A stretch of DNA of 64,000 nucleotides from Altibacter sp. (GTDB taxonomy: Bacteria; Bacteroidota; Bacteroidia; Flavobacteriales; Flavobacteriaceae): NCBI GenBank assembly GCA_002696485.1, contig NZTP01000083.1, positions 1 to 64,000 of the forward strand, in the 5' to 3' direction. The translations under genes and the position numbers were made by a program. A model generated the notes under the pieces. The model worked only from the letters and a program-made list of their open reading frames with translations, ran no database searches and was not told where the DNA came from. Shown piece after piece: positions 1 through 64,000 of the stretch (within the stretch, counting starts at the first letter, position 1; every line of letters starts with the position of its first letter).

Positions 1-2081
1 CTGAAAGCAAAGGTCATAAAAGGTGTGAACTTTCTGAAAAAGAGGTCTTCGTCGTACGACAAATAGCTACCTGCGAGACCATACCGCATCGCATACAGCG
101 GTTGGTTCTTAAATTGCTGTGTGTATATAAGGGATCCACTCCCCAACAACGTATTGGAGCGCAGCCCCAGCTTTGGCGTGAAGTTATAATGAAATGCCTT
201 GGGAAGCACCGTTTTATTGTAGAGTTTCGCTCCAAGGATCAAACCGTCGTATAGGTTGTAATCGAATTCAGGCATAAAGAACAACTGATTGTACCTCGAG
301 TCACCTACATCCTGAAAGAGACGGAATTGAATAGGTCGGTTGAGCAAGCCTCTGACATTATGATAGTTATTCCGCTGATTATATTCGGGGATGATCTCTT
401 CGTAGTTGAGGACCAATTTTCGAACATCTTTGGCAGGAACCGTAACCGTTGCGGTAGAGTCGATAGGTAAAAGCCATTGTTTGAAAATGATGCTGTCCTT
501 GTTGATTCCATATAATGAAACAGGCATGGCATTATCTCGTAGGTTCTTCACCAAGACGTTTAATGAATCGCCTCGTTTGCGCACTTTCTTTATTTTAAAA
601 TCAATGGTCGTATCTGTGCCCACATAATCCTCGAAGAACCAATCAATTGGCAATGTAGTATTTGCAGCAAGTGTTTTTCTAAATTGTTGAGAGGTTACCG
701 GTTTCAGACGGTACTTCGTATAGAATTCCTTGATCGCATGGTTCAATTGATCACGCCCTAAATAATCGGCAACATAATCCAAACCGTCCCCGCCGTAATA
801 GTCTCCGGCTATATTCTTATTGAATTTCACCAACGAATCCTTAGGGGTTATAAGCGCCTGATTCAAATTATTACGTGCCATGTTGAGGTAAAGAAGCGGA
901 TATTGATCATTAAACTCCAACTTCGAAGCATGTGACCAGCGTATCACCCAAAAGTTGCTAAGATTTCCAATGATCTTCATCTTGGGGTAATAGGTTTCTA
1001 CATACTCCATCATTAAATAGATCTGTAGCGCTCCCGTGAGCCAATAATCTTTTCGGGGATGCAACGGAAGGGTGTTCTCTATATAGTTTCGGGTGATGGT
1101 TTTAAGTTGTTCCATGTCGTACTCGAAGCCATCAGGGAACGGACTAATAAAATCGGGAAGCTGATTTAGCCCATAGACAGGATTGTTCTTGTAGTCAGAC
1201 TCACTAATCACCATCTTTTCAAATGGATATTCCCCTAATTTATTGTCTAGGAAATAAGTGATCCTATCGATTAATAAGGCTTTGATAGGCGGTGAAACCT
1301 TTTTATCTTCAAGATTAGTGATCACTTCAACACGATCTGTCACCACACTTTTAAAATTCGATTGTTGTTCCAAGTGAACGATCGCCTTGACGCGATCTGC
1401 TCCTTCAAGTATTGTAGTTTTTGTTTTTTCTGAAATGGTTTCAGAAACAACCGAAAGATCTGATATCACCTGATACCGCGGAGGTGTATGGAGCGTGATG
1501 GTAAATTGCGATGGCAGTAAGAACAGGTCGTCTGTATTTTTATTGCTGTACGCATGCCATTCACCATTGTACACAGCCGGAGAAATGTACCAATGCTGTA
1601 ACCTGTAATCATTGTTCCTAGTGACGCCGTATCGTGTAAATTTATCACTGGGCAGTTTAATGGTGTAAAGAAGCTTCACGACAACTTCTTGGCCCGGGAG
1701 CAGCGGTTCCAATAAGGATACCTCTAAAATGTCTACTTCTTCACCACGTTGCCAGTCCAACGGAAGCCCTTCGGCATTGGCAATGCTATACAGGGTGGTG
1801 CTTCCGCGATCCTCCTTCTTTTCAAAATGGAAGGAACTGTCGTAGTTTTCGGCAAATCGTTTCGCTAATGGTGTTGTTTTATTTGAAAAACTGTTTGCCC
1901 AGTCATTGAAATAAATTGTTGAAAGCGGGGTCGTGGATGTATTTCTGAAAGTTACCGCTTGTTTGATGTTTAGTTCTTTCTTCTCGGGATCCAAAGTAGC
2001 ATCAATAACAATGTCATGCTGCGCAAACAGGCTTACTGTCCAGCAATAAAAAACAAGTATTAGAAGGTGTTTCAGAATCAA
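1..2081 (-). CDS. M1-peptidase-like protein lacking the zinc site, with C-terminal barrel-like region (3' end outside window)
   Basis: The frame stays open from a TTG at 2081 (CTG at 2075 is an alternative) to the window edge, about 693 residues without a stop. The TTG overlaps the stop of the upstream gene as TTGA. An N-terminal signal peptide ends near LFAQ. The next ~550 residues have the layout of M1 (gluzincin) aminopeptidases: a beta-rich N domain, a GAMEN-like position and a helical region. The catalytic motifs are missing. Where HEXXH is expected the protein reads TRNYIENT, and the GAMEN position reads NPVYGLNQ. After about residue 560 the sequence turns into alternating aromatic strands (for example FFMPEFDYNLYDG), as in an outer-membrane barrel. 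I infer a periplasmic or surface pseudo-peptidase anchored by a barrel; its substrate is unknown. The family is fairly sure, the inactivity is probable. Confidence 0.72.
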   Translation of the reverse strand, partial: MILKHLLILVFYCWTVSLFAQHDIVIDATLDPEKKELNIKQAVTFRNTSTTPLSTIYFNDWANSFSNKTTPLAKRFAENYDSSFHFEKKEDRGSTTLYSIANAEGLPLDWQRGEEVDILEVSLLEPLLPGQEVVVKLLYTIKLPSDKFTRYGVTRNNDYRLQHWYISPAVYNGEWHAYSNKNTDDLFLLPSQFTITLHTPPRYQVISDLSVVSETISEKTKTTILEGADRVKAIVHLEQQSNFKSVVTDRVEVITNLEDKKVSPPIKALLIDRITYFLDNKLGEYPFEKMVISESDYKNNPVYGLNQLPDFISPFPDGFEYDMEQLKTITRNYIENTLPLHPRKDYWLTGALQIYLMMEYVETYYPKMKIIGNLSNFWVIRWSHASKLEFNDQYPLLYLNMARNNLNQALITPKDSLVKFNKNIAGDYYGGDGLDYVADYLGRDQLNHAIKEFYTKYRLKPVTSQQFRKTLAANTTLPIDWFFEDYVGTDTTIDFKIKKVRKRGDSLNVLVKNLRDNAMPVSLYGINKDSIIFKQWLLPIDSTATVTVPAKDVRKLVLNYEEIIPEYNQRNNYHNVRGLLNRPIQFRLFQDVGDSRYNQLFFMPEFDYNLYDGLILGAKLYNKTVLPKAFHYNFTPKLGLRSNTLLGSGSLIYTQQFKNQPLYAMRYGLAGSYLSYDEDLFFRKFTPFMTFAF

Positions 2082-3322
2082 GAAGTCTTAAGAAATTTGA
2101 GAGGTTTACTGCCGGTAACCCTGCTTTTTATATAGTAAATGCCATTGGCAAGATGTGCTACCGGTATGGTGATCGCTTCGGAAGCAGTGCCGTCCACAGT
2201 CATCAATCGTTGTCCCAATACATTATAGATGTCAAGGGTCATAGGTTCCAAAAGCGCATCAATAAGCAGCGTTAGTGTTTCCGAAGCCATGGTCTGCTGC
2301 AGTTGAAAACCGCTTTCAGAGGTATTCATATCTGCCACACTAAGCACGATCTGCCTGTCGGTTTCCAATTCCATTACTACCGGAAGGTGATCGCTCATAC
2401 TGAACAATGAATTTCGCAACAGCTGACCGTACACTCCATCACAGGAGGCATCACTAATATCGTTATTGTAACAGTTCCCGTTATTTCCGAAAGCATTGTA
2501 CGAATCCGGCACGTAGCGCAGGGTAGGATCTGAGGTCATGTTCTGTGATATCATAATAAAATCAAATCGGTCGTCCAAACCGCCGCCGGCACCTGCACCA
2601 AATGTACCCGAGCTTATACGGGTACTCTGGGTGTGGATGTCTTGGAAGTCGATATTGTTGTTCCAGTCACCGGGACGATCGATAGGATCTGCCATGGTGA
2701 TGTTATTCGAGCTGTCCAAAAGCTCCTGATATGCGGGTTCGTTGGCGTCGTACAAATTAAGATCGCCCGCAAAGATCACATAGGTATTTGGGTCGATGGT
2801 GCTTAAAAAATCTGTGAAGGCTGTAACCATATCTAAGCGTTGTGCTTCATTACTACTGCCTTGACTGGATTTTAAGTGAGTTACGAACACTTCTAAAAAA
2901 ACCGGGTTAGTAGTTCCATCTGCAGTACTAAGCTTTAGTCTGTAGCGATTGATATCACGAATATTGGTGGTGATCACTTCCGAAGACTCCAAGGTAAACA
3001 TGCCGGTCCTGAAATAAAGCAATTGCTGCAAATTGGAGGACCCCGACTGGTTAAGAACGAAGGGTGCGCGAGAGTAAAGGCCGTCACCGTCATTTAAGGA
3101 GATATTCAAGATCAGGTCTGCGCCAACTTCGTTTTCAAGTTCACACACCATAAAGATGTCGGGTTCGTACTCATTCAAGACATTCCGAAGGATCTCAGCA
3201 CGACTACCCGGAAGTGCAGAAGGGAACTCCAGTAAATTGTAGAACATGGTTTTGATCACTTCCTGGGCAGAAAGCGTAAATCCGAAGAACATCAAGGTAA
3301 TATAGAGGACTTTTCTAAGCAT
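2078..3322 (-). CDS. Secreted endonuclease/exonuclease/phosphatase-family protein with T9SS sorting domain
   Basis: 414 residues. A Sec signal peptide ends near TLSAQ. Residues ~20-340 form an endonuclease/exonuclease/phosphatase (DNase I-like) fold: CELENEVG carries the metal-binding Glu, FAGDLNLYD the central Asp-Asn pair, and SDHLPVVM the C-terminal Asp-His pair. The last ~70 residues (YNVLGQRLMTV, then LANGIYYIK) match the type A sorting domain of type IX secretion substrates. The protein is therefore expected to cross the outer membrane through the T9SS and be released or attached at the surface. It could act as an extracellular nuclease or phosphodiesterase; the substrate cannot be read from sequence. 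Its stop overlaps the start of the M1-like gene downstream, so the two are probably co-transcribed. Confidence 0.88.
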   Translation of the reverse strand: MLRKVLYITLMFFGFTLSAQEVIKTMFYNLLEFPSALPGSRAEILRNVLNEYEPDIFMVCELENEVGADLILNISLNDGDGLYSRAPFVLNQSGSSNLQQLLYFRTGMFTLESSEVITTNIRDINRYRLKLSTADGTTNPVFLEVFVTHLKSSQGSSNEAQRLDMVTAFTDFLSTIDPNTYVIFAGDLNLYDANEPAYQELLDSSNNITMADPIDRPGDWNNNIDFQDIHTQSTRISSGTFGAGAGGGLDDRFDFIMISQNMTSDPTLRYVPDSYNAFGNNGNCYNNDISDASCDGVYGQLLRNSLFSMSDHLPVVMELETDRQIVLSVADMNTSESGFQLQQTMASETLTLLIDALLEPMTLDIYNVLGQRLMTVDGTASEAITIPVAHLANGIYYIKSRVTGSKPLKFLKTS

Positions 3323-3341
3323 TAATGTGGGGCGTTGTAAA

Positions 3342-4031
3342 TTAGAAATTCGGACTTAAATTATATTTATCGTAGAAGCTGTTAAGGATGTCCAGCACCT
3401 CTTCTTCAGTATCCACAACATGGACCAGGTCCATGTCTTCCGGGCTAATATTGTTATTCATTTCCAGCACAGTACTTCGAATCCAATCCATGAGGCCACT
3501 CCAGAATTCGGTACCTACCAGTATAAGCGGAAACTTGTCGATCTTATGTGTTTGAATGAGTGTAAATGCTTCAAAGAATTCGTCCAAAGTACCAAATCCG
3601 CCGGGCATGACCACAAACCCTTGAGAGTATTTCACGAACATTACCTTACGAACAAAGAAATAGTCAAAGTCAATGCTCTTGTCACTATCTATATACGGAT
3701 TGTCATGTTGCTCAAAGGGAAGAGTGATGTTGAGTCCAACCGACGTTCCTCCCGCCAGATGTGCACCCTTATTACCTGCTTCCATGATTCCGGGGCCACC
3801 GCCGGTAATAACTCCGTATCCATGCTCTGTAATCTTTTTGGCAATACTTTCAGCCAGCTTGTAATATTTGTGATCCGGTTTGGTACGTGCCGACCCGAAG
3901 ATCGATACACAAGGGCCAATGCGACTCATTTTTTCGTAACCATTCACAAACTCTCCCATGATCTTAAAGATCGCCCAAGAGTCGTTCGTCTTAACTTCGT
4001 TCCAGTTTTTCGGAGTGTTCTCGTGTCTCAT
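3342..4031 (-). CDS. TIGR00730/LOG-family Rossmann-fold protein
   Basis: 229 residues with the hallmark PGGFGTLDE of the LOG family (PGGxGTxxE), plus GGGPGIMEAGN earlier in the Rossmann core. Family members are nucleoside 5'-monophosphate phosphoribohydrolases (LOG enzymes release cytokinin-type bases in plants and some bacteria); older annotations call them lysine decarboxylases, which the motif does not support. The protein looks cytosolic, with no signal peptide or membrane segment. It lies 19 bp upstream of the secreted nuclease gene on the same strand, so it may be the first gene of that operon, although the functions have no obvious link. The natural substrate in Bacteroidota is uncertain. 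Confidence 0.88.
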   Translation of the reverse strand: MRHENTPKNWNEVKTNDSWAIFKIMGEFVNGYEKMSRIGPCVSIFGSARTKPDHKYYKLAESIAKKITEHGYGVITGGGPGIMEAGNKGAHLAGGTSVGLNITLPFEQHDNPYIDSDKSIDFDYFFVRKVMFVKYSQGFVVMPGGFGTLDEFFEAFTLIQTHKIDKFPLILVGTEFWSGLMDWIRSTVLEMNNNISPEDMDLVHVVDTEEEVLDILNSFYDKYNLSPNF

Positions 4032-4125
4032 GAATTCGTTTTCTTTCTTCCGTTGTGATCAAAAATGACAGATCATCTACTTATAAACAGTTTGTCGTTA
4101 GTTTTCCCTAAGCACAGCTGGGTTG

Positions 4126-6957
4126 CTAATGTAATTCTTTTTTAAGGAAACGTGCCGTATAGCTTTTTTTATCTTGTATCAATTCCTCCGGAGTTCCAAG
4201 GGCCATGATCTCACCGCCCTTTTTGCCTCCTTCAGGCCCGATGTCTATAATATAATCAACGGTTTTGATGACATCCAGATTGTGTTCAATAATCACTACC
4301 GTATTCCCTTTGTCCACTAATTTGTTCAAGACCAACAATAACACTCTAATGTCCTCGAAATGCAGACCCGTAGTGGGTTCATCCAAGATGTAGAAAGTAT
4401 TACCGGTATCTCTTTTTGAAAGCTCAGTAGCTAATTTAATACGCTGTGCTTCTCCACCGGAAAGGGTCGTGGATTGTTGCCCCAAGGTTATATAACCCAA
4501 ACCAACGTCTTGTATGGTCTTTAATTTCCGGTAGATCTTTGGGATGGGTTCAAAAAAGGTACAGGCTTCATTGATAGTCATTTCCAGTACATCATGTATG
4601 GATTTCCCTTTATAACGAATCTCCAGGGTCTCTCTGTTAAATCGTTTTCCTTGGCAAGTCTCGCACTCGACATAGACATCGGGGAGAAAATTCATCTCGA
4701 TCACTCGCAATCCGCCGCCCTTACAGGTTTCACATCGTCCGCCGGCGACATTAAAACTGAAGCGACCCGGTTTGTACCCCCGTATCATGGCCTCCGGTAC
4801 TTTTGCGAACAAATTCCTTATTTCTGAAAATACTCCGGTATACGTTGCCGGATTGGAACGGGGAGTTCTGCCAATGGGTGATTGATTGATGTCAATAACC
4901 TTATCAATATGTTTAAGTCCGTCAATTTTTTTAAACGGCATCGGTTTTTTTACACCATTAAAGAAATGTGCATTGAGAATAGGGTAGAGGGTCTCATTGA
5001 TTAGGGTGGATTTCCCGCTGCCCGAAACACCTGTAACGCCGATCATGGTTCCCAAGGGAAAGCTAACACTCACATTCTTTAAATTATTTCCTGTCGCTCC
5101 GGTAAGGCTTAGGGTCTTTCCGTTGCCTACTCTTCGTTTCTTCGGAATTTCAATTTCCTTTGTTCCATTGAGATAATCGGCTGTAAGGGTGTGCTGTTTT
5201 TTTATTTCTGAAGGCGTTCCTTCCGAAACAATTTCCCCGCCATGACGACCTGCAGCCGGACCGATATCGATGACATAATCGGCATGTTCTATCATGTCTT
5301 TATCATGCTCTACCACCAGTACCGAATTGCCAATGTCCCGAAGCTGTAGCAATGAGTGGATTAATTTCTCATTATCTCTTTGATGCAGACCAATGCTGGG
5401 TTCATCTAAAATATAGAGTACGCCAACCAATTGCGAACCAATTTGCGTGGCAAGCCGAATACGCTGTGCTTCACCCCCCGAGAGAGATTTAGAACTTCGG
5501 TCCAATGCGAGGTAGGTGAGCCCCACGTCTACCAAGAATTGCAAGCGTGAGCGTACCTCCTTTATGATCTCTGAAGCGATCTTGCGTTGTGTTTCAGAGA
5601 GTTTAGATTCTAAGGATGCAAACCACTCGGCCAATTCCACCACGTCCATGTGGGCTAGTTGGGCGATATTCTTTCCATTCACTTTAAAATAGAGCGATTC
5701 CTTACGAAGCCTTGTACCTTCACACTCCGGACAAGCGATTTTATTCATGTATTCTTTGGCCCATCGCTTCAGGGATTTGGATTCATTTGCTTCATAGGTG
5801 TTCTGAAGGAAGGTGGCAACACCTTCAAAATCGATTTTATAGTTTCGTGTGATTCCAAGCGTCTTAGACTCGATATCAAATTTTTCATTGCCCCCGTAAA
5901 AGATCATTTGTTGAGCTGCTTCTGGGATACTTTCAAAAGGATCGCTCAACTTGAAGTTATAGCGTTCTGCGATCAATTCCAATTGTTTGAACACCCAATT
6001 ACTCTTTTGCGGACCATGAGGTGCCAAAGCACCCTGTTTTATGGACAACTGCTTGTTGGGAACGATTTTATCGAGATTCACTTCGTATAACTTACCAAGC
6101 CCCTTACAATTCGGGCACATTCCTTTGGGCGAATTAAAAGAAAAATTGTTGGGTTCGGGGTTGGGGTAGGAAACCCCACTGCTAGGACACATGAGCGATC
6201 GGCTAAAATACCGCACCGCATTCGTGTCGTTATCCAGTACCATGAGTACATCATCTCCATGATACATGGCAGTAACGATCGTTTCGGACAAACGCTTGTC
6301 GTTTTCAATATCCTCAGCGATTTTTAATCGGTCCACGACGATCTCAATGTCGTGTGTCTTGTAACGGTCGATCTTCATACCTTTTATGATATCCAGTACT
6401 TCTCCGTCCACACGAACCTTTAAGAATCCTTGCTTGGCGATCTGCTCGAACAATTCTCTGTAGTGACCTTTTCGAGAACGAACCACAGGTGCCAGAACAC
6501 TTACTTTCTTTCCTTTAAATTCTTCAATAATAAGCTGCTTGATCTGTTCATCGTTATAGCTTACCATTTTTTCCCCTGTATTATAACTGTAAGCATCACT
6601 GGCACGGGCAAAGAACAATCTAAGAAAGTCGTAGATTTCGGTAATGGTGCCTACGGTAGAACGCGGACTTTTACTGGTGGTTTTTTGTTCAATGGCAATA
6701 ACGGGGGACAAGCCGTCGATTTTATCAACATCCGGGCGTTCCAAACTACCAAGGAATTGGCGTGCATAGGCCGAGAAGGTCTCGATATACCGCCGCTGGC
6801 CTTCCGCATAGATCGTATCGAAGGCCAATGAAGATTTTCCGCTGCCCGAAAGCCCTGTAATTACAACCAACTTTTCCCGGGGAATGCGCACATCAATGTT
6901 CTTTAAATTGTGAACTCGCGCCCCGAGAACCTCAATAAAATCTTCATTTTTTATCAT
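4126..6957 (-). CDS. uvrA: UvrABC excinuclease subunit A
   Basis: 943 residues, the usual UvrA length. It is the damage-recognition ATPase of nucleotide excision repair and hands DNA to UvrB. Two ABC ATPase modules are complete: Walker [10 protein letters not shown] near residue 35 and GVSGSGKST in the second half, with signatures SLSGGEAQR and TLSGGEAQR. The zinc-binding cysteine clusters are present ([20 protein letters not shown] with CETCQG). I chose the ATG at 6957. An in-frame TTG at 6966 lies inside the promoter element TACCTTTG, so it is unlikely to be the start. The transcript must begin within a few bases of the ATG. No uvrB, uvrC or other repair gene is nearby. Confidence 0.97.
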
Positions 6958-6963
6958 AGTTTG

Positions 6964-6971
6964 CAAAGGTA
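6964..6971 (-). promoter_or_regulatory. Bacteroidota -7 element TACCTTTG for uvrA
   Basis: TACCTTTG matches the Bacteroidota sigma-ABfr -7 consensus TAnnTTTG. It ends only 6 bases before the chosen uvrA ATG, so the mRNA would be leaderless or nearly so. No clear -33 TTG is visible at the expected distance. Confidence 0.55.
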
Positions 6972-7051
6972 CTCATTTGATATGAAAATTTAGAAGCCAT
7001 GCCCATGTGAAGGTGTTAATTTTCAGAAGAAATTCATAATAAATAGCTCCT

Positions 7052-8065
7052 TTACGAATTAGCCTCTTTGGAAAGGAACTGATAGAAGGTAGTTGCAATA
7101 AAGAAGATAAGACTGATTACAAAAGAGTAACTTATAAATAGTACCACGATCGAAAGGCCGAACAGCAGAAAACAAAGCGGTAACAACACACCAAAGAATA
7201 CTAAGGAGAGGAAAATACCGTACAGGTATTTGATGAGGTTAGGCATGCTCTTGGTGGAGTTGAACTGAAACTGGAAGAGTTTTGGCAATACTTCCTTAGT
7301 CATATATTCACCCAACTTCGAAAGGAAGACTTCATTGAAAGAAGAATCTTCAAAAGCTTCACTGTCTATGGTGTTCGCCAATTTCATGATCTTTTCTTGA
7401 TGTCTTTCAAAAACTGCATTCAGGTCTAAGGCTTCCTTGTAGACCGCATATTTATACCCAAAATAGAACCACAATCCGGAGCCGCATTTGTGTTCCAACC
7501 ACTTAGCCACAATATCCTGATTGTAAATCTTTGGGTAGGTAATATTCTCCGGGATGGTTTTATCCTTCGGACTCGTCATTAAAAGCGATTTAAGTTCCAG
7601 ATAGAGGTTTTCAGTGTCGGCGTAATTGTGGTTCTCCTGAAGGAATTCAATGGCGATCTTGGATTTTCCCTTGTAGAACTCTTTAACTTCAAAGAAGTTC
7701 AGTCCCGCAAATTCGTCATCTATATACTCCCTTAATCCCGGCAACCACATCTTTGAGCGGTAGAGTATATCTACAATGGTACGAAAATGATGCATTTTTT
7801 CTGTCACCTTACCCAAATTGTCAATAACATGTGCGCGCGTATTCTTAAGATTCATGGCAGCCAACGCCAGATACACCATGATCACGGCACTCAGGAATCC
7901 GCTAATGGCAATAAAAAGAGAAGAAAGACCGGAAAGCGTAGTTACAAATTCTGGTGATGCAGTATTCTTTTGCCAAAGTAGAAAGATTAAAGCAATACAA
8001 AGAAGCCCACTAAATACGAGTGGGATGAGGGCATACAAATCCTTTAAGAAAGATTTATTTCTCAT
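7052..8065 (-). CDS. Unrecognised four-helix integral membrane protein
   Basis: 337 residues; I do not recognise the family. Two membrane helices lie near the N terminus (about residues 13-33 and 46-69). A charged, helix-rich soluble domain of ~200 residues follows, then two more hydrophobic helices at ~275-335. Helix pairs flanking a cytoplasmic domain could form a sensor or scaffold, but no catalytic motif is visible. The gene stands alone between uvrA and the region downstream of ggt, with a terminator-like hairpin upstream, so it is probably monocistronic. No TAnnTTTG element is evident immediately upstream. Confidence 0.7.
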   Translation of the reverse strand: MRNKSFLKDLYALIPLVFSGLLCIALIFLLWQKNTASPEFVTTLSGLSSLFIAISGFLSAVIMVYLALAAMNLKNTRAHVIDNLGKVTEKMHHFRTIVDILYRSKMWLPGLREYIDDEFAGLNFFEVKEFYKGKSKIAIEFLQENHNYADTENLYLELKSLLMTSPKDKTIPENITYPKIYNQDIVAKWLEHKCGSGLWFYFGYKYAVYKEALDLNAVFERHQEKIMKLANTIDSEAFEDSSFNEVFLSKLGEYMTKEVLPKLFQFQFNSTKSMPNLIKYLYGIFLSLVFFGVLLPLCFLLFGLSIVVLFISYSFVISLIFFIATTFYQFLSKEANS

Positions 8066-8120
8066 AAAATGGGCCTTCCTGATGAAAGCAATGAAAAGAA
8101 GCGGCGTATCCCCAACTCAT

Positions 8121-8159
8121 AAAAAAAACATGATGCTTTTTTAATTGGTATAGCATCAT
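8121..8159 (-). terminator. Probable intrinsic terminator downstream of ggt
   Basis: On the minus strand, ATGATGC and GCATCAT (7-bp perfect stem, 16-nt loop) are followed by a G and eight T. It lies about 200 bp beyond the ggt stop and before the membrane-protein gene. The long loop makes it weaker than a classical terminator. I see nothing else in the 291-bp gap 8066-8356 except AT-rich DNA and a 4-bp GCC/GGC hairpin near 8276. Confidence 0.45.
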
Positions 8160-8356
8160 TTGTTCTTAATTATAGTATTTTTGAATGGATTCGTTGAGCT
8201 CCCCAAAGGCAAATATTCACCCTAGCTTCACTACTGATAATTCCTACAATTTATAGTTATTATCATCAAATTTAGCCTTTTTAGGCTCAATTTGTAGTAA
8301 AAAACTTACAATTCGATATGTGGTATCACAATTCCGATTAACGGCTAAAAAACCGA

Positions 8357-10060
8357 TTAAAATCCCACGGCCGTATCATCTCCTCTAAAATCGGCACCAC
8401 CTTCCAATCTGCCATCGGGTAGAATAAGAATAGCATCTACTTTTCCAATGATAGGGTCCACTTGGGTATTTCTAGGATAACCTTTTCGATCTAACGCATT
8501 CACGAGTGAGTCGGGGAATCGCCCTAATTCGTATCTTAAAGCGTCTGGTAACCATTGGTGATGGAAACGTGCCGCATCCACTGCAGCTTGCATGTCCATG
8601 TCAAACTCGTAGACATTTAAGATAGTTTGCGCGACAGAGGTAATGATAGTGGCACCACCCGGAGTTCCAACCACCATCCATAGGGCTCCATCTTTTTCTA
8701 CGATAGTAGGTGTCATCGCACTTAGCATTCTTTTTTGGGGAGCGATCGCATTGGCAGCACCCCCAATTAGTCCGTAAATATTAGGCTCCCCCGGCTTTGC
8801 ACTAAAGTCGTCCATCTGATTATTGAGGAAGAAACCTAGCTCGTCAACGTACATTTTAGAACCATATGCCGAGTTCAAGGTAGTCGTAACCGCTACGGCA
8901 TTCCCAAACTGATCTACAATGGAATAGTGTGTGGTTTCGGTACTTTCATATCCTGAAATAGTGCCATGAGCAATCGAATTAGAAGGTGTGGCGGTTTCAA
9001 AACTGAAGGAATCCATGCGCGCTTTTAAATAAGAATCATTCAAAAGGGAATCAATAGGGTTCTTAACAAAATCGGGATCCCCTAAATAATAACTTCGGTC
9101 GGCGTACGCCCTTCTTTCGGCCTCTGCCAAAACCTGAATGTAAGGAACGGTATTATGGCCATAAGTTTGGAGCGGATACGGAGCGACCATCTTGAGGATC
9201 TGCCCTAAGCAAACACCTCCGCTGGACGGCGGTCCCATGGAAATAACCCTTAGATCCTTGTAGTTAAAGGTGAGCGGTTCCCGCCATTCGGCTTCGTAAG
9301 CTTCAAGGTCTTCAAGTGTAATAATGCCATCGTTCTGTTGAATAAAGCCCACAAGTTTCTTGGCGGTTTCTCCCAAATAGAACTCGGCGCGTCCATTTTG
9401 TGCAATACGTTCCAACGTAGATGCTAACGCGGTATTCTTCAAGGTGTCGCCCGCCACATATACTTTAGAAAAAAGGGAAGGGCTTTTATTGACCGAATCG
9501 AACGCGGGACGGTATTCGTTCAATCGAATGGCTTGCTTTTCGGTGATCACATATCCTTTCTTGGCCAATCGTATCACAGGCTCCAACAGGACTTCCATGG
9601 GGAGGGTTCCTAATTTTTCCCGAACGGCAAAGATACCCGCCACCGTTCCCGGTACCCCAATGGCAAGGGCACCCGTCTTGCTTTTTTCAGAAAGGTAATT
9701 TCCCTCTGCATCCAGATACATATTTTGAGTTGCTGCCAAAGGGGCTTTTTCTCTGTAGTCGAAACTTCCCAATTCACCGTACTGTGTTCTATAGACCATA
9801 AAACCGCCACCACCCAGATTGCCTGCATAGGGATACGTGACGGCCAAAGCCATTTCTACTGCGACCATTGCATCGAAAGCATTGCCACCTTTCTGTAAGA
9901 TCTCAATACCTATTTTGGAGGCTTCTTCCCGCGCCGAAACGACCATGGCATTCCGAGCATGAACAGCCTGCTTGGAGGATGCTTCTACAAGGGATTGTTG
10001 CGTTTCTTGTTTGCAGGAAAAAAATGCAAGGGTTAAACATGCTAAAAGGACTGTCCTCAT
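8357..10060 (-). CDS. ggt: Gamma-glutamyltransferase (lipoprotein)
   Basis: 567 residues. A lipoprotein signal with lipobox AFFSC puts it in the periplasm or outer envelope. It hydrolyses glutathione or transfers its gamma-glutamyl group. The autoprocessing site is seen as STETTHYSIVD, where the Thr beginning the small subunit is the N-terminal nucleophile. GTPGGATI supplies the oxyanion/glycine loop, and NNQMDDFS is another conserved family segment. Length and order match a complete, cleavable proenzyme. The start codon overlaps the stop of the ACP phosphodiesterase-like gene as ATGA, so the two are translationally coupled. A dedicated role in amino-acid salvage from glutathione is inferred from the family. 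Confidence 0.95.
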   Translation of the reverse strand: MRTVLLACLTLAFFSCKQETQQSLVEASSKQAVHARNAMVVSAREEASKIGIEILQKGGNAFDAMVAVEMALAVTYPYAGNLGGGGFMVYRTQYGELGSFDYREKAPLAATQNMYLDAEGNYLSEKSKTGALAIGVPGTVAGIFAVREKLGTLPMEVLLEPVIRLAKKGYVITEKQAIRLNEYRPAFDSVNKSPSLFSKVYVAGDTLKNTALASTLERIAQNGRAEFYLGETAKKLVGFIQQNDGIITLEDLEAYEAEWREPLTFNYKDLRVISMGPPSSGGVCLGQILKMVAPYPLQTYGHNTVPYIQVLAEAERRAYADRSYYLGDPDFVKNPIDSLLNDSYLKARMDSFSFETATPSNSIAHGTISGYESTETTHYSIVDQFGNAVAVTTTLNSAYGSKMYVDELGFFLNNQMDDFSAKPGEPNIYGLIGGAANAIAPQKRMLSAMTPTIVEKDGALWMVVGTPGGATIITSVAQTILNVYEFDMDMQAAVDAARFHHQWLPDALRYELGRFPDSLVNALDRKGYPRNTQVDPIIGKVDAILILPDGRLEGGADFRGDDTAVGF

Positions 10061-10641
10061 AGTTCTCTCAGTTTATTTTCCGAATATAAAATAAGATCAT
10101 GGAAGAACCGGGTAAATTCTTCTTCAAACGCATCGTAATGCTGTTCCAGTTCGATTACGGCAAGATCCATTTTGGATACGCGTTTGGTACGTATGTTCAT
10201 CTGGGAAAGGATCTTTCCAATTCCTGGAATAGTCGCATAACTCACTAACCAATTATCTGCGATCATGTACGGCATCATGCGTTGTATGCGTGCGGGAAGT
10301 ATCGAAAAATTGTGCCGCAACATGTTATAAAAATTTTCCACAAACTTGGCTAAAGGTACATCGTGATAGGTTTCCCAGTTCTTTGCTAAGAAATGGTCAT
10401 ACAGTATATCCACGATCACGCCGCTGTAGTGGCCGTAGTTCTCGTGTAATCTAGCGGTACTCTCGCGTACGGTTGGGTGGGCGTCGGTATAACTGTCGAT
10501 CGCCCTATGGAGGAGAATGCCTTTTTGAATGGGCGGCGGGTATTTCATGTACCGTTTTCCTTTAATGCCATCGGCAATAAAATTACCTATGACAACCCCT
10601 TCGTCATCCCCTGAAAGATATATATGGGCGAGAAAATTCAT
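10057..10641 (-). CDS. ACP phosphodiesterase-like (AcpH family) protein
   Basis: 194 residues from the ATG at 10641 (MNFLAHIYLS); an upstream in-frame TTG at 10650 would add three residues and lacks support. The N terminus NFLAHIYLSG, GNFIADG and HRAID near residue 45 fit the AcpH family. That family includes the E. coli enzyme that releases 4'-phosphopantetheine from acyl carrier protein and is structurally related to HD-domain phosphohydrolases. HRAIDSYTD holds the likely metal-binding His and Asp. The protein looks cytosolic. It precedes ggt with a 4-base overlap. The activity of Bacteroidota members is inferred from homology only. Confidence 0.83.
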   Translation of the reverse strand: MNFLAHIYLSGDDEGVVIGNFIADGIKGKRYMKYPPPIQKGILLHRAIDSYTDAHPTVRESTARLHENYGHYSGVIVDILYDHFLAKNWETYHDVPLAKFVENFYNMLRHNFSILPARIQRMMPYMIADNWLVSYATIPGIGKILSQMNIRTKRVSKMDLAVIELEQHYDAFEEEFTRFFHDLILYSENKLREL

Positions 10642-10689
10642 TCGGTACAATTTACAAAAACCCCGTAAAGAATTCTGTTTTTAAAAAAG

Positions 10690-10697
10690 TATCTTTG
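10690..10697 (+). promoter_or_regulatory. -7 element TATCTTTG for glmM
   Basis: TATCTTTG matches TAnnTTTG and ends 16 bases before the glmM ATG, a typical Bacteroidota spacing. It lies in the short divergent gap to the AcpH-like gene. Confidence 0.6.
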
Positions 10698-10713
10698 CTG
10701 AAAAATACGCACT

Positions 10714-12102
10714 ATGACATTGATCAAATCTATTTCAGGAATTCGTGGTACCATTGGGGGCGCTCCGGGAGAGAATCTTACTCCCATAGACGCTGTGAAA
10801 TACGCATCGGCCTATGGTCATTGGGTCAAACAGCAGCGTAACAAGAACGATCACCGAATCGTGGTAGGACGAGACGCGCGTATCTCAGGAGCCATGATCC
10901 AAGAATTAGTAATGCAAACCTTGGTAGGACTGGGTATCCATGTGATCGATCTGGGTTTATCAACGACTCCTACAGTTGAAATGGCGGTAGCAATGGAGCA
11001 TGCCGATGGTGGAATCATCCTTACTGCCAGTCATAATCCTAAACAATGGAATGCGTTAAAGTTGCTTAACAATAAAGGCGAATTTTTGAATGCGGCCGCA
11101 GGGCAAGAGATCCTTGACTTAGCCGAAGGGGATGCCATCCGTTTTTCTGAAGTAGATGCATTAGGCAAGATTACCAGAAATGACGCATATATCGATCTAC
11201 ATATCGATGAGATCCTCGAATTACCCTTAGTCAACACCGATGCGATCAAGAAAGCAAAGTTTAAAGTGGTGGTTGACGGTGTCAACTCTACCGGAGGTAT
11301 TGCCGTTCCACTTTTACTCAATGCCTTGGATGTGCATCCGGTAAAATTGTATTGCGACCCAACCGGACATTTTCCACATAATCCGGAACCGTTAAAAGAA
11401 CATTTAACAGACTTGATGGAAAAAGTAGTAGAAGAGAAAGCAGATCTTGGTATCGTCGTGGACCCGGATGTAGACCGACTTGCATTTGTGGATGAACAAG
11501 GAGGGATGTTTGGGGAAGAATATACTTTGGTGGCTGTGGCCGATTATGTGTTGCGTCATACACCGGGCAATACCGTTTCCAATATGTCCTCATCGAGGGC
11601 CCTGAGGGATGTTACCCAAAAATACGGAGGTCAGTATACTGCAAGTGCCGTTGGCGAAGTAAATGTTGTTGAAAAGATGAAGGAGACCAAGGCGGTGATT
11701 GGCGGAGAGGGCAATGGTGGTATTATTTATCCTGAATTACATTACGGTCGAGACAGCCTCGTGGGCATTGCCTTGTTCTTAAGTCATTTGGCTGAAAAGC
11801 AACTTTCCGTGAGTGCGCTTCGGAAAGAGTACACTTCGTATTTTATGAGTAAGAAAAAGATCGAGCTGACCCCTCAATTGGATGTTGATGCTATTCTGAA
11901 GCAGATGGCGTCCACCTATGCTTCCGAAGAGATCAATACCATAGATGGTGTGAAGATCGACTTCCGGGACAATTGGGTGCATCTAAGAAAATCCAACACC
12001 GAACCCATTATACGTATCTATACCGAAGCTAAAACACAAGCTGAAGCCGATGCGCTGGCAGATCGTTTTATTGGAGAAATACGATCTTTGGTGACCAACT
12101 AA
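10714..12102 (+). CDS. glmM: Phosphoglucosamine mutase (phosphohexomutase family)
   Basis: 462 residues. It interconverts hexosamine or hexose 6- and 1-phosphates; GlmM makes glucosamine-1-phosphate for UDP-GlcNAc, feeding peptidoglycan and LPS. The phosphoserine loop is TASHNPKQWNALK, the metal loop DPDVDRLA, the sugar-binding loop GGEGNGG (GEGNGG-type), and the phosphate-binding loop near the C terminus RKSNTEPIIRIY. Length matches the family. A phosphomannomutase role is possible, because Bacteroidota members are hard to separate by motif alone. The gene meets the acyltransferase gene tail to tail with no gap. Confidence 0.9.
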   Translation: MTLIKSISGIRGTIGGAPGENLTPIDAVKYASAYGHWVKQQRNKNDHRIVVGRDARISGAMIQELVMQTLVGLGIHVIDLGLSTTPTVEMAVAMEHADGGIILTASHNPKQWNALKLLNNKGEFLNAAAGQEILDLAEGDAIRFSEVDALGKITRNDAYIDLHIDEILELPLVNTDAIKKAKFKVVVDGVNSTGGIAVPLLLNALDVHPVKLYCDPTGHFPHNPEPLKEHLTDLMEKVVEEKADLGIVVDPDVDRLAFVDEQGGMFGEEYTLVAVADYVLRHTPGNTVSNMSSSRALRDVTQKYGGQYTASAVGEVNVVEKMKETKAVIGGEGNGGIIYPELHYGRDSLVGIALFLSHLAEKQLSVSALRKEYTSYFMSKKKIELTPQLDVDAILKQMASTYASEEINTIDGVKIDFRDNWVHLRKSNTEPIIRIYTEAKTQAEADALADRFIGEIRSLVTN

Positions 12103-12975
12103 CTACTTTTCGCGATGTTTCCATCGTTTGTGTGACCACAGATAGAATTGGGGAGCTTCATGTATCTGCTTTTCAATTTCGCTGAGAAACATTCGTGTAA
12201 GCTCGAAGTTGGGGTGAGCCGCGGGATCTTCGGCTAAGGGAATGAAGGTCGCTTTGTAATACCCTCGTTTTACCTTTTCTGTCTTCAGATATAACGCCAC
12301 AAAATCAAGTCGTTTGGAAAGTTCTTCCGTTCCCGTGAATACAGGAACCTTGATACCCATAAATGTATCTCGATGCTTAAAGTTACCGGGCCGCGGGGTT
12401 TGGTCTGCCACAATGAGCGTGGTGGTCTTAACCCCTTCTTTGGCCTTCCGGAAAAGGACTTTCACTACTTGCTTGTTTGTAATGATGGTCGCTCCAAACC
12501 TACTTCTAATGTTCTTCACCAAAGTATTAAAGGAGGGATTGTCCAAACTTTTATACACGCCATACCCTTTGTGCGGCATGAGTCTATTGATAATGGAACT
12601 CCACTCCCAGTTTGCATAATGACCGCAAAATACAAGGGTGCTGCGTCCTGCTTTAAAATAGCGCTCCAAAAGTTCAGGATTGCTCACAGTGTAGCGTTCT
12701 TTCATTTCAGCTTCAGAAATAGAAATAGTCTTTACTGTCTCAACAATAAGATCGCAAAGGTGTTTGTAGAATTGTTTTTCGATCGTTTTTCTTTCGGCTT
12801 CGGTCTTTTCAGAAAGAACAAGAGAAAGATTTTCCCGAACCGTTTTTTTTCGGTATCCTATAAGATAATACGCAACAAGATACAAGCCGTTTGATAGGAT
12901 GTACAATATCCACATAGGAAGGATAGAGAGCAACCAAAGTAAGGAATACGAAAGAATATAAAGTACGCGTTGCAT
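12103..12975 (-). CDS. LpxL/HtrB-type lipid A acyltransferase
   Basis: 290 residues from the ATG at 12975. A GTG at 13023 would add 16 residues but lies upstream of the promoter element, so I reject it. One N-terminal membrane segment (ILSYSLLWLLSILPMW) anchors it to the inner membrane. The acyltransferase motif is CGHYANWEW (HX4-5E/D type: H, then W-E), and ADQTPRPGN is the second conserved block. The family adds secondary acyl chains to lipid A in the Raetz pathway. The single gene suggests one late acylation step encoded here. Confidence 0.9.
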   Translation of the reverse strand: MQRVLYILSYSLLWLLSILPMWILYILSNGLYLVAYYLIGYRKKTVRENLSLVLSEKTEAERKTIEKQFYKHLCDLIVETVKTISISEAEMKERYTVSNPELLERYFKAGRSTLVFCGHYANWEWSSIINRLMPHKGYGVYKSLDNPSFNTLVKNIRSRFGATIITNKQVVKVLFRKAKEGVKTTTLIVADQTPRPGNFKHRDTFMGIKVPVFTGTEELSKRLDFVALYLKTEKVKRGYYKATFIPLAEDPAAHPNFELTRMFLSEIEKQIHEAPQFYLWSHKRWKHREK

Positions 12976-12989
12976 AGCTATAGTTACCG

Positions 12990-13019
12990 CAAAACTAACT
13001 AAATTTATTGCATTACAAA
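12990..13019 (-). promoter_or_regulatory. Two-part Bacteroidota promoter for the acyltransferase gene
   Basis: TAGTTTTG (-7) at 12997-12990 is preceded by TTTG (-33) at 13019-13016 with an 18-bp gap. It ends 14 bases before the ATG at 12975 and supports that start. Confidence 0.6.
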
Positions 13020-13041
13020 CCACCTGTCAATCTGAAACTTT

Positions 13042-13692
13042 ATGCAAGATATACATATCGCTACCTTGATCATTATTGCAGCCAATGTTGCTATATCCAT
13101 CAAGGGGTTCAATGATTTTACGTTTTTTGAGAAATACAAGTTCAACATTGCCGGCATTCGGCGCGGAGAACAAATTAGAATGTTTACATCGGGTTTTCTT
13201 CATGTGGATTTTACACATCTGTTATTTAACATGATCACCTTGTATTTTTTTGCAAGTGTTGTGATCGGGGCGTTGGGCGTAACTAAGTTTGTGCTTATCT
13301 ATTTGGCAAGCTTATTGGTAGGTAACCTATTGTCGCTGTATTTTCACAAGGACGAATACCATTACAGTGCGGTAGGAGCAAGCGGTGCCGTTACAGGCAT
13401 CTTATACGCCGCGATATTGTTCTATCCCGACATGGGATTGTATTTGTTCTTTATACCCATAGCGATCCCTGCATGGATATTCGGATTGCTTTATTTATTA
13501 TATTCAATCTACGGCATGAAAAGCAGGAGAGGGAACATAGGGCATGATGCTCATTTTGGCGGCGCCATTGCCGGATACGCTCTCACGTTGGCCTTTGTGC
13601 CCACTTTAGTGCAAACCAGTTTGTGGATCGTGATCGTTCTGGCAGTTCCCATAGTATTGCTCTTTGTGTTACATAAACTCGGAAAAATTTAA
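13042..13692 (+). CDS. Rhomboid-family intramembrane serine protease
   Basis: 216 residues with about six membrane helices. The hallmark residues are present: the HVDFTHLLFN segment in helix 2 (HxxxN type), the catalytic serine in GASGAVTG, and the catalytic histidine in HDAHFGG in the last helices. Rhomboids cleave transmembrane proteins within the bilayer. The gene is divergent from the acyltransferase gene and is followed 11 bp later by the SIMPL gene, so the pair may be co-transcribed. The substrate is unknown. Confidence 0.93.
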   Translation: MQDIHIATLIIIAANVAISIKGFNDFTFFEKYKFNIAGIRRGEQIRMFTSGFLHVDFTHLLFNMITLYFFASVVIGALGVTKFVLIYLASLLVGNLLSLYFHKDEYHYSAVGASGAVTGILYAAILFYPDMGLYLFFIPIAIPAWIFGLLYLLYSIYGMKSRRGNIGHDAHFGGAIAGYALTLAFVPTLVQTSLWIVIVLAVPIVLLFVLHKLGKI

Positions 13693-13703
13693 ATATTACT
13701 TTT

Positions 13704-14384
13704 ATGAAAAAGATCATCACCTTAGCACTATTAATTACAAGTATTATGACAACAGCACAAAACCCATCTTTGCCTCCAACCGTCGATGTAACAGGAGAAG
13801 GTATCGTGCGCGTGGTCCCGGATCAAGTGACCATTTCGGTACGCGTAGAGAACACGGGAAAGGTCGCACAGGATGTAAAGAGGGAGAATGACCGGATCGT
13901 CAATGAGGTGCTATCCTCTTTACAGAAGCTAGGTATCCCCGAAAAGGATGTTCGAACACAATACATTCGATTGAACAAGAACTACGAATACAATACGAAG
14001 ACTTATAACTATGCGGCCAATCAATCGATTGCCGTTACTTTACGCGATCTTTCTAAATACGAATCGTTGATGGATGCCCTGCTTTCTAGCGGAATCAATA
14101 ACATTGATAATATATCCTTTGATGCCTCTAATCGCGATTCTTTGGAATCGCAAGCGCGCAAAAAAGCCGTGACAAACGCAAAACAAAAAGCTGAAGAATA
14201 CGCCAGCGTTCTAAATCAGACAATTGGGAAGGCCGTGTCTATAAGCGAATATCGCATGGTTAACTCGCCTTCACCCATGTATAAGGCCATGGCTATGGAC
14301 GCCGAAGCTGGGGGTCAACAGACCATGGCACCCGGGGAGATGGAAATTAGAACTACGGTAAACGTAAGTTTTCTGTTAGAATAA
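13704..14384 (+). CDS. SIMPL-domain (DUF541) periplasmic protein
   Basis: 226 residues. A signal peptide ends near MTTAQ. The rest is one SIMPL domain, recognised by VTGEGIVRVVPDQVTISVR near the N terminus and by the QARKKAVTNAKQKAEEYA helix. Homologues are periplasmic or outer-membrane associated (E. coli YggE is linked to oxidative stress), but the molecular function is unresolved. It follows the rhomboid gene closely and ends 2 bp from the convergent TlpA-like gene. Confidence 0.9.
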   Translation: MKKIITLALLITSIMTTAQNPSLPPTVDVTGEGIVRVVPDQVTISVRVENTGKVAQDVKRENDRIVNEVLSSLQKLGIPEKDVRTQYIRLNKNYEYNTKTYNYAANQSIAVTLRDLSKYESLMDALLSSGINNIDNISFDASNRDSLESQARKKAVTNAKQKAEEYASVLNQTIGKAVSISEYRMVNSPSPMYKAMAMDAEAGGQQTMAPGEMEIRTTVNVSFLLE

Positions 14385-14386
14385 TG

Positions 14387-15502
14387 CTATTCCTGGCCTA
14401 AGAGCGAAGCAATCTTTGCTTCCAATGCGGGCCCGCGAAGGTTCTTATCAATGATCACTCCGTTCTCATCTAATAAGAAGGTGGCGGGTATTGAGCGTAC
14501 ATTATAGGTTCGCGCGATAGGGTCATTCCAAAACATAAGATTGGATACGTGATACCAGTCCATGTTGTCATCTTTAATCGCTTGTATCCAACGATCTTTC
14601 TGACTGTCTTTATCGAGGGATACACTAATGATATTAAGCCCTTTATCGTGGTATTTGTTGTATACTTTTACCACATTCGGGTTTTCCATACGGCATGGTT
14701 TGCACCAAGAGGCCCAGAAATCGATAATAGTGTATTTCCCTAAGGCATCTTGCAGCGCCATGGTCTCACCGGAAGGTGTAGGAGCCGAAAAATCGGGAGC
14801 CTTCGAACCTATGTCGGCCTTTTTGGCATTGGCAATTACTGCCTTCAGGTCCTTGGTGACAGGCAATGCAGCGATCTTCGGGGACAGGTTGTCGACAAAT
14901 TCGGCTGCTTCGGCTGCAGAGATCTCTTTTCGGGTAAGCATTTCAGAAATTAACATCACTGCAAACAATGAATTGCTGTTCTCTTGCGCGAATTGTTTTT
15001 TATACTCGCCCTCTTCATTCAGTAACGCGGCATTCTCTTGCTGAATGGATGCTATCGCAACATTGTCCTGTTCATTGCGCGCCTGTTTAAAACGCTCCAT
15101 ACTAGACTGCTTTCGTTTGTTAAAACTTCGAATCTGTTGGGCAAATGAACGGTACGCCTCGTTTTGCTTTCCTCCCGAAATGTAAGAAGAATTAATACTG
15201 TCCTTATAGATCGTTGCCTTCATGTCTTCATTTTCAGGAAAATAAACAACGGAAGCATTGGTGTTATCTACACGAAGATAGTTTACCGTAATGGCTTCAC
15301 TTTTAGGATAGCTCGCCGAAAAATTTCCGTCGGTGATCGTAAGCGTATCGATCACTTTTGGCTGGTTGCGATCGACTTCATATACATAGATTTTGGTCCC
15401 GTCTGCAAATCCTTCGGCAGTTCCTTCCAAAGAAAAGGTGTTGGAGTCTGAAGCACAAGAAATTAAAATCAGTGTAACAAGTAATACAGTAAGTCGTCTC
15501 AT
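14387..15502 (-). CDS. TlpA-like thiol-disulfide lipoprotein with DUF4369 N-domain
   Basis: 371 residues from the ATG at 15502. A GTG at 15523 lies in the -7 element, so it is not used. The lipobox is LILISC. Residues ~25-130 look like the beta-rich DUF4369 domain common in Bacteroidota, followed by a helical linker rich in Gln, Lys and Glu. The C-terminal ~140 residues are a thioredoxin fold with the redox pair in WASWCKPCR and the cis-Pro region RSIPATFLL. It is a periplasm-facing or surface disulfide reductase/oxidase of the ResA/TlpA type. The partner is unknown. Confidence 0.93.
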   Translation of the reverse strand: MRRLTVLLVTLILISCASDSNTFSLEGTAEGFADGTKIYVYEVDRNQPKVIDTLTITDGNFSASYPKSEAITVNYLRVDNTNASVVYFPENEDMKATIYKDSINSSYISGGKQNEAYRSFAQQIRSFNKRKQSSMERFKQARNEQDNVAIASIQQENAALLNEEGEYKKQFAQENSNSLFAVMLISEMLTRKEISAAEAAEFVDNLSPKIAALPVTKDLKAVIANAKKADIGSKAPDFSAPTPSGETMALQDALGKYTIIDFWASWCKPCRMENPNVVKVYNKYHDKGLNIISVSLDKDSQKDRWIQAIKDDNMDWYHVSNLMFWNDPIARTYNVRSIPATFLLDENGVIIDKNLRGPALEAKIASLLGQE

Positions 15503-15522
15503 AATTTTAAGAAAGTTTCGCA

Positions 15523-15530
15523 CAAAAATA
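15523..15530 (-). promoter_or_regulatory. -7 element TATTTTTG for the TlpA-like gene
   Basis: TATTTTTG fits TAnnTTTG and ends 20 bases before the ATG at 15502. It excludes the upstream GTG as start. No matching -33 was seen. Confidence 0.5.
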
Positions 15531-15631
15531 GCGACAAATTATTCTGAAAAAAAACCGAATCCTCAAATTATTGTTAATCCAATAATGGATTGGGGATAAT
15601 TGTGTAATTTTATACGTTCAACAAATTGAAG

Positions 15632-18004
15632 ATGAAGGCAAAGCAGGAAGCATTTCCGCTACATATTAAAATTAGTTTTAAAAAGCTTTTCGACCACTAC
15701 CGTAGTGTTTTGGAATCTGATTCCAAATTTGGAAAGGATCGTGCACGTGAAGTTTTAAAGCTGGAAAAAGAGTATCCTGAATTGTCCGAAGGTTTCGACG
15801 AAGAAGCTGATCTGGCCGGGTATACCGAGCAGATCGATTTCTTATTGGCCGATATCTTTAACGAGGCACTCACCTTGAACGAGATCAAGGTGGCTACTAC
15901 GCCATTTCAAACAGTGGTCTTTAAAGCCACCCAAAGGTATAAGAACATACTAAAGCAAGCAGGAAAAGACTTTACACCCGAGCTTGTTAATTTCGATGAG
16001 AAATATTTCTACATCATGGGATGTAGCATTATCCTAAATGCGTATTACGGCTATAAGATCGATTTTAAAAGACCCTTTTACTACAATATTCCCGATGCCG
16101 GTGGGACGGTTCGTAACTATCGTGTGATATACAACGGTGACTTTATGGATGTGGAAAAGACCGATAAGGCTGTAGAGATCACCCAGGAAGATGTGGATGA
16201 ACTCATGGAGAACTTTGAGAATATCGAAATCTGGAAGGAAAAATTTCCCGAAGAAGGCTGGATATTCAAAGGGTTTGTGATCGCCAATCTGTTTGACGTT
16301 ACGACCGATGTTTCCATATCCGATTTTAAATCGCATTTGTTACGACACGAATCGGAAGCCGGTGATCTGGGCAAGGATATGGAGACTATATTTAGAACCA
16401 TTTTTAATCTGAAAGACCTTAAAATGGGCTTTTCAGATTTCAATGAAGAAGACGGTACCTTCGAACGGATTCTCTATAAGAATGTGAATAGTTACATATT
16501 GGACGATAAGGATAGCGAAGTATGTTCCGACGCTTTGTGCGATGCATCTTTCTATACGCTATTCAAGAAACACGAATTGTACTGTGTAACCAACACCCAA
16601 AAATACCATACACTGTATCCAAACAATGTGCTCTATAAAAAATTGTTGGATCAAAATATCAAAAGCGCATTGTTCGCCGCCATCGTAGATGAAGGCAAGG
16701 TGCTGGGCGTGCTGGAATTGGTGTCTCCCACCGTAAACGGTTTGAATACCATTAATGCGAATAAGCTTAAGGATGTTATGCCCTTCTTAATCGATTCGGT
16801 AGTGCGTTCTAAGGAGCAGGCAGAGAACGAGCTGGAGCTGGTGATCCAAGAGGAATGTACATCAATTCACAGTAGCGTCCATTGGAAATTTAAACGAGAA
16901 GCGAAGCGTTATCTAAGTAGTTTGGCCAAAGGGGAACCTTCTTATTTCAGAGAAATCGTTTTTAACGACGTCTATCCGCTCTACGGACAAATAGATGTTA
17001 AGGGTTCTTCCACCGCGAGAAACGATGCTACCAAAAAGGATTTAGTGCTTCAGCTAAATCATGTCCAAAAGATCATTGAGAAGATTCATGCTATTGAGAA
17101 ACTTCCCATCTATGAACATATCGCCTTCAGAATTAATAAATATTTGGAAGATCTAAATGAAGAACTGCAAGTAGATAGTGAACGACAGGTACTTACGTTC
17201 CTTCGGAAAGAGATCATCCCATTATTTACACATTTAAGCAAGAAAAGCGAAACGCTCAAAGAGCTTATACAGAAATACCAAGATCTTATCGATACTGCAA
17301 CAGGGTTGATCTATAAACACCGCAAGGATTATGATGATTCTGTCATGCTCATCAACAAACGAATGGCTTCTATTCTTGACAAAAAACAGATTGAAGCCCA
17401 GCAAATGTATCCGCATTATTTTGAACGTTTCAAAACAGACGGCGTAGAACACAACTTATATATTGGTGAAGCCATTACTAAGACCAAGAGTTTTAATAAG
17501 GTTTATCTGTATAATTTGAGACTGTGGCAATTACAGGTCATGTGTGAAATGGAAAATAACTACTATAAGCTCAAAGAACGCTTACCCGTTGCGATGGATG
17601 TGGCTTCCATGATATTGTCTTTCAACAGCTCGTTATCGCTTCGTTTCCGTATGGATGAAAAACGTTTTGATGTAGACGGCACCTACAATGCCCGCTATGA
17701 AGTGGTTAAAAAGCGTGTCGACAAAGCGTTCATTAAAGGAACCGAGGAGCGCATCACGCAAGCCGGTAAGATCACTATCGTTTATTCGCAAAAGGAAGAT
17801 GAAGAAGAATATTTGAAATACATCAGTTTTCTCCAGGATCAAAAGAAATTAGATACCGATGTGGAGATTTTGGAATTGGAGGACTTGCAAGGTGTGACCG
17901 GGCTCAAAGCCATACGCGTTAGTGTCCTCTATGTAAATGAGACCAGTGATCAACAAAAGGAATATTATACCTACGACGACCTTATGTCCCAGATCAGTTC
18001 TTAA
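15632..18004 (+). CDS. Large cytosolic GAF-like domain protein of unknown function
   Basis: 790 residues from the ATG at 15632 (a TTG two codons upstream is less likely). No signal peptide or membrane helix is visible. Residues ~290-400 resemble a GAF-type ligand-binding domain (CDASFYTLFKKHELYC, then LFAAIVDEGKVLGVLELVS). The flanks are long, charged and helical, with coiled-coil-like stretches at ~480-600 (EKIHAIEKLPIYEH and onwards). There is no kinase, cyclase or HD catalytic motif. It could be a sensory scaffold. Its stop codon shares the sequence TTAA with the stop of the convergent HD gene. Function unknown. Confidence 0.8.
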   Translation: MKAKQEAFPLHIKISFKKLFDHYRSVLESDSKFGKDRAREVLKLEKEYPELSEGFDEEADLAGYTEQIDFLLADIFNEALTLNEIKVATTPFQTVVFKATQRYKNILKQAGKDFTPELVNFDEKYFYIMGCSIILNAYYGYKIDFKRPFYYNIPDAGGTVRNYRVIYNGDFMDVEKTDKAVEITQEDVDELMENFENIEIWKEKFPEEGWIFKGFVIANLFDVTTDVSISDFKSHLLRHESEAGDLGKDMETIFRTIFNLKDLKMGFSDFNEEDGTFERILYKNVNSYILDDKDSEVCSDALCDASFYTLFKKHELYCVTNTQKYHTLYPNNVLYKKLLDQNIKSALFAAIVDEGKVLGVLELVSPTVNGLNTINANKLKDVMPFLIDSVVRSKEQAENELELVIQEECTSIHSSVHWKFKREAKRYLSSLAKGEPSYFREIVFNDVYPLYGQIDVKGSSTARNDATKKDLVLQLNHVQKIIEKIHAIEKLPIYEHIAFRINKYLEDLNEELQVDSERQVLTFLRKEIIPLFTHLSKKSETLKELIQKYQDLIDTATGLIYKHRKDYDDSVMLINKRMASILDKKQIEAQQMYPHYFERFKTDGVEHNLYIGEAITKTKSFNKVYLYNLRLWQLQVMCEMENNYYKLKERLPVAMDVASMILSFNSSLSLRFRMDEKRFDVDGTYNARYEVVKKRVDKAFIKGTEERITQAGKITIVYSQKEDEEEYLKYISFLQDQKKLDTDVEILELEDLQGVTGLKAIRVSVLYVNETSDQQKEYYTYDDLMSQISS

Positions 18005-19224
18005 GCATTCGGGTCGACGATCTCTTTTACTTCTTCAATAGGAATATCTGCCACGCCAAAGGAGACACCAAAAGCAATAATGGAAATGATCGTTCCCACT
18101 ACAAAAATCGTATACGTGAGACGGAGGATTCTATATTTCCTATCCAGCACTTTTCCTAAGAAGTAAAGATCCTTTGTGAGGGACGAATAGATGTAATCTC
18201 GGTCATTTAGTAATTCTCCGATGGCCCATTGGTATTGCTTTAACTCCATCTTGTGAAAATTTCCAAAGAAGGTAAGATTTACACTCTTGTTTTCCACGTC
18301 CTCTTTGGTAAATTCACCTCTGGTCACATTAGGTCGGGTGGCGATTACCGCTAGGATCATGGTGACGGCACTGGATACCACAAAGACCGCTGTGGGCCAT
18401 ATTAAGTAGGGATTGGTGTCGAATTTAGAGAAGAGATTTGCTAGGATCACCGAGATTACAATGGCGTTTACCGACAAGAGAATGTTAGCCTTCGTATCTG
18501 CGATGTCACTTAGTTTAATATGGTTTCGAAGCGCCGTCCTATAAAAGGTTTGAATACCCCGATCCGGACTCGCATCTTTGTATTTCATTTTGAGTTGTGC
18601 CTTGAGGTCCTCACGCTTTAGCCGTTTTTTGTCTTTTTTCCTGCTTTTTATAAGGTTTGCGAGATTATCCTCTTTTTGTTTCTGCCAATTTCGAAGGGCA
18701 TAATCACTGTAAAATTGATGCTTTTCAATAAGTACCTTGATATTTTCATCGCGCCACTCGCGTGGTGAGAATTTTTGAATTCCTTGAGATTTGTATTCCT
18801 GTCGAAGGAACTCGCTGGCTTCCTCAAAATAATCCTTTCCAAAGTGCGAAGAATCAGCATCGCGTATCATTTCCTCCAAAGGTCCGTCCGGTGTTCCTTT
18901 AAATTTGGTCGCCATGATGCATTTATTTACGCCTTCTATAATTTCGGGATCTGCACCCTGCGATTCCAAAAATTCTGTAGCGATCTTTACACTCTCTTCT
19001 TCATGACCTTCACGAGTCACCGTATAGCCCGTATCGTGCAGTAATGCTGCCAATCTAAGCACTGTGGCATCTTTAACATTAATTTGTGAATCTTCAATAA
19101 TTTCGTTTATACTTTTATAAACACGTTTGGAATGGGTGTAGTTGTGATATACAAATGTGTTAGGTAATTTCTCCTTAAATAGGTTAAGGACAAATTGATC
19201 TGCTGCCTCGACGATATCGCTCAT
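18001..19224 (-). CDS. HD phosphohydrolase fused to Pycsar-effector-type transmembrane domain
   Basis: 407 residues in two parts. Residues ~1-190 are an HD domain with YHNYTHS, LLHDTG and RDADSSHFG supplying the His, His-Asp and Asp ligands. After a lysine-rich linker, residues ~230-400 match the membrane domain found in Pycsar effectors (PycTM/DUF5706): LSDIADTKANILLSVNA, then two adjoining helices and a final helix near the C terminus. Known Pycsar effectors respond to cCMP or cUMP from a neighbouring pyrimidine cyclase and damage the membrane. No cyclase lies nearby here. HD plus PycTM fusions are common in Bacteroidota chromosomes, so a housekeeping nucleotide role is as likely as defence. 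Confidence 0.85.
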   Translation of the reverse strand: MSDIVEAADQFVLNLFKEKLPNTFVYHNYTHSKRVYKSINEIIEDSQINVKDATVLRLAALLHDTGYTVTREGHEEESVKIATEFLESQGADPEIIEGVNKCIMATKFKGTPDGPLEEMIRDADSSHFGKDYFEEASEFLRQEYKSQGIQKFSPREWRDENIKVLIEKHQFYSDYALRNWQKQKEDNLANLIKSRKKDKKRLKREDLKAQLKMKYKDASPDRGIQTFYRTALRNHIKLSDIADTKANILLSVNAIVISVILANLFSKFDTNPYLIWPTAVFVVSSAVTMILAVIATRPNVTRGEFTKEDVENKSVNLTFFGNFHKMELKQYQWAIGELLNDRDYIYSSLTKDLYFLGKVLDRKYRILRLTYTIFVVGTIISIIAFGVSFGVADIPIEEVKEIVDPNA

Positions 19225-19276
19225 AGTGTTGAATTAATCATCCAAATTACTAAAAAATAAATCGCTCATAAATTAC

Positions 19277-22200
19277 ATGAAGAAAATTAACATCATTATA
19301 ACTTTTATAGGAGTTTCCTTCTTTTTTGGATGCGCTTCCTATGCACCTCAATATCGCAACACAAATACCAATCACGAACTTCCCACGGCAAAAAAAGAAG
19401 TGGATCACACCTTTTTTTTATTGGGTGATGCGGGCTTTGCCGAAGATCCTTCGGGTTCTATGGCATTGCGTTCCTTTCAGGAGCATCTCAAAGAAAATAC
19501 TTCAAAAAATAGTCATGTGATCTTTTTAGGGAATAGCTTTTATCCATCGGGGATGTCTTCTGAAACACCTCCAAAAGCTTCTAATATTGACGCTCAGTTA
19601 AAGGCTATAGAGGGGCACGAAGGGAACGTGATGATCCTTCCGGGAGAATTGGACTGGCGCTCCAGTGTCGATGGTCTTGAATATGAAGAAGATTACCTGA
19701 AAGCGCGTTATGACGGGAAGGATATTCTGCAACCCAATAACGGTTGTCCTTTAGAGAGTATCGAGATCGGTGACGATATACAATTGATCGTCATAGATTC
19801 GCAATGGTATATCGAAAGCTGGGACGATCACCCGAAGATGAATGATAAGTGTGAGATCAAGACTCGCCGAAAATTCTTCATAGAAATTGAAGGGGAACTA
19901 AAAAAGAATAAAGGAAAGACCATCCTTTTTGCAACCCACCATCCACTCATTACCAACGGAAAGCATGGCGGTCGCTACACAGCTTTAAACCAAGTAGTAC
20001 CAATTCCCGGTCTTGCTACGGTGATCACCCAAGTGCGAAGCCAAGGAGCAATCTCAAGACAAGACCGTTATAATGAAAGGTACAACGATCTTATGAGTCG
20101 GCTGAATGTAATGGCCAAAGACCACGATCAATTGGTCTTTATTTCAGGACACGACCAGTCGCTTCAGTATTCCGAAGATAAGAACACAAAACAGATCGTG
20201 TCGGGAGCAGCGGGCGATGCAACAGCGGCAGCGCTGGGACCTCATGGATTGTTTAGTTTTGGCGGACAAGGATTTGCGGTTGTGACCGTATTTAAGGACG
20301 GTTCTTCTCAGGCAACATTTTACAAAGCAGAAGAAGACGGCGGCGCGACGGTTCTCTTTCAGAAGGAGATCATTAAAGCACCTAAAAAATACGATACATC
20401 CGGACTGCCGGATTCGTTTCCGGCAACTGTGAAAGCTTCGGTCTATGACGATGCGCTGGTAGAGCGAACCGGGTTTTTTAAGACTGTCTGGGGAGATCAT
20501 TACCGAAAAGTATACGGCACCGAAGTGACAGCTAAGGTTGTAGAAATAGACACTTTATATGGCGGATTGAAAGTGATCCGGGCAGGAGGAGGACACCAAA
20601 CACGTTCTCTTCGGCTTCAGGATAAGGAAGGAAGAGATTATAATATGCGAGCCTTGAAGAAGAGTGCCGTACAATTCCTTCAAACTGTTATTGTGAAAGA
20701 TAAAGAAGTGGAAGACGATTTTAAAGATACGCTGCCCGAAGATCTTATTCTGGATTTTTATACAGCAGCACATCCGTACGGGGCATTCACGATCCCAAAG
20801 CTCGCAGCAGCTGCCAACGTGTTTCATACCAACCCGAAGTTGTACTATGTTCCAAAACAAAAAGCCTTAGGGGAATTCAACGATGCCTACGGGGATGAAC
20901 TTTACATGATCGTGGAACGACCGGACGAACCTTACGATGGTGCAATCTTTAATTATCCCGATGACATAGAGAGCACAGACGACCTCTTAGACAAGATTAG
21001 AAGCGATGAAGAGAATGTAGTCGATGAGAAGACCTATATTCGAGCGCGGGTATTCGATATGCTAATTGGAGATTGGGATCGTCACAATGACCAATGGCGC
21101 TGGGCAGAGTTTAAAGATCAGGATGGGAAAGATGTATTTGTTCCTATCCCAAGGGACCGGGATCAGGTCTATGCAAACTTCGATGGCGGACTGTTGGATG
21201 TGGTGCGTGCCTTATTCAGTACCTCTCGTCAGTTTCAAGTGTATGGTTCCGAACTGAAGCATACCAAATGGTTTAATGCGGCCGGAATTAAACTGGATAG
21301 AGCCTTGGTGGAGAACTACGGAAGAGAAGAGTGGTTGGCCCAAGCAACCTACGTACAGCAGAATGTTACCGATGCTGTCATCGATAAGGCCTTCAACGAC
21401 CTTCCGAAGGAAGCGATGGATGAAACGGCCGAGGATATAAAGAATAAATTAAAGGGTCGGAGGGATAACATTGTAAAAATTGCCGGAGAGTACTACGATT
21501 ACTTTTCAGAACTTCAAATTGTAACGGGAACCGACAAAGATGATCACTTTGAGATCACGCGCTTACCCAATGGAGAAACCAACGTAAAGGTTTTTAGAAT
21601 AAAGGATGGTGAAAAAGGAGAAAAGATCGTAGACAGGACGTATACCGCACAGGACACTAAAGAACTATGGATCTACGGACTAGATGATGATGATGTGTTT
21701 GAAGTATCCGGAAACGGTAATAAACCTATTTTTATGCGAATTATAGGCGGTCAAAATAATGACACCTATAAGATAAAGAACGGGCGGGCGATAAAGGTAT
21801 ACGATCATAAAAGTCAGAAAAATACCATTGAAGAAAAAGGAGGTGCCGGTTTTCGTCTTACCGACAATTATAACTTTAATACCTATGAATATACCAAGCA
21901 GATCCAATCCACCAACTTATTCTTACCTTCCATAGGCGCCAATCCGGACGACGGTTTTAAGGTGGGGATTAGCAATGTATACACGGTGAATGGTTTTCAG
22001 CAGAATCCTTTTGCACAACAGCACCGCTTTGCTGCCGGTTATTATGTCGCTACGCAAAGTTTTGACGTGAGTTATGAAGGTGAGTTTGCAAATATCTTCG
22101 GAAGCTATAACTTCTTGATAGGCGCTCATTACAGGAATCCGAACTACGCAGTGAATTTCTTCGGCTTCGGAAATGAGACCATCAATCCCGAGTATGAAGA

Positions 22201-22957
22201 TGAAGATATGTTCGATCTGGATTATAATAGGGTACGTCTTGGAGGGTACGGAGGACACTTCGGTATTCAGAAGGATTCTCCTTACGGCAGTCTGTATCGG
22301 TTTACAGCACGCTTCGATGGCTATGAAGTAGAGGATACCCCCGGCCGCTTTATAAGCATGTTCCCTGTAACCGAATTGGACGAGACTAAATATTTTGCTA
22401 CTCTGGAAGCTACGTATGGTTATGAGAGCTATGACAATAAAGTGAATCCGTCCCGAGGAATGAAATTTGACCTCACAGTAGGAGGGACACAAGATGTCGA
22501 GGGATCCAACGATCTGTTTGGATACGTGAATCCGTATGTTGCGTTCTATAACGCCATCACCCAAGACCGAAAGTTGGTACTAAAGACCGTTGCACAAGGA
22601 CAAGTACGTTTGGGAGATGATTTTGAATTCTATCAAGCAGCACAATTAGGCAGCGACACGGGGCTCCGGGGCTATCGCGATGAGCGCTTTACAGGTAAAA
22701 CAGCAGCAGCGGGAAGTGTAGACCTACGGTATAGTTTTAACAGGTTCAAGACCGGATTGACACCGGTTCAAATAGGTATCTTTGGAGGCGCTGATGCAGG
22801 TCGTGTATGGCTTCCCAATGAGGATTCAGATGTATGGCACACAGATGTTGGCGGTGGTTTCTGGGTAAATGCAGCCGATATCTTAAGTGGGACCCTCAAT
22901 GTATTTGCCGGAGATGAAGGGATACGTTTAACCTTTGGACTGGCCGTTTCAATGTAA
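19277..22957 (+). CDS. Tandem paralogue 1: lipoprotein with degenerate phosphoesterase, kinase-like middle domain and Omp85-like barrel
   Basis: 1226 residues. Lipobox FFFGC puts the lipidated Cys at 19. Residues ~43-370 follow a purple-acid-phosphatase/calcineurin-like layout: GDAG at 50 and HH at 221 remain, but GDN has become GNS (85), GNHD has become GELD (123) and GHxH has become GHDQ (291). Residues ~400-660 carry kinase-like signs: GGGHQT (437), MRALKK (457), the catalytic-loop-like GDWDRH (598) and PRDRDQ (625). A segment with GTDKDD and GLDDDD follows. The last ~330 residues are a beta barrel with the Omp85 loop motif LRGYRDERFTG. I infer an outer-membrane protein with an inactive phosphoesterase and a possibly active kinase-like domain. 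It is the first of three tandem copies, 7 bp from the next. Confidence 0.9.
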   Translation: MKKINIIITFIGVSFFFGCASYAPQYRNTNTNHELPTAKKEVDHTFFLLGDAGFAEDPSGSMALRSFQEHLKENTSKNSHVIFLGNSFYPSGMSSETPPKASNIDAQLKAIEGHEGNVMILPGELDWRSSVDGLEYEEDYLKARYDGKDILQPNNGCPLESIEIGDDIQLIVIDSQWYIESWDDHPKMNDKCEIKTRRKFFIEIEGELKKNKGKTILFATHHPLITNGKHGGRYTALNQVVPIPGLATVITQVRSQGAISRQDRYNERYNDLMSRLNVMAKDHDQLVFISGHDQSLQYSEDKNTKQIVSGAAGDATAAALGPHGLFSFGGQGFAVVTVFKDGSSQATFYKAEEDGGATVLFQKEIIKAPKKYDTSGLPDSFPATVKASVYDDALVERTGFFKTVWGDHYRKVYGTEVTAKVVEIDTLYGGLKVIRAGGGHQTRSLRLQDKEGRDYNMRALKKSAVQFLQTVIVKDKEVEDDFKDTLPEDLILDFYTAAHPYGAFTIPKLAAAANVFHTNPKLYYVPKQKALGEFNDAYGDELYMIVERPDEPYDGAIFNYPDDIESTDDLLDKIRSDEENVVDEKTYIRARVFDMLIGDWDRHNDQWRWAEFKDQDGKDVFVPIPRDRDQVYANFDGGLLDVVRALFSTSRQFQVYGSELKHTKWFNAAGIKLDRALVENYGREEWLAQATYVQQNVTDAVIDKAFNDLPKEAMDETAEDIKNKLKGRRDNIVKIAGEYYDYFSELQIVTGTDKDDHFEITRLPNGETNVKVFRIKDGEKGEKIVDRTYTAQDTKELWIYGLDDDDVFEVSGNGNKPIFMRIIGGQNNDTYKIKNGRAIKVYDHKSQKNTIEEKGGAGFRLTDNYNFNTYEYTKQIQSTNLFLPSIGANPDDGFKVGISNVYTVNGFQQNPFAQQHRFAAGYYVATQSFDVSYEGEFANIFGSYNFLIGAHYRNPNYAVNFFGFGNETINPEYEDEDMFDLDYNRVRLGGYGGHFGIQKDSPYGSLYRFTARFDGYEVEDTPGRFISMFPVTELDETKYFATLEATYGYESYDNKVNPSRGMKFDLTVGGTQDVEGSNDLFGYVNPYVAFYNAITQDRKLVLKTVAQGQVRLGDDFEFYQAAQLGSDTGLRGYRDERFTGKTAAAGSVDLRYSFNRFKTGLTPVQIGIFGGADAGRVWLPNEDSDVWHTDVGGGFWVNAADILSGTLNVFAGDEGIRLTFGLAVSM

Positions 22958-22964
22958 TTATTTT

Positions 22965-25900
22965 ATGATCAAAAAAAGTGTATTCGTTCTATTAGTCATG
23001 GTACTATTCGGTTCGTGCGCCTCCTATGATGCGCTCTATCGTGAACCCGATAGGCAAGTGGTTTATCCTTCAGAAAAGAAGGTGGAAAAAACTTTCTATC
23101 TCATTGGTGACGCAGGACTTTCCCCAATGGACGGTATGAGCGACGCCCTTAAAACACTTCAAAACCTCATAAAGGATAAGGACACCGAAGGCGATTTTGC
23201 GATATATTTAGGTGATAATATCTATCCCGACGGAATGCCTCCACAAGATCAACCCATAGGGCGTAAGTGGGCCGAGAACCATTTGGATGCACAACTTAGA
23301 GCACTCGAAGATTTTAAGGGTGAGATTGTTTTTATACCGGGAAATCACGACTGGTATAACGATGGTCTCGCAGGGTTACGCCGTGAAGAACTCTATTTAG
23401 AATTCGCGTCGGGTAAAAATCTATTACGACCCTCAGGGGGCTGCCCTCTTGAAAGCATTGATCTGGGCGAGAACATTCAGTTGATCGTAATAGATACACA
23501 GTGGTATTTGGAGGACTGGAACACAGACCCTAGTATCAATGAGAATTGTGAGATAAAGACGCGAGAAAAGTTCTTTATAGAAGTGGAGACCGAATTGGAA
23601 AAGAATCAAGGTAAGACCATTCTTTTTGCAATGCATCATCCTATGTTTACCTACGGTGCCCATGGCGGACACTTCGCTTTAAAAAAACATTTGTATCCAT
23701 TGCAAAAAAAGATACCAATGCCTATTCTCGCTTCATTGGTGGCGCAAATACGGTCGCAGGGAGGCGTTTCGGTGCAAGACCGTTATAACGAATTGTATAA
23801 CAAATTAATGACGCGCTTGGCGACCATTTCAAAAAAGAGCAAGCGCCTTGTCTTTGCATCGGGTCACGAACACAGCATGCATCACATTGAGCAAGATGGG
23901 TTAATTCAGATCCAAACAGGCAACGGTGCTAAATCGAGTTTTGCAGATCTTGGACAATTTGGTGAATTTAGCTACGGCGGACAAGGATTTGCGGTTATGG
24001 ATGTGTTTGAGGACGGATCGTCGTGGGTAAAATACTATGGTGTTGGAGATAATTACACCCCTGAGCTATTGTTCCAAAAGGAGATCATCGCTCCTCCAAA
24101 ACCTTATGACATCAGCAGTTTGCCAAAATTGCCAAAAGATCTAAAAACAATAAGCGTACCTATCTACAAGCAAGACTCTATCAATGAGGCGCTATTCTTT
24201 AAAACCGTGTGGGGAAAAAAATATAAGGATGTGTACGCTCTCCCCGTTGAAGCTCCCATTGGTTACTTGGATACCCTCTTTGGAGGTGTTACCGTAATTG
24301 GTGAAAGCAGTAATAAGAATTTTAAAGCCTTGCGATTAGAAGATAAGGATGGGAACGAATACCGAATGCGTACCCTAAAGAAAAATGCGCTAAATTTTCT
24401 AACAAAAATAGATGTTTCCTTAGACCCTCAAAACGTAGAAGCCTCACAAGAGACCGATGCAAAGGAAGAGATATCGTTTCCCGATAATTTTGATAGTAAC
24501 TTCTATACCGCTACCCACCCATACGCCCAAATGGCGATTCCTGTTTTGGCAGATGCGATCGAGATCTTTAATACAAAACCCAGGTTGTATTATATTCCCA
24601 AGCAGGAGCGTCTAGGTAATTACAACGAGAATTTTGGAAATGACCTGTACTATATTTCAATACAACCCAATGAGGATAGCGAGGGCCAACGCACCTTCGA
24701 ATATCCGGACGATATCGAGACCACGGATGATATCCTTATTAAAATGCGCGCCCGTGCCGATCTCCGAGTGGATGAGCAAAATTATATAAAATCAAGATTA
24801 TTCAATATGCTTATTGGCGATTGGGATCGTGAAAGCGATCACTGGCGTTGGGCCGAGTACTACAACAGGGACAGCCTTAATGTATTTGTACCCATCCCGA
24901 AGAATCAAGACGATGCTTTTTCCAGCTTTGAAGGGAGCATCCTCGATGTGGCAAAGTCTATCTTCGGAAGCAATAACCAGAAGCATATCTATAGTGAAGA
25001 CATACGGGATTTGCAATACTTTAATGAAGAAGGGATCATTCTGGACAGAGCGCTTCTGAAGCGCTCGGGGAGAGCCCAATGGATCTTTTTGGCCGAAACA
25101 ATGCAGAAAACGTTAACCGATTCGCTCATTGATGCGGCCTTTATGAGGGTTCCTGAAGAGGTACGTGAAGAATCCTTAAAAGAGATTATTGAAACCTTGA
25201 AAGCTCGAAGAGAGAACTTAGTGGACATAGCAGATCGTTACTATTCCTATTTGGCTACGCAGCAAACCATAGAAGGAAGTAATTATAACGACTATTTTGA
25301 GATCACAAGACTGCCGGAAGGGATGACCAATGTTAAAGTATATGCTAATTATAAGGATGCACGGAAGGAACCGGCCATCGATCGCACGTTCAGGGCCAAG
25401 GAGACACGTGAGATTTGGATCTATGGTTTGGATGGTAAAGATACGTTCGAAATACATGGCGACACAGACGGAGATCTGATCTTTGTCCGATTGATTGGAG
25501 GACAAGGGATCGACACTTATAAACTCATAGAAGGCGAAAATGCTAAGGTGTACGATCATGAAAGCAGAGAAAGTAATGTGGAAGTGCGAAAAGGGGGCAG
25601 TCTTCGATTTACCGATGTGTACAATCTGAATGTGTACGATTACCGGAAACAGATCACGCGCTCCAACGATTATGCTTCAGTCTTTGGCTACAATCCGGAT
25701 GACGGCATGAATGCGGGTATACAATTCACATATCTGGTAAATAATTATCAACGAAATCCGTTCTCCCAAAAACACACGGCCCGAGCATCTTACTATTTTG
25801 ACACTTCAAGTTTTGATGTAGAATACAATGCAGAATATGCTAATATTCAGAACGATAGAAATCTTAGTTTTGGCCTCTATTTTACCAGTCCAAACTATAC

Positions 25901-26696
25901 GGTAAACTATTTCGGCTACGGAAATGAGACGCTTAATCCTGAAGAGGAATTAGGGATCGAGAACAATAGGGTCGAATTACAGACTATTGCTGCCAACATT
26001 GGTTTGCTTCGAAACTCTAATTTTGGTAGTTTCTTTAAACTTCAAACAAAAGTGGAAGCCATACGGCTTCACAGTCCGTTGCCCGCCTCACTTTCACCAA
26101 ATGCGACTTTGATACAAGACGAAACTTCCTATTTCGGAACGCTGGAAGGACTTTATAACTATCGCAGCTACGACAATCCGTTGAACCCAACTAAAGGAAT
26201 GATGTTCGATCTTTCGGCGGGAGCTACCGACAATTTAAAGGATTTAGACAGGATATTCGGATTTCTTAAAACCCGACTGGGTTTTTATAATGCTTTAACG
26301 AGAAACAAGAAGGTTGTTCTTAAAACGAATATTCAGGCAGGATTTAACTTCGATAACAATTTTGAATTTTATCAAGGTGTGACCTTAGGCGCTAATAACG
26401 GCTTACGGGGGTACCGGGAGGAACGGTTTACCGGAAAATCATCTTTAGTTGGAAGTGCCGATGTGCGGTATAGTTTCAACGAATTTAAAATAGAACTCAT
26501 CCCCATTCAGGTGGGGGTCTATGGAGGAGCCGACCTTGGGAAGGTCTGGGTACCGGGCCATGAATCCGATAAATGGCACAATTCCTTAGGCGGCGGGTTA
26601 TGGATCAATGGTTCGGGTGGCCTCAATGGATCTTTCAGTGCTTTTCATTCGGTGGAAGGGACGCGCTACGTGTTTGGCTTCGGCCTTACCTTTTAA
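22965..26696 (+). CDS. Tandem paralogue 2: lipoprotein with intact phosphoesterase motifs, degenerate kinase-like domain and Omp85-like barrel
   Basis: 1243 residues from the ATG at 22965; an earlier in-frame start at 22935 would overlap paralogue 1 and bury the signal peptide. Lipobox FGSC, Cys at 18. The phosphoesterase domain keeps every metal motif of the purple-acid-phosphatase type: GDAG (48), GDNIY (83), GNHDW (126), HHP (224) and GHEH (300). The kinase-like domain is altered instead: the glycine-rich GGGHQT becomes ESSNKN (~447), DRH becomes DRE (~621) and RDRDQ becomes KNQDD (646). MRTLKK is kept. The barrel has LRGYREERFTG. It should be an active surface or periplasmic metallophosphoesterase. 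Compared with copies 1 and 3 it is the most diverged. Confidence 0.92.
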   Translation: MIKKSVFVLLVMVLFGSCASYDALYREPDRQVVYPSEKKVEKTFYLIGDAGLSPMDGMSDALKTLQNLIKDKDTEGDFAIYLGDNIYPDGMPPQDQPIGRKWAENHLDAQLRALEDFKGEIVFIPGNHDWYNDGLAGLRREELYLEFASGKNLLRPSGGCPLESIDLGENIQLIVIDTQWYLEDWNTDPSINENCEIKTREKFFIEVETELEKNQGKTILFAMHHPMFTYGAHGGHFALKKHLYPLQKKIPMPILASLVAQIRSQGGVSVQDRYNELYNKLMTRLATISKKSKRLVFASGHEHSMHHIEQDGLIQIQTGNGAKSSFADLGQFGEFSYGGQGFAVMDVFEDGSSWVKYYGVGDNYTPELLFQKEIIAPPKPYDISSLPKLPKDLKTISVPIYKQDSINEALFFKTVWGKKYKDVYALPVEAPIGYLDTLFGGVTVIGESSNKNFKALRLEDKDGNEYRMRTLKKNALNFLTKIDVSLDPQNVEASQETDAKEEISFPDNFDSNFYTATHPYAQMAIPVLADAIEIFNTKPRLYYIPKQERLGNYNENFGNDLYYISIQPNEDSEGQRTFEYPDDIETTDDILIKMRARADLRVDEQNYIKSRLFNMLIGDWDRESDHWRWAEYYNRDSLNVFVPIPKNQDDAFSSFEGSILDVAKSIFGSNNQKHIYSEDIRDLQYFNEEGIILDRALLKRSGRAQWIFLAETMQKTLTDSLIDAAFMRVPEEVREESLKEIIETLKARRENLVDIADRYYSYLATQQTIEGSNYNDYFEITRLPEGMTNVKVYANYKDARKEPAIDRTFRAKETREIWIYGLDGKDTFEIHGDTDGDLIFVRLIGGQGIDTYKLIEGENAKVYDHESRESNVEVRKGGSLRFTDVYNLNVYDYRKQITRSNDYASVFGYNPDDGMNAGIQFTYLVNNYQRNPFSQKHTARASYYFDTSSFDVEYNAEYANIQNDRNLSFGLYFTSPNYTVNYFGYGNETLNPEEELGIENNRVELQTIAANIGLLRNSNFGSFFKLQTKVEAIRLHSPLPASLSPNATLIQDETSYFGTLEGLYNYRSYDNPLNPTKGMMFDLSAGATDNLKDLDRIFGFLKTRLGFYNALTRNKKVVLKTNIQAGFNFDNNFEFYQGVTLGANNGLRGYREERFTGKSSLVGSADVRYSFNEFKIELIPIQVGVYGGADLGKVWVPGHESDKWHNSLGGGLWINGSGGLNGSFSAFHSVEGTRYVFGFGLTF

Positions 26697-26712
26697 TAAA
26701 TAATGTATAGCT

Positions 26713-29700
26713 ATGATGCGATGTTGTATCCTTTTACTTTTTAGTATGATTCTTATCGCTTCCTGTACCACTTCAGGTACGGTGATCGATAGGAATGCTT
26801 CAGAAGTGTGGCAAGACGATAAGGATACCGTATCGGTAAAGGCGACATTCATTATAACCGGAAACGCGTCCGGCTTTAATAGTGATAAAGTATTATCAGC
26901 CATAAAAGAAACGATTGTTGCAACGCCTTCAGAAAAGCGTTACATCCTGTTTGTGGGAGACAATATACGTGGGGATAGCGAAGCTAAAATTAAAGAGAAT
27001 CTGGATAAGCAAATTGCCGTATCAAAAGCCAGCAAAGCCAAAGCTTTCTTTGTTCCCGGTAAATACGAATGGGAATTCGATGGAACGAAAGGCTTGGAGG
27101 TTATGGAGGATTATTTGGAAAAAGCCCTTGAAACCGATGAGGTCCTAACACCCAATAATGGTTGTCCGCTGGAAAGTATCGAGATATCAGAGTCCATTCA
27201 ACTTCTCGTCATGGACAGTCAGTGGTATCTGGAAAATTGGGACAAGCATCCGGGTATGAATGATAAGTGTGAGATCAAAACACGGGAGAAGCTGCTTTTA
27301 GAGATTGAAGGAGAATTAAAGGATCATGCCAATAAACTGGTGCTGTTTGCGATCCATCATCCGTTGTATACTAATGGTTTTTATGGGGGACGGTTTTCGG
27401 CTCGCGATCATCTGTTTCCGTTTCAAGGAAATATCCCGCTTCCGGGTGTGGGTACTTTAGTAGCACAAATTAGATCGCAAGGCGGACCCTCTATGCAGGA
27501 TCGGTTTAACCTTCGGTATAGGGAGATGGTTGATGCCTTGCTTCCATTGCTCACGGAAAACGATCAACGTATCTTAGTGTTTTCGGGACACGAGAAAAAC
27601 CTCCAGTATATAGAAAAAGGAGCCATACGCCAAATTATTTCAGGTGCCGGAAATGATACCAGACCTGTTGGGATTAGTGATAACGGATTATTTTCTCACG
27701 GAGGACAAGGGTTCACCGAAGTGGCAATTTTTGAAGATGGTAGTGCTTGGGCTACCTTCTTTGGTGTAAATGCCGAAGGGAAAGTTAGTGAACTCTTTCA
27801 GAAGAAGGTCATTACAGCACCTATCCCTCCAAAGCTGGATCATCTCCCCACAAATTTTCCTAAAACAATGAAAGCTTCGGTCTACGATCTGGATCTGGTA
27901 GATCGTTCCGATTTCTTTAAGTCGTTTTGGGGCAATCACTATCGCGCGGTGTATGGAACCAAGGTTGAAGCCAAGGTCGCGGTATTGGATACGCTTTACG
28001 GAGGGCTTACTATCGAGCGACCCGGAGGCGGACACCAAACAAAGTCGTTACGACTGTTGACCAAAGAAGGGAAAGAGTACAATATGCGTGCCTTGAAGAA
28101 AAGTGCCACTCAATTTCTAAAGAGTACTACGTTTAAGGGGATAGACGGAGAGAAGTATTTTTCTGAAACCGTTACCGAAGAACTGATCTTGGATTTCTAT
28201 ACAGCGGCACACCCCTATGCGGCATTTGCCATCCCAACGCTCGCTAAGGCGGCCGGAGTGTACTACACTACGCCTGAATTATTTTATGTACCGCAACAAA
28301 AAGCGCTAGGCAAATACAATGAGGAATACGGCGACCAACTATACATGATCGTTGAAAAACCCTCTGATGAGTACACTGACAAGAAGAATTTTGGCTATCC
28401 GGATGATGTTGAAAGTACCGATGATCTCTTAAATAAACTTAGAGAAGACGAAGATTATATTTTAGATGAAGAGGCCTACATTCGGGCACGTATCTTCGAC
28501 ATGCTTATAGGCGACTGGGACCGTCATAGCGACCAGTGGCGATGGGCCGTTTTTGAAAATGAAGGAGGCAAGACCGCTTTCGTTCCAATCCCTCGGGATC
28601 GAGATCAGGTATTTGCCAATTTTGATGGAAGTTTTTTGAATGTACTGCGCAAACTCATGGGAGGTGTCAATCAGCTTGGGGTTTATGGACCGGACATTCA
28701 CGATGTGAAATGGTTTAATGTGGCGGGCTCCAAACTTGACAGAGCTTTGGTAAAACGCAGCGCCAGAGAAGTATGGCTAGAGCAGGCTAAAATCCTGCAG
28801 GCCGCCATCAACGAACAGATTGTCGATCAAGCCTTTAACGCACTTCCTAAAGAGGTGCAAGACAGTACCGTCGTCGAGATCAAATCCCATCTGCTGGCAC
28901 GTAAGGACAATTTGGTCTCCATCGTTGATCGTTATTATTCTGCTTTCATTAGGTTTCAAATGATCACCGGAACCGACAAAGACGATTACTTTGAAATTAC
29001 CCGACTCCCGAATGGGGTGACCCGTATTGTAGGATACAGGATCAAAGATGGGGAGAAAGGAGATTTGTTGTTCGATAGAACTTTTAATAGTCGGGAGACT
29101 GAAGAAATTTGGCTTTACGGTTTGGATGATGACGACGTATTTACGGTCACCGGAGAGGGAGATCATCCGGTATTGCTTCGCATTATCGGCGGGCAGGAAA
29201 AGGATCGCTACAACATACAGAACGGAAAAAGAATCAAGGTATACGATCGCCGGTCTATGGACCATGAGATCGTGAATAAAGGAGGAGCGCAATTTCGGTT
29301 TACAAACTTTTATGAAGCGAATTTGTACGATTACCAAAAGAAACCATCATCAGGGGGCAGCATAGGCTTATTTACAGGCTACAATCCCGATACCGGGCTC
29401 TCTGTAACAGCCCAATTCGAGAAGACCGTAAATCAATTTATTGCAAATCCGTACGGTCGAAAATTCAACCTAAGCGCCGAATACCACTTTTTGACCCAAG
29501 GATTAGATATTAAATTCGCCAAGCGGTATGCTGCGGCAGTGGGTTCATTCAACATGCTGCTACAAGGACGTGCAACATCCAAAAATTATACTCAAAACTT
29601 CTTTGGCTTCGGAAATGAGACCCGCAATGATGAAGAAACTTTAGGAATTGATTTCAACAGGGTAAACCTTAGTTGGTACGAAGGAGGAATTGGTCTCGAG

Positions 29701-30384
29701 ACTGCTTCAGAGTACGGAAGTTTTTTTCAAATTGGTTTGAACCTTCAAGCGGTAGATGAAATTCGTAATGGGGTTAATTTCTTCGACCAGAACTTTTCCG
29801 AAGCATTTGGTGCACGCTCTTATTTCTTGAAACCCTCATTGACGTATCGCTATAAGAACTTTAACGATCTCTATTTTCCAACTAAAGGAATGCTGTTTCA
29901 AATTGAAGGGGGTGCCATTGAAGCATTGGATTCAGAAACTATAAGCGCTTTTGTAGATACCGGCATCACGTTTTACAATTCACTGTTAAGTAATAATAGG
30001 TTGGTGTTAAAGACCGAAGCAAAGAGCTATATCACTTTTGGAGATCGCCCTGAGTTCTATCAATCCGCTCAATTAGGGGCTGCACGCGGATTGCGATCGT
30101 ATCGCAATCAAAGGTTTACGGGTGATAAAGACCTATTGGGAAGTGCAGATCTCTATTACAGTTTTGAAGAACTTAAGACCTTTCTCTTTCCATTGGCGAT
30201 CAATGTTTTTGCGGGATACGACATAGGCAGGGTTTGGGTCTCAGGTGAAGATTCCCAACAATGGCACCAGTCGTATGGCGGCGGAGTGCTACTGAAATGG
30301 ACCGATGCGATCTTGGGTAATGTAAGTGCATTCCATGGGGCTGAAGGTTTACGTATAGCCTATGGTTTCGGGCTTAGTTTTTAA
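26713..30384 (+). CDS. Tandem paralogue 3: lipoprotein with degenerate phosphoesterase, kinase-like middle domain and Omp85-like barrel
   Basis: 1223 residues. Lipobox LIASC, Cys at 18. The phosphoesterase motifs are degraded: GDxG becomes GNAS (50), GNHD becomes GKYE (116) and GHxH becomes GHEK (292); GDN (82) and HHP (215) survive. The kinase-like domain is intact and close to copy 1: GGGHQT (438), MRALKK (458), GDWDRH (600) and PRDRDQ (627). The barrel loop motif reads LRSYRNQRFTG, with Ser replacing the usual Gly. It starts 16 bp after copy 2 and overlaps the convergent lipoprotein gene by 11 bp. Sequence and motif pattern group it with copy 1, so the order is 1-2-3 with the odd copy in the middle. 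Confidence 0.9.
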   Translation: MMRCCILLLFSMILIASCTTSGTVIDRNASEVWQDDKDTVSVKATFIITGNASGFNSDKVLSAIKETIVATPSEKRYILFVGDNIRGDSEAKIKENLDKQIAVSKASKAKAFFVPGKYEWEFDGTKGLEVMEDYLEKALETDEVLTPNNGCPLESIEISESIQLLVMDSQWYLENWDKHPGMNDKCEIKTREKLLLEIEGELKDHANKLVLFAIHHPLYTNGFYGGRFSARDHLFPFQGNIPLPGVGTLVAQIRSQGGPSMQDRFNLRYREMVDALLPLLTENDQRILVFSGHEKNLQYIEKGAIRQIISGAGNDTRPVGISDNGLFSHGGQGFTEVAIFEDGSAWATFFGVNAEGKVSELFQKKVITAPIPPKLDHLPTNFPKTMKASVYDLDLVDRSDFFKSFWGNHYRAVYGTKVEAKVAVLDTLYGGLTIERPGGGHQTKSLRLLTKEGKEYNMRALKKSATQFLKSTTFKGIDGEKYFSETVTEELILDFYTAAHPYAAFAIPTLAKAAGVYYTTPELFYVPQQKALGKYNEEYGDQLYMIVEKPSDEYTDKKNFGYPDDVESTDDLLNKLREDEDYILDEEAYIRARIFDMLIGDWDRHSDQWRWAVFENEGGKTAFVPIPRDRDQVFANFDGSFLNVLRKLMGGVNQLGVYGPDIHDVKWFNVAGSKLDRALVKRSAREVWLEQAKILQAAINEQIVDQAFNALPKEVQDSTVVEIKSHLLARKDNLVSIVDRYYSAFIRFQMITGTDKDDYFEITRLPNGVTRIVGYRIKDGEKGDLLFDRTFNSRETEEIWLYGLDDDDVFTVTGEGDHPVLLRIIGGQEKDRYNIQNGKRIKVYDRRSMDHEIVNKGGAQFRFTNFYEANLYDYQKKPSSGGSIGLFTGYNPDTGLSVTAQFEKTVNQFIANPYGRKFNLSAEYHFLTQGLDIKFAKRYAAAVGSFNMLLQGRATSKNYTQNFFGFGNETRNDEETLGIDFNRVNLSWYEGGIGLETASEYGSFFQIGLNLQAVDEIRNGVNFFDQNFSEAFGARSYFLKPSLTYRYKNFNDLYFPTKGMLFQIEGGAIEALDSETISAFVDTGITFYNSLLSNNRLVLKTEAKSYITFGDRPEFYQSAQLGAARGLRSYRNQRFTGDKDLLGSADLYYSFEELKTFLFPLAINVFAGYDIGRVWVSGEDSQQWHQSYGGGVLLKWTDAILGNVSAFHGAEGLRIAYGFGLSF

Positions 30385-31234
30385 GAGATAATTCGTAGAG
30401 ATTTCCTCCCTCATATCCATTGCGTTCATCGGCTATATACAAAGTATTGGCATCCTTAAAACTCACGCTTTCCTTTTGTGATTTATGACCTATTTTTATC
30501 TTCTCCACAGTTCCTTCAAAGAAGCGATCTTCAGGGTAGTCCTTGAAGATAAACACTTTGTTATAGGTAAGAAGTGCTATAGTACCGTTTTTATGATCGA
30601 TAGCTGCACCAGTCACATCACAATCTGAAGGATCCTTACAAGTTTGGAAAGAACTGATTAATTTGGCTTCAAAAGTACCGGCCTGCGCAGGAAGTTTATA
30701 CAACTTTGTCGTGCCATCAAAACTAGCACTACGGTTTCTGGTAAACAAGTAAAAATGCGCATTAAAATAGATAAAAGCCTCTATGTCGAAGTTGCGCTCG
30801 CTCTTCTTTGGAGGAAATTCAGTTTGATCTTCCAAGGAGAATGCCGTCCTTGTGGCAGTGGTTCTGTCGTCTTGGATAGCAACAACATTTGGTACCGTGT
30901 AGATAGCTAGGTTTTGGCGCGCATTATTGTTATTGCCAAAATCACCTATATAAAGCGTTCCTTTTTCATCAGCCGCAAGATCTTCCCAGTCATGATTCTT
31001 GGCATTTTCGATCTTGATGGTTCTCTTAACGGCTTCTGTAGCGGGGTCGACACCAAAAACGGCACGCGCATTTCCTGCATCGGCCACCATCCAGACTAGC
31101 TCACTATCGGGAAGATATTCAATTCCGCTCACTTCATCCAACGCTAGGGGTAAGGAGGCAAGGATTTTTAGCTTTCCAAAGTCTTGACAGCTTATCGAAA
31201 CACAAATAAAACAAAAGAGCAGAAACTTTTTCAT
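30374..31234 (-). CDS. Propeller-like lipoprotein of unknown function
   Basis: 286 residues. Lipobox SISC after a short hydrophobic stretch. The body is made of repeated beta segments with motifs such as LDEVSGIEY, WEDLAADEKGTLYIGD and KESVSFKDANTLYIADE. This pattern fits a six-bladed beta propeller of the SdiA-regulated/esterase-like type seen in Bacteroidota. No catalytic triad is evident. It overlaps the end of paralogue 3 by 11 bp (tail to tail). Its start lies only 5 bases after the strong hairpin downstream of dps and no separate promoter is visible, so its expression probably depends on readthrough from dps. Confidence 0.82.
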   Translation of the reverse strand: MKKFLLFCFICVSISCQDFGKLKILASLPLALDEVSGIEYLPDSELVWMVADAGNARAVFGVDPATEAVKRTIKIENAKNHDWEDLAADEKGTLYIGDFGNNNNARQNLAIYTVPNVVAIQDDRTTATRTAFSLEDQTEFPPKKSERNFDIEAFIYFNAHFYLFTRNRSASFDGTTKLYKLPAQAGTFEAKLISSFQTCKDPSDCDVTGAAIDHKNGTIALLTYNKVFIFKDYPEDRFFEGTVEKIKIGHKSQKESVSFKDANTLYIADERNGYEGGNLYELSLKN

Positions 31235-31237
31235 AAT

Positions 31238-31263
31238 AAAAAGTCTGCCCGAAGGCAGACTTT
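31238..31263 (-). terminator. Intrinsic terminator of dps with UUCG tetraloop
   Basis: On the minus strand a 10-bp perfect stem (AAAGTCTGCC / GGCAGACTTT) closes a TTCG tetraloop, giving the very stable C(UUCG)G type, followed by a T run. It lies 17 bp after the dps stop and 5 bp before the ATG of the next gene. Confidence 0.85.
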
Positions 31264-31279
31264 GTGGTTTTAGTAAAGG

Positions 31280-31771
31280 TTATGCTGTGGGATGCGTATC
31301 GTTTGTTTTCATAGACCAAGCATCTAGCATCCAACTAGTCTTTTCCAGATCGGCAATATACGATCCAATGAGGTCTATGGTTCCCTCATCGCCCGCAGCG
31401 TCTGCCTTTTCGATCACCTTTCGCATTTGCTGAATTATGGTGCCATGGTCATTAAGAAGGGTCTTCACCATTTGCACATCGTCGATGGTAGAAGAAGATT
31501 CTTTTAAATTGGATTTTTCTAAATAGTCTGAAAAATTACTCACAGGCTGAAACCGTAAGGTAAGAATACGTTCTGCGATCTCATCGATCTTGAGTTTAGC
31601 ATCGTCGTACATTTCTTCAAACTTTATATGAAGATCAAAAAAGTTTTTTCCAACAACGTTCCAATGAAAATTTCGCAATTTTTGATAGTACACGTGGTAA
31701 TCGGCTAATAAGATATTGAGTTCTTGTGCCGTTTTGGTGATTTTAGTCTTATCCAGGTTCAAGTAATTCAT
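31280..31771 (-). CDS. dps: Dps-family DNA-binding ferritin-like protein
   Basis: 163 residues from the ATG at 31771 (MNYLNLDK), the standard Dps length. Longer in-frame starts up to 31894 lie upstream of the promoter and add 41 non-homologous residues, so I reject them. Ferroxidase ligands are in NFHWNVVGKNFFDLHIKFEE (H, H, D, E pattern) with the second helix LKIDEIAERI. Dps forms dodecamers that oxidise Fe(II) with peroxide, mineralise iron and protect DNA in starvation or oxidative stress. It has its own promoter and terminator and is likely monocistronic, with some readthrough into the lipoprotein gene. Confidence 0.95.
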   Translation of the reverse strand: MNYLNLDKTKITKTAQELNILLADYHVYYQKLRNFHWNVVGKNFFDLHIKFEEMYDDAKLKIDEIAERILTLRFQPVSNFSDYLEKSNLKESSSTIDDVQMVKTLLNDHGTIIQQMRKVIEKADAAGDEGTIDLIGSYIADLEKTSWMLDAWSMKTNDTHPTA

Positions 31772-31794
31772 AGATTTTAATTTTTTGGTTCTTT

Positions 31795-31825
31795 CAAAAG
31801 TACGAGCAAAGCAAGGGAGTGCCAA
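31795..31825 (-). promoter_or_regulatory. Two-part promoter for dps
   Basis: TACTTTTG (-7) at 31802-31795 and TTG (-33) at 31825-31823 with a 20-bp gap. It lies 23 bases upstream of the ATG at 31771 and fixes the short start. Confidence 0.65.
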
Positions 31826-31944
31826 TTTTTGAGCGCTGTTTAATGTTTTTTTAACGCTGAAATTCTGCATTTTAAGAAATTGTAAAGAATACATTTTAAT
31901 GAGGGTTATCCGGTAATCGCCAAGTATCTTTCTTGTAATTATTG

Positions 31945-31952
31945 TACCTTTG
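31945..31952 (+). promoter_or_regulatory. -7 element TACCTTTG for the cys/polysaccharide operon
   Basis: TACCTTTG fits TAnnTTTG and ends 23 bases before cysQ. It is the likely main promoter of the long plus-strand gene run. No clear -33 at standard distance. Confidence 0.6.
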
Positions 31953-31975
31953 GCGCTTCAAATAGCTCCCAATCT

Positions 31976-32767
31976 ATGAAACCCTATTTAACCTTGGCCA
32001 TACAGGCTGCATTGGACGCAGGTGAAAAGATCTTAAGTGTGTATGAAACCGGTTTTGACATCGAGACCAAGGACGACAATTCACCACTAACTACCGCCGA
32101 TACATTGGCCAACGATGCCATTATGCGCTACCTCAGGCAAACGGATATACCCATTATAAGTGAAGAGAACAAACGCATTGCTTATTCAGAACGAAAAAAC
32201 TGGACACGCTGCTGGATCGTGGATCCGCTGGACGGAACGAAAGAGTTTATTAAACGGAATGGCGAATTTACGGTGAACATTGCCTTAATTGAGGATAATG
32301 CACCCCTATTGGGTGTTATTTATGTCCCGGTAAGCAAAATACTTTATTTTACGTCACAGGACGGTACCAAGGCATATAAGATCGAATTAGCTTCGGAAAC
32401 GGTTTCCGTAGATGATATCTTCGCAAATGCTTCGGAAATACAACCCGATACAAAAGGGGGGTCTCCGGTAAGGATCGCAGGGAGTCGTTCTCATTTAAAT
32501 GAGGATACCAAGGCATTTATTTCAGAAATAGAGAAAGAGAATTTGGTTGAAATCGTTTCTAAAGGAAGTTCTTTAAAATTTTGTTTGGTGGCTGAAGGGG
32601 CTGCCCATGTGTACCCGCGGTTTGCACCTACCATGGAATGGGATACGGCTGCAGGTCAGGCTATTTGTGAAGCAGTGAAGATCAAGGTTCTGGATAACGA
32701 TACTCAAAAACCGTTGCGCTATAACAAGGAGAATTTATTGAATCCTTACTTTTTGGTAACTGCCTAA
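31976..32767 (+). CDS. cysQ: 3'(2'),5'-bisphosphate nucleotidase
   Basis: 263 residues, inositol-monophosphatase superfamily. CysQ hydrolyses 3'-phosphoadenosine 5'-phosphate (PAP) to AMP, removing the inhibitory by-product of PAPS-using enzymes. Metal-binding motifs: SEENK (the EE type) near residue 62, WIVDPLDGTKEF near 80, and the C-terminal EWDTAAGQAI (WDxAA). The stop overlaps the next start by one base (TAATG). Placed first in an operon that goes on to make PAPS and then encodes a sulfotransferase, it probably clears PAP made during polysaccharide sulfation. Confidence 0.95.
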   Translation: MKPYLTLAIQAALDAGEKILSVYETGFDIETKDDNSPLTTADTLANDAIMRYLRQTDIPIISEENKRIAYSERKNWTRCWIVDPLDGTKEFIKRNGEFTVNIALIEDNAPLLGVIYVPVSKILYFTSQDGTKAYKIELASETVSVDDIFANASEIQPDTKGGSPVRIAGSRSHLNEDTKAFISEIEKENLVEIVSKGSSLKFCLVAEGAAHVYPRFAPTMEWDTAAGQAICEAVKIKVLDNDTQKPLRYNKENLLNPYFLVTA

Positions 32768-33192
32768 TGAAAGACACATCCTATAAAAGGCACATCGCCA
32801 AGACCATCACTTGGCGTATTGTTGGAACCGTTGATACTATTCTGCTTTCTTGGTTGATCACGGGAGATCCTTTATTGGGGTTGCAAATTGGTCTAGCTGA
32901 GGTCATCACCAAAATGATCCTCTACTTTATCCATGAACGGGTTTGGTTTAGAGTGAACCTATCGAAGAATGGTAAGGTACTGGAAAGTAGAAAACGACAC
33001 ATAGCCAAGACATTCACATGGCGCGGTCTGGGGACTTTGGATACAATGATCATATCGTGGATCATTTCGGGGAATCCGTTTACCGGACTGAAAATTGGAT
33101 TCGCAGAGTTGATCACAAAGATGATTTTATATTATCTTCACGAAAGAGTTTGGTATCGAACGGATTACGGATTAAAAGCACGCAAATACTAA
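32767..33192 (+). CDS. Double DUF2061 membrane protein
   Basis: 141 residues built from two ~55-residue DUF2061 units. Each begins with KRHIAKT(I/F)TWR, contains an LI(T/S)G-type turn flanked by hydrophobic helices, and ends ITKMILY(F/Y)(I/L)HERVW. DUF2061 proteins are small predicted membrane proteins, usually a single unit, often near sulfate-activation genes. The molecular role is not established. It lies between cysQ and cysC with one-base overlap and 5-bp gap, which links it to PAPS metabolism; a role in sulfate or sulfated-product handling is inference. Confidence 0.88.
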   Translation: MKDTSYKRHIAKTITWRIVGTVDTILLSWLITGDPLLGLQIGLAEVITKMILYFIHERVWFRVNLSKNGKVLESRKRHIAKTFTWRGLGTLDTMIISWIISGNPFTGLKIGFAELITKMILYYLHERVWYRTDYGLKARKY

Positions 33193-33197
33193 CAGCA

Positions 33198-33788
33198 ATG
33201 AAGCATATCGTCCCGCATGATTTTTCAGTAAAAAAAGAACAAAGAAACCGCCTTAACGGTCACGGAAGCTTCTTGATATGGTTTACAGGCTTGTCCGGTT
33301 CCGGAAAATCTACAATAGCCAATGCCGTAGAAGCACAACTTCTAGAACGGGGCATTCATACCTATACCTTGGATGGCGATAATGTGCGAAAAGGACTCAA
33401 TACCAACCTATCCTTTACACCCGAAGACCGTACCGAAAATATTCGAAGAATAGCAGAGGTTTCGCACCTGATGATCGATGCCGGATTGGTAGTATTGGCG
33501 GCGTTTGTATCGCCCTATGCAAAGGATCGAGAAGCAATCCAAAAGATCGTAGGATATACCAATTACATTGAAGTATTTGTCAATACACCCTTAGAAGAGT
33601 GTGAGCGCCGGGATGTAAAGGGTTTATATGCCAAAGCGCGGGCCGGCGAGATAAAGAATTTTACAGGGATAGATGCGCCATACGAAGCTCCGGTAGCACC
33701 CCATGTGCAGATAGACACCATGAAGGTTACGGTGGCGAATGCCGTAGAACAAATTTTAAAAGCGATAGAAAGTAAACTTAACATATAA
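33198..33788 (+). CDS. cysC: Adenylylsulfate (APS) kinase
   Basis: 196 residues from the ATG at 33198. It phosphorylates APS to PAPS, the sulfuryl donor. The P-loop is GLSGSGKST near residue 37, DGDNVRKGL is the APS-binding block, and the FVSPY segment and the C-terminal FTGIDAPYE complete the family signature. An upstream in-frame start at 33018 would run through DUF2061 and is rejected. The stop overlaps the cysD start (TAATG-type). Its presence, with no PAPS or APS reductase in the window, points to sulfation rather than only cysteine synthesis. Confidence 0.96.
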   Translation: MKHIVPHDFSVKKEQRNRLNGHGSFLIWFTGLSGSGKSTIANAVEAQLLERGIHTYTLDGDNVRKGLNTNLSFTPEDRTENIRRIAEVSHLMIDAGLVVLAAFVSPYAKDREAIQKIVGYTNYIEVFVNTPLEECERRDVKGLYAKARAGEIKNFTGIDAPYEAPVAPHVQIDTMKVTVANAVEQILKAIESKLNI

Positions 33789-34693
33789 TGAGCAGGTATT
33801 ATTTGAACTATTTGGACGAATTGGAGTCTGAAGCAATTTTTATATTACGCGAAGTATGGGCTCAATTTCAAAATCCGGTGATTCTATTCTCCGGAGGGAA
33901 GGATTCCATTGTAGTTACCCACTTGGCTAAGAAAGCCTTTTATCCGTCACGTATTCCATTCCCACTTATGCACGTGGATACCGGGCATAATTTTCCTGAA
34001 ACCATTCGGTTTCGGGATGATCTCATCAATGAACTTGAGGCTCAATTGATTGTAGGTTCCGTACAGGAATCTATCGATCAGGGACGGGTAGCGGAAGAAC
34101 GGGGTAAGAACGCTACCAGGAATGCCTTACAGATCACAACCTTGTTAGATGCTATAGAGATGCACAAGGTAGATTGTGCCATAGGGGGCGGAAGACGTGA
34201 TGAAGAAAAAGCAAGAGCTAAAGAACGCTTTTTTTCGCATCGTGATGATTTTGGACAATGGGATCCTAAGAACCAACGACCCGAATTATGGAACCTGCTC
34301 AACGGAAAACATTTTGAAGGAGAGCACTTCAGAGCATTTCCAATAAGCAACTGGACCGAGATGGACGTGTGGAACTACATTCTTAGAGAAAACATCAAGA
34401 TTCCATCGTTGTACTTTGCACATGAGCGCGAGGTAGTATGGCGAAGCAATTCTTGGATACCCGTATCCGAGCATTTGAAACTAGAGGATGGAGAAAAGGT
34501 TCTCACAAAGAAGATTCGTTTTAGAACTTTGGGTGACATCACCATAACAGGGGGCATTGAAAGTGAAGCAGACACACTGGAAAAGATCGTTACAGAAGTG
34601 GCTGCTATGAAGCAAACCGAACGAGGTAACCGAAGTGACGATAAGCGCAGTGAAACTGCCATGGAAGACAGAAAGCGACAAGGTTATTTTTAA
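33788..34693 (+). CDS. cysD: Sulfate adenylyltransferase subunit 2
   Basis: 301 residues. CysD is the catalytic subunit that makes APS from ATP and sulfate, driven by the GTPase CysN. The PP-loop motif SGGKDS is near residue 39, the conserved GGGRRDEEKARAKER segment is near 140, and the C terminus ends in the typical KRQGYF. Length is normal for CysD. cysN starts 22 bp downstream, as expected for subunits of one enzyme. Confidence 0.97.
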   Translation: MSRYYLNYLDELESEAIFILREVWAQFQNPVILFSGGKDSIVVTHLAKKAFYPSRIPFPLMHVDTGHNFPETIRFRDDLINELEAQLIVGSVQESIDQGRVAEERGKNATRNALQITTLLDAIEMHKVDCAIGGGRRDEEKARAKERFFSHRDDFGQWDPKNQRPELWNLLNGKHFEGEHFRAFPISNWTEMDVWNYILRENIKIPSLYFAHEREVVWRSNSWIPVSEHLKLEDGEKVLTKKIRFRTLGDITITGGIESEADTLEKIVTEVAAMKQTERGNRSDDKRSETAMEDRKRQGYF

Positions 34694-34715
34694 GATAATT
34701 AGTAAAGAACCCAAT

Positions 34716-35972
34716 ATGAAAATTGATAATAATCAGCTACTACGATTTACGACGGCCGGAAGTGTGGACGACGGTAAGAGCACACTCATTGGTCGACTAC
34801 TTTACGATAGTAAAGCCATTTTTGAGGATCAGTTGGCCGCTGTAGAAACGACTAGCAAGAAAAAAGGACACGCCGGAGTAGACCTGGCACTTTTTACAGA
34901 CGGACTTAGAGATGAAAGAGAACAAGGGATTACAATAGATGTTGCCTACCGCTATTTTACCACGCCAAAGCGAAAATTCATTATCGCAGACACACCCGGG
35001 CACATTCAATATACCCGGAATATGGTTACCGGTGCATCTACTGCCAACGCCGCCCTCATTTTGATTGATGCAAGGAACGGAGTGATCGAACAAACAAAGC
35101 GACATGCATTTATTGCTTCCTTACTTCAAATACCTCACCTTATTGTGTGTATCAATAAAATGGATCTCGTTGATTATTCAGAGCAAGTATACAATGATAT
35201 TATTATTCAGTTCGAGGAATTTTCATCAAAACTCTATACCAAGGATATTCAATTCCTGCCCATTAGTGCTTTAGATGGCGATAATGTGGTAAATCGCTCT
35301 ACACGTATGGACTGGTACCAAGGGGCACCGCTGCTTCATACATTGGAACACATGCATATAAGCAGTGATATCAACAAAATTGATGCGCGCTTTCCGGTGC
35401 AAACGGTAATTAGACCACAACGCGACGAATTTATAGATTACAGAGGATACGCCGGTAGGGTAGCCAGCGGTATATTTAGACCCGGGGATGCGATCACCGT
35501 ACTACCTTCAGGCTTCACTTCAAAAATCAAATCCATCGATACACTGGAGGGCACTCTGGAGGAAGCTTTCGCCCCTATGTCTGCCGCCATAACCTTAGAA
35601 GATGATATTGACGTAAGCAGAGGTGACATGATCGTCAAGACCAATAACAAACCAACACCTACGCAAGAGTTCGATGCCATGTTGTGTTGGCTTCATAATG
35701 ATGCGGCAAGACCTCGCGCCAAATACACCATCTTACATACCTCGAACGAACAAAAAGCCATGATCAAAGAAGTTCTTTACAAGATTGATATCAATACCTA
35801 TTCGCGTGAAGAAGAGAATAAGGAATTGGGCATGAACGACATTGCGCGTATCAAGGTTCGTACCACCAGACCTCTCATGATCGACGAGTACAGAGACAAC
35901 AGGATAACAGGTAGCTTTATCCTGATAGATGATGCCACGCATGAAACCGTCGCCGCAGGAATGATACTGTAA
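34716..35972 (+). CDS. cysN: Sulfate adenylyltransferase subunit 1 (GTPase)
   Basis: 418 residues from the ATG at 34716, after the cysD stop; the earlier in-frame start at 34635 overlaps cysD and gives a non-conserved N terminus. It is an EF-Tu-like GTPase: G1 SVDDGKST, switch I region with REQGITID, G3 DTPGH, G4 NKMD. It powers CysD. No CysC-type kinase domain is fused at the C terminus, consistent with the separate cysC gene. It is the last of the sulfate-activation genes before wzx. Confidence 0.97.
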   Translation: MKIDNNQLLRFTTAGSVDDGKSTLIGRLLYDSKAIFEDQLAAVETTSKKKGHAGVDLALFTDGLRDEREQGITIDVAYRYFTTPKRKFIIADTPGHIQYTRNMVTGASTANAALILIDARNGVIEQTKRHAFIASLLQIPHLIVCINKMDLVDYSEQVYNDIIIQFEEFSSKLYTKDIQFLPISALDGDNVVNRSTRMDWYQGAPLLHTLEHMHISSDINKIDARFPVQTVIRPQRDEFIDYRGYAGRVASGIFRPGDAITVLPSGFTSKIKSIDTLEGTLEEAFAPMSAAITLEDDIDVSRGDMIVKTNNKPTPTQEFDAMLCWLHNDAARPRAKYTILHTSNEQKAMIKEVLYKIDINTYSREEENKELGMNDIARIKVRTTRPLMIDEYRDNRITGSFILIDDATHETVAAGMIL

Positions 35973-36027
35973 GAGTTTCAGAATAGAATAGCGATAGTAT
36001 AGCTATCGAGACCGTTTAAAATTGTAC

Positions 36028-37452
36028 ATGGGACAAGGAAAGAGCATTCTAAAGAACACATTGATCTATGCTATAGGGAACTTTGGTTCCAAGGCTCTTA
36101 CATTTTTATTGCTTCCGTTATACTCCTTCTATCTTACCAAAGATGAATTTGGAACCTACGATCTTATCATCGTTTCTATAAATCTCCTTGCTCCCATCAT
36201 TACCTTGCAAACCTCAGAAGCAATCTATCGCTGGCTGTTGGAGGCTAAAGATGATACCGGTAAGCAAGCAAGGATTATTTTCCACGGTTTGACCATAATA
36301 ACAGCGATTGCAGCAGTCTTCTTTGTGGTCTATTATGTACTTACCTTTTTCATCGACTTCCGATACACCGGGTATTTTGCAGGCATGCTCCTACTAAGCT
36401 GCTACTTGCCCTTCCTTCAAAAGATTTTAAGAGGGTTGGGGAAAACAAAGGTGTTTGCAGCTTCGGGAATTCTATATACCGTATCATTTCTAGGGTGTAC
36501 GATCCTTTTTCTAGCTGTATTGAAAATGGGATTGGAGAGTTTGCTCCTAGCATCTATTATCTCGGGATTGGTGACCATCACCTTTGTTATATATAATCTT
36601 TCGTGGAAAGGGGTGTTTTCTAACAATCGCTTCAATAAGTCCGAAATGCGCGAAATGATAGGCTACTCGCTACCGTTAGTGCCAAATGCGGTGAGTTGGT
36701 GGCTCATTAACGCTGCAGATAAATATTTGATCGTCCTCATCTTAAATATCCAAGCCAACGGTATCTACGCCGTATCTACCAGATTTCCGGCCGTGGTAAC
36801 CCTGGTGAATTCTATCTTTCTGTTAGCGTGGCAGGATCACGGCATAAGTGTGAAGGAGGATAAAGAGAATACCGCTTTTTTTTCGAAACTTTTCGATAAG
36901 TTCATCACCTTAGAACTTACGCTGGTCATTTTCTTGATCTCTATTTCGTATTATTTGGTTCGGTATCTTATCGACCCGGTCTACTTGGAAGCATGGAAAT
37001 ATTTGCCATTTCTATTCATTGGTGTGGCTTTTCAAGCATTTGCATCTTACGTAGGCGTGGGATATCAACGCGCCAAACGTACCAAGCATATTTTCACAAC
37101 ATCGTTGGCCGGTGGGATCGTAAACATTGCAATTAGTTTGTTACTCTTAAAGCATATCGGTCTTTATGCGCCGGCAGTGGGAACATTTTTCAGTTTTTTA
37201 GTGATGTATATATTACGAAAGGTACAAACCGATCACTTCTTTAAAATTGAAGTTAATAACATAAAACTCGTTTCGCTAACTTGTGTAGCGATCGTATTTG
37301 CCTTTTTAACGCAGCTCACAAATTTTTATCTTGATCTCTTTTTAATCGGGAGTTCTTTGTTTGGATTGATATTCCTGAACAAAAAGCTGTTCCACGATCT
37401 GTTCTATCTTACAAAGAAGCAGTTGACAAACCTTAAAAATAATAATGGATGA
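36028..37452 (+). CDS. Wzx-type polysaccharide flippase
   Basis: 474 residues from the ATG at 36028 (a TTG two codons earlier is possible). About 12-14 hydrophobic helices span the protein, and the N terminus (KNTLIYAIGNFGSKALTFLLLP) is typical of the MATE/MOP-superfamily polysaccharide transporters. Wzx moves undecaprenyl-diphosphate-linked repeat units from the cytosolic to the periplasmic face. The stop overlaps the next gene by 4 bases (ATGA). It marks the start of the polymer-assembly genes. Confidence 0.93.
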   Translation: MGQGKSILKNTLIYAIGNFGSKALTFLLLPLYSFYLTKDEFGTYDLIIVSINLLAPIITLQTSEAIYRWLLEAKDDTGKQARIIFHGLTIITAIAAVFFVVYYVLTFFIDFRYTGYFAGMLLLSCYLPFLQKILRGLGKTKVFAASGILYTVSFLGCTILFLAVLKMGLESLLLASIISGLVTITFVIYNLSWKGVFSNNRFNKSEMREMIGYSLPLVPNAVSWWLINAADKYLIVLILNIQANGIYAVSTRFPAVVTLVNSIFLLAWQDHGISVKEDKENTAFFSKLFDKFITLELTLVIFLISISYYLVRYLIDPVYLEAWKYLPFLFIGVAFQAFASYVGVGYQRAKRTKHIFTTSLAGGIVNIAISLLLLKHIGLYAPAVGTFFSFLVMYILRKVQTDHFFKIEVNNIKLVSLTCVAIVFAFLTQLTNFYLDLFLIGSSLFGLIFLNKKLFHDLFYLTKKQLTNLKNNNG

Positions 37453-38534
37453 AACAGAAAAAGGCGCTAGTGATCAATGAAGGTTTTAGTGATAATTTGG
37501 GGGATCAAGCAATTAGAGAGGCGATGATCGCCATGTTATCAGACCGTGATTTCGAGACCGAATTCCTTTACCTATCCAAACCTTCCGTACGATCTTTGCC
37601 TTCATACGCTTACTCAAAAGCTATCGTTAAAAAAAGAAAACGAAACTCGTTATGGAGTCAGATTAAAGGGGTGTTGTATGTTCAATATTGGTCTATAAAA
37701 CATAAAAAACAAATTCAATCCATTCTTACAAAGCACTCTTTCGATCTCATTGTAATTGGAGGTGGACAACTTATAAATAGCGCAGGGACGAGGGCCCCCA
37801 GCGGATTTGCTATCGCAATTAATGCAGTGTCGTATCTCATCAAAAAACACACCAAGGCGCCCATCCACTTAATTGGTGTAGGGTTCTCAGGAAATTACAA
37901 TAAATTGGAGCGAACGTTATATCAAAAAGGAATGGATCGCGTGGACAGCATCTATGTGCGTGACTCTTTTTCTAAAAAGATCTGCAAAGAAATTTTTAAA
38001 CGAGATTCCATTGTGATTCCGGATGTTGCATTTTATACTTCGGAAAAGGTAACAGCTCCAAATAAAGTAAAAAAAGACCTAGCCTTAATAGGGATTACTA
38101 ATTTTACTGAAGTGTTCAAAAAATATAACGATGATGCATCTTTCACTAAAGCAGATTACTTTGAAGCTTTGTATAAGGTTTCTAAAGAGTATCGCGCCAA
38201 ATCATTGGAAGTGTTACTCTTTTACACTACATTAACTGATGCTTCCGAATGTAGAGAATTTCAAACCTTTGTAAAGAAAGAATATAATGTGCAACTCTCA
38301 ATAGCGTCTATAGCTTCCTTACAAGATTTAAAACGGTATTTAGAAAGCGCATCGCATGTCTATTCTGCTCGCATGCATGCTCTTATTTTGGGAATAAAGG
38401 AACACTGTGAAGTACAGCCTTTTTTAATTTCACAAAAACTTCGTTCGTTTAATGAAGCATATATACAGCGCTCCGAACCTGTTTCAGAATATGGAAAAAG
38501 AATTGTCTCAAACCTAGAACCACTATTGGAATGA
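37449..38534 (+). CDS. Polysaccharide pyruvyl transferase-family protein (first copy)
   Basis: 361 residues, cytosolic. The N-terminal NEGFSDNLGDQAI and the central IVIGGGQLINSAG are typical of the family that moves pyruvate from PEP onto sugars to form ketals; the C-terminal ARMHALILG is the conserved R-hH motif. Start and stop overlap neighbours by 4 bases (ATGA) on both sides. Some family members act in other sugar chemistry, so pyruvylation is likely but not proven. Confidence 0.87.
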   Translation: MKQKKALVINEGFSDNLGDQAIREAMIAMLSDRDFETEFLYLSKPSVRSLPSYAYSKAIVKKRKRNSLWSQIKGVLYVQYWSIKHKKQIQSILTKHSFDLIVIGGGQLINSAGTRAPSGFAIAINAVSYLIKKHTKAPIHLIGVGFSGNYNKLERTLYQKGMDRVDSIYVRDSFSKKICKEIFKRDSIVIPDVAFYTSEKVTAPNKVKKDLALIGITNFTEVFKKYNDDASFTKADYFEALYKVSKEYRAKSLEVLLFYTTLTDASECREFQTFVKKEYNVQLSIASIASLQDLKRYLESASHVYSARMHALILGIKEHCEVQPFLISQKLRSFNEAYIQRSEPVSEYGKRIVSNLEPLLE

Positions 38535-39682
38535 GAAAACCGGCAATAGTATCCATTATTCCTACACTGTATGAAGGCGGTGCTCAAAAGTTTGCGGCCG
38601 ACCTTAGCTTCGGACTCTCCAAAGAATTCGATCATAGTTTTGCCTGTTACAATTCCAGCGAACACGAATATGATCATGCGGGTTGCGTTATCGATCTTAA
38701 TATTCCCGAACGACAAGATATTTTTGGAAAGCTACGCAGACAGTGGCAACTATTACAGGCGTTTAAAAAACTAAAGCGTCAAACACGACCCGACGTATCT
38801 ATAAGTCATTTACTTATGCCCAACATGCTCAATGTATGGAGCCAAAACAAGGAAGTAACCCTTTGTGTACTTCACGGTGAGTGGAGTGTGAGAACGGGGA
38901 GATCAAGATGGCTCGATCTGTTGGTAGGGAGATCGTATAGGAAAGCAGATTGTATTGTTTCTGTTTCGCATTATATAAAAGAGATGTTCGATGCGCAATA
39001 CAAGCTACCCAATCGGCATCATGTCATTTATGCCGGTATCGACATTGGCTCGGTGATACAAAAGACCTTGGAGCCAAAACCTCTTGGACTTCCTGAAACC
39101 TATGTGGTATATGTGGCAGGATTCCGCCCGGTAAAGAATCACCTCCAACTCATTACACACCTGGAAGAATACCTGAAATCTAACCATAAACATCTGGTCC
39201 TTGTGGGTGATGGTCCGCTACGCCCCGAGATCGAGACGCTGATTAGAAGTAGGGGACTCACTTCCCACGTAGTGTTAATGGGCAATCTAACGAATCCGTA
39301 TCCTGTGATCGCTAACGCTAAAGCCTCCCTGATGGTCTCTTCTTCCGAATCATTCAGCTTAGTGGTGGTTGAATCGATGGCATTAGGTGTTCCTGTGATT
39401 GCAACCGACTGTGGCGGACCTAGAGAAATACTCTTGCCGAATAGGAAACAAGAAGTGATACTTCCCTTTCAAAATGAAAACGGAGTCCTTATACCTAAAC
39501 CTAACGAATGGACGAGCGATACCTTGCCAAGACAATTGGATATGCTTTTTTCGAAAGAAGAGGTATGGCAGCGTCTTTCAGAGAACGGAAAAGAACGGGC
39601 TAAGCATTTCAGTATGGAACGCAGTGAAAAGGCATACAGAAAATTGATCCATGATATAATCGCAAAACCAAGATCGATATAG
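38531..39682 (+). CDS. Family 4 glycosyltransferase (GT-B)
   Basis: 383 residues. The N-terminal glycine-rich EGGAQKFAADL and the C-terminal nucleotide-sugar domain (VAGFRPVKNH, GDGPLRPEIE, SSSESFSLVVVESMALGVP with the EX7E motif) are classic GT4. It is a retaining glycosyltransferase that adds one sugar to the lipid-linked repeat unit at the cytosolic face. It overlaps the preceding gene by 4 bases and the next by one base. Donor and acceptor sugars cannot be read from sequence. Confidence 0.92.
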   Translation: MRKPAIVSIIPTLYEGGAQKFAADLSFGLSKEFDHSFACYNSSEHEYDHAGCVIDLNIPERQDIFGKLRRQWQLLQAFKKLKRQTRPDVSISHLLMPNMLNVWSQNKEVTLCVLHGEWSVRTGRSRWLDLLVGRSYRKADCIVSVSHYIKEMFDAQYKLPNRHHVIYAGIDIGSVIQKTLEPKPLGLPETYVVYVAGFRPVKNHLQLITHLEEYLKSNHKHLVLVGDGPLRPEIETLIRSRGLTSHVVLMGNLTNPYPVIANAKASLMVSSSESFSLVVVESMALGVPVIATDCGGPREILLPNRKQEVILPFQNENGVLIPKPNEWTSDTLPRQLDMLFSKEEVWQRLSENGKERAKHFSMERSEKAYRKLIHDIIAKPRSI

Positions 39683-40812
39683 TGCCGCAAACAAGAAAAA
39701 TAGGGATATTTACGATGCCATTAGGGACCAACTATGGCGGAATTCTTCAGGCAATGGCGCTTATGGAGTTCTTAAAGGCGCAGGGATACGATCCGTTACT
39801 CCTGGATAGGAGGTATCCAAGTTCTATAGGGCTTCGCCTTCTGAAAACTGCGTTGGAACGGACAGCCTTTTTTGATTATAAAGGTGTGGGAGCCCGCAAA
39901 AAAGCGGCACTTGCCATCGAGCGATTCCTGAAAGAATTCATCCCTCAAAGAACGCGACCAATCTATACTGAAGCCCAATTGCAAAGAGTTGTCGATAAGG
40001 TGCTTTTACATGCGGTTATCGTTGGCAGTGATCAAGTGTGGCGCATGGAATACATGCAGACGATATGGAGGAATGCGTTTTTAAATTTCATTGATGATCC
40101 TTCGGTTAGGAAGATTGCTTACGCAGCTTCCTTCGGTACGGCACAATGGGAGCATCCTCAACATTCAAAAGAGATCACAAAATTGTTAGGTTCCTTTTCG
40201 GCGGTCTCGGTTCGGGAATCGAGCGGTATTCGTATGTGTTCCGAAAATTTTAAATGTAGCACTGCAACCCACGTTTTAGATCCAACCATGCTCGTGGATG
40301 AAACATACTATTTCCAATTCTTTGATAGGGATACTGAAGTAACACCCAACAAAGGGATCTTCACGTATGTGTTGGACGATGAAAATGATTGGGTTACCTT
40401 ACTTTCTAAGGTAGAAAAGGAACGTAAGGAAAGTGTGTATAGGATGCGGGGATATACCGCTAACAGAGAAAAAGATGCCGGTGTACTTAAACCCACCCCG
40501 GGCGAATGGCTGAAGCATTTGTATAACGCCAACTTCGTTATTACCGATTCCTATCACGGCATGTTATTTTCCATTATATTTAAGAAGCAGTTTATTGCCA
40601 TTGCAAATAAGAAACGAGGAGCTGAACGCTTCATTTCCTTACTAAAGGAACTGGGTCTCGAGGAACGACTGGTCAAAAGTCCCGCAGACATTGATTCGGG
40701 GATATGTGCTAGAGCTATCGATTATGCGACAGTGGATACGAAGCTTGCAACATGGCGGGAAGCGTCCAAAGACTTTCTATTACATTCATTGGATCATAAG
40801 CGTACGAAATGA
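39682..40812 (+). CDS. Polysaccharide pyruvyl transferase-family protein (second copy)
   Basis: 376 residues, starting at GTG 39682 that overlaps the previous stop (TAGTG). N-terminal TNYGGILQAMAL, central AVIVGSDQVWR and C-terminal ITDSYHGMLFSI match the pyruvyl transferase family of the type often called 'polysaccharide pyruvyl transferase' in Bacteroidota capsule loci. It is only distantly related to the first copy (37449-38534). It may add a second pyruvate ketal or act on a different sugar. It overlaps the next gene by 4 bases. Confidence 0.87.
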   Translation: MPQTRKIGIFTMPLGTNYGGILQAMALMEFLKAQGYDPLLLDRRYPSSIGLRLLKTALERTAFFDYKGVGARKKAALAIERFLKEFIPQRTRPIYTEAQLQRVVDKVLLHAVIVGSDQVWRMEYMQTIWRNAFLNFIDDPSVRKIAYAASFGTAQWEHPQHSKEITKLLGSFSAVSVRESSGIRMCSENFKCSTATHVLDPTMLVDETYYFQFFDRDTEVTPNKGIFTYVLDDENDWVTLLSKVEKERKESVYRMRGYTANREKDAGVLKPTPGEWLKHLYNANFVITDSYHGMLFSIIFKKQFIAIANKKRGAERFISLLKELGLEERLVKSPADIDSGICARAIDYATVDTKLATWREASKDFLLHSLDHKRTK

Positions 40813-41741
40813 TATCGGTAGTCATTCCATTATACAATAAAGAGGCCTATATCGCAGAAGCGATCACGTCGGTATTGCAGCAATCGTACAGGGACTTCCA
40901 ACTTATTGTCATCGATGACGGAAGCACAGATAGATCGTTGGAGGTCGCTTCGGGTTTTTTAGACAACCGACTTACATTGATCTCCATACCGAATCAAGGC
41001 GTTTCTGTAGCAAGAAACAAAGGTATCGGAGCAGCATCTTTTGAATGGATTGCCTTTCTCGATGCAGATGATTGGTGGGCACCCGATTTTCTGAAAGAAA
41101 TAGTGAAGTGCATTGAAGCATATCCGCAGCACAAACTGTTCGCATCAGGCAGAAGCCACGTTTTTAGCGATCACGTTATGCGCTATGACAATCCGTATCT
41201 TCCTGAAGACGGTGAGGTAGCGATCCTTAATTACTTTAAGGTGATTAGTAAGTACCTGCCGCTTATCAACTCTTCTAATGCGGTGATTTCAAAAACGCAC
41301 TTGCTCGCCTGCGGATGCTTCAAAGAGCAACAAAAGAAGCATGAGGATCACGATCTTTGGATTCGTCTTAGCAAAGGAGAAGATGTGGTCTTCAGTAATA
41401 GAAATCTGTCTTTCTATAGAAATTCCGGAAGTGGCGGAGCATCAAAGGCGTATTATCATCCTTCCGATTTCAAATTGTTCTTAAAGACCTTACTGAATAC
41501 AAAGCAAGAACTTTCAGCAAAAGAAAAGACGTATTTTGTGAAGTATTGTAATCGTTTCGTGCTGCTTACCTATATTAAGAATTACGGCTCCTATACCAGA
41601 GCCCAAGATCGCGAAGTGTATAAAGTGGCTAAGAAATTGGTAACGGGGTGGCAAAAGCAACTGTTGTGGATGTTGTTTCTAGTCCCCTACAAAAGAACTT
41701 ATCCATTCTTTAAACTTTTTAAAAAGCGCCATGGAAAATAA
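40809..41741 (+). CDS. Family 2 glycosyltransferase (GT-A)
   Basis: 310 residues. The N terminus SVVIPLYNKEAYI and IDDGSTDRS, the DXD-type LDADDWW near residue 88, and KHEDHDLWIR (catalytic-base region) are diagnostic of GT2. It is an inverting glycosyltransferase at the cytosolic face. The C terminus has a lysine-rich tail with FKLFKKRHGK, which may aid membrane contact. Its end overlaps the sulfotransferase start by 11 bases. Confidence 0.93.
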   Translation: MISVVIPLYNKEAYIAEAITSVLQQSYRDFQLIVIDDGSTDRSLEVASGFLDNRLTLISIPNQGVSVARNKGIGAASFEWIAFLDADDWWAPDFLKEIVKCIEAYPQHKLFASGRSHVFSDHVMRYDNPYLPEDGEVAILNYFKVISKYLPLINSSNAVISKTHLLACGCFKEQQKKHEDHDLWIRLSKGEDVVFSNRNLSFYRNSGSGGASKAYYHPSDFKLFLKTLLNTKQELSAKEKTYFVKYCNRFVLLTYIKNYGSYTRAQDREVYKVAKKLVTGWQKQLLWMLFLVPYKRTYPFFKLFKKRHGK

Positions 41742-42621
41742 GGCGAATTTATTTATTGTTGGCGCTATGAAAGCGGGTACAACCTCCTTTATCGAGACGC
41801 TATCAACGCATCCGGAGATCTACGTGTCACCGGTAAAAGAACCGCACTATTTTGTAAAGGAATTGCCGCGGGAACTGTACCAAGACTCTCGCTTTTTTGA
41901 CCTTGACAAATATTTGGACCATCAATTCCCCGAACCCCTTCACATTACCAAGATCAAAACCGAAGCACAATACGCGCGACTGTTTTCGTTGGCTCAAAAA
42001 GAAACTTACAAAGCCGAAGCCAGTACCGCCTATCTGCATGCGCCGGAAGCTGCCCGATTAATTCATGCATACAATGCAGAGGCACGCATTATTATGATAT
42101 TGAGAGATCCGCTTAAACGTGCTTTTTCACATTACAAGATGAACCTTAGTCTTGGAAAGGAAAAAAGAACCTTCGAAAAAGCAATGCAAAATGATCTTGA
42201 GAAATATGACAATGACACATTACATTGGCATAGTTATCTGGGAATGAGTTGCTACGACCATGCTGTGAAACGGTTCGAGAAGTATTTCAGTCATATTCAT
42301 ATCATCCGTTTTGAGGATCTTATGAAACACCCTGAAAGCGTCTTCAGTGCCTTGGAAAACTTCTTAGGCATTGCACCGTTTACTAGAATTGCAACAGAAC
42401 ATAAGAATGAAAGTAAGGCGTTGCGGTTTCAAAAACTTTTTTATGTGCTGAAGCAATTTGGATTAAAGGATTATTTCTCCAAGATTTTTAGTGCTACCTT
42501 TAGACAATGGTTGTTTCGCAAGGTGACTAAGAATAAAAAGCAAGAAATGGTTTTAACAGAAACTACTACATTGAGGTTAGTGGAAGTATTTAAAAAAGAA
42601 TCACAACAATGGTCCTCTTAG
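41731..42621 (+). CDS. PAPS-dependent sulfotransferase
   Basis: 296 residues, cytosolic. The 5'-phosphosulfate loop is GAMKAGTTSF near residue 11. The 3'-phosphate motif is LRDPLKRAFSHY near 124, followed by the conserved FEDLMKHPE. This is the sulfotransferase domain of heparan/N-deacetylase-type enzymes, moving sulfate from PAPS to a sugar hydroxyl or amine. The upstream cys genes supply PAPS and remove PAP. The gene overlaps both neighbours (11 and 13 bases). I infer that a sugar in the repeat unit or in the lipid-linked intermediate is sulfated. Confidence 0.92.
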   Translation: MENKANLFIVGAMKAGTTSFIETLSTHPEIYVSPVKEPHYFVKELPRELYQDSRFFDLDKYLDHQFPEPLHITKIKTEAQYARLFSLAQKETYKAEASTAYLHAPEAARLIHAYNAEARIIMILRDPLKRAFSHYKMNLSLGKEKRTFEKAMQNDLEKYDNDTLHWHSYLGMSCYDHAVKRFEKYFSHIHIIRFEDLMKHPESVFSALENFLGIAPFTRIATEHKNESKALRFQKLFYVLKQFGLKDYFSKIFSATFRQWLFRKVTKNKKQEMVLTETTTLRLVEVFKKESQQWSS

Positions 42622-43787
42622 ATATTTGTATTTGCACCATTATATTCCTGGTGGGTGTAAACCTTAAGAATTTCTTTTCCGGGTTTTCAAACATCGAAAA
42701 GCGATGGCTCACCGGCTTGTTCTTCTTCCATTTTTTTATTGCTGTAGTATTTCACTTTTACATTGCGACCAATGGTGGGGATGCCATTAAATACTGGATG
42801 CTACCCAAGAACGGTACGTTCGACGACGTGTGGTTTTTGGTCGTGAATCAGCGTGCTTCCAGTTTTATCTACTTTTTCAATTACTTCCCATCGAATGTAC
42901 TGGACCTTAGTATGTTCACAGGAAATATGTTATATGCATTGGTGGGCTACACGGCTTTTATATATTGGTTCAAGATATTTAAATCGTTATTTCCCAACGG
43001 TGTTATTTTAAACGGTCTGACTTTGTTCAGGGTGCCTTTATTCCCCCTATTGTTGTTCCTTCCTAATTTACATTTCTGGTCATCGGGAATTGGAAAAGAC
43101 GCTATTCTTTTTTTCTGCATCAGTATCTTTCTGTACGCATTATTGGATATTAAAAAACGCTTGGGACTAATGGGGGTGAGTATACTGTTGTCACTCCTCA
43201 TAAGGCCGCACATCACACTGTTTCTATTATTGGCCTTTAGTTTGGGGTATTTGATCGACGGAAGATTGAAAGTGTACCAGAAAATAGCGGTATTCTTGGT
43301 TTTGGCTATTGGATTTGCCTCTATTTTTAACTATGTAGTACAATTTATCCAACTGGAAAGCCTGGAGGTAAGCAGTGTGGAGGAATTCGCAAGTACTCGG
43401 GTTTCTAATCTTAGTGAACAACGCACGGAGTCTGGGGTAGATATCTCTGCCTACCCCTTCCCATTGAAGGTGTTTACTTTTCTATACCGCCCATTGTTCT
43501 TCGATATTATTGGAGTTTTTGCCATCTTGTCTTCGTTCGAAAATGTAATACTGCTTCTTTTTACTGTGACTGTTTTGGTAAACAAACCTATCATTGCCTT
43601 CAGAAAGGGGAGCTATATTCTCAAAGGGGCCATCATTTTTTTTATCATGGGATCGGTCTCTTTTTCATTAATCCTTGGAAATCTGGGCATTATGCTTCGC
43701 CAAAAGAATATGTTTATTCCGGGGTTTCTTCTCTTCGGAATCTGGGTGCTTTATTATCGTAAATTACATAAGCTTCAAAGTGTATGA
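42609..43787 (+). CDS. Wzy-like polymerase (polytopic membrane protein)
   Basis: 392 residues, with about ten to eleven hydrophobic segments and one larger extracytoplasmic loop near residues 240-290 (EEFASTRVSNLSEQRTESG). There is no conserved enzymatic motif, as usual for Wzy polymerases, whose sequences diverge widely. Position inside a Wzx/Wzy-type cluster, topology and size make it the best candidate for the repeat-unit polymerase. An O-antigen ligase or acyltransferase is less likely. The start overlaps the sulfotransferase stop. Confidence 0.72.
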   Translation: MVLLDICICTIIFLVGVNLKNFFSGFSNIEKRWLTGLFFFHFFIAVVFHFYIATNGGDAIKYWMLPKNGTFDDVWFLVVNQRASSFIYFFNYFPSNVLDLSMFTGNMLYALVGYTAFIYWFKIFKSLFPNGVILNGLTLFRVPLFPLLLFLPNLHFWSSGIGKDAILFFCISIFLYALLDIKKRLGLMGVSILLSLLIRPHITLFLLLAFSLGYLIDGRLKVYQKIAVFLVLAIGFASIFNYVVQFIQLESLEVSSVEEFASTRVSNLSEQRTESGVDISAYPFPLKVFTFLYRPLFFDIIGVFAILSSFENVILLLFTVTVLVNKPIIAFRKGSYILKGAIIFFIMGSVSFSLILGNLGIMLRQKNMFIPGFLLFGIWVLYYRKLHKLQSV

Positions 43788-44878
43788 GAGTGCTACAGGT
43801 GATCAATAGTTTAGATACGGGCGGGGCAGAGAAGTTATTGCTGGAAACCATTCCTAAATATCGCAATAAGGGGATAACCATGGACTTGCTTTTGCTCAAT
43901 GGAGCACCCCATCCTTTCTTGCAAGAGTTTAGAAAAGTTTGTGATGCAAAGGTAATTCTGCTGGGAATGGGATCTGTGTACAATCCTTGTTTAATTCTGA
44001 AACTGAAACGCTATCTAAAGAACTATGATGTAATACATGTTCATTTATTTCCGGCATTGTATTGGGTGGCTTTAGCGAAAATAGTAACTCGGTCTCAAAC
44101 TCCGCTTATCTTTACAGAACACAATACAACAAACAAACGACGTAGCCATTTTTTACTCAAACATATTGACAAAGTAATATACCGCAAATACACCAAAATA
44201 ATTACCATTGCTCCAGAGGTAGATCGATTGCTTAAGGCATATCTTGGTGGACTTGATTCAAAATTTCATCTAATCCCTAATGGCGTGGATGTTGAAAAGA
44301 TTCATAGAACAGAACCTGCCAATCGAAATGAGTTTACCGCGGCACTTTCAACTCGCATTTTAGTACAAGTGGCCAGTTTTACCCCTCAAAAGGACCAGAA
44401 AACACTTATTGAGGCACTGCGACTCCTCAAGACGCCGGTGAAGTTACTTTTGGTCGGACAAGGACCTTTACAAACCGAATGCAAAGATTTGGTCAAGAAA
44501 CTGAAGCTGCAGGAAAAGGTTCAATTTCTTGGGCAGCGAATGGATGTGCCGGCACTCTTAAAAATGGCCGATATTATCGTACTGTCTACCCATTATGAAG
44601 GTCTTTCTCTTTCAAGCATGGAAGCCTTGGCATCGGGAAAACCGTTTGTAGCTTCAAATGCTCCGGGCCTGGGCGGGGTGGTGGAAGGCGCAGGCGTCCT
44701 CTTTCCCACAGGAGACGCAGTGCAACTCGCCAGAGAAATAGAACAGTTGCTTTCAGATTCGAAGCATTATGACAGAATTGCGAATCTTGGTTTTGAAAGG
44801 GCAAAGCATTACTCACAAGAAAAAATGATCGAAAAACATAGAAACGTGTACAATCAATTATGCCAAAGCAAAAGCTAA
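43784..44878 (+). CDS. Family 4 glycosyltransferase (GT-B)
   Basis: 364 residues. LDTGGAEKLLLETI at the N terminus, IPNGVDVEKI in the middle, QVASFTPQKDQ and STHYEGLSLSSMEAL (EX7E) in the second Rossmann domain give a clear GT4 assignment. It should be one of the repeat-unit transferases. It begins with ATGA overlap with the polymerase and ends overlapping the next gene by 19 bases. Confidence 0.93.
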   Translation: MRVLQVINSLDTGGAEKLLLETIPKYRNKGITMDLLLLNGAPHPFLQEFRKVCDAKVILLGMGSVYNPCLILKLKRYLKNYDVIHVHLFPALYWVALAKIVTRSQTPLIFTEHNTTNKRRSHFLLKHIDKVIYRKYTKIITIAPEVDRLLKAYLGGLDSKFHLIPNGVDVEKIHRTEPANRNEFTAALSTRILVQVASFTPQKDQKTLIEALRLLKTPVKLLLVGQGPLQTECKDLVKKLKLQEKVQFLGQRMDVPALLKMADIIVLSTHYEGLSLSSMEALASGKPFVASNAPGLGGVVEGAGVLFPTGDAVQLAREIEQLLSDSKHYDRIANLGFERAKHYSQEKMIEKHRNVYNQLCQSKS

Positions 44879-46020
44879 TTCGTATCACCACAGTGCCATT
44901 GTCGCTGGAGAAACTATTAGAAGGCCAACTTGCTTTCATGAGCGAACATTTCCAGGTGATCGCTGTTTCATCCGATAAGGAACGATTGGAACGGTATGGT
45001 AAAAAAGAAGGCGTGGCGGTGTTCCACTTGGAGCTTACACGAAAGATCACACCTTTCAAGGATCTGCGTGCGGTGTATAAACTTTATAGGTTTTTAAAAA
45101 AAGAGAAACCGCTCATTGTGCATACACACACGCCCAAAGCTGGTACCGTGGGTATGTTGGCTGCATGGTTGGCCAAAGTTCCGCTGCGACTTCATACGGT
45201 AGCCGGTCTACCTCTAATGGAAGCTTCGGGTTTTAAACGTTTTGTGCTCAACACCGTAGAAAAATGGACCTATGCTTGGGCGACACATGTGTACCCTAAT
45301 TCGCATGGACTGTATGATTTTATTCTTTCTGAAAGGTTTACAAGGCCATACAAGCTGAAGGTACTTGGAAACGGTAGCTCCAATGGTATTGACCTTTCGT
45401 ATTTCGATCCGAACCTCTTTCCGAAGCAATCGAACCTACTATGTAAGGAACAGTTGGGCATCCCGGAAACGAACACCGTTTTCCTTTTCGTGGGGCGAGT
45501 CGTTAAAGACAAAGGTATTACCGAATTGATAGATGCGTTCATACGGTTACATAAAGAGCATAACAGTTGTACATTATTGCTTGTAGGACCGCTCGAAGCA
45601 GAGTTAGACCCATTGCCGATGCAAACATCCCGGTATATAGAGAACCACCCCAATATTGTATCGGTGGGCTATCAGCAGGATGTGCGTCCTTATTTTGCTA
45701 TTAGTGATCTCTTGGTATTCCCTAGCTACCGTGAAGGGTTTCCTAATGTAGTACTGCAGGCTAATGCAATGAGATTGCCGGCTATTGTGACTAATATCAA
45801 CGGTTGTAATGAGATCATTACACACGGGTATAACGGAATCATAATTCCGGTGAAAGATACAGACAGTGTGTATCATGCCATGAAAAAGCTTAAAAACGAT
45901 AAAGTACTGTACGATCAACTAACCTTACACGCTCGTAACGAGATTGTTGAGAAATACGACCGAAATGAAATTCGTAACGCTTTATTAACAGAATATCGTG
46001 CTCTTCAAGCAAAGCTTTAA
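44860..46020 (+). CDS. Family 4 glycosyltransferase (GT-B)
   Basis: 386 residues. HTHTPKAGTVGML in the N domain, GNGSSNGIDL, VGRVVKDKGITEL and FPSYREGFPNVVLQANAM (EX7E) in the C domain are typical GT4. The PglA/WbnK-like pattern (a GT4 next to a PglC-type transferase) suggests it may add the second sugar to the primed lipid carrier. It is the last gene before a promoter element at 46021. Confidence 0.92.
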   Translation: MPKQKLIRITTVPLSLEKLLEGQLAFMSEHFQVIAVSSDKERLERYGKKEGVAVFHLELTRKITPFKDLRAVYKLYRFLKKEKPLIVHTHTPKAGTVGMLAAWLAKVPLRLHTVAGLPLMEASGFKRFVLNTVEKWTYAWATHVYPNSHGLYDFILSERFTRPYKLKVLGNGSSNGIDLSYFDPNLFPKQSNLLCKEQLGIPETNTVFLFVGRVVKDKGITELIDAFIRLHKEHNSCTLLLVGPLEAELDPLPMQTSRYIENHPNIVSVGYQQDVRPYFAISDLLVFPSYREGFPNVVLQANAMRLPAIVTNINGCNEIITHGYNGIIIPVKDTDSVYHAMKKLKNDKVLYDQLTLHARNEIVEKYDRNEIRNALLTEYRALQAKL

Positions 46021-46028
46021 TACCTTTG
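46021..46028 (+). promoter_or_regulatory. Internal -7 element TACCTTTG
   Basis: TACCTTTG lies directly after the stop of the preceding glycosyltransferase gene and 4 bases before a GTG start. The sequence TACCTTTGCAA equals that at uvrA. It implies a second, near-leaderless transcript for the priming module. Confidence 0.5.
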
Positions 46029-46032
46029 CAAC

Positions 46033-46647
46033 GTGTATAAGAACCTTGTTAAAGTAATATTGGATTGGGTAGTGGCATTGGCACTATTTTTAGTGTTAAC
46101 TCCTGTGTTTCTTTTGCTTACGGTGCTTTTGGCATTCGTAAATGCAGGGAGTCCATTCTTTCTGCAAAAACGACCCGGATTGCATGAACGTCTTTTTACA
46201 ATTGTGAAATTCAAGACCATGAATGATAAAATGGACTCAAATGGCCAATTATTACCCGATGAGAAGCGAATAACCGCTATTGGGAAAATAGTAAGAAAGA
46301 CCTCTCTCGACGAGATCCCGCAATTAATCAACGTTATAAAAGGTGATATGAGTCTGGTAGGACCTAGACCCTTGTTGCCTCAATACATTCCATTGTACAA
46401 CGATTTTCAACGATTACGTCACAACGTAAAACCGGGAATTACTGGGTACGCTCAAGTCAATGGCAGGAATGCGATAGGTTGGCACGATAAATTTAAGTTG
46501 GACGTGTACTATGTGCAAAATCAAAGTTTTGCCTTAGACTTAAAGATCCTTTTTCAAACTCTATTTAAAGTCATGGCTTCTGAAGGTATTAGCGATGGAA
46601 GAACGCAAACAGTAACTTATTTTACAGGAAATGACAATAAAGAATAG
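46033..46647 (+). CDS. PglC/WbaP-type phosphoglycosyl transferase (bacterial sugar transferase)
   Basis: 204 residues from GTG 46033. It is a small monotopic phosphoglycosyl transferase, about the size of Campylobacter PglC (~200) and lacking the N-terminal multi-helix part of WbaP/WcaJ. A reentrant hydrophobic helix sits at ~13-35. The motifs are FVNAGSPFFLQKRPG, FKTMND, TSLDEIPQLINVIKGDMSLVG (the D-E dyad) and GYAQVNGRN. It transfers a sugar-1-phosphate from a UDP-sugar to undecaprenyl phosphate and starts the repeat unit. The neighbours suggest the sugar is a 4-formamido-6-deoxyhexosamine. Confidence 0.94.
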   Translation: MYKNLVKVILDWVVALALFLVLTPVFLLLTVLLAFVNAGSPFFLQKRPGLHERLFTIVKFKTMNDKMDSNGQLLPDEKRITAIGKIVRKTSLDEIPQLINVIKGDMSLVGPRPLLPQYIPLYNDFQRLRHNVKPGITGYAQVNGRNAIGWHDKFKLDVYYVQNQSFALDLKILFQTLFKVMASEGISDGRTQTVTYFTGNDNKE

Positions 46648-46654
46648 ACTTATT

Positions 46655-46963
46655 ATGGCTGTAGACAGGTCCGAGACTGCTTACGGATATTACCTTGTGG
46701 ATCGGAGTTTCTTTAAAGCACAGCGTATATACAGCGCCAACCTGATGGTCTATGGCTTGTTGGAATCCTATATGTTCGAGGCGCCTCATGAAAAGGAGCA
46801 TATCTTTCAATACCTTTTTCATTTAGATGACTGGTTTGGCAGATTTGATTTCGAGGTGTCATCAAGGAATCCGGCTCCTGAAGACCACTTTGTGTTCGAA
46901 AGGATCGAAGGGGCAATAGCCTACCCAAAAGACTTTGTTTCAAATTTAAAAAGAAACGCATGA
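46655..46963 (+). CDS. Small protein of unknown function in the sugar module
   Basis: 102 residues from ATG 46655, 7 bp after the sugar transferase stop. An alternative ATG at 46631 would give 110 residues and overlap that gene by 17 bases; I cannot decide between them. I do not recognise the family. It is soluble, rich in Phe and Tyr, with short motifs ETAYGYYLVD and FHLDDWFGRFDFEVS. It overlaps the formyltransferase start by 4 bases (ATGA), so it is translated with that enzyme and probably supports amino-sugar processing. Confidence 0.62.
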   Translation: MAVDRSETAYGYYLVDRSFFKAQRIYSANLMVYGLLESYMFEAPHEKEHIFQYLFHLDDWFGRFDFEVSSRNPAPEDHFVFERIEGAIAYPKDFVSNLKRNA

Positions 46964-47718
46964 GATATGCATTTGCAGGGGATCGACAGATCGCCGTGAA
47001 CATTTTAAACTTGTTACTTGCAAAAGGACATAGACCCAAGGCTCTTTTAGTGACCAACGGAATACACGCCACACATAAACAGGAGCTGTGTTCCCTTGCC
47101 GGGCTTGATAAAGAAATGGTTTTTGAAGGAAAGGATTTTACCAATTCAGAGAATATTGAGAAGCTCAAAGCGCTTGCGCTTGACTATATTTTCGGAATTC
47201 ATTTTCCATATATTATTCCTTCTGAAGTACTAACAATACCGCGTATTGGGTTTTTAAACCTACATCCTGCATATCTGCCGTACAACAAAGGATGGCATAC
47301 GCCTTCCTGGGCCATTTTGGACGGCACACCCTATGGTGCAACACTGCATTTCATGTCCGTTGCATTGGACAAAGGGGATATTATTTATCAAGAAAAGTTG
47401 GAAGTGCTGCCTAATGATACGGCCAACTCACTGTATGAAAAGGTTCTTTTACTAGAAGAAAAAGTATTCCAAAAGGCATTACCGGAGCTGGAATCTTTGC
47501 GCCCGAATCGTGAAGGTCAAACCGAAAAGGGTTCGGCGCATACAAAAAAGGACCTGAAAGCAAAACAGGAACTGGAGCTGGACGAACCTACCACCGCAGG
47601 AGACCTTATTGATAGACTACGGGCTCTTACTACCAATACTTGGGAAGAAGCAGCTTATTTTAAAAAGGACGGCAAAAAATACAAAGTGCAAATAGTTATT
47701 CAAGAAACAGAAGAATGA
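46960..47718 (+). CDS. Sugar N-formyltransferase
   Basis: 252 residues, in the N10-formyl-THF-dependent formyltransferase fold. The catalytic signature is NLHPAYLPYNKG (Asn, His) with WAILDGTPYGATLHFM and VALDKGDII (Asp). It lacks the tRNA-binding C domain of methionyl-tRNA formyltransferase. Next to a PLP aminotransferase and a 4,6-dehydratase, this fits the QdtF/FdtF type, which formylates a 4-amino (or 3-amino) sugar nucleotide. It overlaps both neighbours by 4 bases. Confidence 0.88.
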   Translation: MRYAFAGDRQIAVNILNLLLAKGHRPKALLVTNGIHATHKQELCSLAGLDKEMVFEGKDFTNSENIEKLKALALDYIFGIHFPYIIPSEVLTIPRIGFLNLHPAYLPYNKGWHTPSWAILDGTPYGATLHFMSVALDKGDIIYQEKLEVLPNDTANSLYEKVLLLEEKVFQKALPELESLRPNREGQTEKGSAHTKKDLKAKQELELDEPTTAGDLIDRLRALTTNTWEEAAYFKKDGKKYKVQIVIQETEE

Positions 47719-48848
47719 AACCTGAAAAAATATGGCTTTCGTCTCCGCATATGGGGGGCAAGGAATTCGAATATGTGCAAGAAGCGTTTGCATCCAACTG
47801 GGTGGCTCCCTTGGGTCCCAATGTGAACGGATTTGAAGCATCCCTTGAAGCGTATCTCGGCCAAGGCAGTCATATTGCAGCCCTGAGTTCCGGTACAGCC
47901 GCGATCCACTTGGCGCTTATTCTTTTAGGTGTGGAGCGGGGCGACGAAGTGCTGTGTCAAAGCTTGACCTTCTCGGCTTCAGCGAACCCGATCGTCTATC
48001 AGGGTGCAACGCCCGTTTTTATAGATAGTGAACCGGATACCTGGAACATCTGCCCAAGTCATCTGGAAACGGCAATCAAGGATCGAATCGCAAAAGGCAA
48101 GAAACCCAAAGCGATCATAGCAGTACATCTCTACGGTATGCCTTTTAAAGTGAATGAAGTGATGGCAGTGGCCGAAAGGTATGAGATCCCCGTGATCGAG
48201 GATAGTGCCGAAGCGTTGGGAAGTAGCTATAACGGACAAAAATGCGGGACATTCGGTGCTATTGGAATCCTTTCCTTCAATGGTAATAAGATCATCACGA
48301 CCTCCGGGGGTGGGGCATTGGTCTCAAAGAACGAAAAAATAAAGGAAAAAGCGATCTTTTTGGCCACACAGGCGAGGGATGAAGCACCGCACTACCAACA
48401 CAGCGAGATAGGCTATAATTACCGACTTAGTAATATTTCGGCGGGGATCGGTCGCGGACAAATGGAAGTGTTGGACGAGCATGTGCAGTTACGCCGAAAG
48501 ATGCATGACTTCTATAAATTAGTATTCGAGGACCGGGAGGGTATTTCAGTTTTTTCTGAACCTTCAGATATGCTGTTTTCTAATCATTGGCTTAGTTGCA
48601 TCACAGTAGACGCTACTCGTGCCGGGATTTCTTCCGAAGCGATCCGGGAAGCCTTGGCTCAAGATAATATCGAATCCCGCACGCTTTGGAAACCTATGCA
48701 CCTGCAACCTGTATATTGGGACGCACCCTATTATGGTGCAAAGATTTCTGAAACTCTTTTCCAACAGGGACTATGTCTTCCTTCGGGCTCGAATCTTACA
48801 GATACGGACCGTGAAAGGATATGTGCTGTTTTAGAAAAATGTAAGTAG
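47715..48848 (+). CDS. DegT/DnrJ/EryC1/StrS-family sugar aminotransferase
   Basis: 377 residues. It is a PLP enzyme; the internal aldimine lysine is in FNGNKIITTSGGG, and ALSSGTAAIHLAL, EDSAEALG and the C-terminal substrate region complete the family pattern. It converts a 4-keto sugar nucleotide to the 4-amino sugar, as PglE does in bacillosamine synthesis. It works between the dehydratase (48891) and the formyltransferase (46960). ATGA overlap on its 5' side. Confidence 0.94.
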   Translation: MKPEKIWLSSPHMGGKEFEYVQEAFASNWVAPLGPNVNGFEASLEAYLGQGSHIAALSSGTAAIHLALILLGVERGDEVLCQSLTFSASANPIVYQGATPVFIDSEPDTWNICPSHLETAIKDRIAKGKKPKAIIAVHLYGMPFKVNEVMAVAERYEIPVIEDSAEALGSSYNGQKCGTFGAIGILSFNGNKIITTSGGGALVSKNEKIKEKAIFLATQARDEAPHYQHSEIGYNYRLSNISAGIGRGQMEVLDEHVQLRRKMHDFYKLVFEDREGISVFSEPSDMLFSNHWLSCITVDATRAGISSEAIREALAQDNIESRTLWKPMHLQPVYWDAPYYGAKISETLFQQGLCLPSGSNLTDTDRERICAVLEKCK

Positions 48849-48856
48849 ATTATAGT

Positions 48857-48864
48857 TATATTTG
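48857..48864 (+). promoter_or_regulatory. -7 element TATATTTG before the dehydratase gene
   Basis: TATATTTG fits TAnnTTTG and lies 26 bases upstream of ATG 48891, in the only sizeable gap of the module. It may allow separate transcription of the dehydratase. Confidence 0.5.
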
Positions 48865-48890
48865 TCTGACTCCCAGTCTTATTAAAACCT

Positions 48891-50849
48891 ATGAAACAAA
48901 TTTTCAAACAATTTTATATTGGGGACAATAAAATAAAACTCCTCGATCAACGGTATTTACCCCGCTGGATCGTTATAGCGATCGATACTTGTATTGGGAT
49001 ACTTTCATTGTTTTTAACCTTCTTTATTCTTCTGGGAACACCCATACAATTTTTGGAAGTGATCCCCGTACCATGGCAAGCCGGGGCCATCCTGGCAGTC
49101 AATGTGTTATTCTTTTTTGTCTATAAGACCTATTCGGGGATCATTCGGCACTCGACCTTTACCGACATTTTGAAATTGGCGTTCTCATCTTTCTCTACCA
49201 TGCTGTCAGTGCTTATTTTTAACGGCATGCATGCCTTGGTTTCAGAAGAAGGTAAGGTATTCTTGACAACTTCTGTCTTGTTATACGGATTGCTTTCTTT
49301 TACATTAATGCTGCTCTTTCGGGTCGCTGTAAAGGAAAGCTATCAGTTCCTGCGAAGCTCTGCCAGCGGAAGCCTTAAAAAGCGGGTGGCGATTATCGGA
49401 TTAGACGATCATACCATCTCGCTGGGGAAAGCCATCACCACCGAATCGCATCTGCCGTTTCAATTAATGGGGTTCATTACCGAGAAGCGAGATTCAAAAC
49501 GTCTTAAAATTCTGGGGAAACCAATCATTCCTATTAAGAATAGTTTTGCCGAAACGCTTACACAACTTGATCTGGATGGTGTGATTATTATCAGTGGTGC
49601 CCTTCCGGGTAAAATAAAGAATGAGATCATTGAAGTGTGTATTGCTCATAACAAACAGGTATTTAACGTGCCTAATATGGAAACGTGGAATAAGAAAGAG
49701 GATATTCAAAATCAAATTCGCCCCATTGAGATCGAAGATCTCTTGGAACGTACACCCATCGAGATCGATAATGAGCTCATTAGGAACGATCTCTTCGGAA
49801 AGACGATCCTGGTCACAGGCGGAGCAGGTTCTATTGGAAGCGAGATCGTAAAGCAAGTAGCCGAATTCGAACCGGAACAGATCATCATATTGGATCAGGC
49901 CGAATCGGCATTGCATGAATTGGAGATCTACCTGCAACTCAATTATCCGAAGCTTAATTTTATTACCGAATTGGCAGACATTAGCAATATGTATCGCATG
50001 GGACTGCTGTTCTCTAAATACAGTTTTAACATCATCTATCATGCAGCAGCCTACAAACATGTGCCGCTTATAGAACGAAACCCGCATGAGGCGATCTATG
50101 TAAATATCCTAGGGACTGTAAACCTTTCCATTTTGGCGTTAAACCACGATATCGATAAGTTTGTGATGGTCTCTACAGATAAAGCGGTCAACCCAACCAA
50201 TGTGATGGGGGCTTCCAAAAGAGCGGCAGAGATGTATGTACAATCCCTCCAGAATGAGAAAGGGGTCCGTACACGTTTTATCACGACCCGTTTCGGCAAT
50301 GTGCTGGGCTCAAGCGGATCGGTCATTCCGCATTTCAGAAAACAGATTTCACAAGGAGGGCCGGTTACCGTAACCCATCGCGATATTATTCGTTATTTTA
50401 TGACCATCCCCGAAGCCTGTCAGTTGGTATTGCAGGCGGGTACCATGGGCAACGGCGGGGAGATCTATGTGTTCGATATGGGGAAACCGGTGAAGATCCT
50501 GGACCTGGCAGAACGTATGATTCGTTTATCGGGTCTTGAGCCGTATGTGGATATCGATATCAAGATCACGGGATTGCGACCGGGTGAAAAATTGTTCGAA
50601 GAATTGTTGAACGATACATCTACCTCCATGCCTACACACCACCCAAAGATCATGATCACAAAGGTACCCGTGGTTCGCTTCGAAGAATTTAAGGCCCAGG
50701 TAAAACAAATTGTCAAAACCGCTACTAAACGTAAAGATGAAAAGGTGGTAAAACTCTTAAAGGAAATGGTACCGGAATTTAAGAGTGAAAATTCCCAATT
50801 TGAATCCTTGGATGGTCCTAAAGATGTTCAATTGCATAAAGTACCGTAA
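48891..50849 (+). CDS. PglF/WbpM-type UDP-N-acetylglucosamine 4,6-dehydratase
   Basis: 652 residues. Four hydrophobic helices fill the N-terminal ~150 residues (inner membrane anchor), then a Rossmann-like domain, then a short-chain dehydrogenase domain with VTGGAGSIGSE (NAD(P) loop). The catalytic block is STDKAVNPTNVMGASKR, as in WbpM, FlaA1 and PglF. It makes UDP-4-keto-6-deoxy-HexNAc. Length matches the long membrane-bound type. It provides the substrate for the aminotransferase upstream. A paralogous use in O-antigen or flagellin glycosylation is not supported by the context. Confidence 0.94.
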   Translation: MKQIFKQFYIGDNKIKLLDQRYLPRWIVIAIDTCIGILSLFLTFFILLGTPIQFLEVIPVPWQAGAILAVNVLFFFVYKTYSGIIRHSTFTDILKLAFSSFSTMLSVLIFNGMHALVSEEGKVFLTTSVLLYGLLSFTLMLLFRVAVKESYQFLRSSASGSLKKRVAIIGLDDHTISLGKAITTESHLPFQLMGFITEKRDSKRLKILGKPIIPIKNSFAETLTQLDLDGVIIISGALPGKIKNEIIEVCIAHNKQVFNVPNMETWNKKEDIQNQIRPIEIEDLLERTPIEIDNELIRNDLFGKTILVTGGAGSIGSEIVKQVAEFEPEQIIILDQAESALHELEIYLQLNYPKLNFITELADISNMYRMGLLFSKYSFNIIYHAAAYKHVPLIERNPHEAIYVNILGTVNLSILALNHDIDKFVMVSTDKAVNPTNVMGASKRAAEMYVQSLQNEKGVRTRFITTRFGNVLGSSGSVIPHFRKQISQGGPVTVTHRDIIRYFMTIPEACQLVLQAGTMGNGGEIYVFDMGKPVKILDLAERMIRLSGLEPYVDIDIKITGLRPGEKLFEELLNDTSTSMPTHHPKIMITKVPVVRFEEFKAQVKQIVKTATKRKDEKVVKLLKEMVPEFKSENSQFESLDGPKDVQLHKVP

Positions 50850-50888
50850 CAGGGTGAAGGTTTCTAAAGTACGTTCTATTTATTACCT

Positions 50889-50896
50889 TATATTTG
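50889..50896 (+). promoter_or_regulatory. -7 element TATATTTG for the export genes
   Basis: TATATTTG fits TAnnTTTG and ends 17 bases before the ATG at 50914. It marks the start of the export sub-operon and supports the ATG at 50914 against longer starts. Confidence 0.55.
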
Positions 50897-50913
50897 CATC
50901 ATTAAGATACCGC

Positions 50914-51669
50914 ATGAAAAAAGTAGTTTTACTCATTCTTTCCTTGGCAAGTCTCATGTCTTGCGCTACCAAGAAGCAAATTCTTTATTTTCAGGATGCC
51001 GAAACCATGGATCAGGCAGCGATCCAAGAGACATTTGAACCGATTATTGAACCCAACGATATTTTACATATTTCCATCTCTTCTATCGACAATGAGGTAG
51101 TAAAACCGTTCGAGCGTGTTACGGGTCTTGAGAACAATGTAGGGAACAGCAATCCGGGATTACAGGGGTATTTGGTGGATGCCGAAGGGATGATCCGGTT
51201 TCCGGTCTTGGGAGATGTTTCGGTGGCAGGGAAGACTCGGGGAGAAGTGCAAACAATTTTAAAGGAAAAGCTTTCAGAATATATAAAGGACGTGGTTGTG
51301 GATGTTCGTATCATGAATTTTAAGATCACCGTACTGGGCCAAGTGAACAATCCGGGGGTCTATGCGGTAAAGGATGAACGAATCACCTTGCCGGAAGCGA
51401 TTGGATTGGCGGGTGATTTTACCTTGGACGGCAATAGAAATGAAGTGGTGATCATTCGTGAGAACGACGGAAAACGCATTGTAGGACGCGTGGACTTTAC
51501 CCAAACCGACTTTTTTAACAGCCGCTTCTATTTTCTAAAACAGAATGATGTGGTCTATGTGGAGCCCTCTTTAAAAGGAGTAAAGAAATCCGGATTTCTG
51601 CCGGACATTCCGGCCTTGTTGTCGCTGGTAACTGTGGTGTTGAGCACCGTGATCATCTTAACTCGATAA
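50914..51669 (+). CDS. Wza-type polysaccharide export lipoprotein
   Basis: 251 residues from ATG 50914; in-frame starts up to 50785 lie upstream of the promoter and overlap the dehydratase. Lipobox SLMSC. A polysaccharide biosynthesis/export domain (EPNDILHISISS, GYLVDAEGMIRFPVLGDV) is followed by an SLBB-type domain (VTVLGQVNNPGVY, then ITLPEAIGLAG). It is the outer-membrane exporter. The C-terminal hydrophobic helix LLSLVTVVLSTVIIL suggests an extra membrane contact, common in Bacteroidota Wza. 9 bp before wzc. Confidence 0.92.
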   Translation: MKKVVLLILSLASLMSCATKKQILYFQDAETMDQAAIQETFEPIIEPNDILHISISSIDNEVVKPFERVTGLENNVGNSNPGLQGYLVDAEGMIRFPVLGDVSVAGKTRGEVQTILKEKLSEYIKDVVVDVRIMNFKITVLGQVNNPGVYAVKDERITLPEAIGLAGDFTLDGNRNEVVIIRENDGKRIVGRVDFTQTDFFNSRFYFLKQNDVVYVEPSLKGVKKSGFLPDIPALLSLVTVVLSTVIILTR

Positions 51670-51678
51670 GGAAGCTAT

Positions 51679-54063
51679 ATGAACACACCCATGAACAATT
51701 CCGAAGCAAAAGAAACATCCCTTAGAGAGCTGGTCGAAAAGTACCTGCGACACTGGTATTGGTTTGTATTAGGAGTGATCATAGCCTTGGCGTTGGCGTT
51801 TATCTACTTGCGATACACAACGCCTTCGTATGCAACGCATGCGACGGTGATTATCAAAGACGAACGCAGCGGTGGCGGTCCTTCGGAATTGGCGGCCTTT
51901 GCCGATCTTGGCGGATTCTTCTCAAAGTTCAATAACAGTAAGATCGAGAATGAATTGGCGATCTTCAATTCAAAACGCATCATATCCGATGTGGTTCGGG
52001 AACTGGACCTCAATATTACCTATCAGTCTTTGGGAACCGTGAAGGCTTCCGAACTCTACAAATACAAACCCTTTACGGTGCAGTATTTATCTTTCTCAGA
52101 CAGTACCCGTACAAATCCGGTGCCTACACTTATTTTCGAAATTAAGTCCAGTACCCAATATGCTGTCGAAACGCAATCTGGGGCTATGCAGGGAACCCAT
52201 ACGTTTGGGGAGCGGGTCTCGTTACCCTTCGGAGACATTACCGTACTTCCTAATTTAGAGAATGTTTCTATTTTTGAAAGCTTTATCGATAAGCAGATAT
52301 CTGTAACCTATCGCCCCGTTGAAGCAGTGGCTTTGGCGTACCAGCAGCGTATCACGGTCGCCAACGATATCAAGAACAGCAATGTGGTGAATGTGCGCTT
52401 GCAATCACCGGTTCCTGAAAAGGCCGAGGATTTTATCAACGAGCTTATTTTTCAGTACAACAAGGACGCGATCAACGACCAGAATCAGGTAGCACAAAAG
52501 ACTTCCAATTTTATCGATTCCCGTCTCGAGATCATCACCCGCGAACTGGATTCCGTAGAACGAAACAAAGAACAATTTAAGAGTAGCAATCGCTTGACCG
52601 ATATCGAGACCGAAGCACAGATCATTCTGCAAAATGCCAGCGAATACAACAACCGCCAGTCGGGGATCGCTACCCAACTCGAACTAGCGAACACCATGAT
52701 CGACTATATGGAAAGCTCTTCCACCAACGATCTTTTGCCTTCCAATATTGGGTTGGACGGACAAGAAGTAGGGGAGGCAGTCAACAACTACAATCAGTTG
52801 ATCCTGCAACGAAACAAATTGTTAAAGACTTCCACCGCCAAGAACCCTATTGTGGTGAATGTGAACAACCAGATCGAGCAGATACGCGAGAGCATACTTA
52901 GCAGTTTGAAGAATACCAGCAATGCGCTAAAGGTGTCCATGCGCGACCTCAATTATCAGGAAGCTGCGCTCAATTCTAAGATTGCACAAGTGCCTACAAA
53001 GGAAAAACTGTACAGAGGCATCGAGCGTCAGCAAACCATTAAAGAACAATTATACCTCTTTTTACTGCAGCAACGGGAAGAGGCTTCTATATCCTTGGCA
53101 GTCACGGCTCCCAAGGCCAAGATCGTGGACCTGGCATACAGCAGTAAGGCCCCGGTCGCTCCTAACCGACCGCTTATTTATATGGGCGCCTTATTGGCAG
53201 GCTTGTTGGTTCCTTTTATAGGAGTCTACGGAAGCTTCTTGCTGAACACAAAGGTGGCGAACCGTCGCGATGTGGAACGGGCACTTAAAGATACGCCTTT
53301 GATCGGGGAGATCCCTAAGCTGAAAAAGAGCGATGACGAACTCATTCAGCACAACGACCGTAGTATTCTGGCCGAATCTTTCCGCATTCTGCGTACCAAC
53401 CTGCAATATTTGTTTGTGAGTAAGGAGAAGGGTACTGCGGAGACCAAGACCGTTTTTGTTACGTCAACCATTAAAGGAGAGGGAAAGACCTTTGTTGCTT
53501 TTAACTTGGCGCTTACGCTTGCCCTTACCGGGAAGAAAGTAGTATTGTTAGGGGCCGATATCAGAAATCCGCAGCTACACCGATACCTTCCTGAAGCATT
53601 TCGAAAGAACAAAGGACTTACCGAATACATTATAGACCCATCACTTACGGCCAAAGAATTGGCGTCGCAAAGTGAATACAATCCAAACCTCAGTATCGTG
53701 CTATCGGGGGTGATCCCTCCCAATCCTGCCGAATTGCTTATGCAGGAACGTACCACAAAGATATTTGATGAACTGAGTGCCGATTTCGACTATATTATTG
53801 TCGATACGGCACCTTCCATGTTGGTAACGGATACCATTCTTATCAATAAGATGGCCGATATCATGCTATATGTGGTGCGGGCGGGCTATACAGACAAACG
53901 ACTGCTGGAGTTCCCTAAGGATGCCATGAACGATGGTCGCCTGTCCAACATGGCCGTGGTCCTTAACAATGTGACCATGAGCAATTTTGGCTACGGAAAC
54001 AAATACGGGTATACGTATTCCAACGAAAAAAGATCCCTGCGCGATCGTATGTTGCGAAGGTAG
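51679..54063 (+). CDS. Wzc-type chain-length regulator with tyrosine kinase domain
   Basis: 794 residues. Membrane helix ~29-48 and a second near 505-530 flank a long periplasmic, partly coiled-coil Wzz domain (~50-500). The C-terminal BY-kinase domain has Walker A STIKGEGKT, Walker A' LLGADIRNPQ and Walker B YIIVDTAPS. The tail is tyrosine-rich (NFGYGNKYGYTYS) for autophosphorylation. It works with Wza in export and with Wzy in length control. No Wzb-type phosphatase gene is next to it. Start at ATG 51679; a second ATG at 51691 is possible. Confidence 0.95.
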   Translation: MNTPMNNSEAKETSLRELVEKYLRHWYWFVLGVIIALALAFIYLRYTTPSYATHATVIIKDERSGGGPSELAAFADLGGFFSKFNNSKIENELAIFNSKRIISDVVRELDLNITYQSLGTVKASELYKYKPFTVQYLSFSDSTRTNPVPTLIFEIKSSTQYAVETQSGAMQGTHTFGERVSLPFGDITVLPNLENVSIFESFIDKQISVTYRPVEAVALAYQQRITVANDIKNSNVVNVRLQSPVPEKAEDFINELIFQYNKDAINDQNQVAQKTSNFIDSRLEIITRELDSVERNKEQFKSSNRLTDIETEAQIILQNASEYNNRQSGIATQLELANTMIDYMESSSTNDLLPSNIGLDGQEVGEAVNNYNQLILQRNKLLKTSTAKNPIVVNVNNQIEQIRESILSSLKNTSNALKVSMRDLNYQEAALNSKIAQVPTKEKLYRGIERQQTIKEQLYLFLLQQREEASISLAVTAPKAKIVDLAYSSKAPVAPNRPLIYMGALLAGLLVPFIGVYGSFLLNTKVANRRDVERALKDTPLIGEIPKLKKSDDELIQHNDRSILAESFRILRTNLQYLFVSKEKGTAETKTVFVTSTIKGEGKTFVAFNLALTLALTGKKVVLLGADIRNPQLHRYLPEAFRKNKGLTEYIIDPSLTAKELASQSEYNPNLSIVLSGVIPPNPAELLMQERTTKIFDELSADFDYIIVDTAPSMLVTDTILINKMADIMLYVVRAGYTDKRLLEFPKDAMNDGRLSNMAVVLNNVTMSNFGYGNKYGYTYSNEKRSLRDRMLRR

Positions 54064-54096
54064 TATAAACACTATGGATCTAAAACAACCCCACTC

Positions 54097-55452
54097 ATGA
54101 AGTCTCACCTTATCGTGCTTTTTCTACTTTTGGGTGGTATAGGAATTGCTCAGGAACTTGATTACAACGGAAGCATCGAAGCGACCGGCGCTTTTTCGAA
54201 CGAAGAGGAACTTCCATTCTGGTTTTACACCAATACGAATACAGCACTAAACGCTGAAACCAATATTTCAGGGACAGCGAGCTTTCAAGCGGTGTATTCC
54301 TTCGAGAATTCATCCATAGGAGCAGGCGTAGCCGCATTCTACCGGGATGGCGTTTCAGACGCGTTTCAGCGACGTGACATGTATGTTTCTTTTGAAAACT
54401 CCTTTTTAAAAGCCACGCTGGGTGCGAAAAAGAGAGAGGCCGCTCGCAACGGATTGTCAACAACTCATGAGAACTTTCTTTGGTCTCAGAATGCACGTCC
54501 GCTGCCGGGAATACGTCTGGAGGCTAACGACCCTATACGTTTGTCGAATACCTTTGCTTTGGATTGGGGCATTGCACACTATCAATTGAACGACGATCGC
54601 TACGTACAGGATACACGAGTTCATTACAAACGGCTGGGATTGATCACCTCGATTACCGAACGCAACACGATCACGGCACGTATCCAGCATGTCGCTCAGT
54701 GGGGTGGCACTTCCCCCGTCTATGGAGACTTTCCAGATGGATTAGATACTTTTTTCGATGTGTTCATAGCCAAAAAAAGAACCATTACGGTCAACGGTAC
54801 CCAACTTAACAACGCAGTGGGCAATCATTTAGGAACCTATTACTTAGAATTCGAACGTAGTTTAGATAGGGGTACGTTTACGGTGTACCATGAGCATCCC
54901 TTTGAAGATGGTTCGGGAACACGATGGGCCAATTTTCCGGACGGTATTTGGGGAGTGATGTATACTACCAAAGCACAGGGATGGATTTCTTCGATACTCT
55001 ATGAATATGTGGATACATCCGATCAAAGTGGGGATACCGGCGATAGTGCGGTTGACAATTATTTTACGAATAATTTATACCGAAGTGGCTGGAGCTATGA
55101 TCAAACCACGATCGGTTTCCCTTTTATTATCTATGACCCCACCATCCCTGTTACCGAAACAACGTCGCCTTTGCGCAACAACAGGGTAAAAGTACATCAC
55201 TTGGGGGTGGCGGGAGCTTATAAAAACTTTGATTGGATGATCAAGTCATCATACGCTACGCTTCTGGGAAACTATCGGGCACCTATCGATCCGCCGGTAA
55301 AGAATTGGTACAACAGTATTACACTTACGTATAATACACAAAGGTTTGGGTCTTTCATCCTTCAAGGCGGTTTAGATAGAAGCAATACACTTCCCACGGT
55401 AGTAGGAGGCGGACTCACATACCGGTATCGTTTTAGCTCCCAAAAGCCATGA
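54097..55452 (+). CDS. Wzi-like capsule assembly outer-membrane barrel
   Basis: 451 residues with an N-terminal signal peptide ending near GIAQ. The body shows alternating beta strands with aromatic residues (for example AFYRDGVSDAFQRRDMYVSFE), as in the capsule assembly Wzi family that anchors capsule to the outer membrane. It lies 33 bp after wzc. Its stop overlaps the FAD oxidoreductase start as ATGA. This argues for a capsule-like cell-associated polymer rather than only free slime. Confidence 0.88.
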   Translation: MKSHLIVLFLLLGGIGIAQELDYNGSIEATGAFSNEEELPFWFYTNTNTALNAETNISGTASFQAVYSFENSSIGAGVAAFYRDGVSDAFQRRDMYVSFENSFLKATLGAKKREAARNGLSTTHENFLWSQNARPLPGIRLEANDPIRLSNTFALDWGIAHYQLNDDRYVQDTRVHYKRLGLITSITERNTITARIQHVAQWGGTSPVYGDFPDGLDTFFDVFIAKKRTITVNGTQLNNAVGNHLGTYYLEFERSLDRGTFTVYHEHPFEDGSGTRWANFPDGIWGVMYTTKAQGWISSILYEYVDTSDQSGDTGDSAVDNYFTNNLYRSGWSYDQTTIGFPFIIYDPTIPVTETTSPLRNNRVKVHHLGVAGAYKNFDWMIKSSYATLLGNYRAPIDPPVKNWYNSITLTYNTQRFGSFILQGGLDRSNTLPTVVGGGLTYRYRFSSQKP

Positions 55453-57008
55453 GCAAACTGGTTCAGCTCTTAGTGACGCCGCAACAGGCAGCCGATACGG
55501 CCTACGTTTTGGAAGTAGGCCTTGAAAAGGCACAGCTTCGGAAAGGAGATATCTCCGATTGGCGCATTCGGAAACGTTCTATCGACGCCCGCCGAAAACC
55601 TATTAAGGTCAATCTCCAACTCGAATTCTGGTTGCAGAACGAAACTCGTGATGTCATGCCTGCCTTTCTTCCGAAGCAGGTACACAACGCTCGAAGCATT
55701 CACATTATTGGTGCAGGACCTGCCGGGCTCTATGCTGCGCTACGAGCGATCGAGGCTGGTTTGAAACCTGTTGTCTTCGAACGCGGAAAGGATGTGCGTG
55801 CCCGTAGACGTGACCTGGCTGCCATCAATAAGGACGAGATCGTAAACCCCGAATCCAATTATTGTTTTGGCGAAGGGGGCGCGGGAACCTATTCCGATGG
55901 AAAGCTGTACACGCGGTCTAAGAAAAGGGGGAATGTGCTTAAAGCAATGGAATGGTTCGTGCACTTTGGTGCCGACCCTGATATACTGGTGGATGCGCAT
56001 CCGCATATTGGAACCAACAAATTGCCCAAGATCATTACCAACATGCGGGAAGCCATCATCGCAGCAGGGGGAGAGGTACACTTCGAAAGCAAACTCACCG
56101 ATCTTGAGATCAAAGACGGAGCCGTTACGGCGATTCAGATCAACGATGCGCAACACATACCTTGCACCGATCTCATATTGGCGACAGGCCATTCGGCCCG
56201 GGATATCTTTTACCTGCTTCACGATAAGAAGATCACATTGGAAGCCAAACCCTTTGCGATTGGGGTACGCGTGGAGCACAGTCAGGAACTTATTGATACA
56301 ATCCAATACCACGGAGAATCCGATAACCCGTATCTGCCACCGGCTTCGTATGCCTTGGTGGAACAGGTAGACGGTCTGGGCGTATACTCCTTCTGTATGT
56401 GCCCCGGCGGTATCATTGCGCCTTGTGCGACCCGGCAGGAGGAAGTAGTGACCAATGGATGGAGCCCCAGCAAACGCAACAACCCCTATGCCAATTCGGG
56501 TATCGTGGTGAGTGTGGAACCCAAAGACCTTCCAAACTACACGCCCGAAGATCCTTTTGTATGCCTAGATTTCCAGAAATTCGTAGAGCGTAGCTGCTGG
56601 GAGGCGGCAGGGCGTACGCAACATGTGCCTGCCCAACGCATGATCGACTTTATAGAAGGACGTGTATCTAAGGATTTTCCGAAGACTTCCTATCAGCCCG
56701 GGATTACGTCGGTAGACCTTAATGAGGTACTTCCCGCGCTTTTGACCAAACGATTAAAGAAGGCTTTTAGAGCTTTCGGTAAGAAGATGAAAGGGTATTA
56801 CACCAACGAAGCAGTGCTGCATGCCCCGGAAAGCCGCACCTCGTCTCCTGTAAGCATTCCGCGAGACCCCGAGACCTTGGAGCATATTGCCGTACGTGGA
56901 TTCTATCCCTGCGGGGAGGGAGCAGGATATGCAGGCGGGATCATTTCCGCCGCTATCGACGGTATTAACTGTGTGGATGCGATCGCCAAGAAATACACCA
57001 CAGACTAA
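55449..57008 (+). CDS. FAD-dependent oxidoreductase (COG2509 type)
   Basis: 519 residues, cytosolic. An N-terminal ~85-residue domain precedes the dinucleotide fold GAGPAGLYAALRAIEAG (near residue 80) with ERGKDVRARRRDL. CFGEGGAGTYSDGKLYTR and the C-terminal GEGAGYAGGI contact FAD. The family consists of poorly characterised FAD enzymes found widely in bacteria. The ATGA overlap with the Wzi-like gene puts it in the capsule export operon, although a direct role in polymer synthesis is not obvious. The substrate is unknown. Confidence 0.9.
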   Translation: MSKLVQLLVTPQQAADTAYVLEVGLEKAQLRKGDISDWRIRKRSIDARRKPIKVNLQLEFWLQNETRDVMPAFLPKQVHNARSIHIIGAGPAGLYAALRAIEAGLKPVVFERGKDVRARRRDLAAINKDEIVNPESNYCFGEGGAGTYSDGKLYTRSKKRGNVLKAMEWFVHFGADPDILVDAHPHIGTNKLPKIITNMREAIIAAGGEVHFESKLTDLEIKDGAVTAIQINDAQHIPCTDLILATGHSARDIFYLLHDKKITLEAKPFAIGVRVEHSQELIDTIQYHGESDNPYLPPASYALVEQVDGLGVYSFCMCPGGIIAPCATRQEEVVTNGWSPSKRNNPYANSGIVVSVEPKDLPNYTPEDPFVCLDFQKFVERSCWEAAGRTQHVPAQRMIDFIEGRVSKDFPKTSYQPGITSVDLNEVLPALLTKRLKKAFRAFGKKMKGYYTNEAVLHAPESRTSSPVSIPRDPETLEHIAVRGFYPCGEGAGYAGGIISAAIDGINCVDAIAKKYTTD

Positions 57009-57024
57009 GTTCCTGATTTGAAAA

Positions 57025-57054
57025 CAAAAAAGCCCCCGCAATGGCGGAGGCTTT
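57025..57054 (-). terminator. Terminator between the FAD oxidoreductase and the small lipoprotein
   Basis: AAAGCCCCCGC pairs with GCGGAGGCTTT (11-bp stem with one mismatch, 4-nt loop). The T run TTTTTTG follows on the minus strand, so it mainly ends the lipoprotein transcript. On the plus strand only TTT follows; it may act in both directions. Confidence 0.75.
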
Positions 57055-57095
57055 CGTACGGTATGCTCAACAGCATACTATGTCTAAAGTGCTTC

Positions 57096-57320
57096 TTACT
57101 TGATCTCTACTTTCTCGGTAGCAACTGAATCAGTTACTTCAGTAGTAGTCTCAACAGCAGTTTCGGTAGCTTCTGCAGTTTCTGCTGCAGGAGTTTCCAT
57201 AACCTCAGTAGTAGTTACTTCTTCTACTGCGTCTTCTGCTTTCTCTTCAGTAGTCTCACGACATGAAGAAAATGCTACTAATACCATTAATGCGAAAGCA
57301 CTTAAAATTACGTTTTTCAT
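57096..57320 (-). CDS. Small acidic Thr/Glu-rich lipoprotein
   Basis: 74 residues. A signal peptide with lipobox AFSSC is followed by ~50 residues of almost only Glu, Thr, Ala and Val (for example ETPAAETAEATETA). After processing it would be a short, highly acidic, disordered surface or periplasmic tail. Low-complexity mini-lipoproteins of this type occur widely in Flavobacteriia and have no known function. A TACATTCG sequence 30 bases upstream is a weak promoter candidate. The downstream terminator at 57025 supports a real monocistronic gene. Confidence 0.8.
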   Translation of the reverse strand: MKNVILSAFALMVLVAFSSCRETTEEKAEDAVEEVTTTEVMETPAAETAEATETAVETTTEVTDSVATEKVEIK

Positions 57321-57471
57321 TTGTTGAAAAAATTAGATGTTAAATTGAGCGCGAATGTAGATTATTTTTTGACACGAAAAACATTTTGTGAAAAAATATT
57401 TTAGACATCGTAAACAACTAAATACAAGCTAATTACAATAGGTGCATCTTCCAACGCTTCCGCAGGGCACC

Positions 57472-58239
57472 CTATTGACAGGGAAGCAAACAGAATCCGG
57501 CACTTTGTTCCGATCGCAGGGTGTAAAAGGTACCGTTTATTTCCTGTAAAAAATCAACGCCCAACACAGCCAATGGCTCACCGATCCCTTGCGGAAGGGT
57601 AGTAGGGGTGAGTTGCAGACTGCTTACAGTATCCTCACGCGATAGCTGTATGGGGGCTGCGATATGCCGCACCCATGCCGTGCTGTCAAAATCAAATTCC
57701 AAAATTCCGTAACGCAGCTGTACATGGGTCGCGCCGGACGGAAAGGGGATGACCCCAACATCCATCTGCGTGATCTGTGTACAAAAGCTCTCGGGATCGT
57801 ATTGAATGTCGAAGGGAAGTACGGTATAGACATCGCATTGGGGTGTAAAGGTATGCGTATGTAAGAGATGTTTTCCGTAGGGATCCTGCAATCCTTCACC
57901 CACACGCCGTTCGCCGCGTCTGTGTACGGTGTCGAGTTTTTTTAACGCACTGAAGAGCGTCATAAGCCGTCGGTGCAAGTATTTGAAATGATGTTCGGGA
58001 AAGAATCCCTCCAATCCGCGACGGAAGGCCTTCAGCAACGCAGAACAGTGTCCAAATTCACTGGAGTTTTCAAGCACCCGCTTCATCTTGGGGTCATTCT
58101 TGATGCGTTCGCTGGTGAAGCCGCCCCCTTTTATTCGTGCCGGCGCCTCGTTCCCTTTTTTCGTGTTGATCTTGTCAACATAAAAATTAATACCCCCTAG
58201 GGTACCTACCAATGTGATAATTCCTTTTTGTCGTGCCAT
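57472..58239 (-). CDS. MARQKG-family conserved Bacteroidota protein of unknown function
   Basis: 255 residues from ATG 58239 (MARQKGIITLVGTLGGINFYV); an upstream in-frame start at 58269 is not conserved. I recognise the N-terminal block MARQKGII-x-L-x-G-T-x-G-x-x-x-FY and ERIKNDPKMKRVLENSSEF as a family present in several copies in many Bacteroidota genomes. There is no signal peptide or catalytic motif. The rest is a beta-rich domain. It stands alone, preceded by an array of five 11-bp repeats. Function unknown; a link with mobile elements has been suspected for the family but nothing here shows it. Confidence 0.78.
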   Translation of the reverse strand: MARQKGIITLVGTLGGINFYVDKINTKKGNEAPARIKGGGFTSERIKNDPKMKRVLENSSEFGHCSALLKAFRRGLEGFFPEHHFKYLHRRLMTLFSALKKLDTVHRRGERRVGEGLQDPYGKHLLHTHTFTPQCDVYTVLPFDIQYDPESFCTQITQMDVGVIPFPSGATHVQLRYGILEFDFDSTAWVRHIAAPIQLSREDTVSSLQLTPTTLPQGIGEPLAVLGVDFLQEINGTFYTLRSEQSAGFCLLPCQ

Positions 58240-58334
58240 GATCTCGTTTTTAGAGGGGCAACCGATCAACTTCGAGGTATGTATATAAACGCTAGTAAGT
58301 TAGGTTTAGTATAAAGTAGGAATACGGCTACGTT

Positions 58335-58389
58335 ATAGCATACCTATAGCGTACCTATAGCGTTCTTATAGCGTAGTCATAGCGTAGTT
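58335..58389. repeat. Five in-phase 11-bp tandem repeats
   Basis: Five contiguous units of exactly 11 bases starting ATAGC(G/A)T. They read ATAGCATACCT, ATAGCGTACCT, ATAGCGTTCTT, ATAGCGTAGTC and ATAGCGTAGTT. The first seven bases are almost invariant and the last four vary. The array lies between the mnmE stop and the MARQKG-family start. The 11-bp spacing puts each unit on about the same face of the helix. Confidence 0.9.
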
Positions 58390-58477
58390 ACTTCATGGAT
58401 ATCCTAACGAGGAGCGCACTACAACTCTTGTATACGGGCAGTATACCGGCAGTATGATGGCAGGATCCTCGTGGGTA

Positions 58478-59935
58478 TTACTTCCCGATACAGAAATTTG
58501 CAAAGATATTCCCCAACAGATCGTCATTGGTGATCTCGCCCGTGATCTCCCCAAAGTGATACAACGCCTGCCTGATGTCGATGGCAAGCAGGTCCCCGCT
58601 TAGATTACTGTTCAGTCCTTCTTGTACTTTCAGGATCTCTTCCAAGGCTTTCAGCAGGGCATCGTAGTGGCGGGTATTGGTGACTATGGTCTCATTGTTC
58701 CGCAAGACGCCTGAATTCACAAACGCAAGTAAGCGATGCTTCAATTCCTCTACGCCTTCACCTGTTTTTGCAGAAAGGAGGAGGGGGTGCGTCCCTTCCA
58801 CAGCGCTCAAACGGTCCTGTAGGTGTGCTTTTTCAGTTTCGGTGAGGGTATCTGTTTTGTTCGCTATCACCACTAAGGGCTTCTGCGGAAACCGGTTTTT
58901 TACTTTTTCCAGTTCTTGCTGAATGGCACCAAGGTCACGCAGTGCTTCCGGATGTGCGGCTTGTCGGGTAGCATCCGAAGCTGACAAACCAAGTTGCAGG
59001 TGAGACGCATCAAACAAGTACACGACGACATGGGCTTGTTCCATTTTCTGAAAGGTCTTTTGGATCCCCAACCCTTCAATGACATCTTGGGTCTCGCGTA
59101 TTCCGGCCGTATCAATGAACCGAAACCCGATACCGCCAATGTTTATCTCATCTTCTATGGTGTCTCGAGTGGTACCGGCAATGTCACTTACGATGGCGCG
59201 CTCTTCGTTCAGTAGGGCATTGAGTAGGGTCGATTTGCCCACATTGGGTTCGCCTACAATAGCTACAGGGATCCCGTTCTTTAATACATTCCCTGTCGCA
59301 AACGAATCAATAAGGCGCTTAAGGACGTGAGTGATCTTGCTTATGAGTTGCTGAAAGGCTTCTCGGTTGGCAAATTCTACGTCTTCTTCGGCAAAATCCA
59401 ACTCCAGCTCGATGAGCGACGCAAAATTGAGCAGTTCTTCCCGAAGCTTTAGTATCTCGTTCGAAAAACCGCCTCGCATTTGGGAAATGGCGAGTTGGTG
59501 GGAGGCTTCAGAATCACTGGCGATAAGATCGGCAACGGCTTCCGCCTGACTCAGGTCCATCTTTCCGTGTAAAAAGGCTCGTAAGGTGAATTCGCCCGCT
59601 GTAGCCATCCGACAACCCTTCCGAAGACATAATTGCAGGATCTCTTGCTGAATGTAATGACTTCCGTGACAGGAGAATTCTACCACATCTTCACCGGTGT
59701 AACTATTGGGGTTTTTAAAGAGGGTGGCCAGCACCTCGTCGATCATACGTTCCCCGTCTTTAATGTGTCCGAGATGCACGGTATGGGTTTTCTGCTTGGA
59801 CAGCACTTTGTCTGAAACCGAATGGAATACCTCGGAAGCAATAGCAATGGCTTGTGCTCCCGATAACCGAATCACGGCGATGGCACCCGCACCCGAAGGC
59901 GTGGCTAAGGCAACAATGGTATCTGAGTACGTCAT
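58478..59935 (-). CDS. mnmE: tRNA uridine-5-carboxymethylaminomethyl modification GTPase
   Basis: 485 residues from ATG 59935 (MTYSDTIVALATPSG); ATG 59941 is also possible, while the TTG at 59968 lies inside the promoter element. An N-terminal tetrahydrofolate-binding domain (GAIAVIRLSG) is followed by helical parts enclosing a GTPase: GEPNVGKST, DIAGTTRDT, DTAGIRET and NKTD. The C terminus ends in the invariant CIGK. With MnmG it modifies U34 of certain tRNAs. mnmG is not in the window. Confidence 0.97.
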   Translation of the reverse strand: MTYSDTIVALATPSGAGAIAVIRLSGAQAIAIASEVFHSVSDKVLSKQKTHTVHLGHIKDGERMIDEVLATLFKNPNSYTGEDVVEFSCHGSHYIQQEILQLCLRKGCRMATAGEFTLRAFLHGKMDLSQAEAVADLIASDSEASHQLAISQMRGGFSNEILKLREELLNFASLIELELDFAEEDVEFANREAFQQLISKITHVLKRLIDSFATGNVLKNGIPVAIVGEPNVGKSTLLNALLNEERAIVSDIAGTTRDTIEDEINIGGIGFRFIDTAGIRETQDVIEGLGIQKTFQKMEQAHVVVYLFDASHLQLGLSASDATRQAAHPEALRDLGAIQQELEKVKNRFPQKPLVVIANKTDTLTETEKAHLQDRLSAVEGTHPLLLSAKTGEGVEELKHRLLAFVNSGVLRNNETIVTNTRHYDALLKALEEILKVQEGLNSNLSGDLLAIDIRQALYHFGEITGEITNDDLLGNIFANFCIGK

Positions 59936-59965
59936 GGGCATGTCCCGCAAAGGGATTGTTTTTGG

Positions 59966-59973
59966 CAAAAGTA
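59966..59973 (-). promoter_or_regulatory. -7 element TACTTTTG for mnmE
   Basis: TACTTTTG fits TAnnTTTG and ends 30 bases before ATG 59935. It rules out the TTG at 59968. Confidence 0.55.
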
Positions 59974-60074
59974 CAAAGTATCTTTTAGTTGGTGCTACCT
60001 TTTTCTAAAAGCGGCACCTTGCCGGATTCTGTAACAATTTGTAAATTTCTGCTACCAATACAATAAACAAGACC

Positions 60075-60191
60075 ATGGAAGAGCAAAAACCCGATAACGG
60101 AATGAAACATCTTTGGATCCCCTTACTGATATTTGTAGGGGTGGCCGTTGCTGCATTTTTCCTCACGACATGGGTCATTAGTTTATTTTAA
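60075..60191 (+). CDS. 38-residue single-helix membrane peptide
   Basis: ATG 60075 to TAA 60189-60191. The peptide has a polar N terminus (MEEQKPDNGMKHLW) and one clear membrane helix (IPLLIFVGVAVAAFFLTTWVIS). Coding is supported by the ordered polar-then-hydrophobic pattern and the position 21 bp before the DUF4870 gene on the same strand. Function unknown; it may be a partner of that membrane protein. Confidence 0.6.
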   Translation: MEEQKPDNGMKHLWIPLLIFVGVAVAAFFLTTWVISLF

Positions 60192-60212
60192 TCACCTTAA
60201 ATACCAATCAAA

Positions 60213-60575
60213 ATGGAAGTCATCAACCACACCCACAAACGAACCGATACCAACCTTCTGGTCATCACCCACCTTTCTCAGCTTTTGGGCTACCTTATCG
60301 GTTTCGGAAGCTTGATCGTCCCGCTTATTATCTGGCTCTCTTCTAAAGACAAGGTGGAAGGCATGGACCTGCACGGAAAATCCGTCGTGAACTTCCAACT
60401 AAGTATATTATTGTATATCATCATCAGCATTCCGGCTATTCTCTTATTGGGACTTGGTATCTTAATGCTTATTGGTATCGCTATCATAGGGTTTGTACTG
60501 CCTATTGTGAACGCAATCAAAGCCAGTAACGGCCAAGCACCCAGCTACTTTATGACCATTCGGTTTATTTCTTAA
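60213..60575 (+). CDS. DUF4870-family membrane protein
   Basis: 120 residues. The layout fits DUF4870: THLSQLLGYLIGFGSLIVPLIIW as first helix, a HGKSVVNFQLS loop, then two hydrophobic helices ending GFVLPIVNAIKASNG. Members are small membrane proteins of unknown function. It follows the 38-residue peptide gene and likely shares its transcript. Confidence 0.88.
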   Translation: MEVINHTHKRTDTNLLVITHLSQLLGYLIGFGSLIVPLIIWLSSKDKVEGMDLHGKSVVNFQLSILLYIIISIPAILLLGLGILMLIGIAIIGFVLPIVNAIKASNGQAPSYFMTIRFIS

Positions 60576-60697
60576 TTGAGGGTACTGTCATAGGTTCAGA
60601 CTTAACGATATAGGTATCCTGCGCGTAATTCGTATGATTAATTATTCGTACATTCGGTATTGAACACTAGGGTCGTTAAGATCGGAACTACCATTGT

Positions 60698-62230
60698 ATG
60701 GGGTCATCTCGTTTCAATTCTGTCAGATATATCGTGTGGGGGGTCGCCCTCATGAACGTTCTCATTCATCTTGCCGTGCATGCGAATCTGGAATACCACA
60801 GGGATGAGTTGCTTTATTTCGCTTTGGGAAATCACCCGGCCTTCGGTTATGCTACTGTACCTCCTTTAATTGGCTGGATCGCATGGGTTATGCAAAGTTT
60901 CTTTGGCCATGGCCTCTTTGCCGTAAAATTATTTCCGGCACTGCTGAGCGGGGCACTAATTCTGGTGACCGACCGTATAACGATCTCGTTTGGGGGCAAA
61001 GGATACGCGCGGGTACTTACGGCAGTTGCCATTTTGTGCCTACCTGTTGGATTACGGGCCTTTCATCTATTTCAGCCTGTACCCATCGATCTGTTCCTAT
61101 GGACACTTCTATGCTACATGGTCATTCGATATGTAGAAACAACGAAAGACCGCTATTTGTATCTCGCCGGTTTGGTTACAGGCATTGCATTGCTAAACAA
61201 ATACTTAATCCTCCTACTACTTCTGGCGCTCAGTATCGGACTACTGTGTTCGCCTCACCGAATCGTGTTTAAAAGAAAAGCGTTGTATCTAAGTGCTGGG
61301 ATTACGTTCTTGCTCATACTGCCCAATATGTTGTGGCAATGGGATCATGATTTTCCGGTGTTGGGACATATGGCTGCCTTACAGGAAAATCAACTGGTAT
61401 ATGTAGATCGCATAGGTTTCGTAATGGAGCAGTTGTTGCTCACATTTTCGGTGTGTTTTCTAGTAGTGGCAGGGTGGGTATTTCTAGCAAAGCAACGGCA
61501 ATATCGCTTTCTTGCCATCACTGCAACCTTGGTCTTCTTGGTACTTTTGGCACTTCAAGGCAAAAGCTATTATACGATAGGTGTGTATCCTTTCCTTGTA
61601 GCCGCCGGCAGTGTAGCGGTAGCCCGCACCGTTTACAACGTACTATTCCGGGTGATGATACCGTTGGTCGTCGTCGGACTGACACTGCCTGCTTTACCTA
61701 TCGGGGTACCTGTTTACAAAGAGGATGGTCTAATCGCATATTTTAAACGACTCGAGACCGAATATGGACTGGAGATCGGTCGGCGTTTTGAAGATGGCAC
61801 TGTGCACGCCTTACCACAAGATTATGCAGACCAGCTTGGGTGGGAGGAACTTACAGCGATTACTTCTAAGGCGTATCATGCATTGCCGGACAAAGATAAG
61901 GTGGTGATCTATGCTGAAAATTACGGTCAGGCCGGAGCCATCGCTGTCATTGGTAAGCGATATGGGTTACCCGAACCTATTAGCTTTCACGAAAGTTTTT
62001 TTTATTGGAAACCGGATGTCCTTTCTAAGGACGTTGAATACTTCATATATATAAATGACGAGCTGGGAACCGACGTGGAAGCTGCATTCGACAAGATCGA
62101 AGTGGCCGGAAGAATTACCAATGTGAATGCGCGTGAATTTGGTACCACGGTCTATGTATGCAGTGAACCTATCATTCCGGTGCGTGTACTATGGGAGAAA
62201 GCGCTTGAAATGCGAACAGACCCCTTTTAA
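60698..62230 (+). CDS. GT39/PMT-type membrane glycosyltransferase
   Basis: 510 residues with about ten N-terminal membrane helices and a ~130-residue soluble C-terminal part. The first periplasmic loop has the acidic HRDELLY motif (the DE catalytic pair of GT-C enzymes), followed by NHPAFGYATVPPLIGW as in the ArnT/PMT_2 family. Such enzymes use polyprenyl-phosphate sugars to glycosylate lipids or proteins on the outer face of the inner membrane. Separated from the capsule locus by ~5 kb, it may act on another target. Convergent with the dioxygenase-fold gene, 12 bp apart. Confidence 0.87.
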   Translation: MGSSRFNSVRYIVWGVALMNVLIHLAVHANLEYHRDELLYFALGNHPAFGYATVPPLIGWIAWVMQSFFGHGLFAVKLFPALLSGALILVTDRITISFGGKGYARVLTAVAILCLPVGLRAFHLFQPVPIDLFLWTLLCYMVIRYVETTKDRYLYLAGLVTGIALLNKYLILLLLLALSIGLLCSPHRIVFKRKALYLSAGITFLLILPNMLWQWDHDFPVLGHMAALQENQLVYVDRIGFVMEQLLLTFSVCFLVVAGWVFLAKQRQYRFLAITATLVFLVLLALQGKSYYTIGVYPFLVAAGSVAVARTVYNVLFRVMIPLVVVGLTLPALPIGVPVYKEDGLIAYFKRLETEYGLEIGRRFEDGTVHALPQDYADQLGWEELTAITSKAYHALPDKDKVVIYAENYGQAGAIAVIGKRYGLPEPISFHESFFYWKPDVLSKDVEYFIYINDELGTDVEAAFDKIEVAGRITNVNAREFGTTVYVCSEPIIPVRVLWEKALEMRTDPF

Positions 62231-62242
62231 GACAACGCATAA

Positions 62243-62884
62243 TCAATCGGTAGCGGATCGTAAGATGATATCACGGGTGCCCTGCCAAACCCCTTGCGCA
62301 TCCTTAATGAGCTTGATAGTTGAAGGGTAACCTCCGTCACGTTCGGTAAGAGGGGGTAGCGTTTTTGGCAGTAAGGGATCGCCCTGAAATTGTGTAGCAT
62401 TCAACCAATATTCCGGGATGCTATCATGGGCGACGGTAAGATGCATATGTGCCGGCTCCGAACGGGAAGGATAAGCCTCCGGACGAATGGTTTCAAACCG
62501 ATACGCTCCTTCTGCATTAGTGCGTACCCAAGCGCGCAAATACCCGTGTCGTTGTCCATTTCCGGTCTCATCTCCGCGTTTCGGATAGATACCCTCGGCA
62601 TTGGTATGATAGGCATAGACTAATACGTTAGAAGCAGGCGTCTTCCCGTCCGGCAAGTACACGGTCCCGCTCAGCACCAGCGGTTCCCCGGGCTCCGATG
62701 CATCGGCGATCCGGGTAGACCAACTTAGGTCCTTGGGAGCATCCATGGCACCACACCATTCACAATCGGGTAGGGCAGACCGGGATTGTGACACGGTTGG
62801 GGTCGAATCCGTTTGGGCTTTGCTGCCGCTTTCTGCACAGCCAAAACAACAACATAGGAGGAGCAGGAAGGAGTAGTATTTCAT
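62243..62884 (-). CDS. Intradiol-dioxygenase-fold lipoprotein
   Basis: 213 residues. Lipobox CFGC. The body is an intradiol ring-cleavage dioxygenase C-domain fold: SGTVYLPDGKTPASNV and YRFETIRPEAYPSRSEPAHMHLTV-like order, with Tyr ... Tyr ... His-x-His in the positions of the non-haem Fe(III) ligands. Secreted homologues in Bacteroidota lack a known substrate. Because it is lipid-anchored, it does not belong to a cytosolic aromatic-degradation pathway. It lies downstream of the hybrid kinase on the same strand, with an operator-like palindrome in the 78-bp gap. Confidence 0.86.
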   Translation of the reverse strand: MKYYSFLLLLCCCFGCAESGSKAQTDSTPTVSQSRSALPDCEWCGAMDAPKDLSWSTRIADASEPGEPLVLSGTVYLPDGKTPASNVLVYAYHTNAEGIYPKRGDETGNGQRHGYLRAWVRTNAEGAYRFETIRPEAYPSRSEPAHMHLTVAHDSIPEYWLNATQFQGDPLLPKTLPPLTERDGGYPSTIKLIKDAQGVWQGTRDIILRSATD

Positions 62885-62901
62885 AATATGTGGATAAGTA
62901 C

Positions 62902-62916
62902 CGTTACAGTGTAACG
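62902..62916. promoter_or_regulatory. Operator-like palindrome upstream of the dioxygenase-fold gene
   Basis: CGTTACA-G-TGTAACG is a perfect 7-bp inverted repeat with a 1-base centre. It begins 18 bp upstream of ATG 62884. Symmetry and location suggest binding of a dimeric regulator; a short hairpin is another option. Confidence 0.4.
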
Positions 62917-62962
62917 CTTTGCATCAAATTAATATTGTTGTAAGTAACTTAGGTATAGCTTT

Positions 62963-64000
62963 TTACTGTTGTTTAGTGCCAATTTCCGTGAGTCCGTGTT
63001 GTATGATCGTGAACTCCTCCCGGCACTGCGCAACAAGGCCATTGAAATCTGCTTCCGATTCCGGGAGATTGGATAAGGATTCTTTACAGGCGTTTAGCAA
63101 GGTTCCTAAACGGTTGGCTTCAATATAGAAAAAAGACATGGTGCTTTTGTGAATAAGCCCCGAAAGACCTTCCGCATCCTTGGCGGCAACGCTTTTCTCG
63201 AAATCTTGGTGATACGTCTCGAATGCATCCAACGTGCTTAACACGAACTTCTTGATATATTCGGGTCGGTTATTTGCCATCTTTACATACTTGTCTATGG
63301 TAAAACTAGGGGTATCCGAAGGGTGGTCAGCGATTCGGGGAGCATCGGATTTCTTTTTTGGCTGTGTAGGACGCTTGGAAAGTACAGCTTTTGATTTCTT
63401 CTTCTTAGAATGTGGTGTTCGTTGCACACTATATTGTAACAATTTCTCCAAGAGTTCATTTGGTTCAAAAGGTTTAGGAAGATAATCATCAATACCTGCT
63501 TCTGCCAATCGATCGGAAACCTCACCCACGGACGATGCCGAGAATGCAATGATCACGGGCTGCTTTTTTGAGGGATCGGAGCGAAGGGTGGTAGCCACTT
63601 GATACCCGTCCATTTTCGGCATTTGAAGATCCAGCAATACAAGATCAAAGGAATCCTCGCTTAGCAACTCCAACGCTTTCGTTCCACTGTGTGCTTTTTT
63701 AAACGGTACATTCCATTGTGAGAGGTATTGGGAAGCGATAAAGATATTGTCGGGGTTATCATCCACAACCAAAACATGTATGCCTTTCAATGCGCGTTTA
63801 TCGATCTTGGTGATATCCTTCTTCTGAGGTAAGGAGGTTTTCTTACTCTCGGTATACCAGATAGAAAAATGAAAACAGGAACCTTCACCTAAGGTGCTTT
63901 TTACTTCCATCGTACTGCCGTGGAGTTCTAATAATTTCTGACTTATGGTGAGACCCAATCCCGTACCTCCAAATTCTACACTTACATCATAACTCGCTTG
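62963..64000 (-). CDS. Hybrid sensor histidine kinase (5' end outside window)
   Basis: Only the C-terminal ~345 residues are in the window; the frame is open to 64000. It begins in the ATP-binding domain (G2 box GGTGLGLTIS, then LGEGSCFHF). A receiver domain follows with VVDDNPDN, the phospho-Asp in LLDLQMPKMDGYQ and the conserved Lys in LPKPFEP. The last ~110 residues form an Hpt-like helical bundle (LIHKSTMSFFYIEANRLG, with the candidate phospho-His). It is therefore a HK-REC-Hpt phosphorelay protein. The sensor part lies outside, so the signal is unknown. Confidence 0.93.
   Translation of the reverse strand, partial: QASYDVSVEFGGTGLGLTISQKLLELHGSTMEVKSTLGEGSCFHFSIWYTESKKTSLPQKKDITKIDKRALKGIHVLVVDDNPDNIFIASQYLSQWNVPFKKAHSGTKALELLSEDSFDLVLLDLQMPKMDGYQVATTLRSDPSKKQPVIIAFSASSVGEVSDRLAEAGIDDYLPKPFEPNELLEKLLQYSVQRTPHSKKKKSKAVLSKRPTQPKKKSDAPRIADHPSDTPSFTIDKYVKMANNRPEYIKKFVLSTLDAFETYHQDFEKSVAAKDAEGLSGLIHKSTMSFFYIEANRLGTLLNACKESLSNLPESEADFNGLVAQCREEFTIIQHGLTEIGTKQQ

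Follow-up and report, generated by a model that had tools for sequence, protein, structure and literature searches.

Two of the closest described systems serve as points of comparison for the locus studied here. The first is the 'Metallo' subfamily of Omp85 proteins, in which a PF00149 domain precedes the Omp85 barrel, so that this type of fusion has been known since 2014; like the 'noNterm' subfamily, it is described in that text as an Omp85 variant (Heinz and Lithgow 2014, PMC4104836). PF00149 is called a metalloprotease domain there, whereas Pfam lists it as calcineurin-like phosphoesterase; 'kinase' does not occur in the main text of the paper, and a paralogue split was not found in its description of the subfamily (PMC4104836). 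The second system is provided by Rel, RelA and SpoT. As outlined in the pertinent text, a fused bifunctional ancestor with opposing activities gave rise to duplicates losing either one. The outcomes reported there range from an asymmetric fate to a fuller split, and the asymmetric fate is argued not to fit simple degeneration-complementation (PMC3153485).

The window, i.e. the complete stretch of 64,000 nucleotides from Altibacter sp. analysed here, carries three tandem genes on the forward strand, each encoding in the same order a lipobox-like signal, a metallophosphoesterase (MPE) domain similar to purple acid phosphatases (PAP), a kinase-like domain (KIN), a linker and an Omp85 barrel. The states of the two enzyme-like domains are written below as M+ and K+ if intact and as M- and K- if the motifs are lost. 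In copy 1 (positions 19277–22957, 1226 aa, protein L225) the MPE domain extends over ca. 19400–20386, the kinase-like domain over 20429–21508, the linker over 21512–21910 and the barrel over 21956–22951. The corresponding segments of copy 2 (22965–26696, 1243 aa), from which the domain profiles were built, are located at ca. 23082–24104, 24150–25259, 25260–25664 and 25707–26693, and the kinase-like domain of copy 3 (26713–30384, 1223 aa) at ca. 27853–28968. The initial annotation had reported a reciprocal loss of active-site motifs among these paralogues, and its motifs and coordinates were all found again. Copy 2 contains the intact phosphoesterase motifs GDAG, GDNIY, GNHD, HHP and GHEH together with the altered kinase-like motifs ESSNKN, DWDRE and PKNQDD. 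Copies 1 and 3 have intact kinase-like motifs (GGGHQT, DWDRH and PRDRDQ in copy 1) and damaged phosphoesterase motifs (GNSFY, GELD and GHDQ in copy 1; GNAS, GKYE and GHEK in copy 3), with the refinement that GDAG is kept in copy 1 and HH in all three copies.

PAP-type enzymes are characterized by the metal-ligand motifs GDxG, GDxxY, GNH[DE], HH and GHxH. This set is complete in copy 2 and incomplete in copies 1 and 3, where 4 and 5, respectively, of the 8 scored sites are changed. G51, N85 and H224 are invariant in the 168 M+ proteins of the survey described below, though they lie outside the scored metal-ligand sites that define M+. The PAP-like reading was borne out for copy 2 by the Pfam profile search (PF00149, E 1.1e-8) and by sequence-profile and fold matches in the PDB, such as that to Plasmodium GAP50 (pdb-code: 3tgh; E 0.0022 by sequence profile and 5.6e-9 by fold), an anchor in the inner membrane complex according to the entry title and presumably PAP-like. 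GAP50 differs in being a eukaryotic protein, for which we know of no kinase domain or barrel. A match of copy 2 to TIGR04260 (NCBIfam, E 1.4e-4) lies below the cut-off and was set aside.

The middle domain was not identified by Pfam, NCBIfam or PDB sequence searches. HipA_C (PF07804) was not found above its gathering score in any window copy and is also absent from the families listed (25 of 37) for 91 kinase-like domains; a stand-alone homologue in L004 reaches 12.9 bits, the cut-off being 30.5. The modelled domain of copy 1 (pTM 0.84), in contrast to the sequence searches, gave 16 PDB fold matches at E ≤0.001, with CtkA on top (E 6.9e-5, TM 0.41/0.50), HipA or HipT entries as most of the others (TM 0.28–0.35) and COQ8A, Rio2, PI4KII and Golgi casein kinase at lower ranks. 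Judged from this model, the middle domain folds like the HipA/CtkA kinases, an identification by fold comparison only, and the kinase-like assignment of the initial annotation thus holds at the fold level. The DRHxxQ loop and the later DxD resemble, and are presumably equivalent to, the motifs for catalysis and metal binding in HipA and Fam20C. The domain differs from CtkA and HipA in falling short of the HipA_C cut-off and in being part of an exported polypeptide that also contains an MPE domain and an Omp85 barrel.

The kinase-like site of copy 2 still has D621 in its DWDR motif, D649 as the second Asp within DxD, K473 and R469. The altered residues are themselves conserved among the copy-2-type proteins (E623 23/26, H626 23/26, N647 21/26), as are the retained D621 (26/26) and D649 (24/26), so that copy 2 may have a modified chemistry and not a dead site. 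Altered chemistry is known for some members of the kinase superfamily. Both points favour neofunctionalisation, according to which the altered domains, e.g. the DWDRE/H/NxD site of copy 2, would have acquired new chemistry or ligands and the paralogues would serve different substrates. We nevertheless regard this scenario as unlikely, given that the glycine-rich loop (positions 448–451) is variable in the copy-2 type and that the M sites of the copy-1 and copy-3 types vary among relatives (position 303 being mostly Q, R, E or K).

The model of copy 2 (residues 44–1243; pLDDT 85.4, pTM 0.82) finds its best fold matches in BamA/TamA, and 16 long strands were counted at model residues 855–1199, corresponding to a 16-stranded Omp85 barrel. 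PF01103 is matched by copy 2 only (E 2e-7); copy 3 matches Omp85_fam with E 1.7e-9, below the family cut-off, and a POTRA match was not found in the three copies at E up to 1 (Pfam, NCBIfam). N-terminal domains of Omp85 barrels face the periplasm. The enzyme domains therefore most likely lie on the periplasmic side of the outer membrane. Free ATP is not expected in this compartment, a point against the subfunctionalisation reading developed below. The surface location suggested by the initial annotation is unsupported and was dropped, because an acidic pair as export signal directly after the lipobox-like Cys occurs in 0 of the 198 proteins having such a Cys. The likeness to BamA/TamA also raises the scenario that the barrel is the active part, exporting or assembling another protein in the manner of BamA/TamA or PlpD, with the enzyme-like domains as regulators or passengers; the Omp85 proteins investigated to date have roles in assembly or translocation, according to the passages concerned (PMC11116518, PMC4104836). 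This scenario appears highly improbable, as the barrel does not exceed the enzyme domains in conservation (0.471 vs 0.517 and 0.528, mean identities over a sample of 1500 M+K+ pairs) and kinase-like units occur without a barrel (L255, L256, L261, L264 and L265). In the case of L256, an intact MPE is encoded by a gene of its own behind the kinase-like unit, which argues for an explanation based on two enzymatic units.

The family is widespread, with matches in 110 of the 149 genomes searched from the taxonomic family, and in 101 of the 125 of good quality. The 235 unique full-length proteins minus L045 (region masked) left 234 to be scored, which comprise 139 M+K+, 64 M-K+, 27 M+K-, 2 M+K?, 2 M?K+ and 0 M-K- proteins; L168 and L189 (H225N) were set apart as uncertain for M and not counted as M losses. 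A single full-length protein was retrieved from each of 74 genomes; it is M+K+ in 72 of them and deviates by H225N alone in the other 2. A K- copy is present in 12 of 105 genomes, and an M-K+ copy lies alongside in all 12, i.e. the loss is invariably accompanied by a paralogue whose corresponding site is intact, which is a further argument against neofunctionalisation. Reciprocal motif loss is thus real, exceeds chance and is common to related arrays, among others in Aequorivita, Marixanthomonas, Ulvibacter and Marinirhabdus. It largely withstands the contrary evidence named in the initial annotation, namely homologous arrays with random losses or with both motif sets kept throughout. To call the losses always complementary would be an overstatement, as the 12 fully split genomes are outnumbered by 19 of 105 in which an M+K+ copy is joined by one or two M-K+ copies. 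Against the split reading also count G003, one of four genomes of the window's genus, with its single unsplit M+K+ copy, and double-lost paralogues, namely the full-length L269 in G220 and a protein of 886 aa present in both G302 and G079. Both-lost paralogues are distant or short, and the figure of zero M-K- refers to the 234-protein survey.

At the motif level, the combination of single-copy relatives having both sites with complementary losses in duplicates corresponds to subfunctionalisation. The asymmetric genomes and the double-lost paralogues would also be compatible with plain relaxation, in which redundant copies decay and the pattern merely reflects that a genome has to retain one functional site per activity. 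In related trios, however, the reading frames are long and uninterrupted and their tandem order is identical, and double losses amount to 0 of 234 among the full-length proteins of the family-level survey. Domain-wide identities were compared as KIN minus MPE identity against M+K+ proteins, motif columns being left out. The values range from +0.062 to +0.116 for the copy-1 type (n=19), from +0.051 to +0.112 for the copy-3 type (n=14), from -0.102 to -0.060 for the copy-2 type (n=26) and from -0.047 to +0.054 for the M+K+ proteins (n=139); the copy-1 and copy-2 types do not overlap with the M+K+ range and the copy-3 type touches it (0.051 vs 0.054), while 26 other scored M-K+ proteins (+0.022 to +0.144) overlap with it. 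In a tree calculated without motif columns, each of the three types forms a clade (support 1.0). Within these clades the domain with the lost motifs is, by the above identity measure, the more diverged one even outside the motif columns. In comparisons of the window with G001, dN/dS is 0.011–0.074 in 11 of 12 domain comparisons, degenerate domains included, one being undefined and dS (1.07 to 2.05) being near saturation. The low dN/dS suggests that the degenerate domains are still constrained. In copy 2 the kinase-like domain is not faster than the MPE domain (dN 0.034 vs 0.037). Low dN/dS and the lack of a dN excess would likewise fit neofunctionalisation; on plain relaxation the low dN/dS bears negatively, and random decay, tested by domain-wide identity and dN/dS, was found to be the weaker explanation and is considered improbable.

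All 26 copy-2-type proteins go back to a single loss event, so that the number of separate splits known is small. A clear case, as judged from the sequences, is G083. Its protein L179, M+ and carrying D621N and H623R, occurs beside L215 (M-K+), indicating a separate K loss. Compared with two M+K+ relatives, L179 has an identity of 0.70–0.72 in MPE but 0.60–0.62 in KIN, the values between these relatives themselves being 0.825 and 0.811. G293, in which L277 is M+ with H623N beside three M-K+ copies, possibly reflects an early separate split.

Upstream of the trio and divergent from it, a protein of an HD domain and a PycTM membrane domain is encoded on the reverse strand (18001–19224, 407 aa; PycTM E 4.3e-37, HD E 1.9e-9). 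A homologue is found in 79 of 80 loci, and the protein is a possible functional partner of the trio. A 792-aa protein on the forward strand (15626–18004), lacking a Pfam match at E 0.01, has an upstream homologue in 67 of 80 loci.

We consider it probable that the trio represents a subfunctionalised fused bifunctional protein in the style of Rel giving RelA and SpoT. The ancestor would have been a lipoprotein-like outer-membrane protein with two opposing phosphate-handling units before an Omp85 barrel, a PAP-type metallophosphoesterase taking phosphate off and a HipA/CtkA-like kinase-fold domain putting it on, perhaps on a shared substrate. Following gene duplication in the lineage of the window, the two predicted activities would have been shared out between the copies: in the one keeping the phosphoesterase the kinase-like domain would have become a probable pseudokinase, and in the others the kinase-like site would have been kept and the phosphoesterase turned into a pseudoenzyme. 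The degenerate domains were probably retained as structural, substrate-binding or partner-binding modules, conceivably within a hetero-complex, so that writer and eraser could be tuned separately. Copy 2 fits the 'Metallo' description as given in that source (PMC4104836). The Rel parallel comprises the bifunctional fused ancestor, duplicates with one activity lost and both asymmetric and fuller splits, as far as the text cited describes them (PMC3153485); it differs in that Rel, RelA and SpoT are alarmone enzymes with HD and SYNTH domains, whereas the trio consists of outer-membrane proteins. A literature search on the domain, the fusion and the split, mostly at the abstract level, yielded no paper on the kinase-like domain or the split; the protein of PMC10281475 was rejected as a family member, being described there as a TonB-dependent receptor.

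More tentatively, Bacteroidota may possess an unrecognised extracytoplasmic writer/eraser phosphorylation system. In this view an outer-membrane protein would combine a new kinase family with a PAP-like phosphoesterase, both mounted on an Omp85 barrel, and would be linked genetically to the membrane HD-PycTM protein. In more than one lineage it would have split into copies with either kinase or phosphatase function, the dead domains serving as pseudoenzyme partners in a manner comparable to Fam20A/Fam20C. The family is widespread, yet its middle domain is without a Pfam model. The single-site paralogues would be natural loss-of-function variants from which the role of each domain may be learnt. 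The trio would also be a clear example of subfunctionalisation acting on individual domains, with the pseudoenzyme domains retained, and it points to reversible phosphorylation beyond the cytoplasm of Bacteroidota.

The three tandem paralogues, copy 1 (19277-22957), copy 2 (22965-26696) and copy 3 (26713-30384), form a head-to-tail trio of reading frames on the forward strand with intergenic gaps of 7 and 16 bases, the gene starts being chosen by us; identity to copy 2 is 45% for copy 1 and 41% for copy 3. All three encode, in this order, a signal sequence with a lipobox-like Cys at its end, a purple-acid-phosphatase (PAP)-like metallophosphoesterase (MPE) domain, a middle domain of ca. 370 residues, a linker of ca. 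130 residues and an Omp85-type barrel. Of the three, copy 2 alone has Pfam matches to PF00149 and PF01103; NCBIfam gave sub-threshold Omp85 matches for each. Residues 44-1243 of copy 2, modelled with AlphaFold2 (pLDDT 85.4, pTM 0.82), show 16 long C-terminal strands by manual count; in the PDB fold comparison the best matches of this model are BamA and TamA, and the PAP-like protein GAP50 is matched as well (E 5.6e-9).

The middle domain of the copies was not identified by any sequence library searched. A stand-alone homologue of 436 aa in the same genome (L004:1306-2616, contig C1) carries the motifs GDWDRH and GDRDN and, on our reading, an apparent N-terminal membrane segment ahead of the kinase-like domain; its HipA_C match is sub-threshold, and similar frames occur in L264 and L265. 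At the fold level, the kinase-like character proposed in the initial annotation is supported by a model of the copy-1 domain (pLDDT 81.3, pTM 0.84), which matched Helicobacter CtkA (E 6.9e-5), HipA entries (from ca. 1e-4) and COQ8A (2.5e-4) in the PDB, and more weakly Rio2, PI4KII and Golgi casein kinase. Because the TM-scores are modest, mostly 0.2-0.5, the predicted structure shows a kinase-like fold, not membership in the HipA family. Across 59 aligned domains of this kind, distant phylum members included (P0001 reference numbering), G437, G438 and Q441 of the glycine-rich loop, R458, K462, D594, D599, the DWDRH loop (599-603), Q606, W607, W609, P623, P625 and D627-R628-D629 are kept in 53-58 domains. 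We take these residues to be equivalent to catalytic and metal residues of HipA and Fam20C. D621 and D649 persist in the kinase-like domain of copy 2, and the residues altered there are conserved among the relatives grouping with this copy (copy-2 type); it is therefore safer to call the domain altered than dead.

Copy 2 combines intact MPE with altered kinase-like motifs (M+K-), copies 1 and 3 the reverse (M-K+), and this reciprocal loss is also seen among the relatives. The sample comprised 79 loci, the best of 578 confirmed places in a related-locus search biased by patterns that favour an intact MLIGDWD, and further copies from a whole-genome protein search free of this bias, in total 260 full-length frames (235 unique). 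Strict scoring of eight M and nine K sites, with any change counted, classified the 235 proteins as 139 M+K+, 67 M-K+ and 29 M+K-, with both sets lost in none. When nine M and nine K sites were recounted with at least two changes as loss and one as uncertain ("?"), leaving out the masked L045, the 234 proteins comprised 139 M+K+, 64 M-K+, 27 M+K-, two M+K? and two M?K+, and again none with both lost.

The taxonomic-family search gave matches in 110 of 149 genomes, and G002 and G003, of the window's genus but outside the family draw, raise the number to 112; at least one full-length copy was fetched from 105, the other seven lacking a fetched frame of at least 1100 aa. One M+K+ copy is found in 72 of the 105; here and below, "single" and "lone" refer to the full-length copies fetched from the listed matches of the search. 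M+K+ is accompanied by one M-K+ copy in 17 genomes and by two in 2; M+K- is accompanied by two M-K+ copies in 9 and by one in 3; a lone M?K+ copy with H225N as sole change occurs in 2. Thus an M-K+ copy is present in 12 of 12 genomes having a K- copy, and an intact M set and an intact K set in every genome save the two uncertain ones. Five of the 12 split genomes contain full tandem trios (the window's G000, G001, G015, G057 and G081), in six others the copy-2 type is accompanied by one of the outer types, by a dispersed M-K+ paralogue or by both, and the remaining one, G083, is a separate case. Among 78 named loci (without L045), M+K- stands alone in one, L012 (L292; G295:C91), where the intact-frame copy adjoins another that is disrupted and reads as two overlapping frames, and M-K+ in two, L072 and L073, each beside copies cut by contig ends. 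Three of four genomes of the window's genus have split copies; the fourth, G003, has a single unsplit M+K+ copy (L113; G003:C44:6700-10800) which clusters with M+K+ proteins from other genera and may reflect replacement, array loss or a grouping problem.

With motif columns removed, FastTree placed the copy-1 (19), copy-2 (26) and copy-3 (14) types in one clade each (support 1.0), and the copy-1 and copy-3 types plus five related paralogues in one clade of 38 (support 0.93). A mixture-model tree (69 rows, quick search) again returned the three types as clades, their branching order not being settled. D84N is present in 12/12 copy-1-type rows of the latter tree and D49 is lost in 12/12 copy-3-type rows, and therefore the M losses of the two types may have had different beginnings. 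Outside the motif columns, identity to M+K+ proteins, expressed as kinase-like minus MPE domain, is +0.062 to +0.116 for the copy-1 type, +0.051 to +0.112 for the copy-3 type, -0.102 to -0.060 for the copy-2 type and -0.047 to +0.054 for M+K+ proteins, a range overlapped by the 26 other M-K+ proteins (+0.022 to +0.144). Between window and G001, dN/dS is 0.011-0.074 in 11/12 domain comparisons, with one undefined and dS near saturation. Within copies 1 and 3, dN is highest in the degenerate MPE domain (0.056 and 0.101, respectively); the kinase-like domain of copy 2 is not outstanding (0.034 versus 0.037-0.040).

In G083, L179 is M+ with D621N and H623R, and L215, a member of a 13-protein M-K+ clade common to other genomes, is M- with intact K sites. 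Since the tree places L179 within M+K+ proteins and remote from the copy-2 type, its K loss is a separate event. Its residue identity to two relatives is 0.703-0.715 over the MPE but 0.601-0.620 over the kinase-like domain, against 0.825 and 0.811 between these two relatives. G293, with an M+ copy carrying H623N (L277) and three M-K+ copies, possibly represents an early stage of a split. Two cases run against the complementary-loss rule: L269 of the distant genome G220 has lost both sets, another copy there (L246) keeping both, and an 886-aa protein in G302 has no MPE domain and a degenerate kinase-like site. A match of the same length occurs in G079, a genome in which the full-length copies belong to the M+K- and M-K+ classes.

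Across the phylum, the kinase-domain alignment matched 54/148 genomes. The 50 loci examined include, besides full-length proteins, kinase-linker-barrel (ca. 855-963 aa), kinase-linker (ca. 500-590 aa) and kinase-only (ca. 430 aa) forms. At L256, and at no other of these loci, the fusion has a two-gene counterpart: a kinase-linker gene with an intact MPE gene of its own immediately downstream. A tandem kinase-linker-barrel pair at L258:952-6187, without MPE, has a degenerate kinase-like site in the first member and an intact one in the second.

Divergently adjoining the array, a reverse-strand gene (18001-19224) encodes an HD plus PycTM (Pycsar effector) membrane protein, with a homologue in 79/80 loci (window plus 79; divergent upstream in 71/79), the sole exception being L073, cut by a contig end; homologues also adjoin the distant full-length homologues L268 and L270. 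A functional link with the array is likely; so regular a neighbour resembles a housekeeping partner more than a defence gene. The forward-strand gene at 15626-18004 encodes a protein of 792 aa that has no Pfam match at E 0.01; 67/80 loci carry a homologue upstream. A gene whose product gives a weak, sub-threshold Phytase-like match (30374-31234, reverse strand), convergent with copy 3 and overlapping its 3' end by 11 bases, has a downstream homologue in 25/80. Further on, an inositol-phosphatase-family gene is followed by genes (31976-35972 in all, forward strand) which we take to be cysD/cysN-like and to serve sulfate activation. The surface location initially proposed is not supported: 198/235 proteins have the lipobox-like Cys, and because an acidic pair directly after it was found in 0/198, we assign the enzymatic domains, with moderate confidence, to the periplasm, where the N-terminal domains of other Omp85 proteins lie.

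The MPE-Omp85 fusion was named the "Metallo" subfamily in 2014 (PMC4104836); in that paper PF00149 is termed a metalloprotease domain and "kinase" is absent from the main text. A literature search, poor in subscription papers, returned no paper about either the kinase-like domain or the motif split. For the Rel/RelA/SpoT enzymes, an RSH study (PMC3153485) describes two outcomes, one asymmetric and the other a fuller split, and both patterns are present here at the motif level. Catalysis, substrate and complex formation in the array are inferred. On our best reading, a fused writer/eraser protein was duplicated and its two activities were then divided among the duplicates, much as in the passage from Rel to RelA and SpoT.
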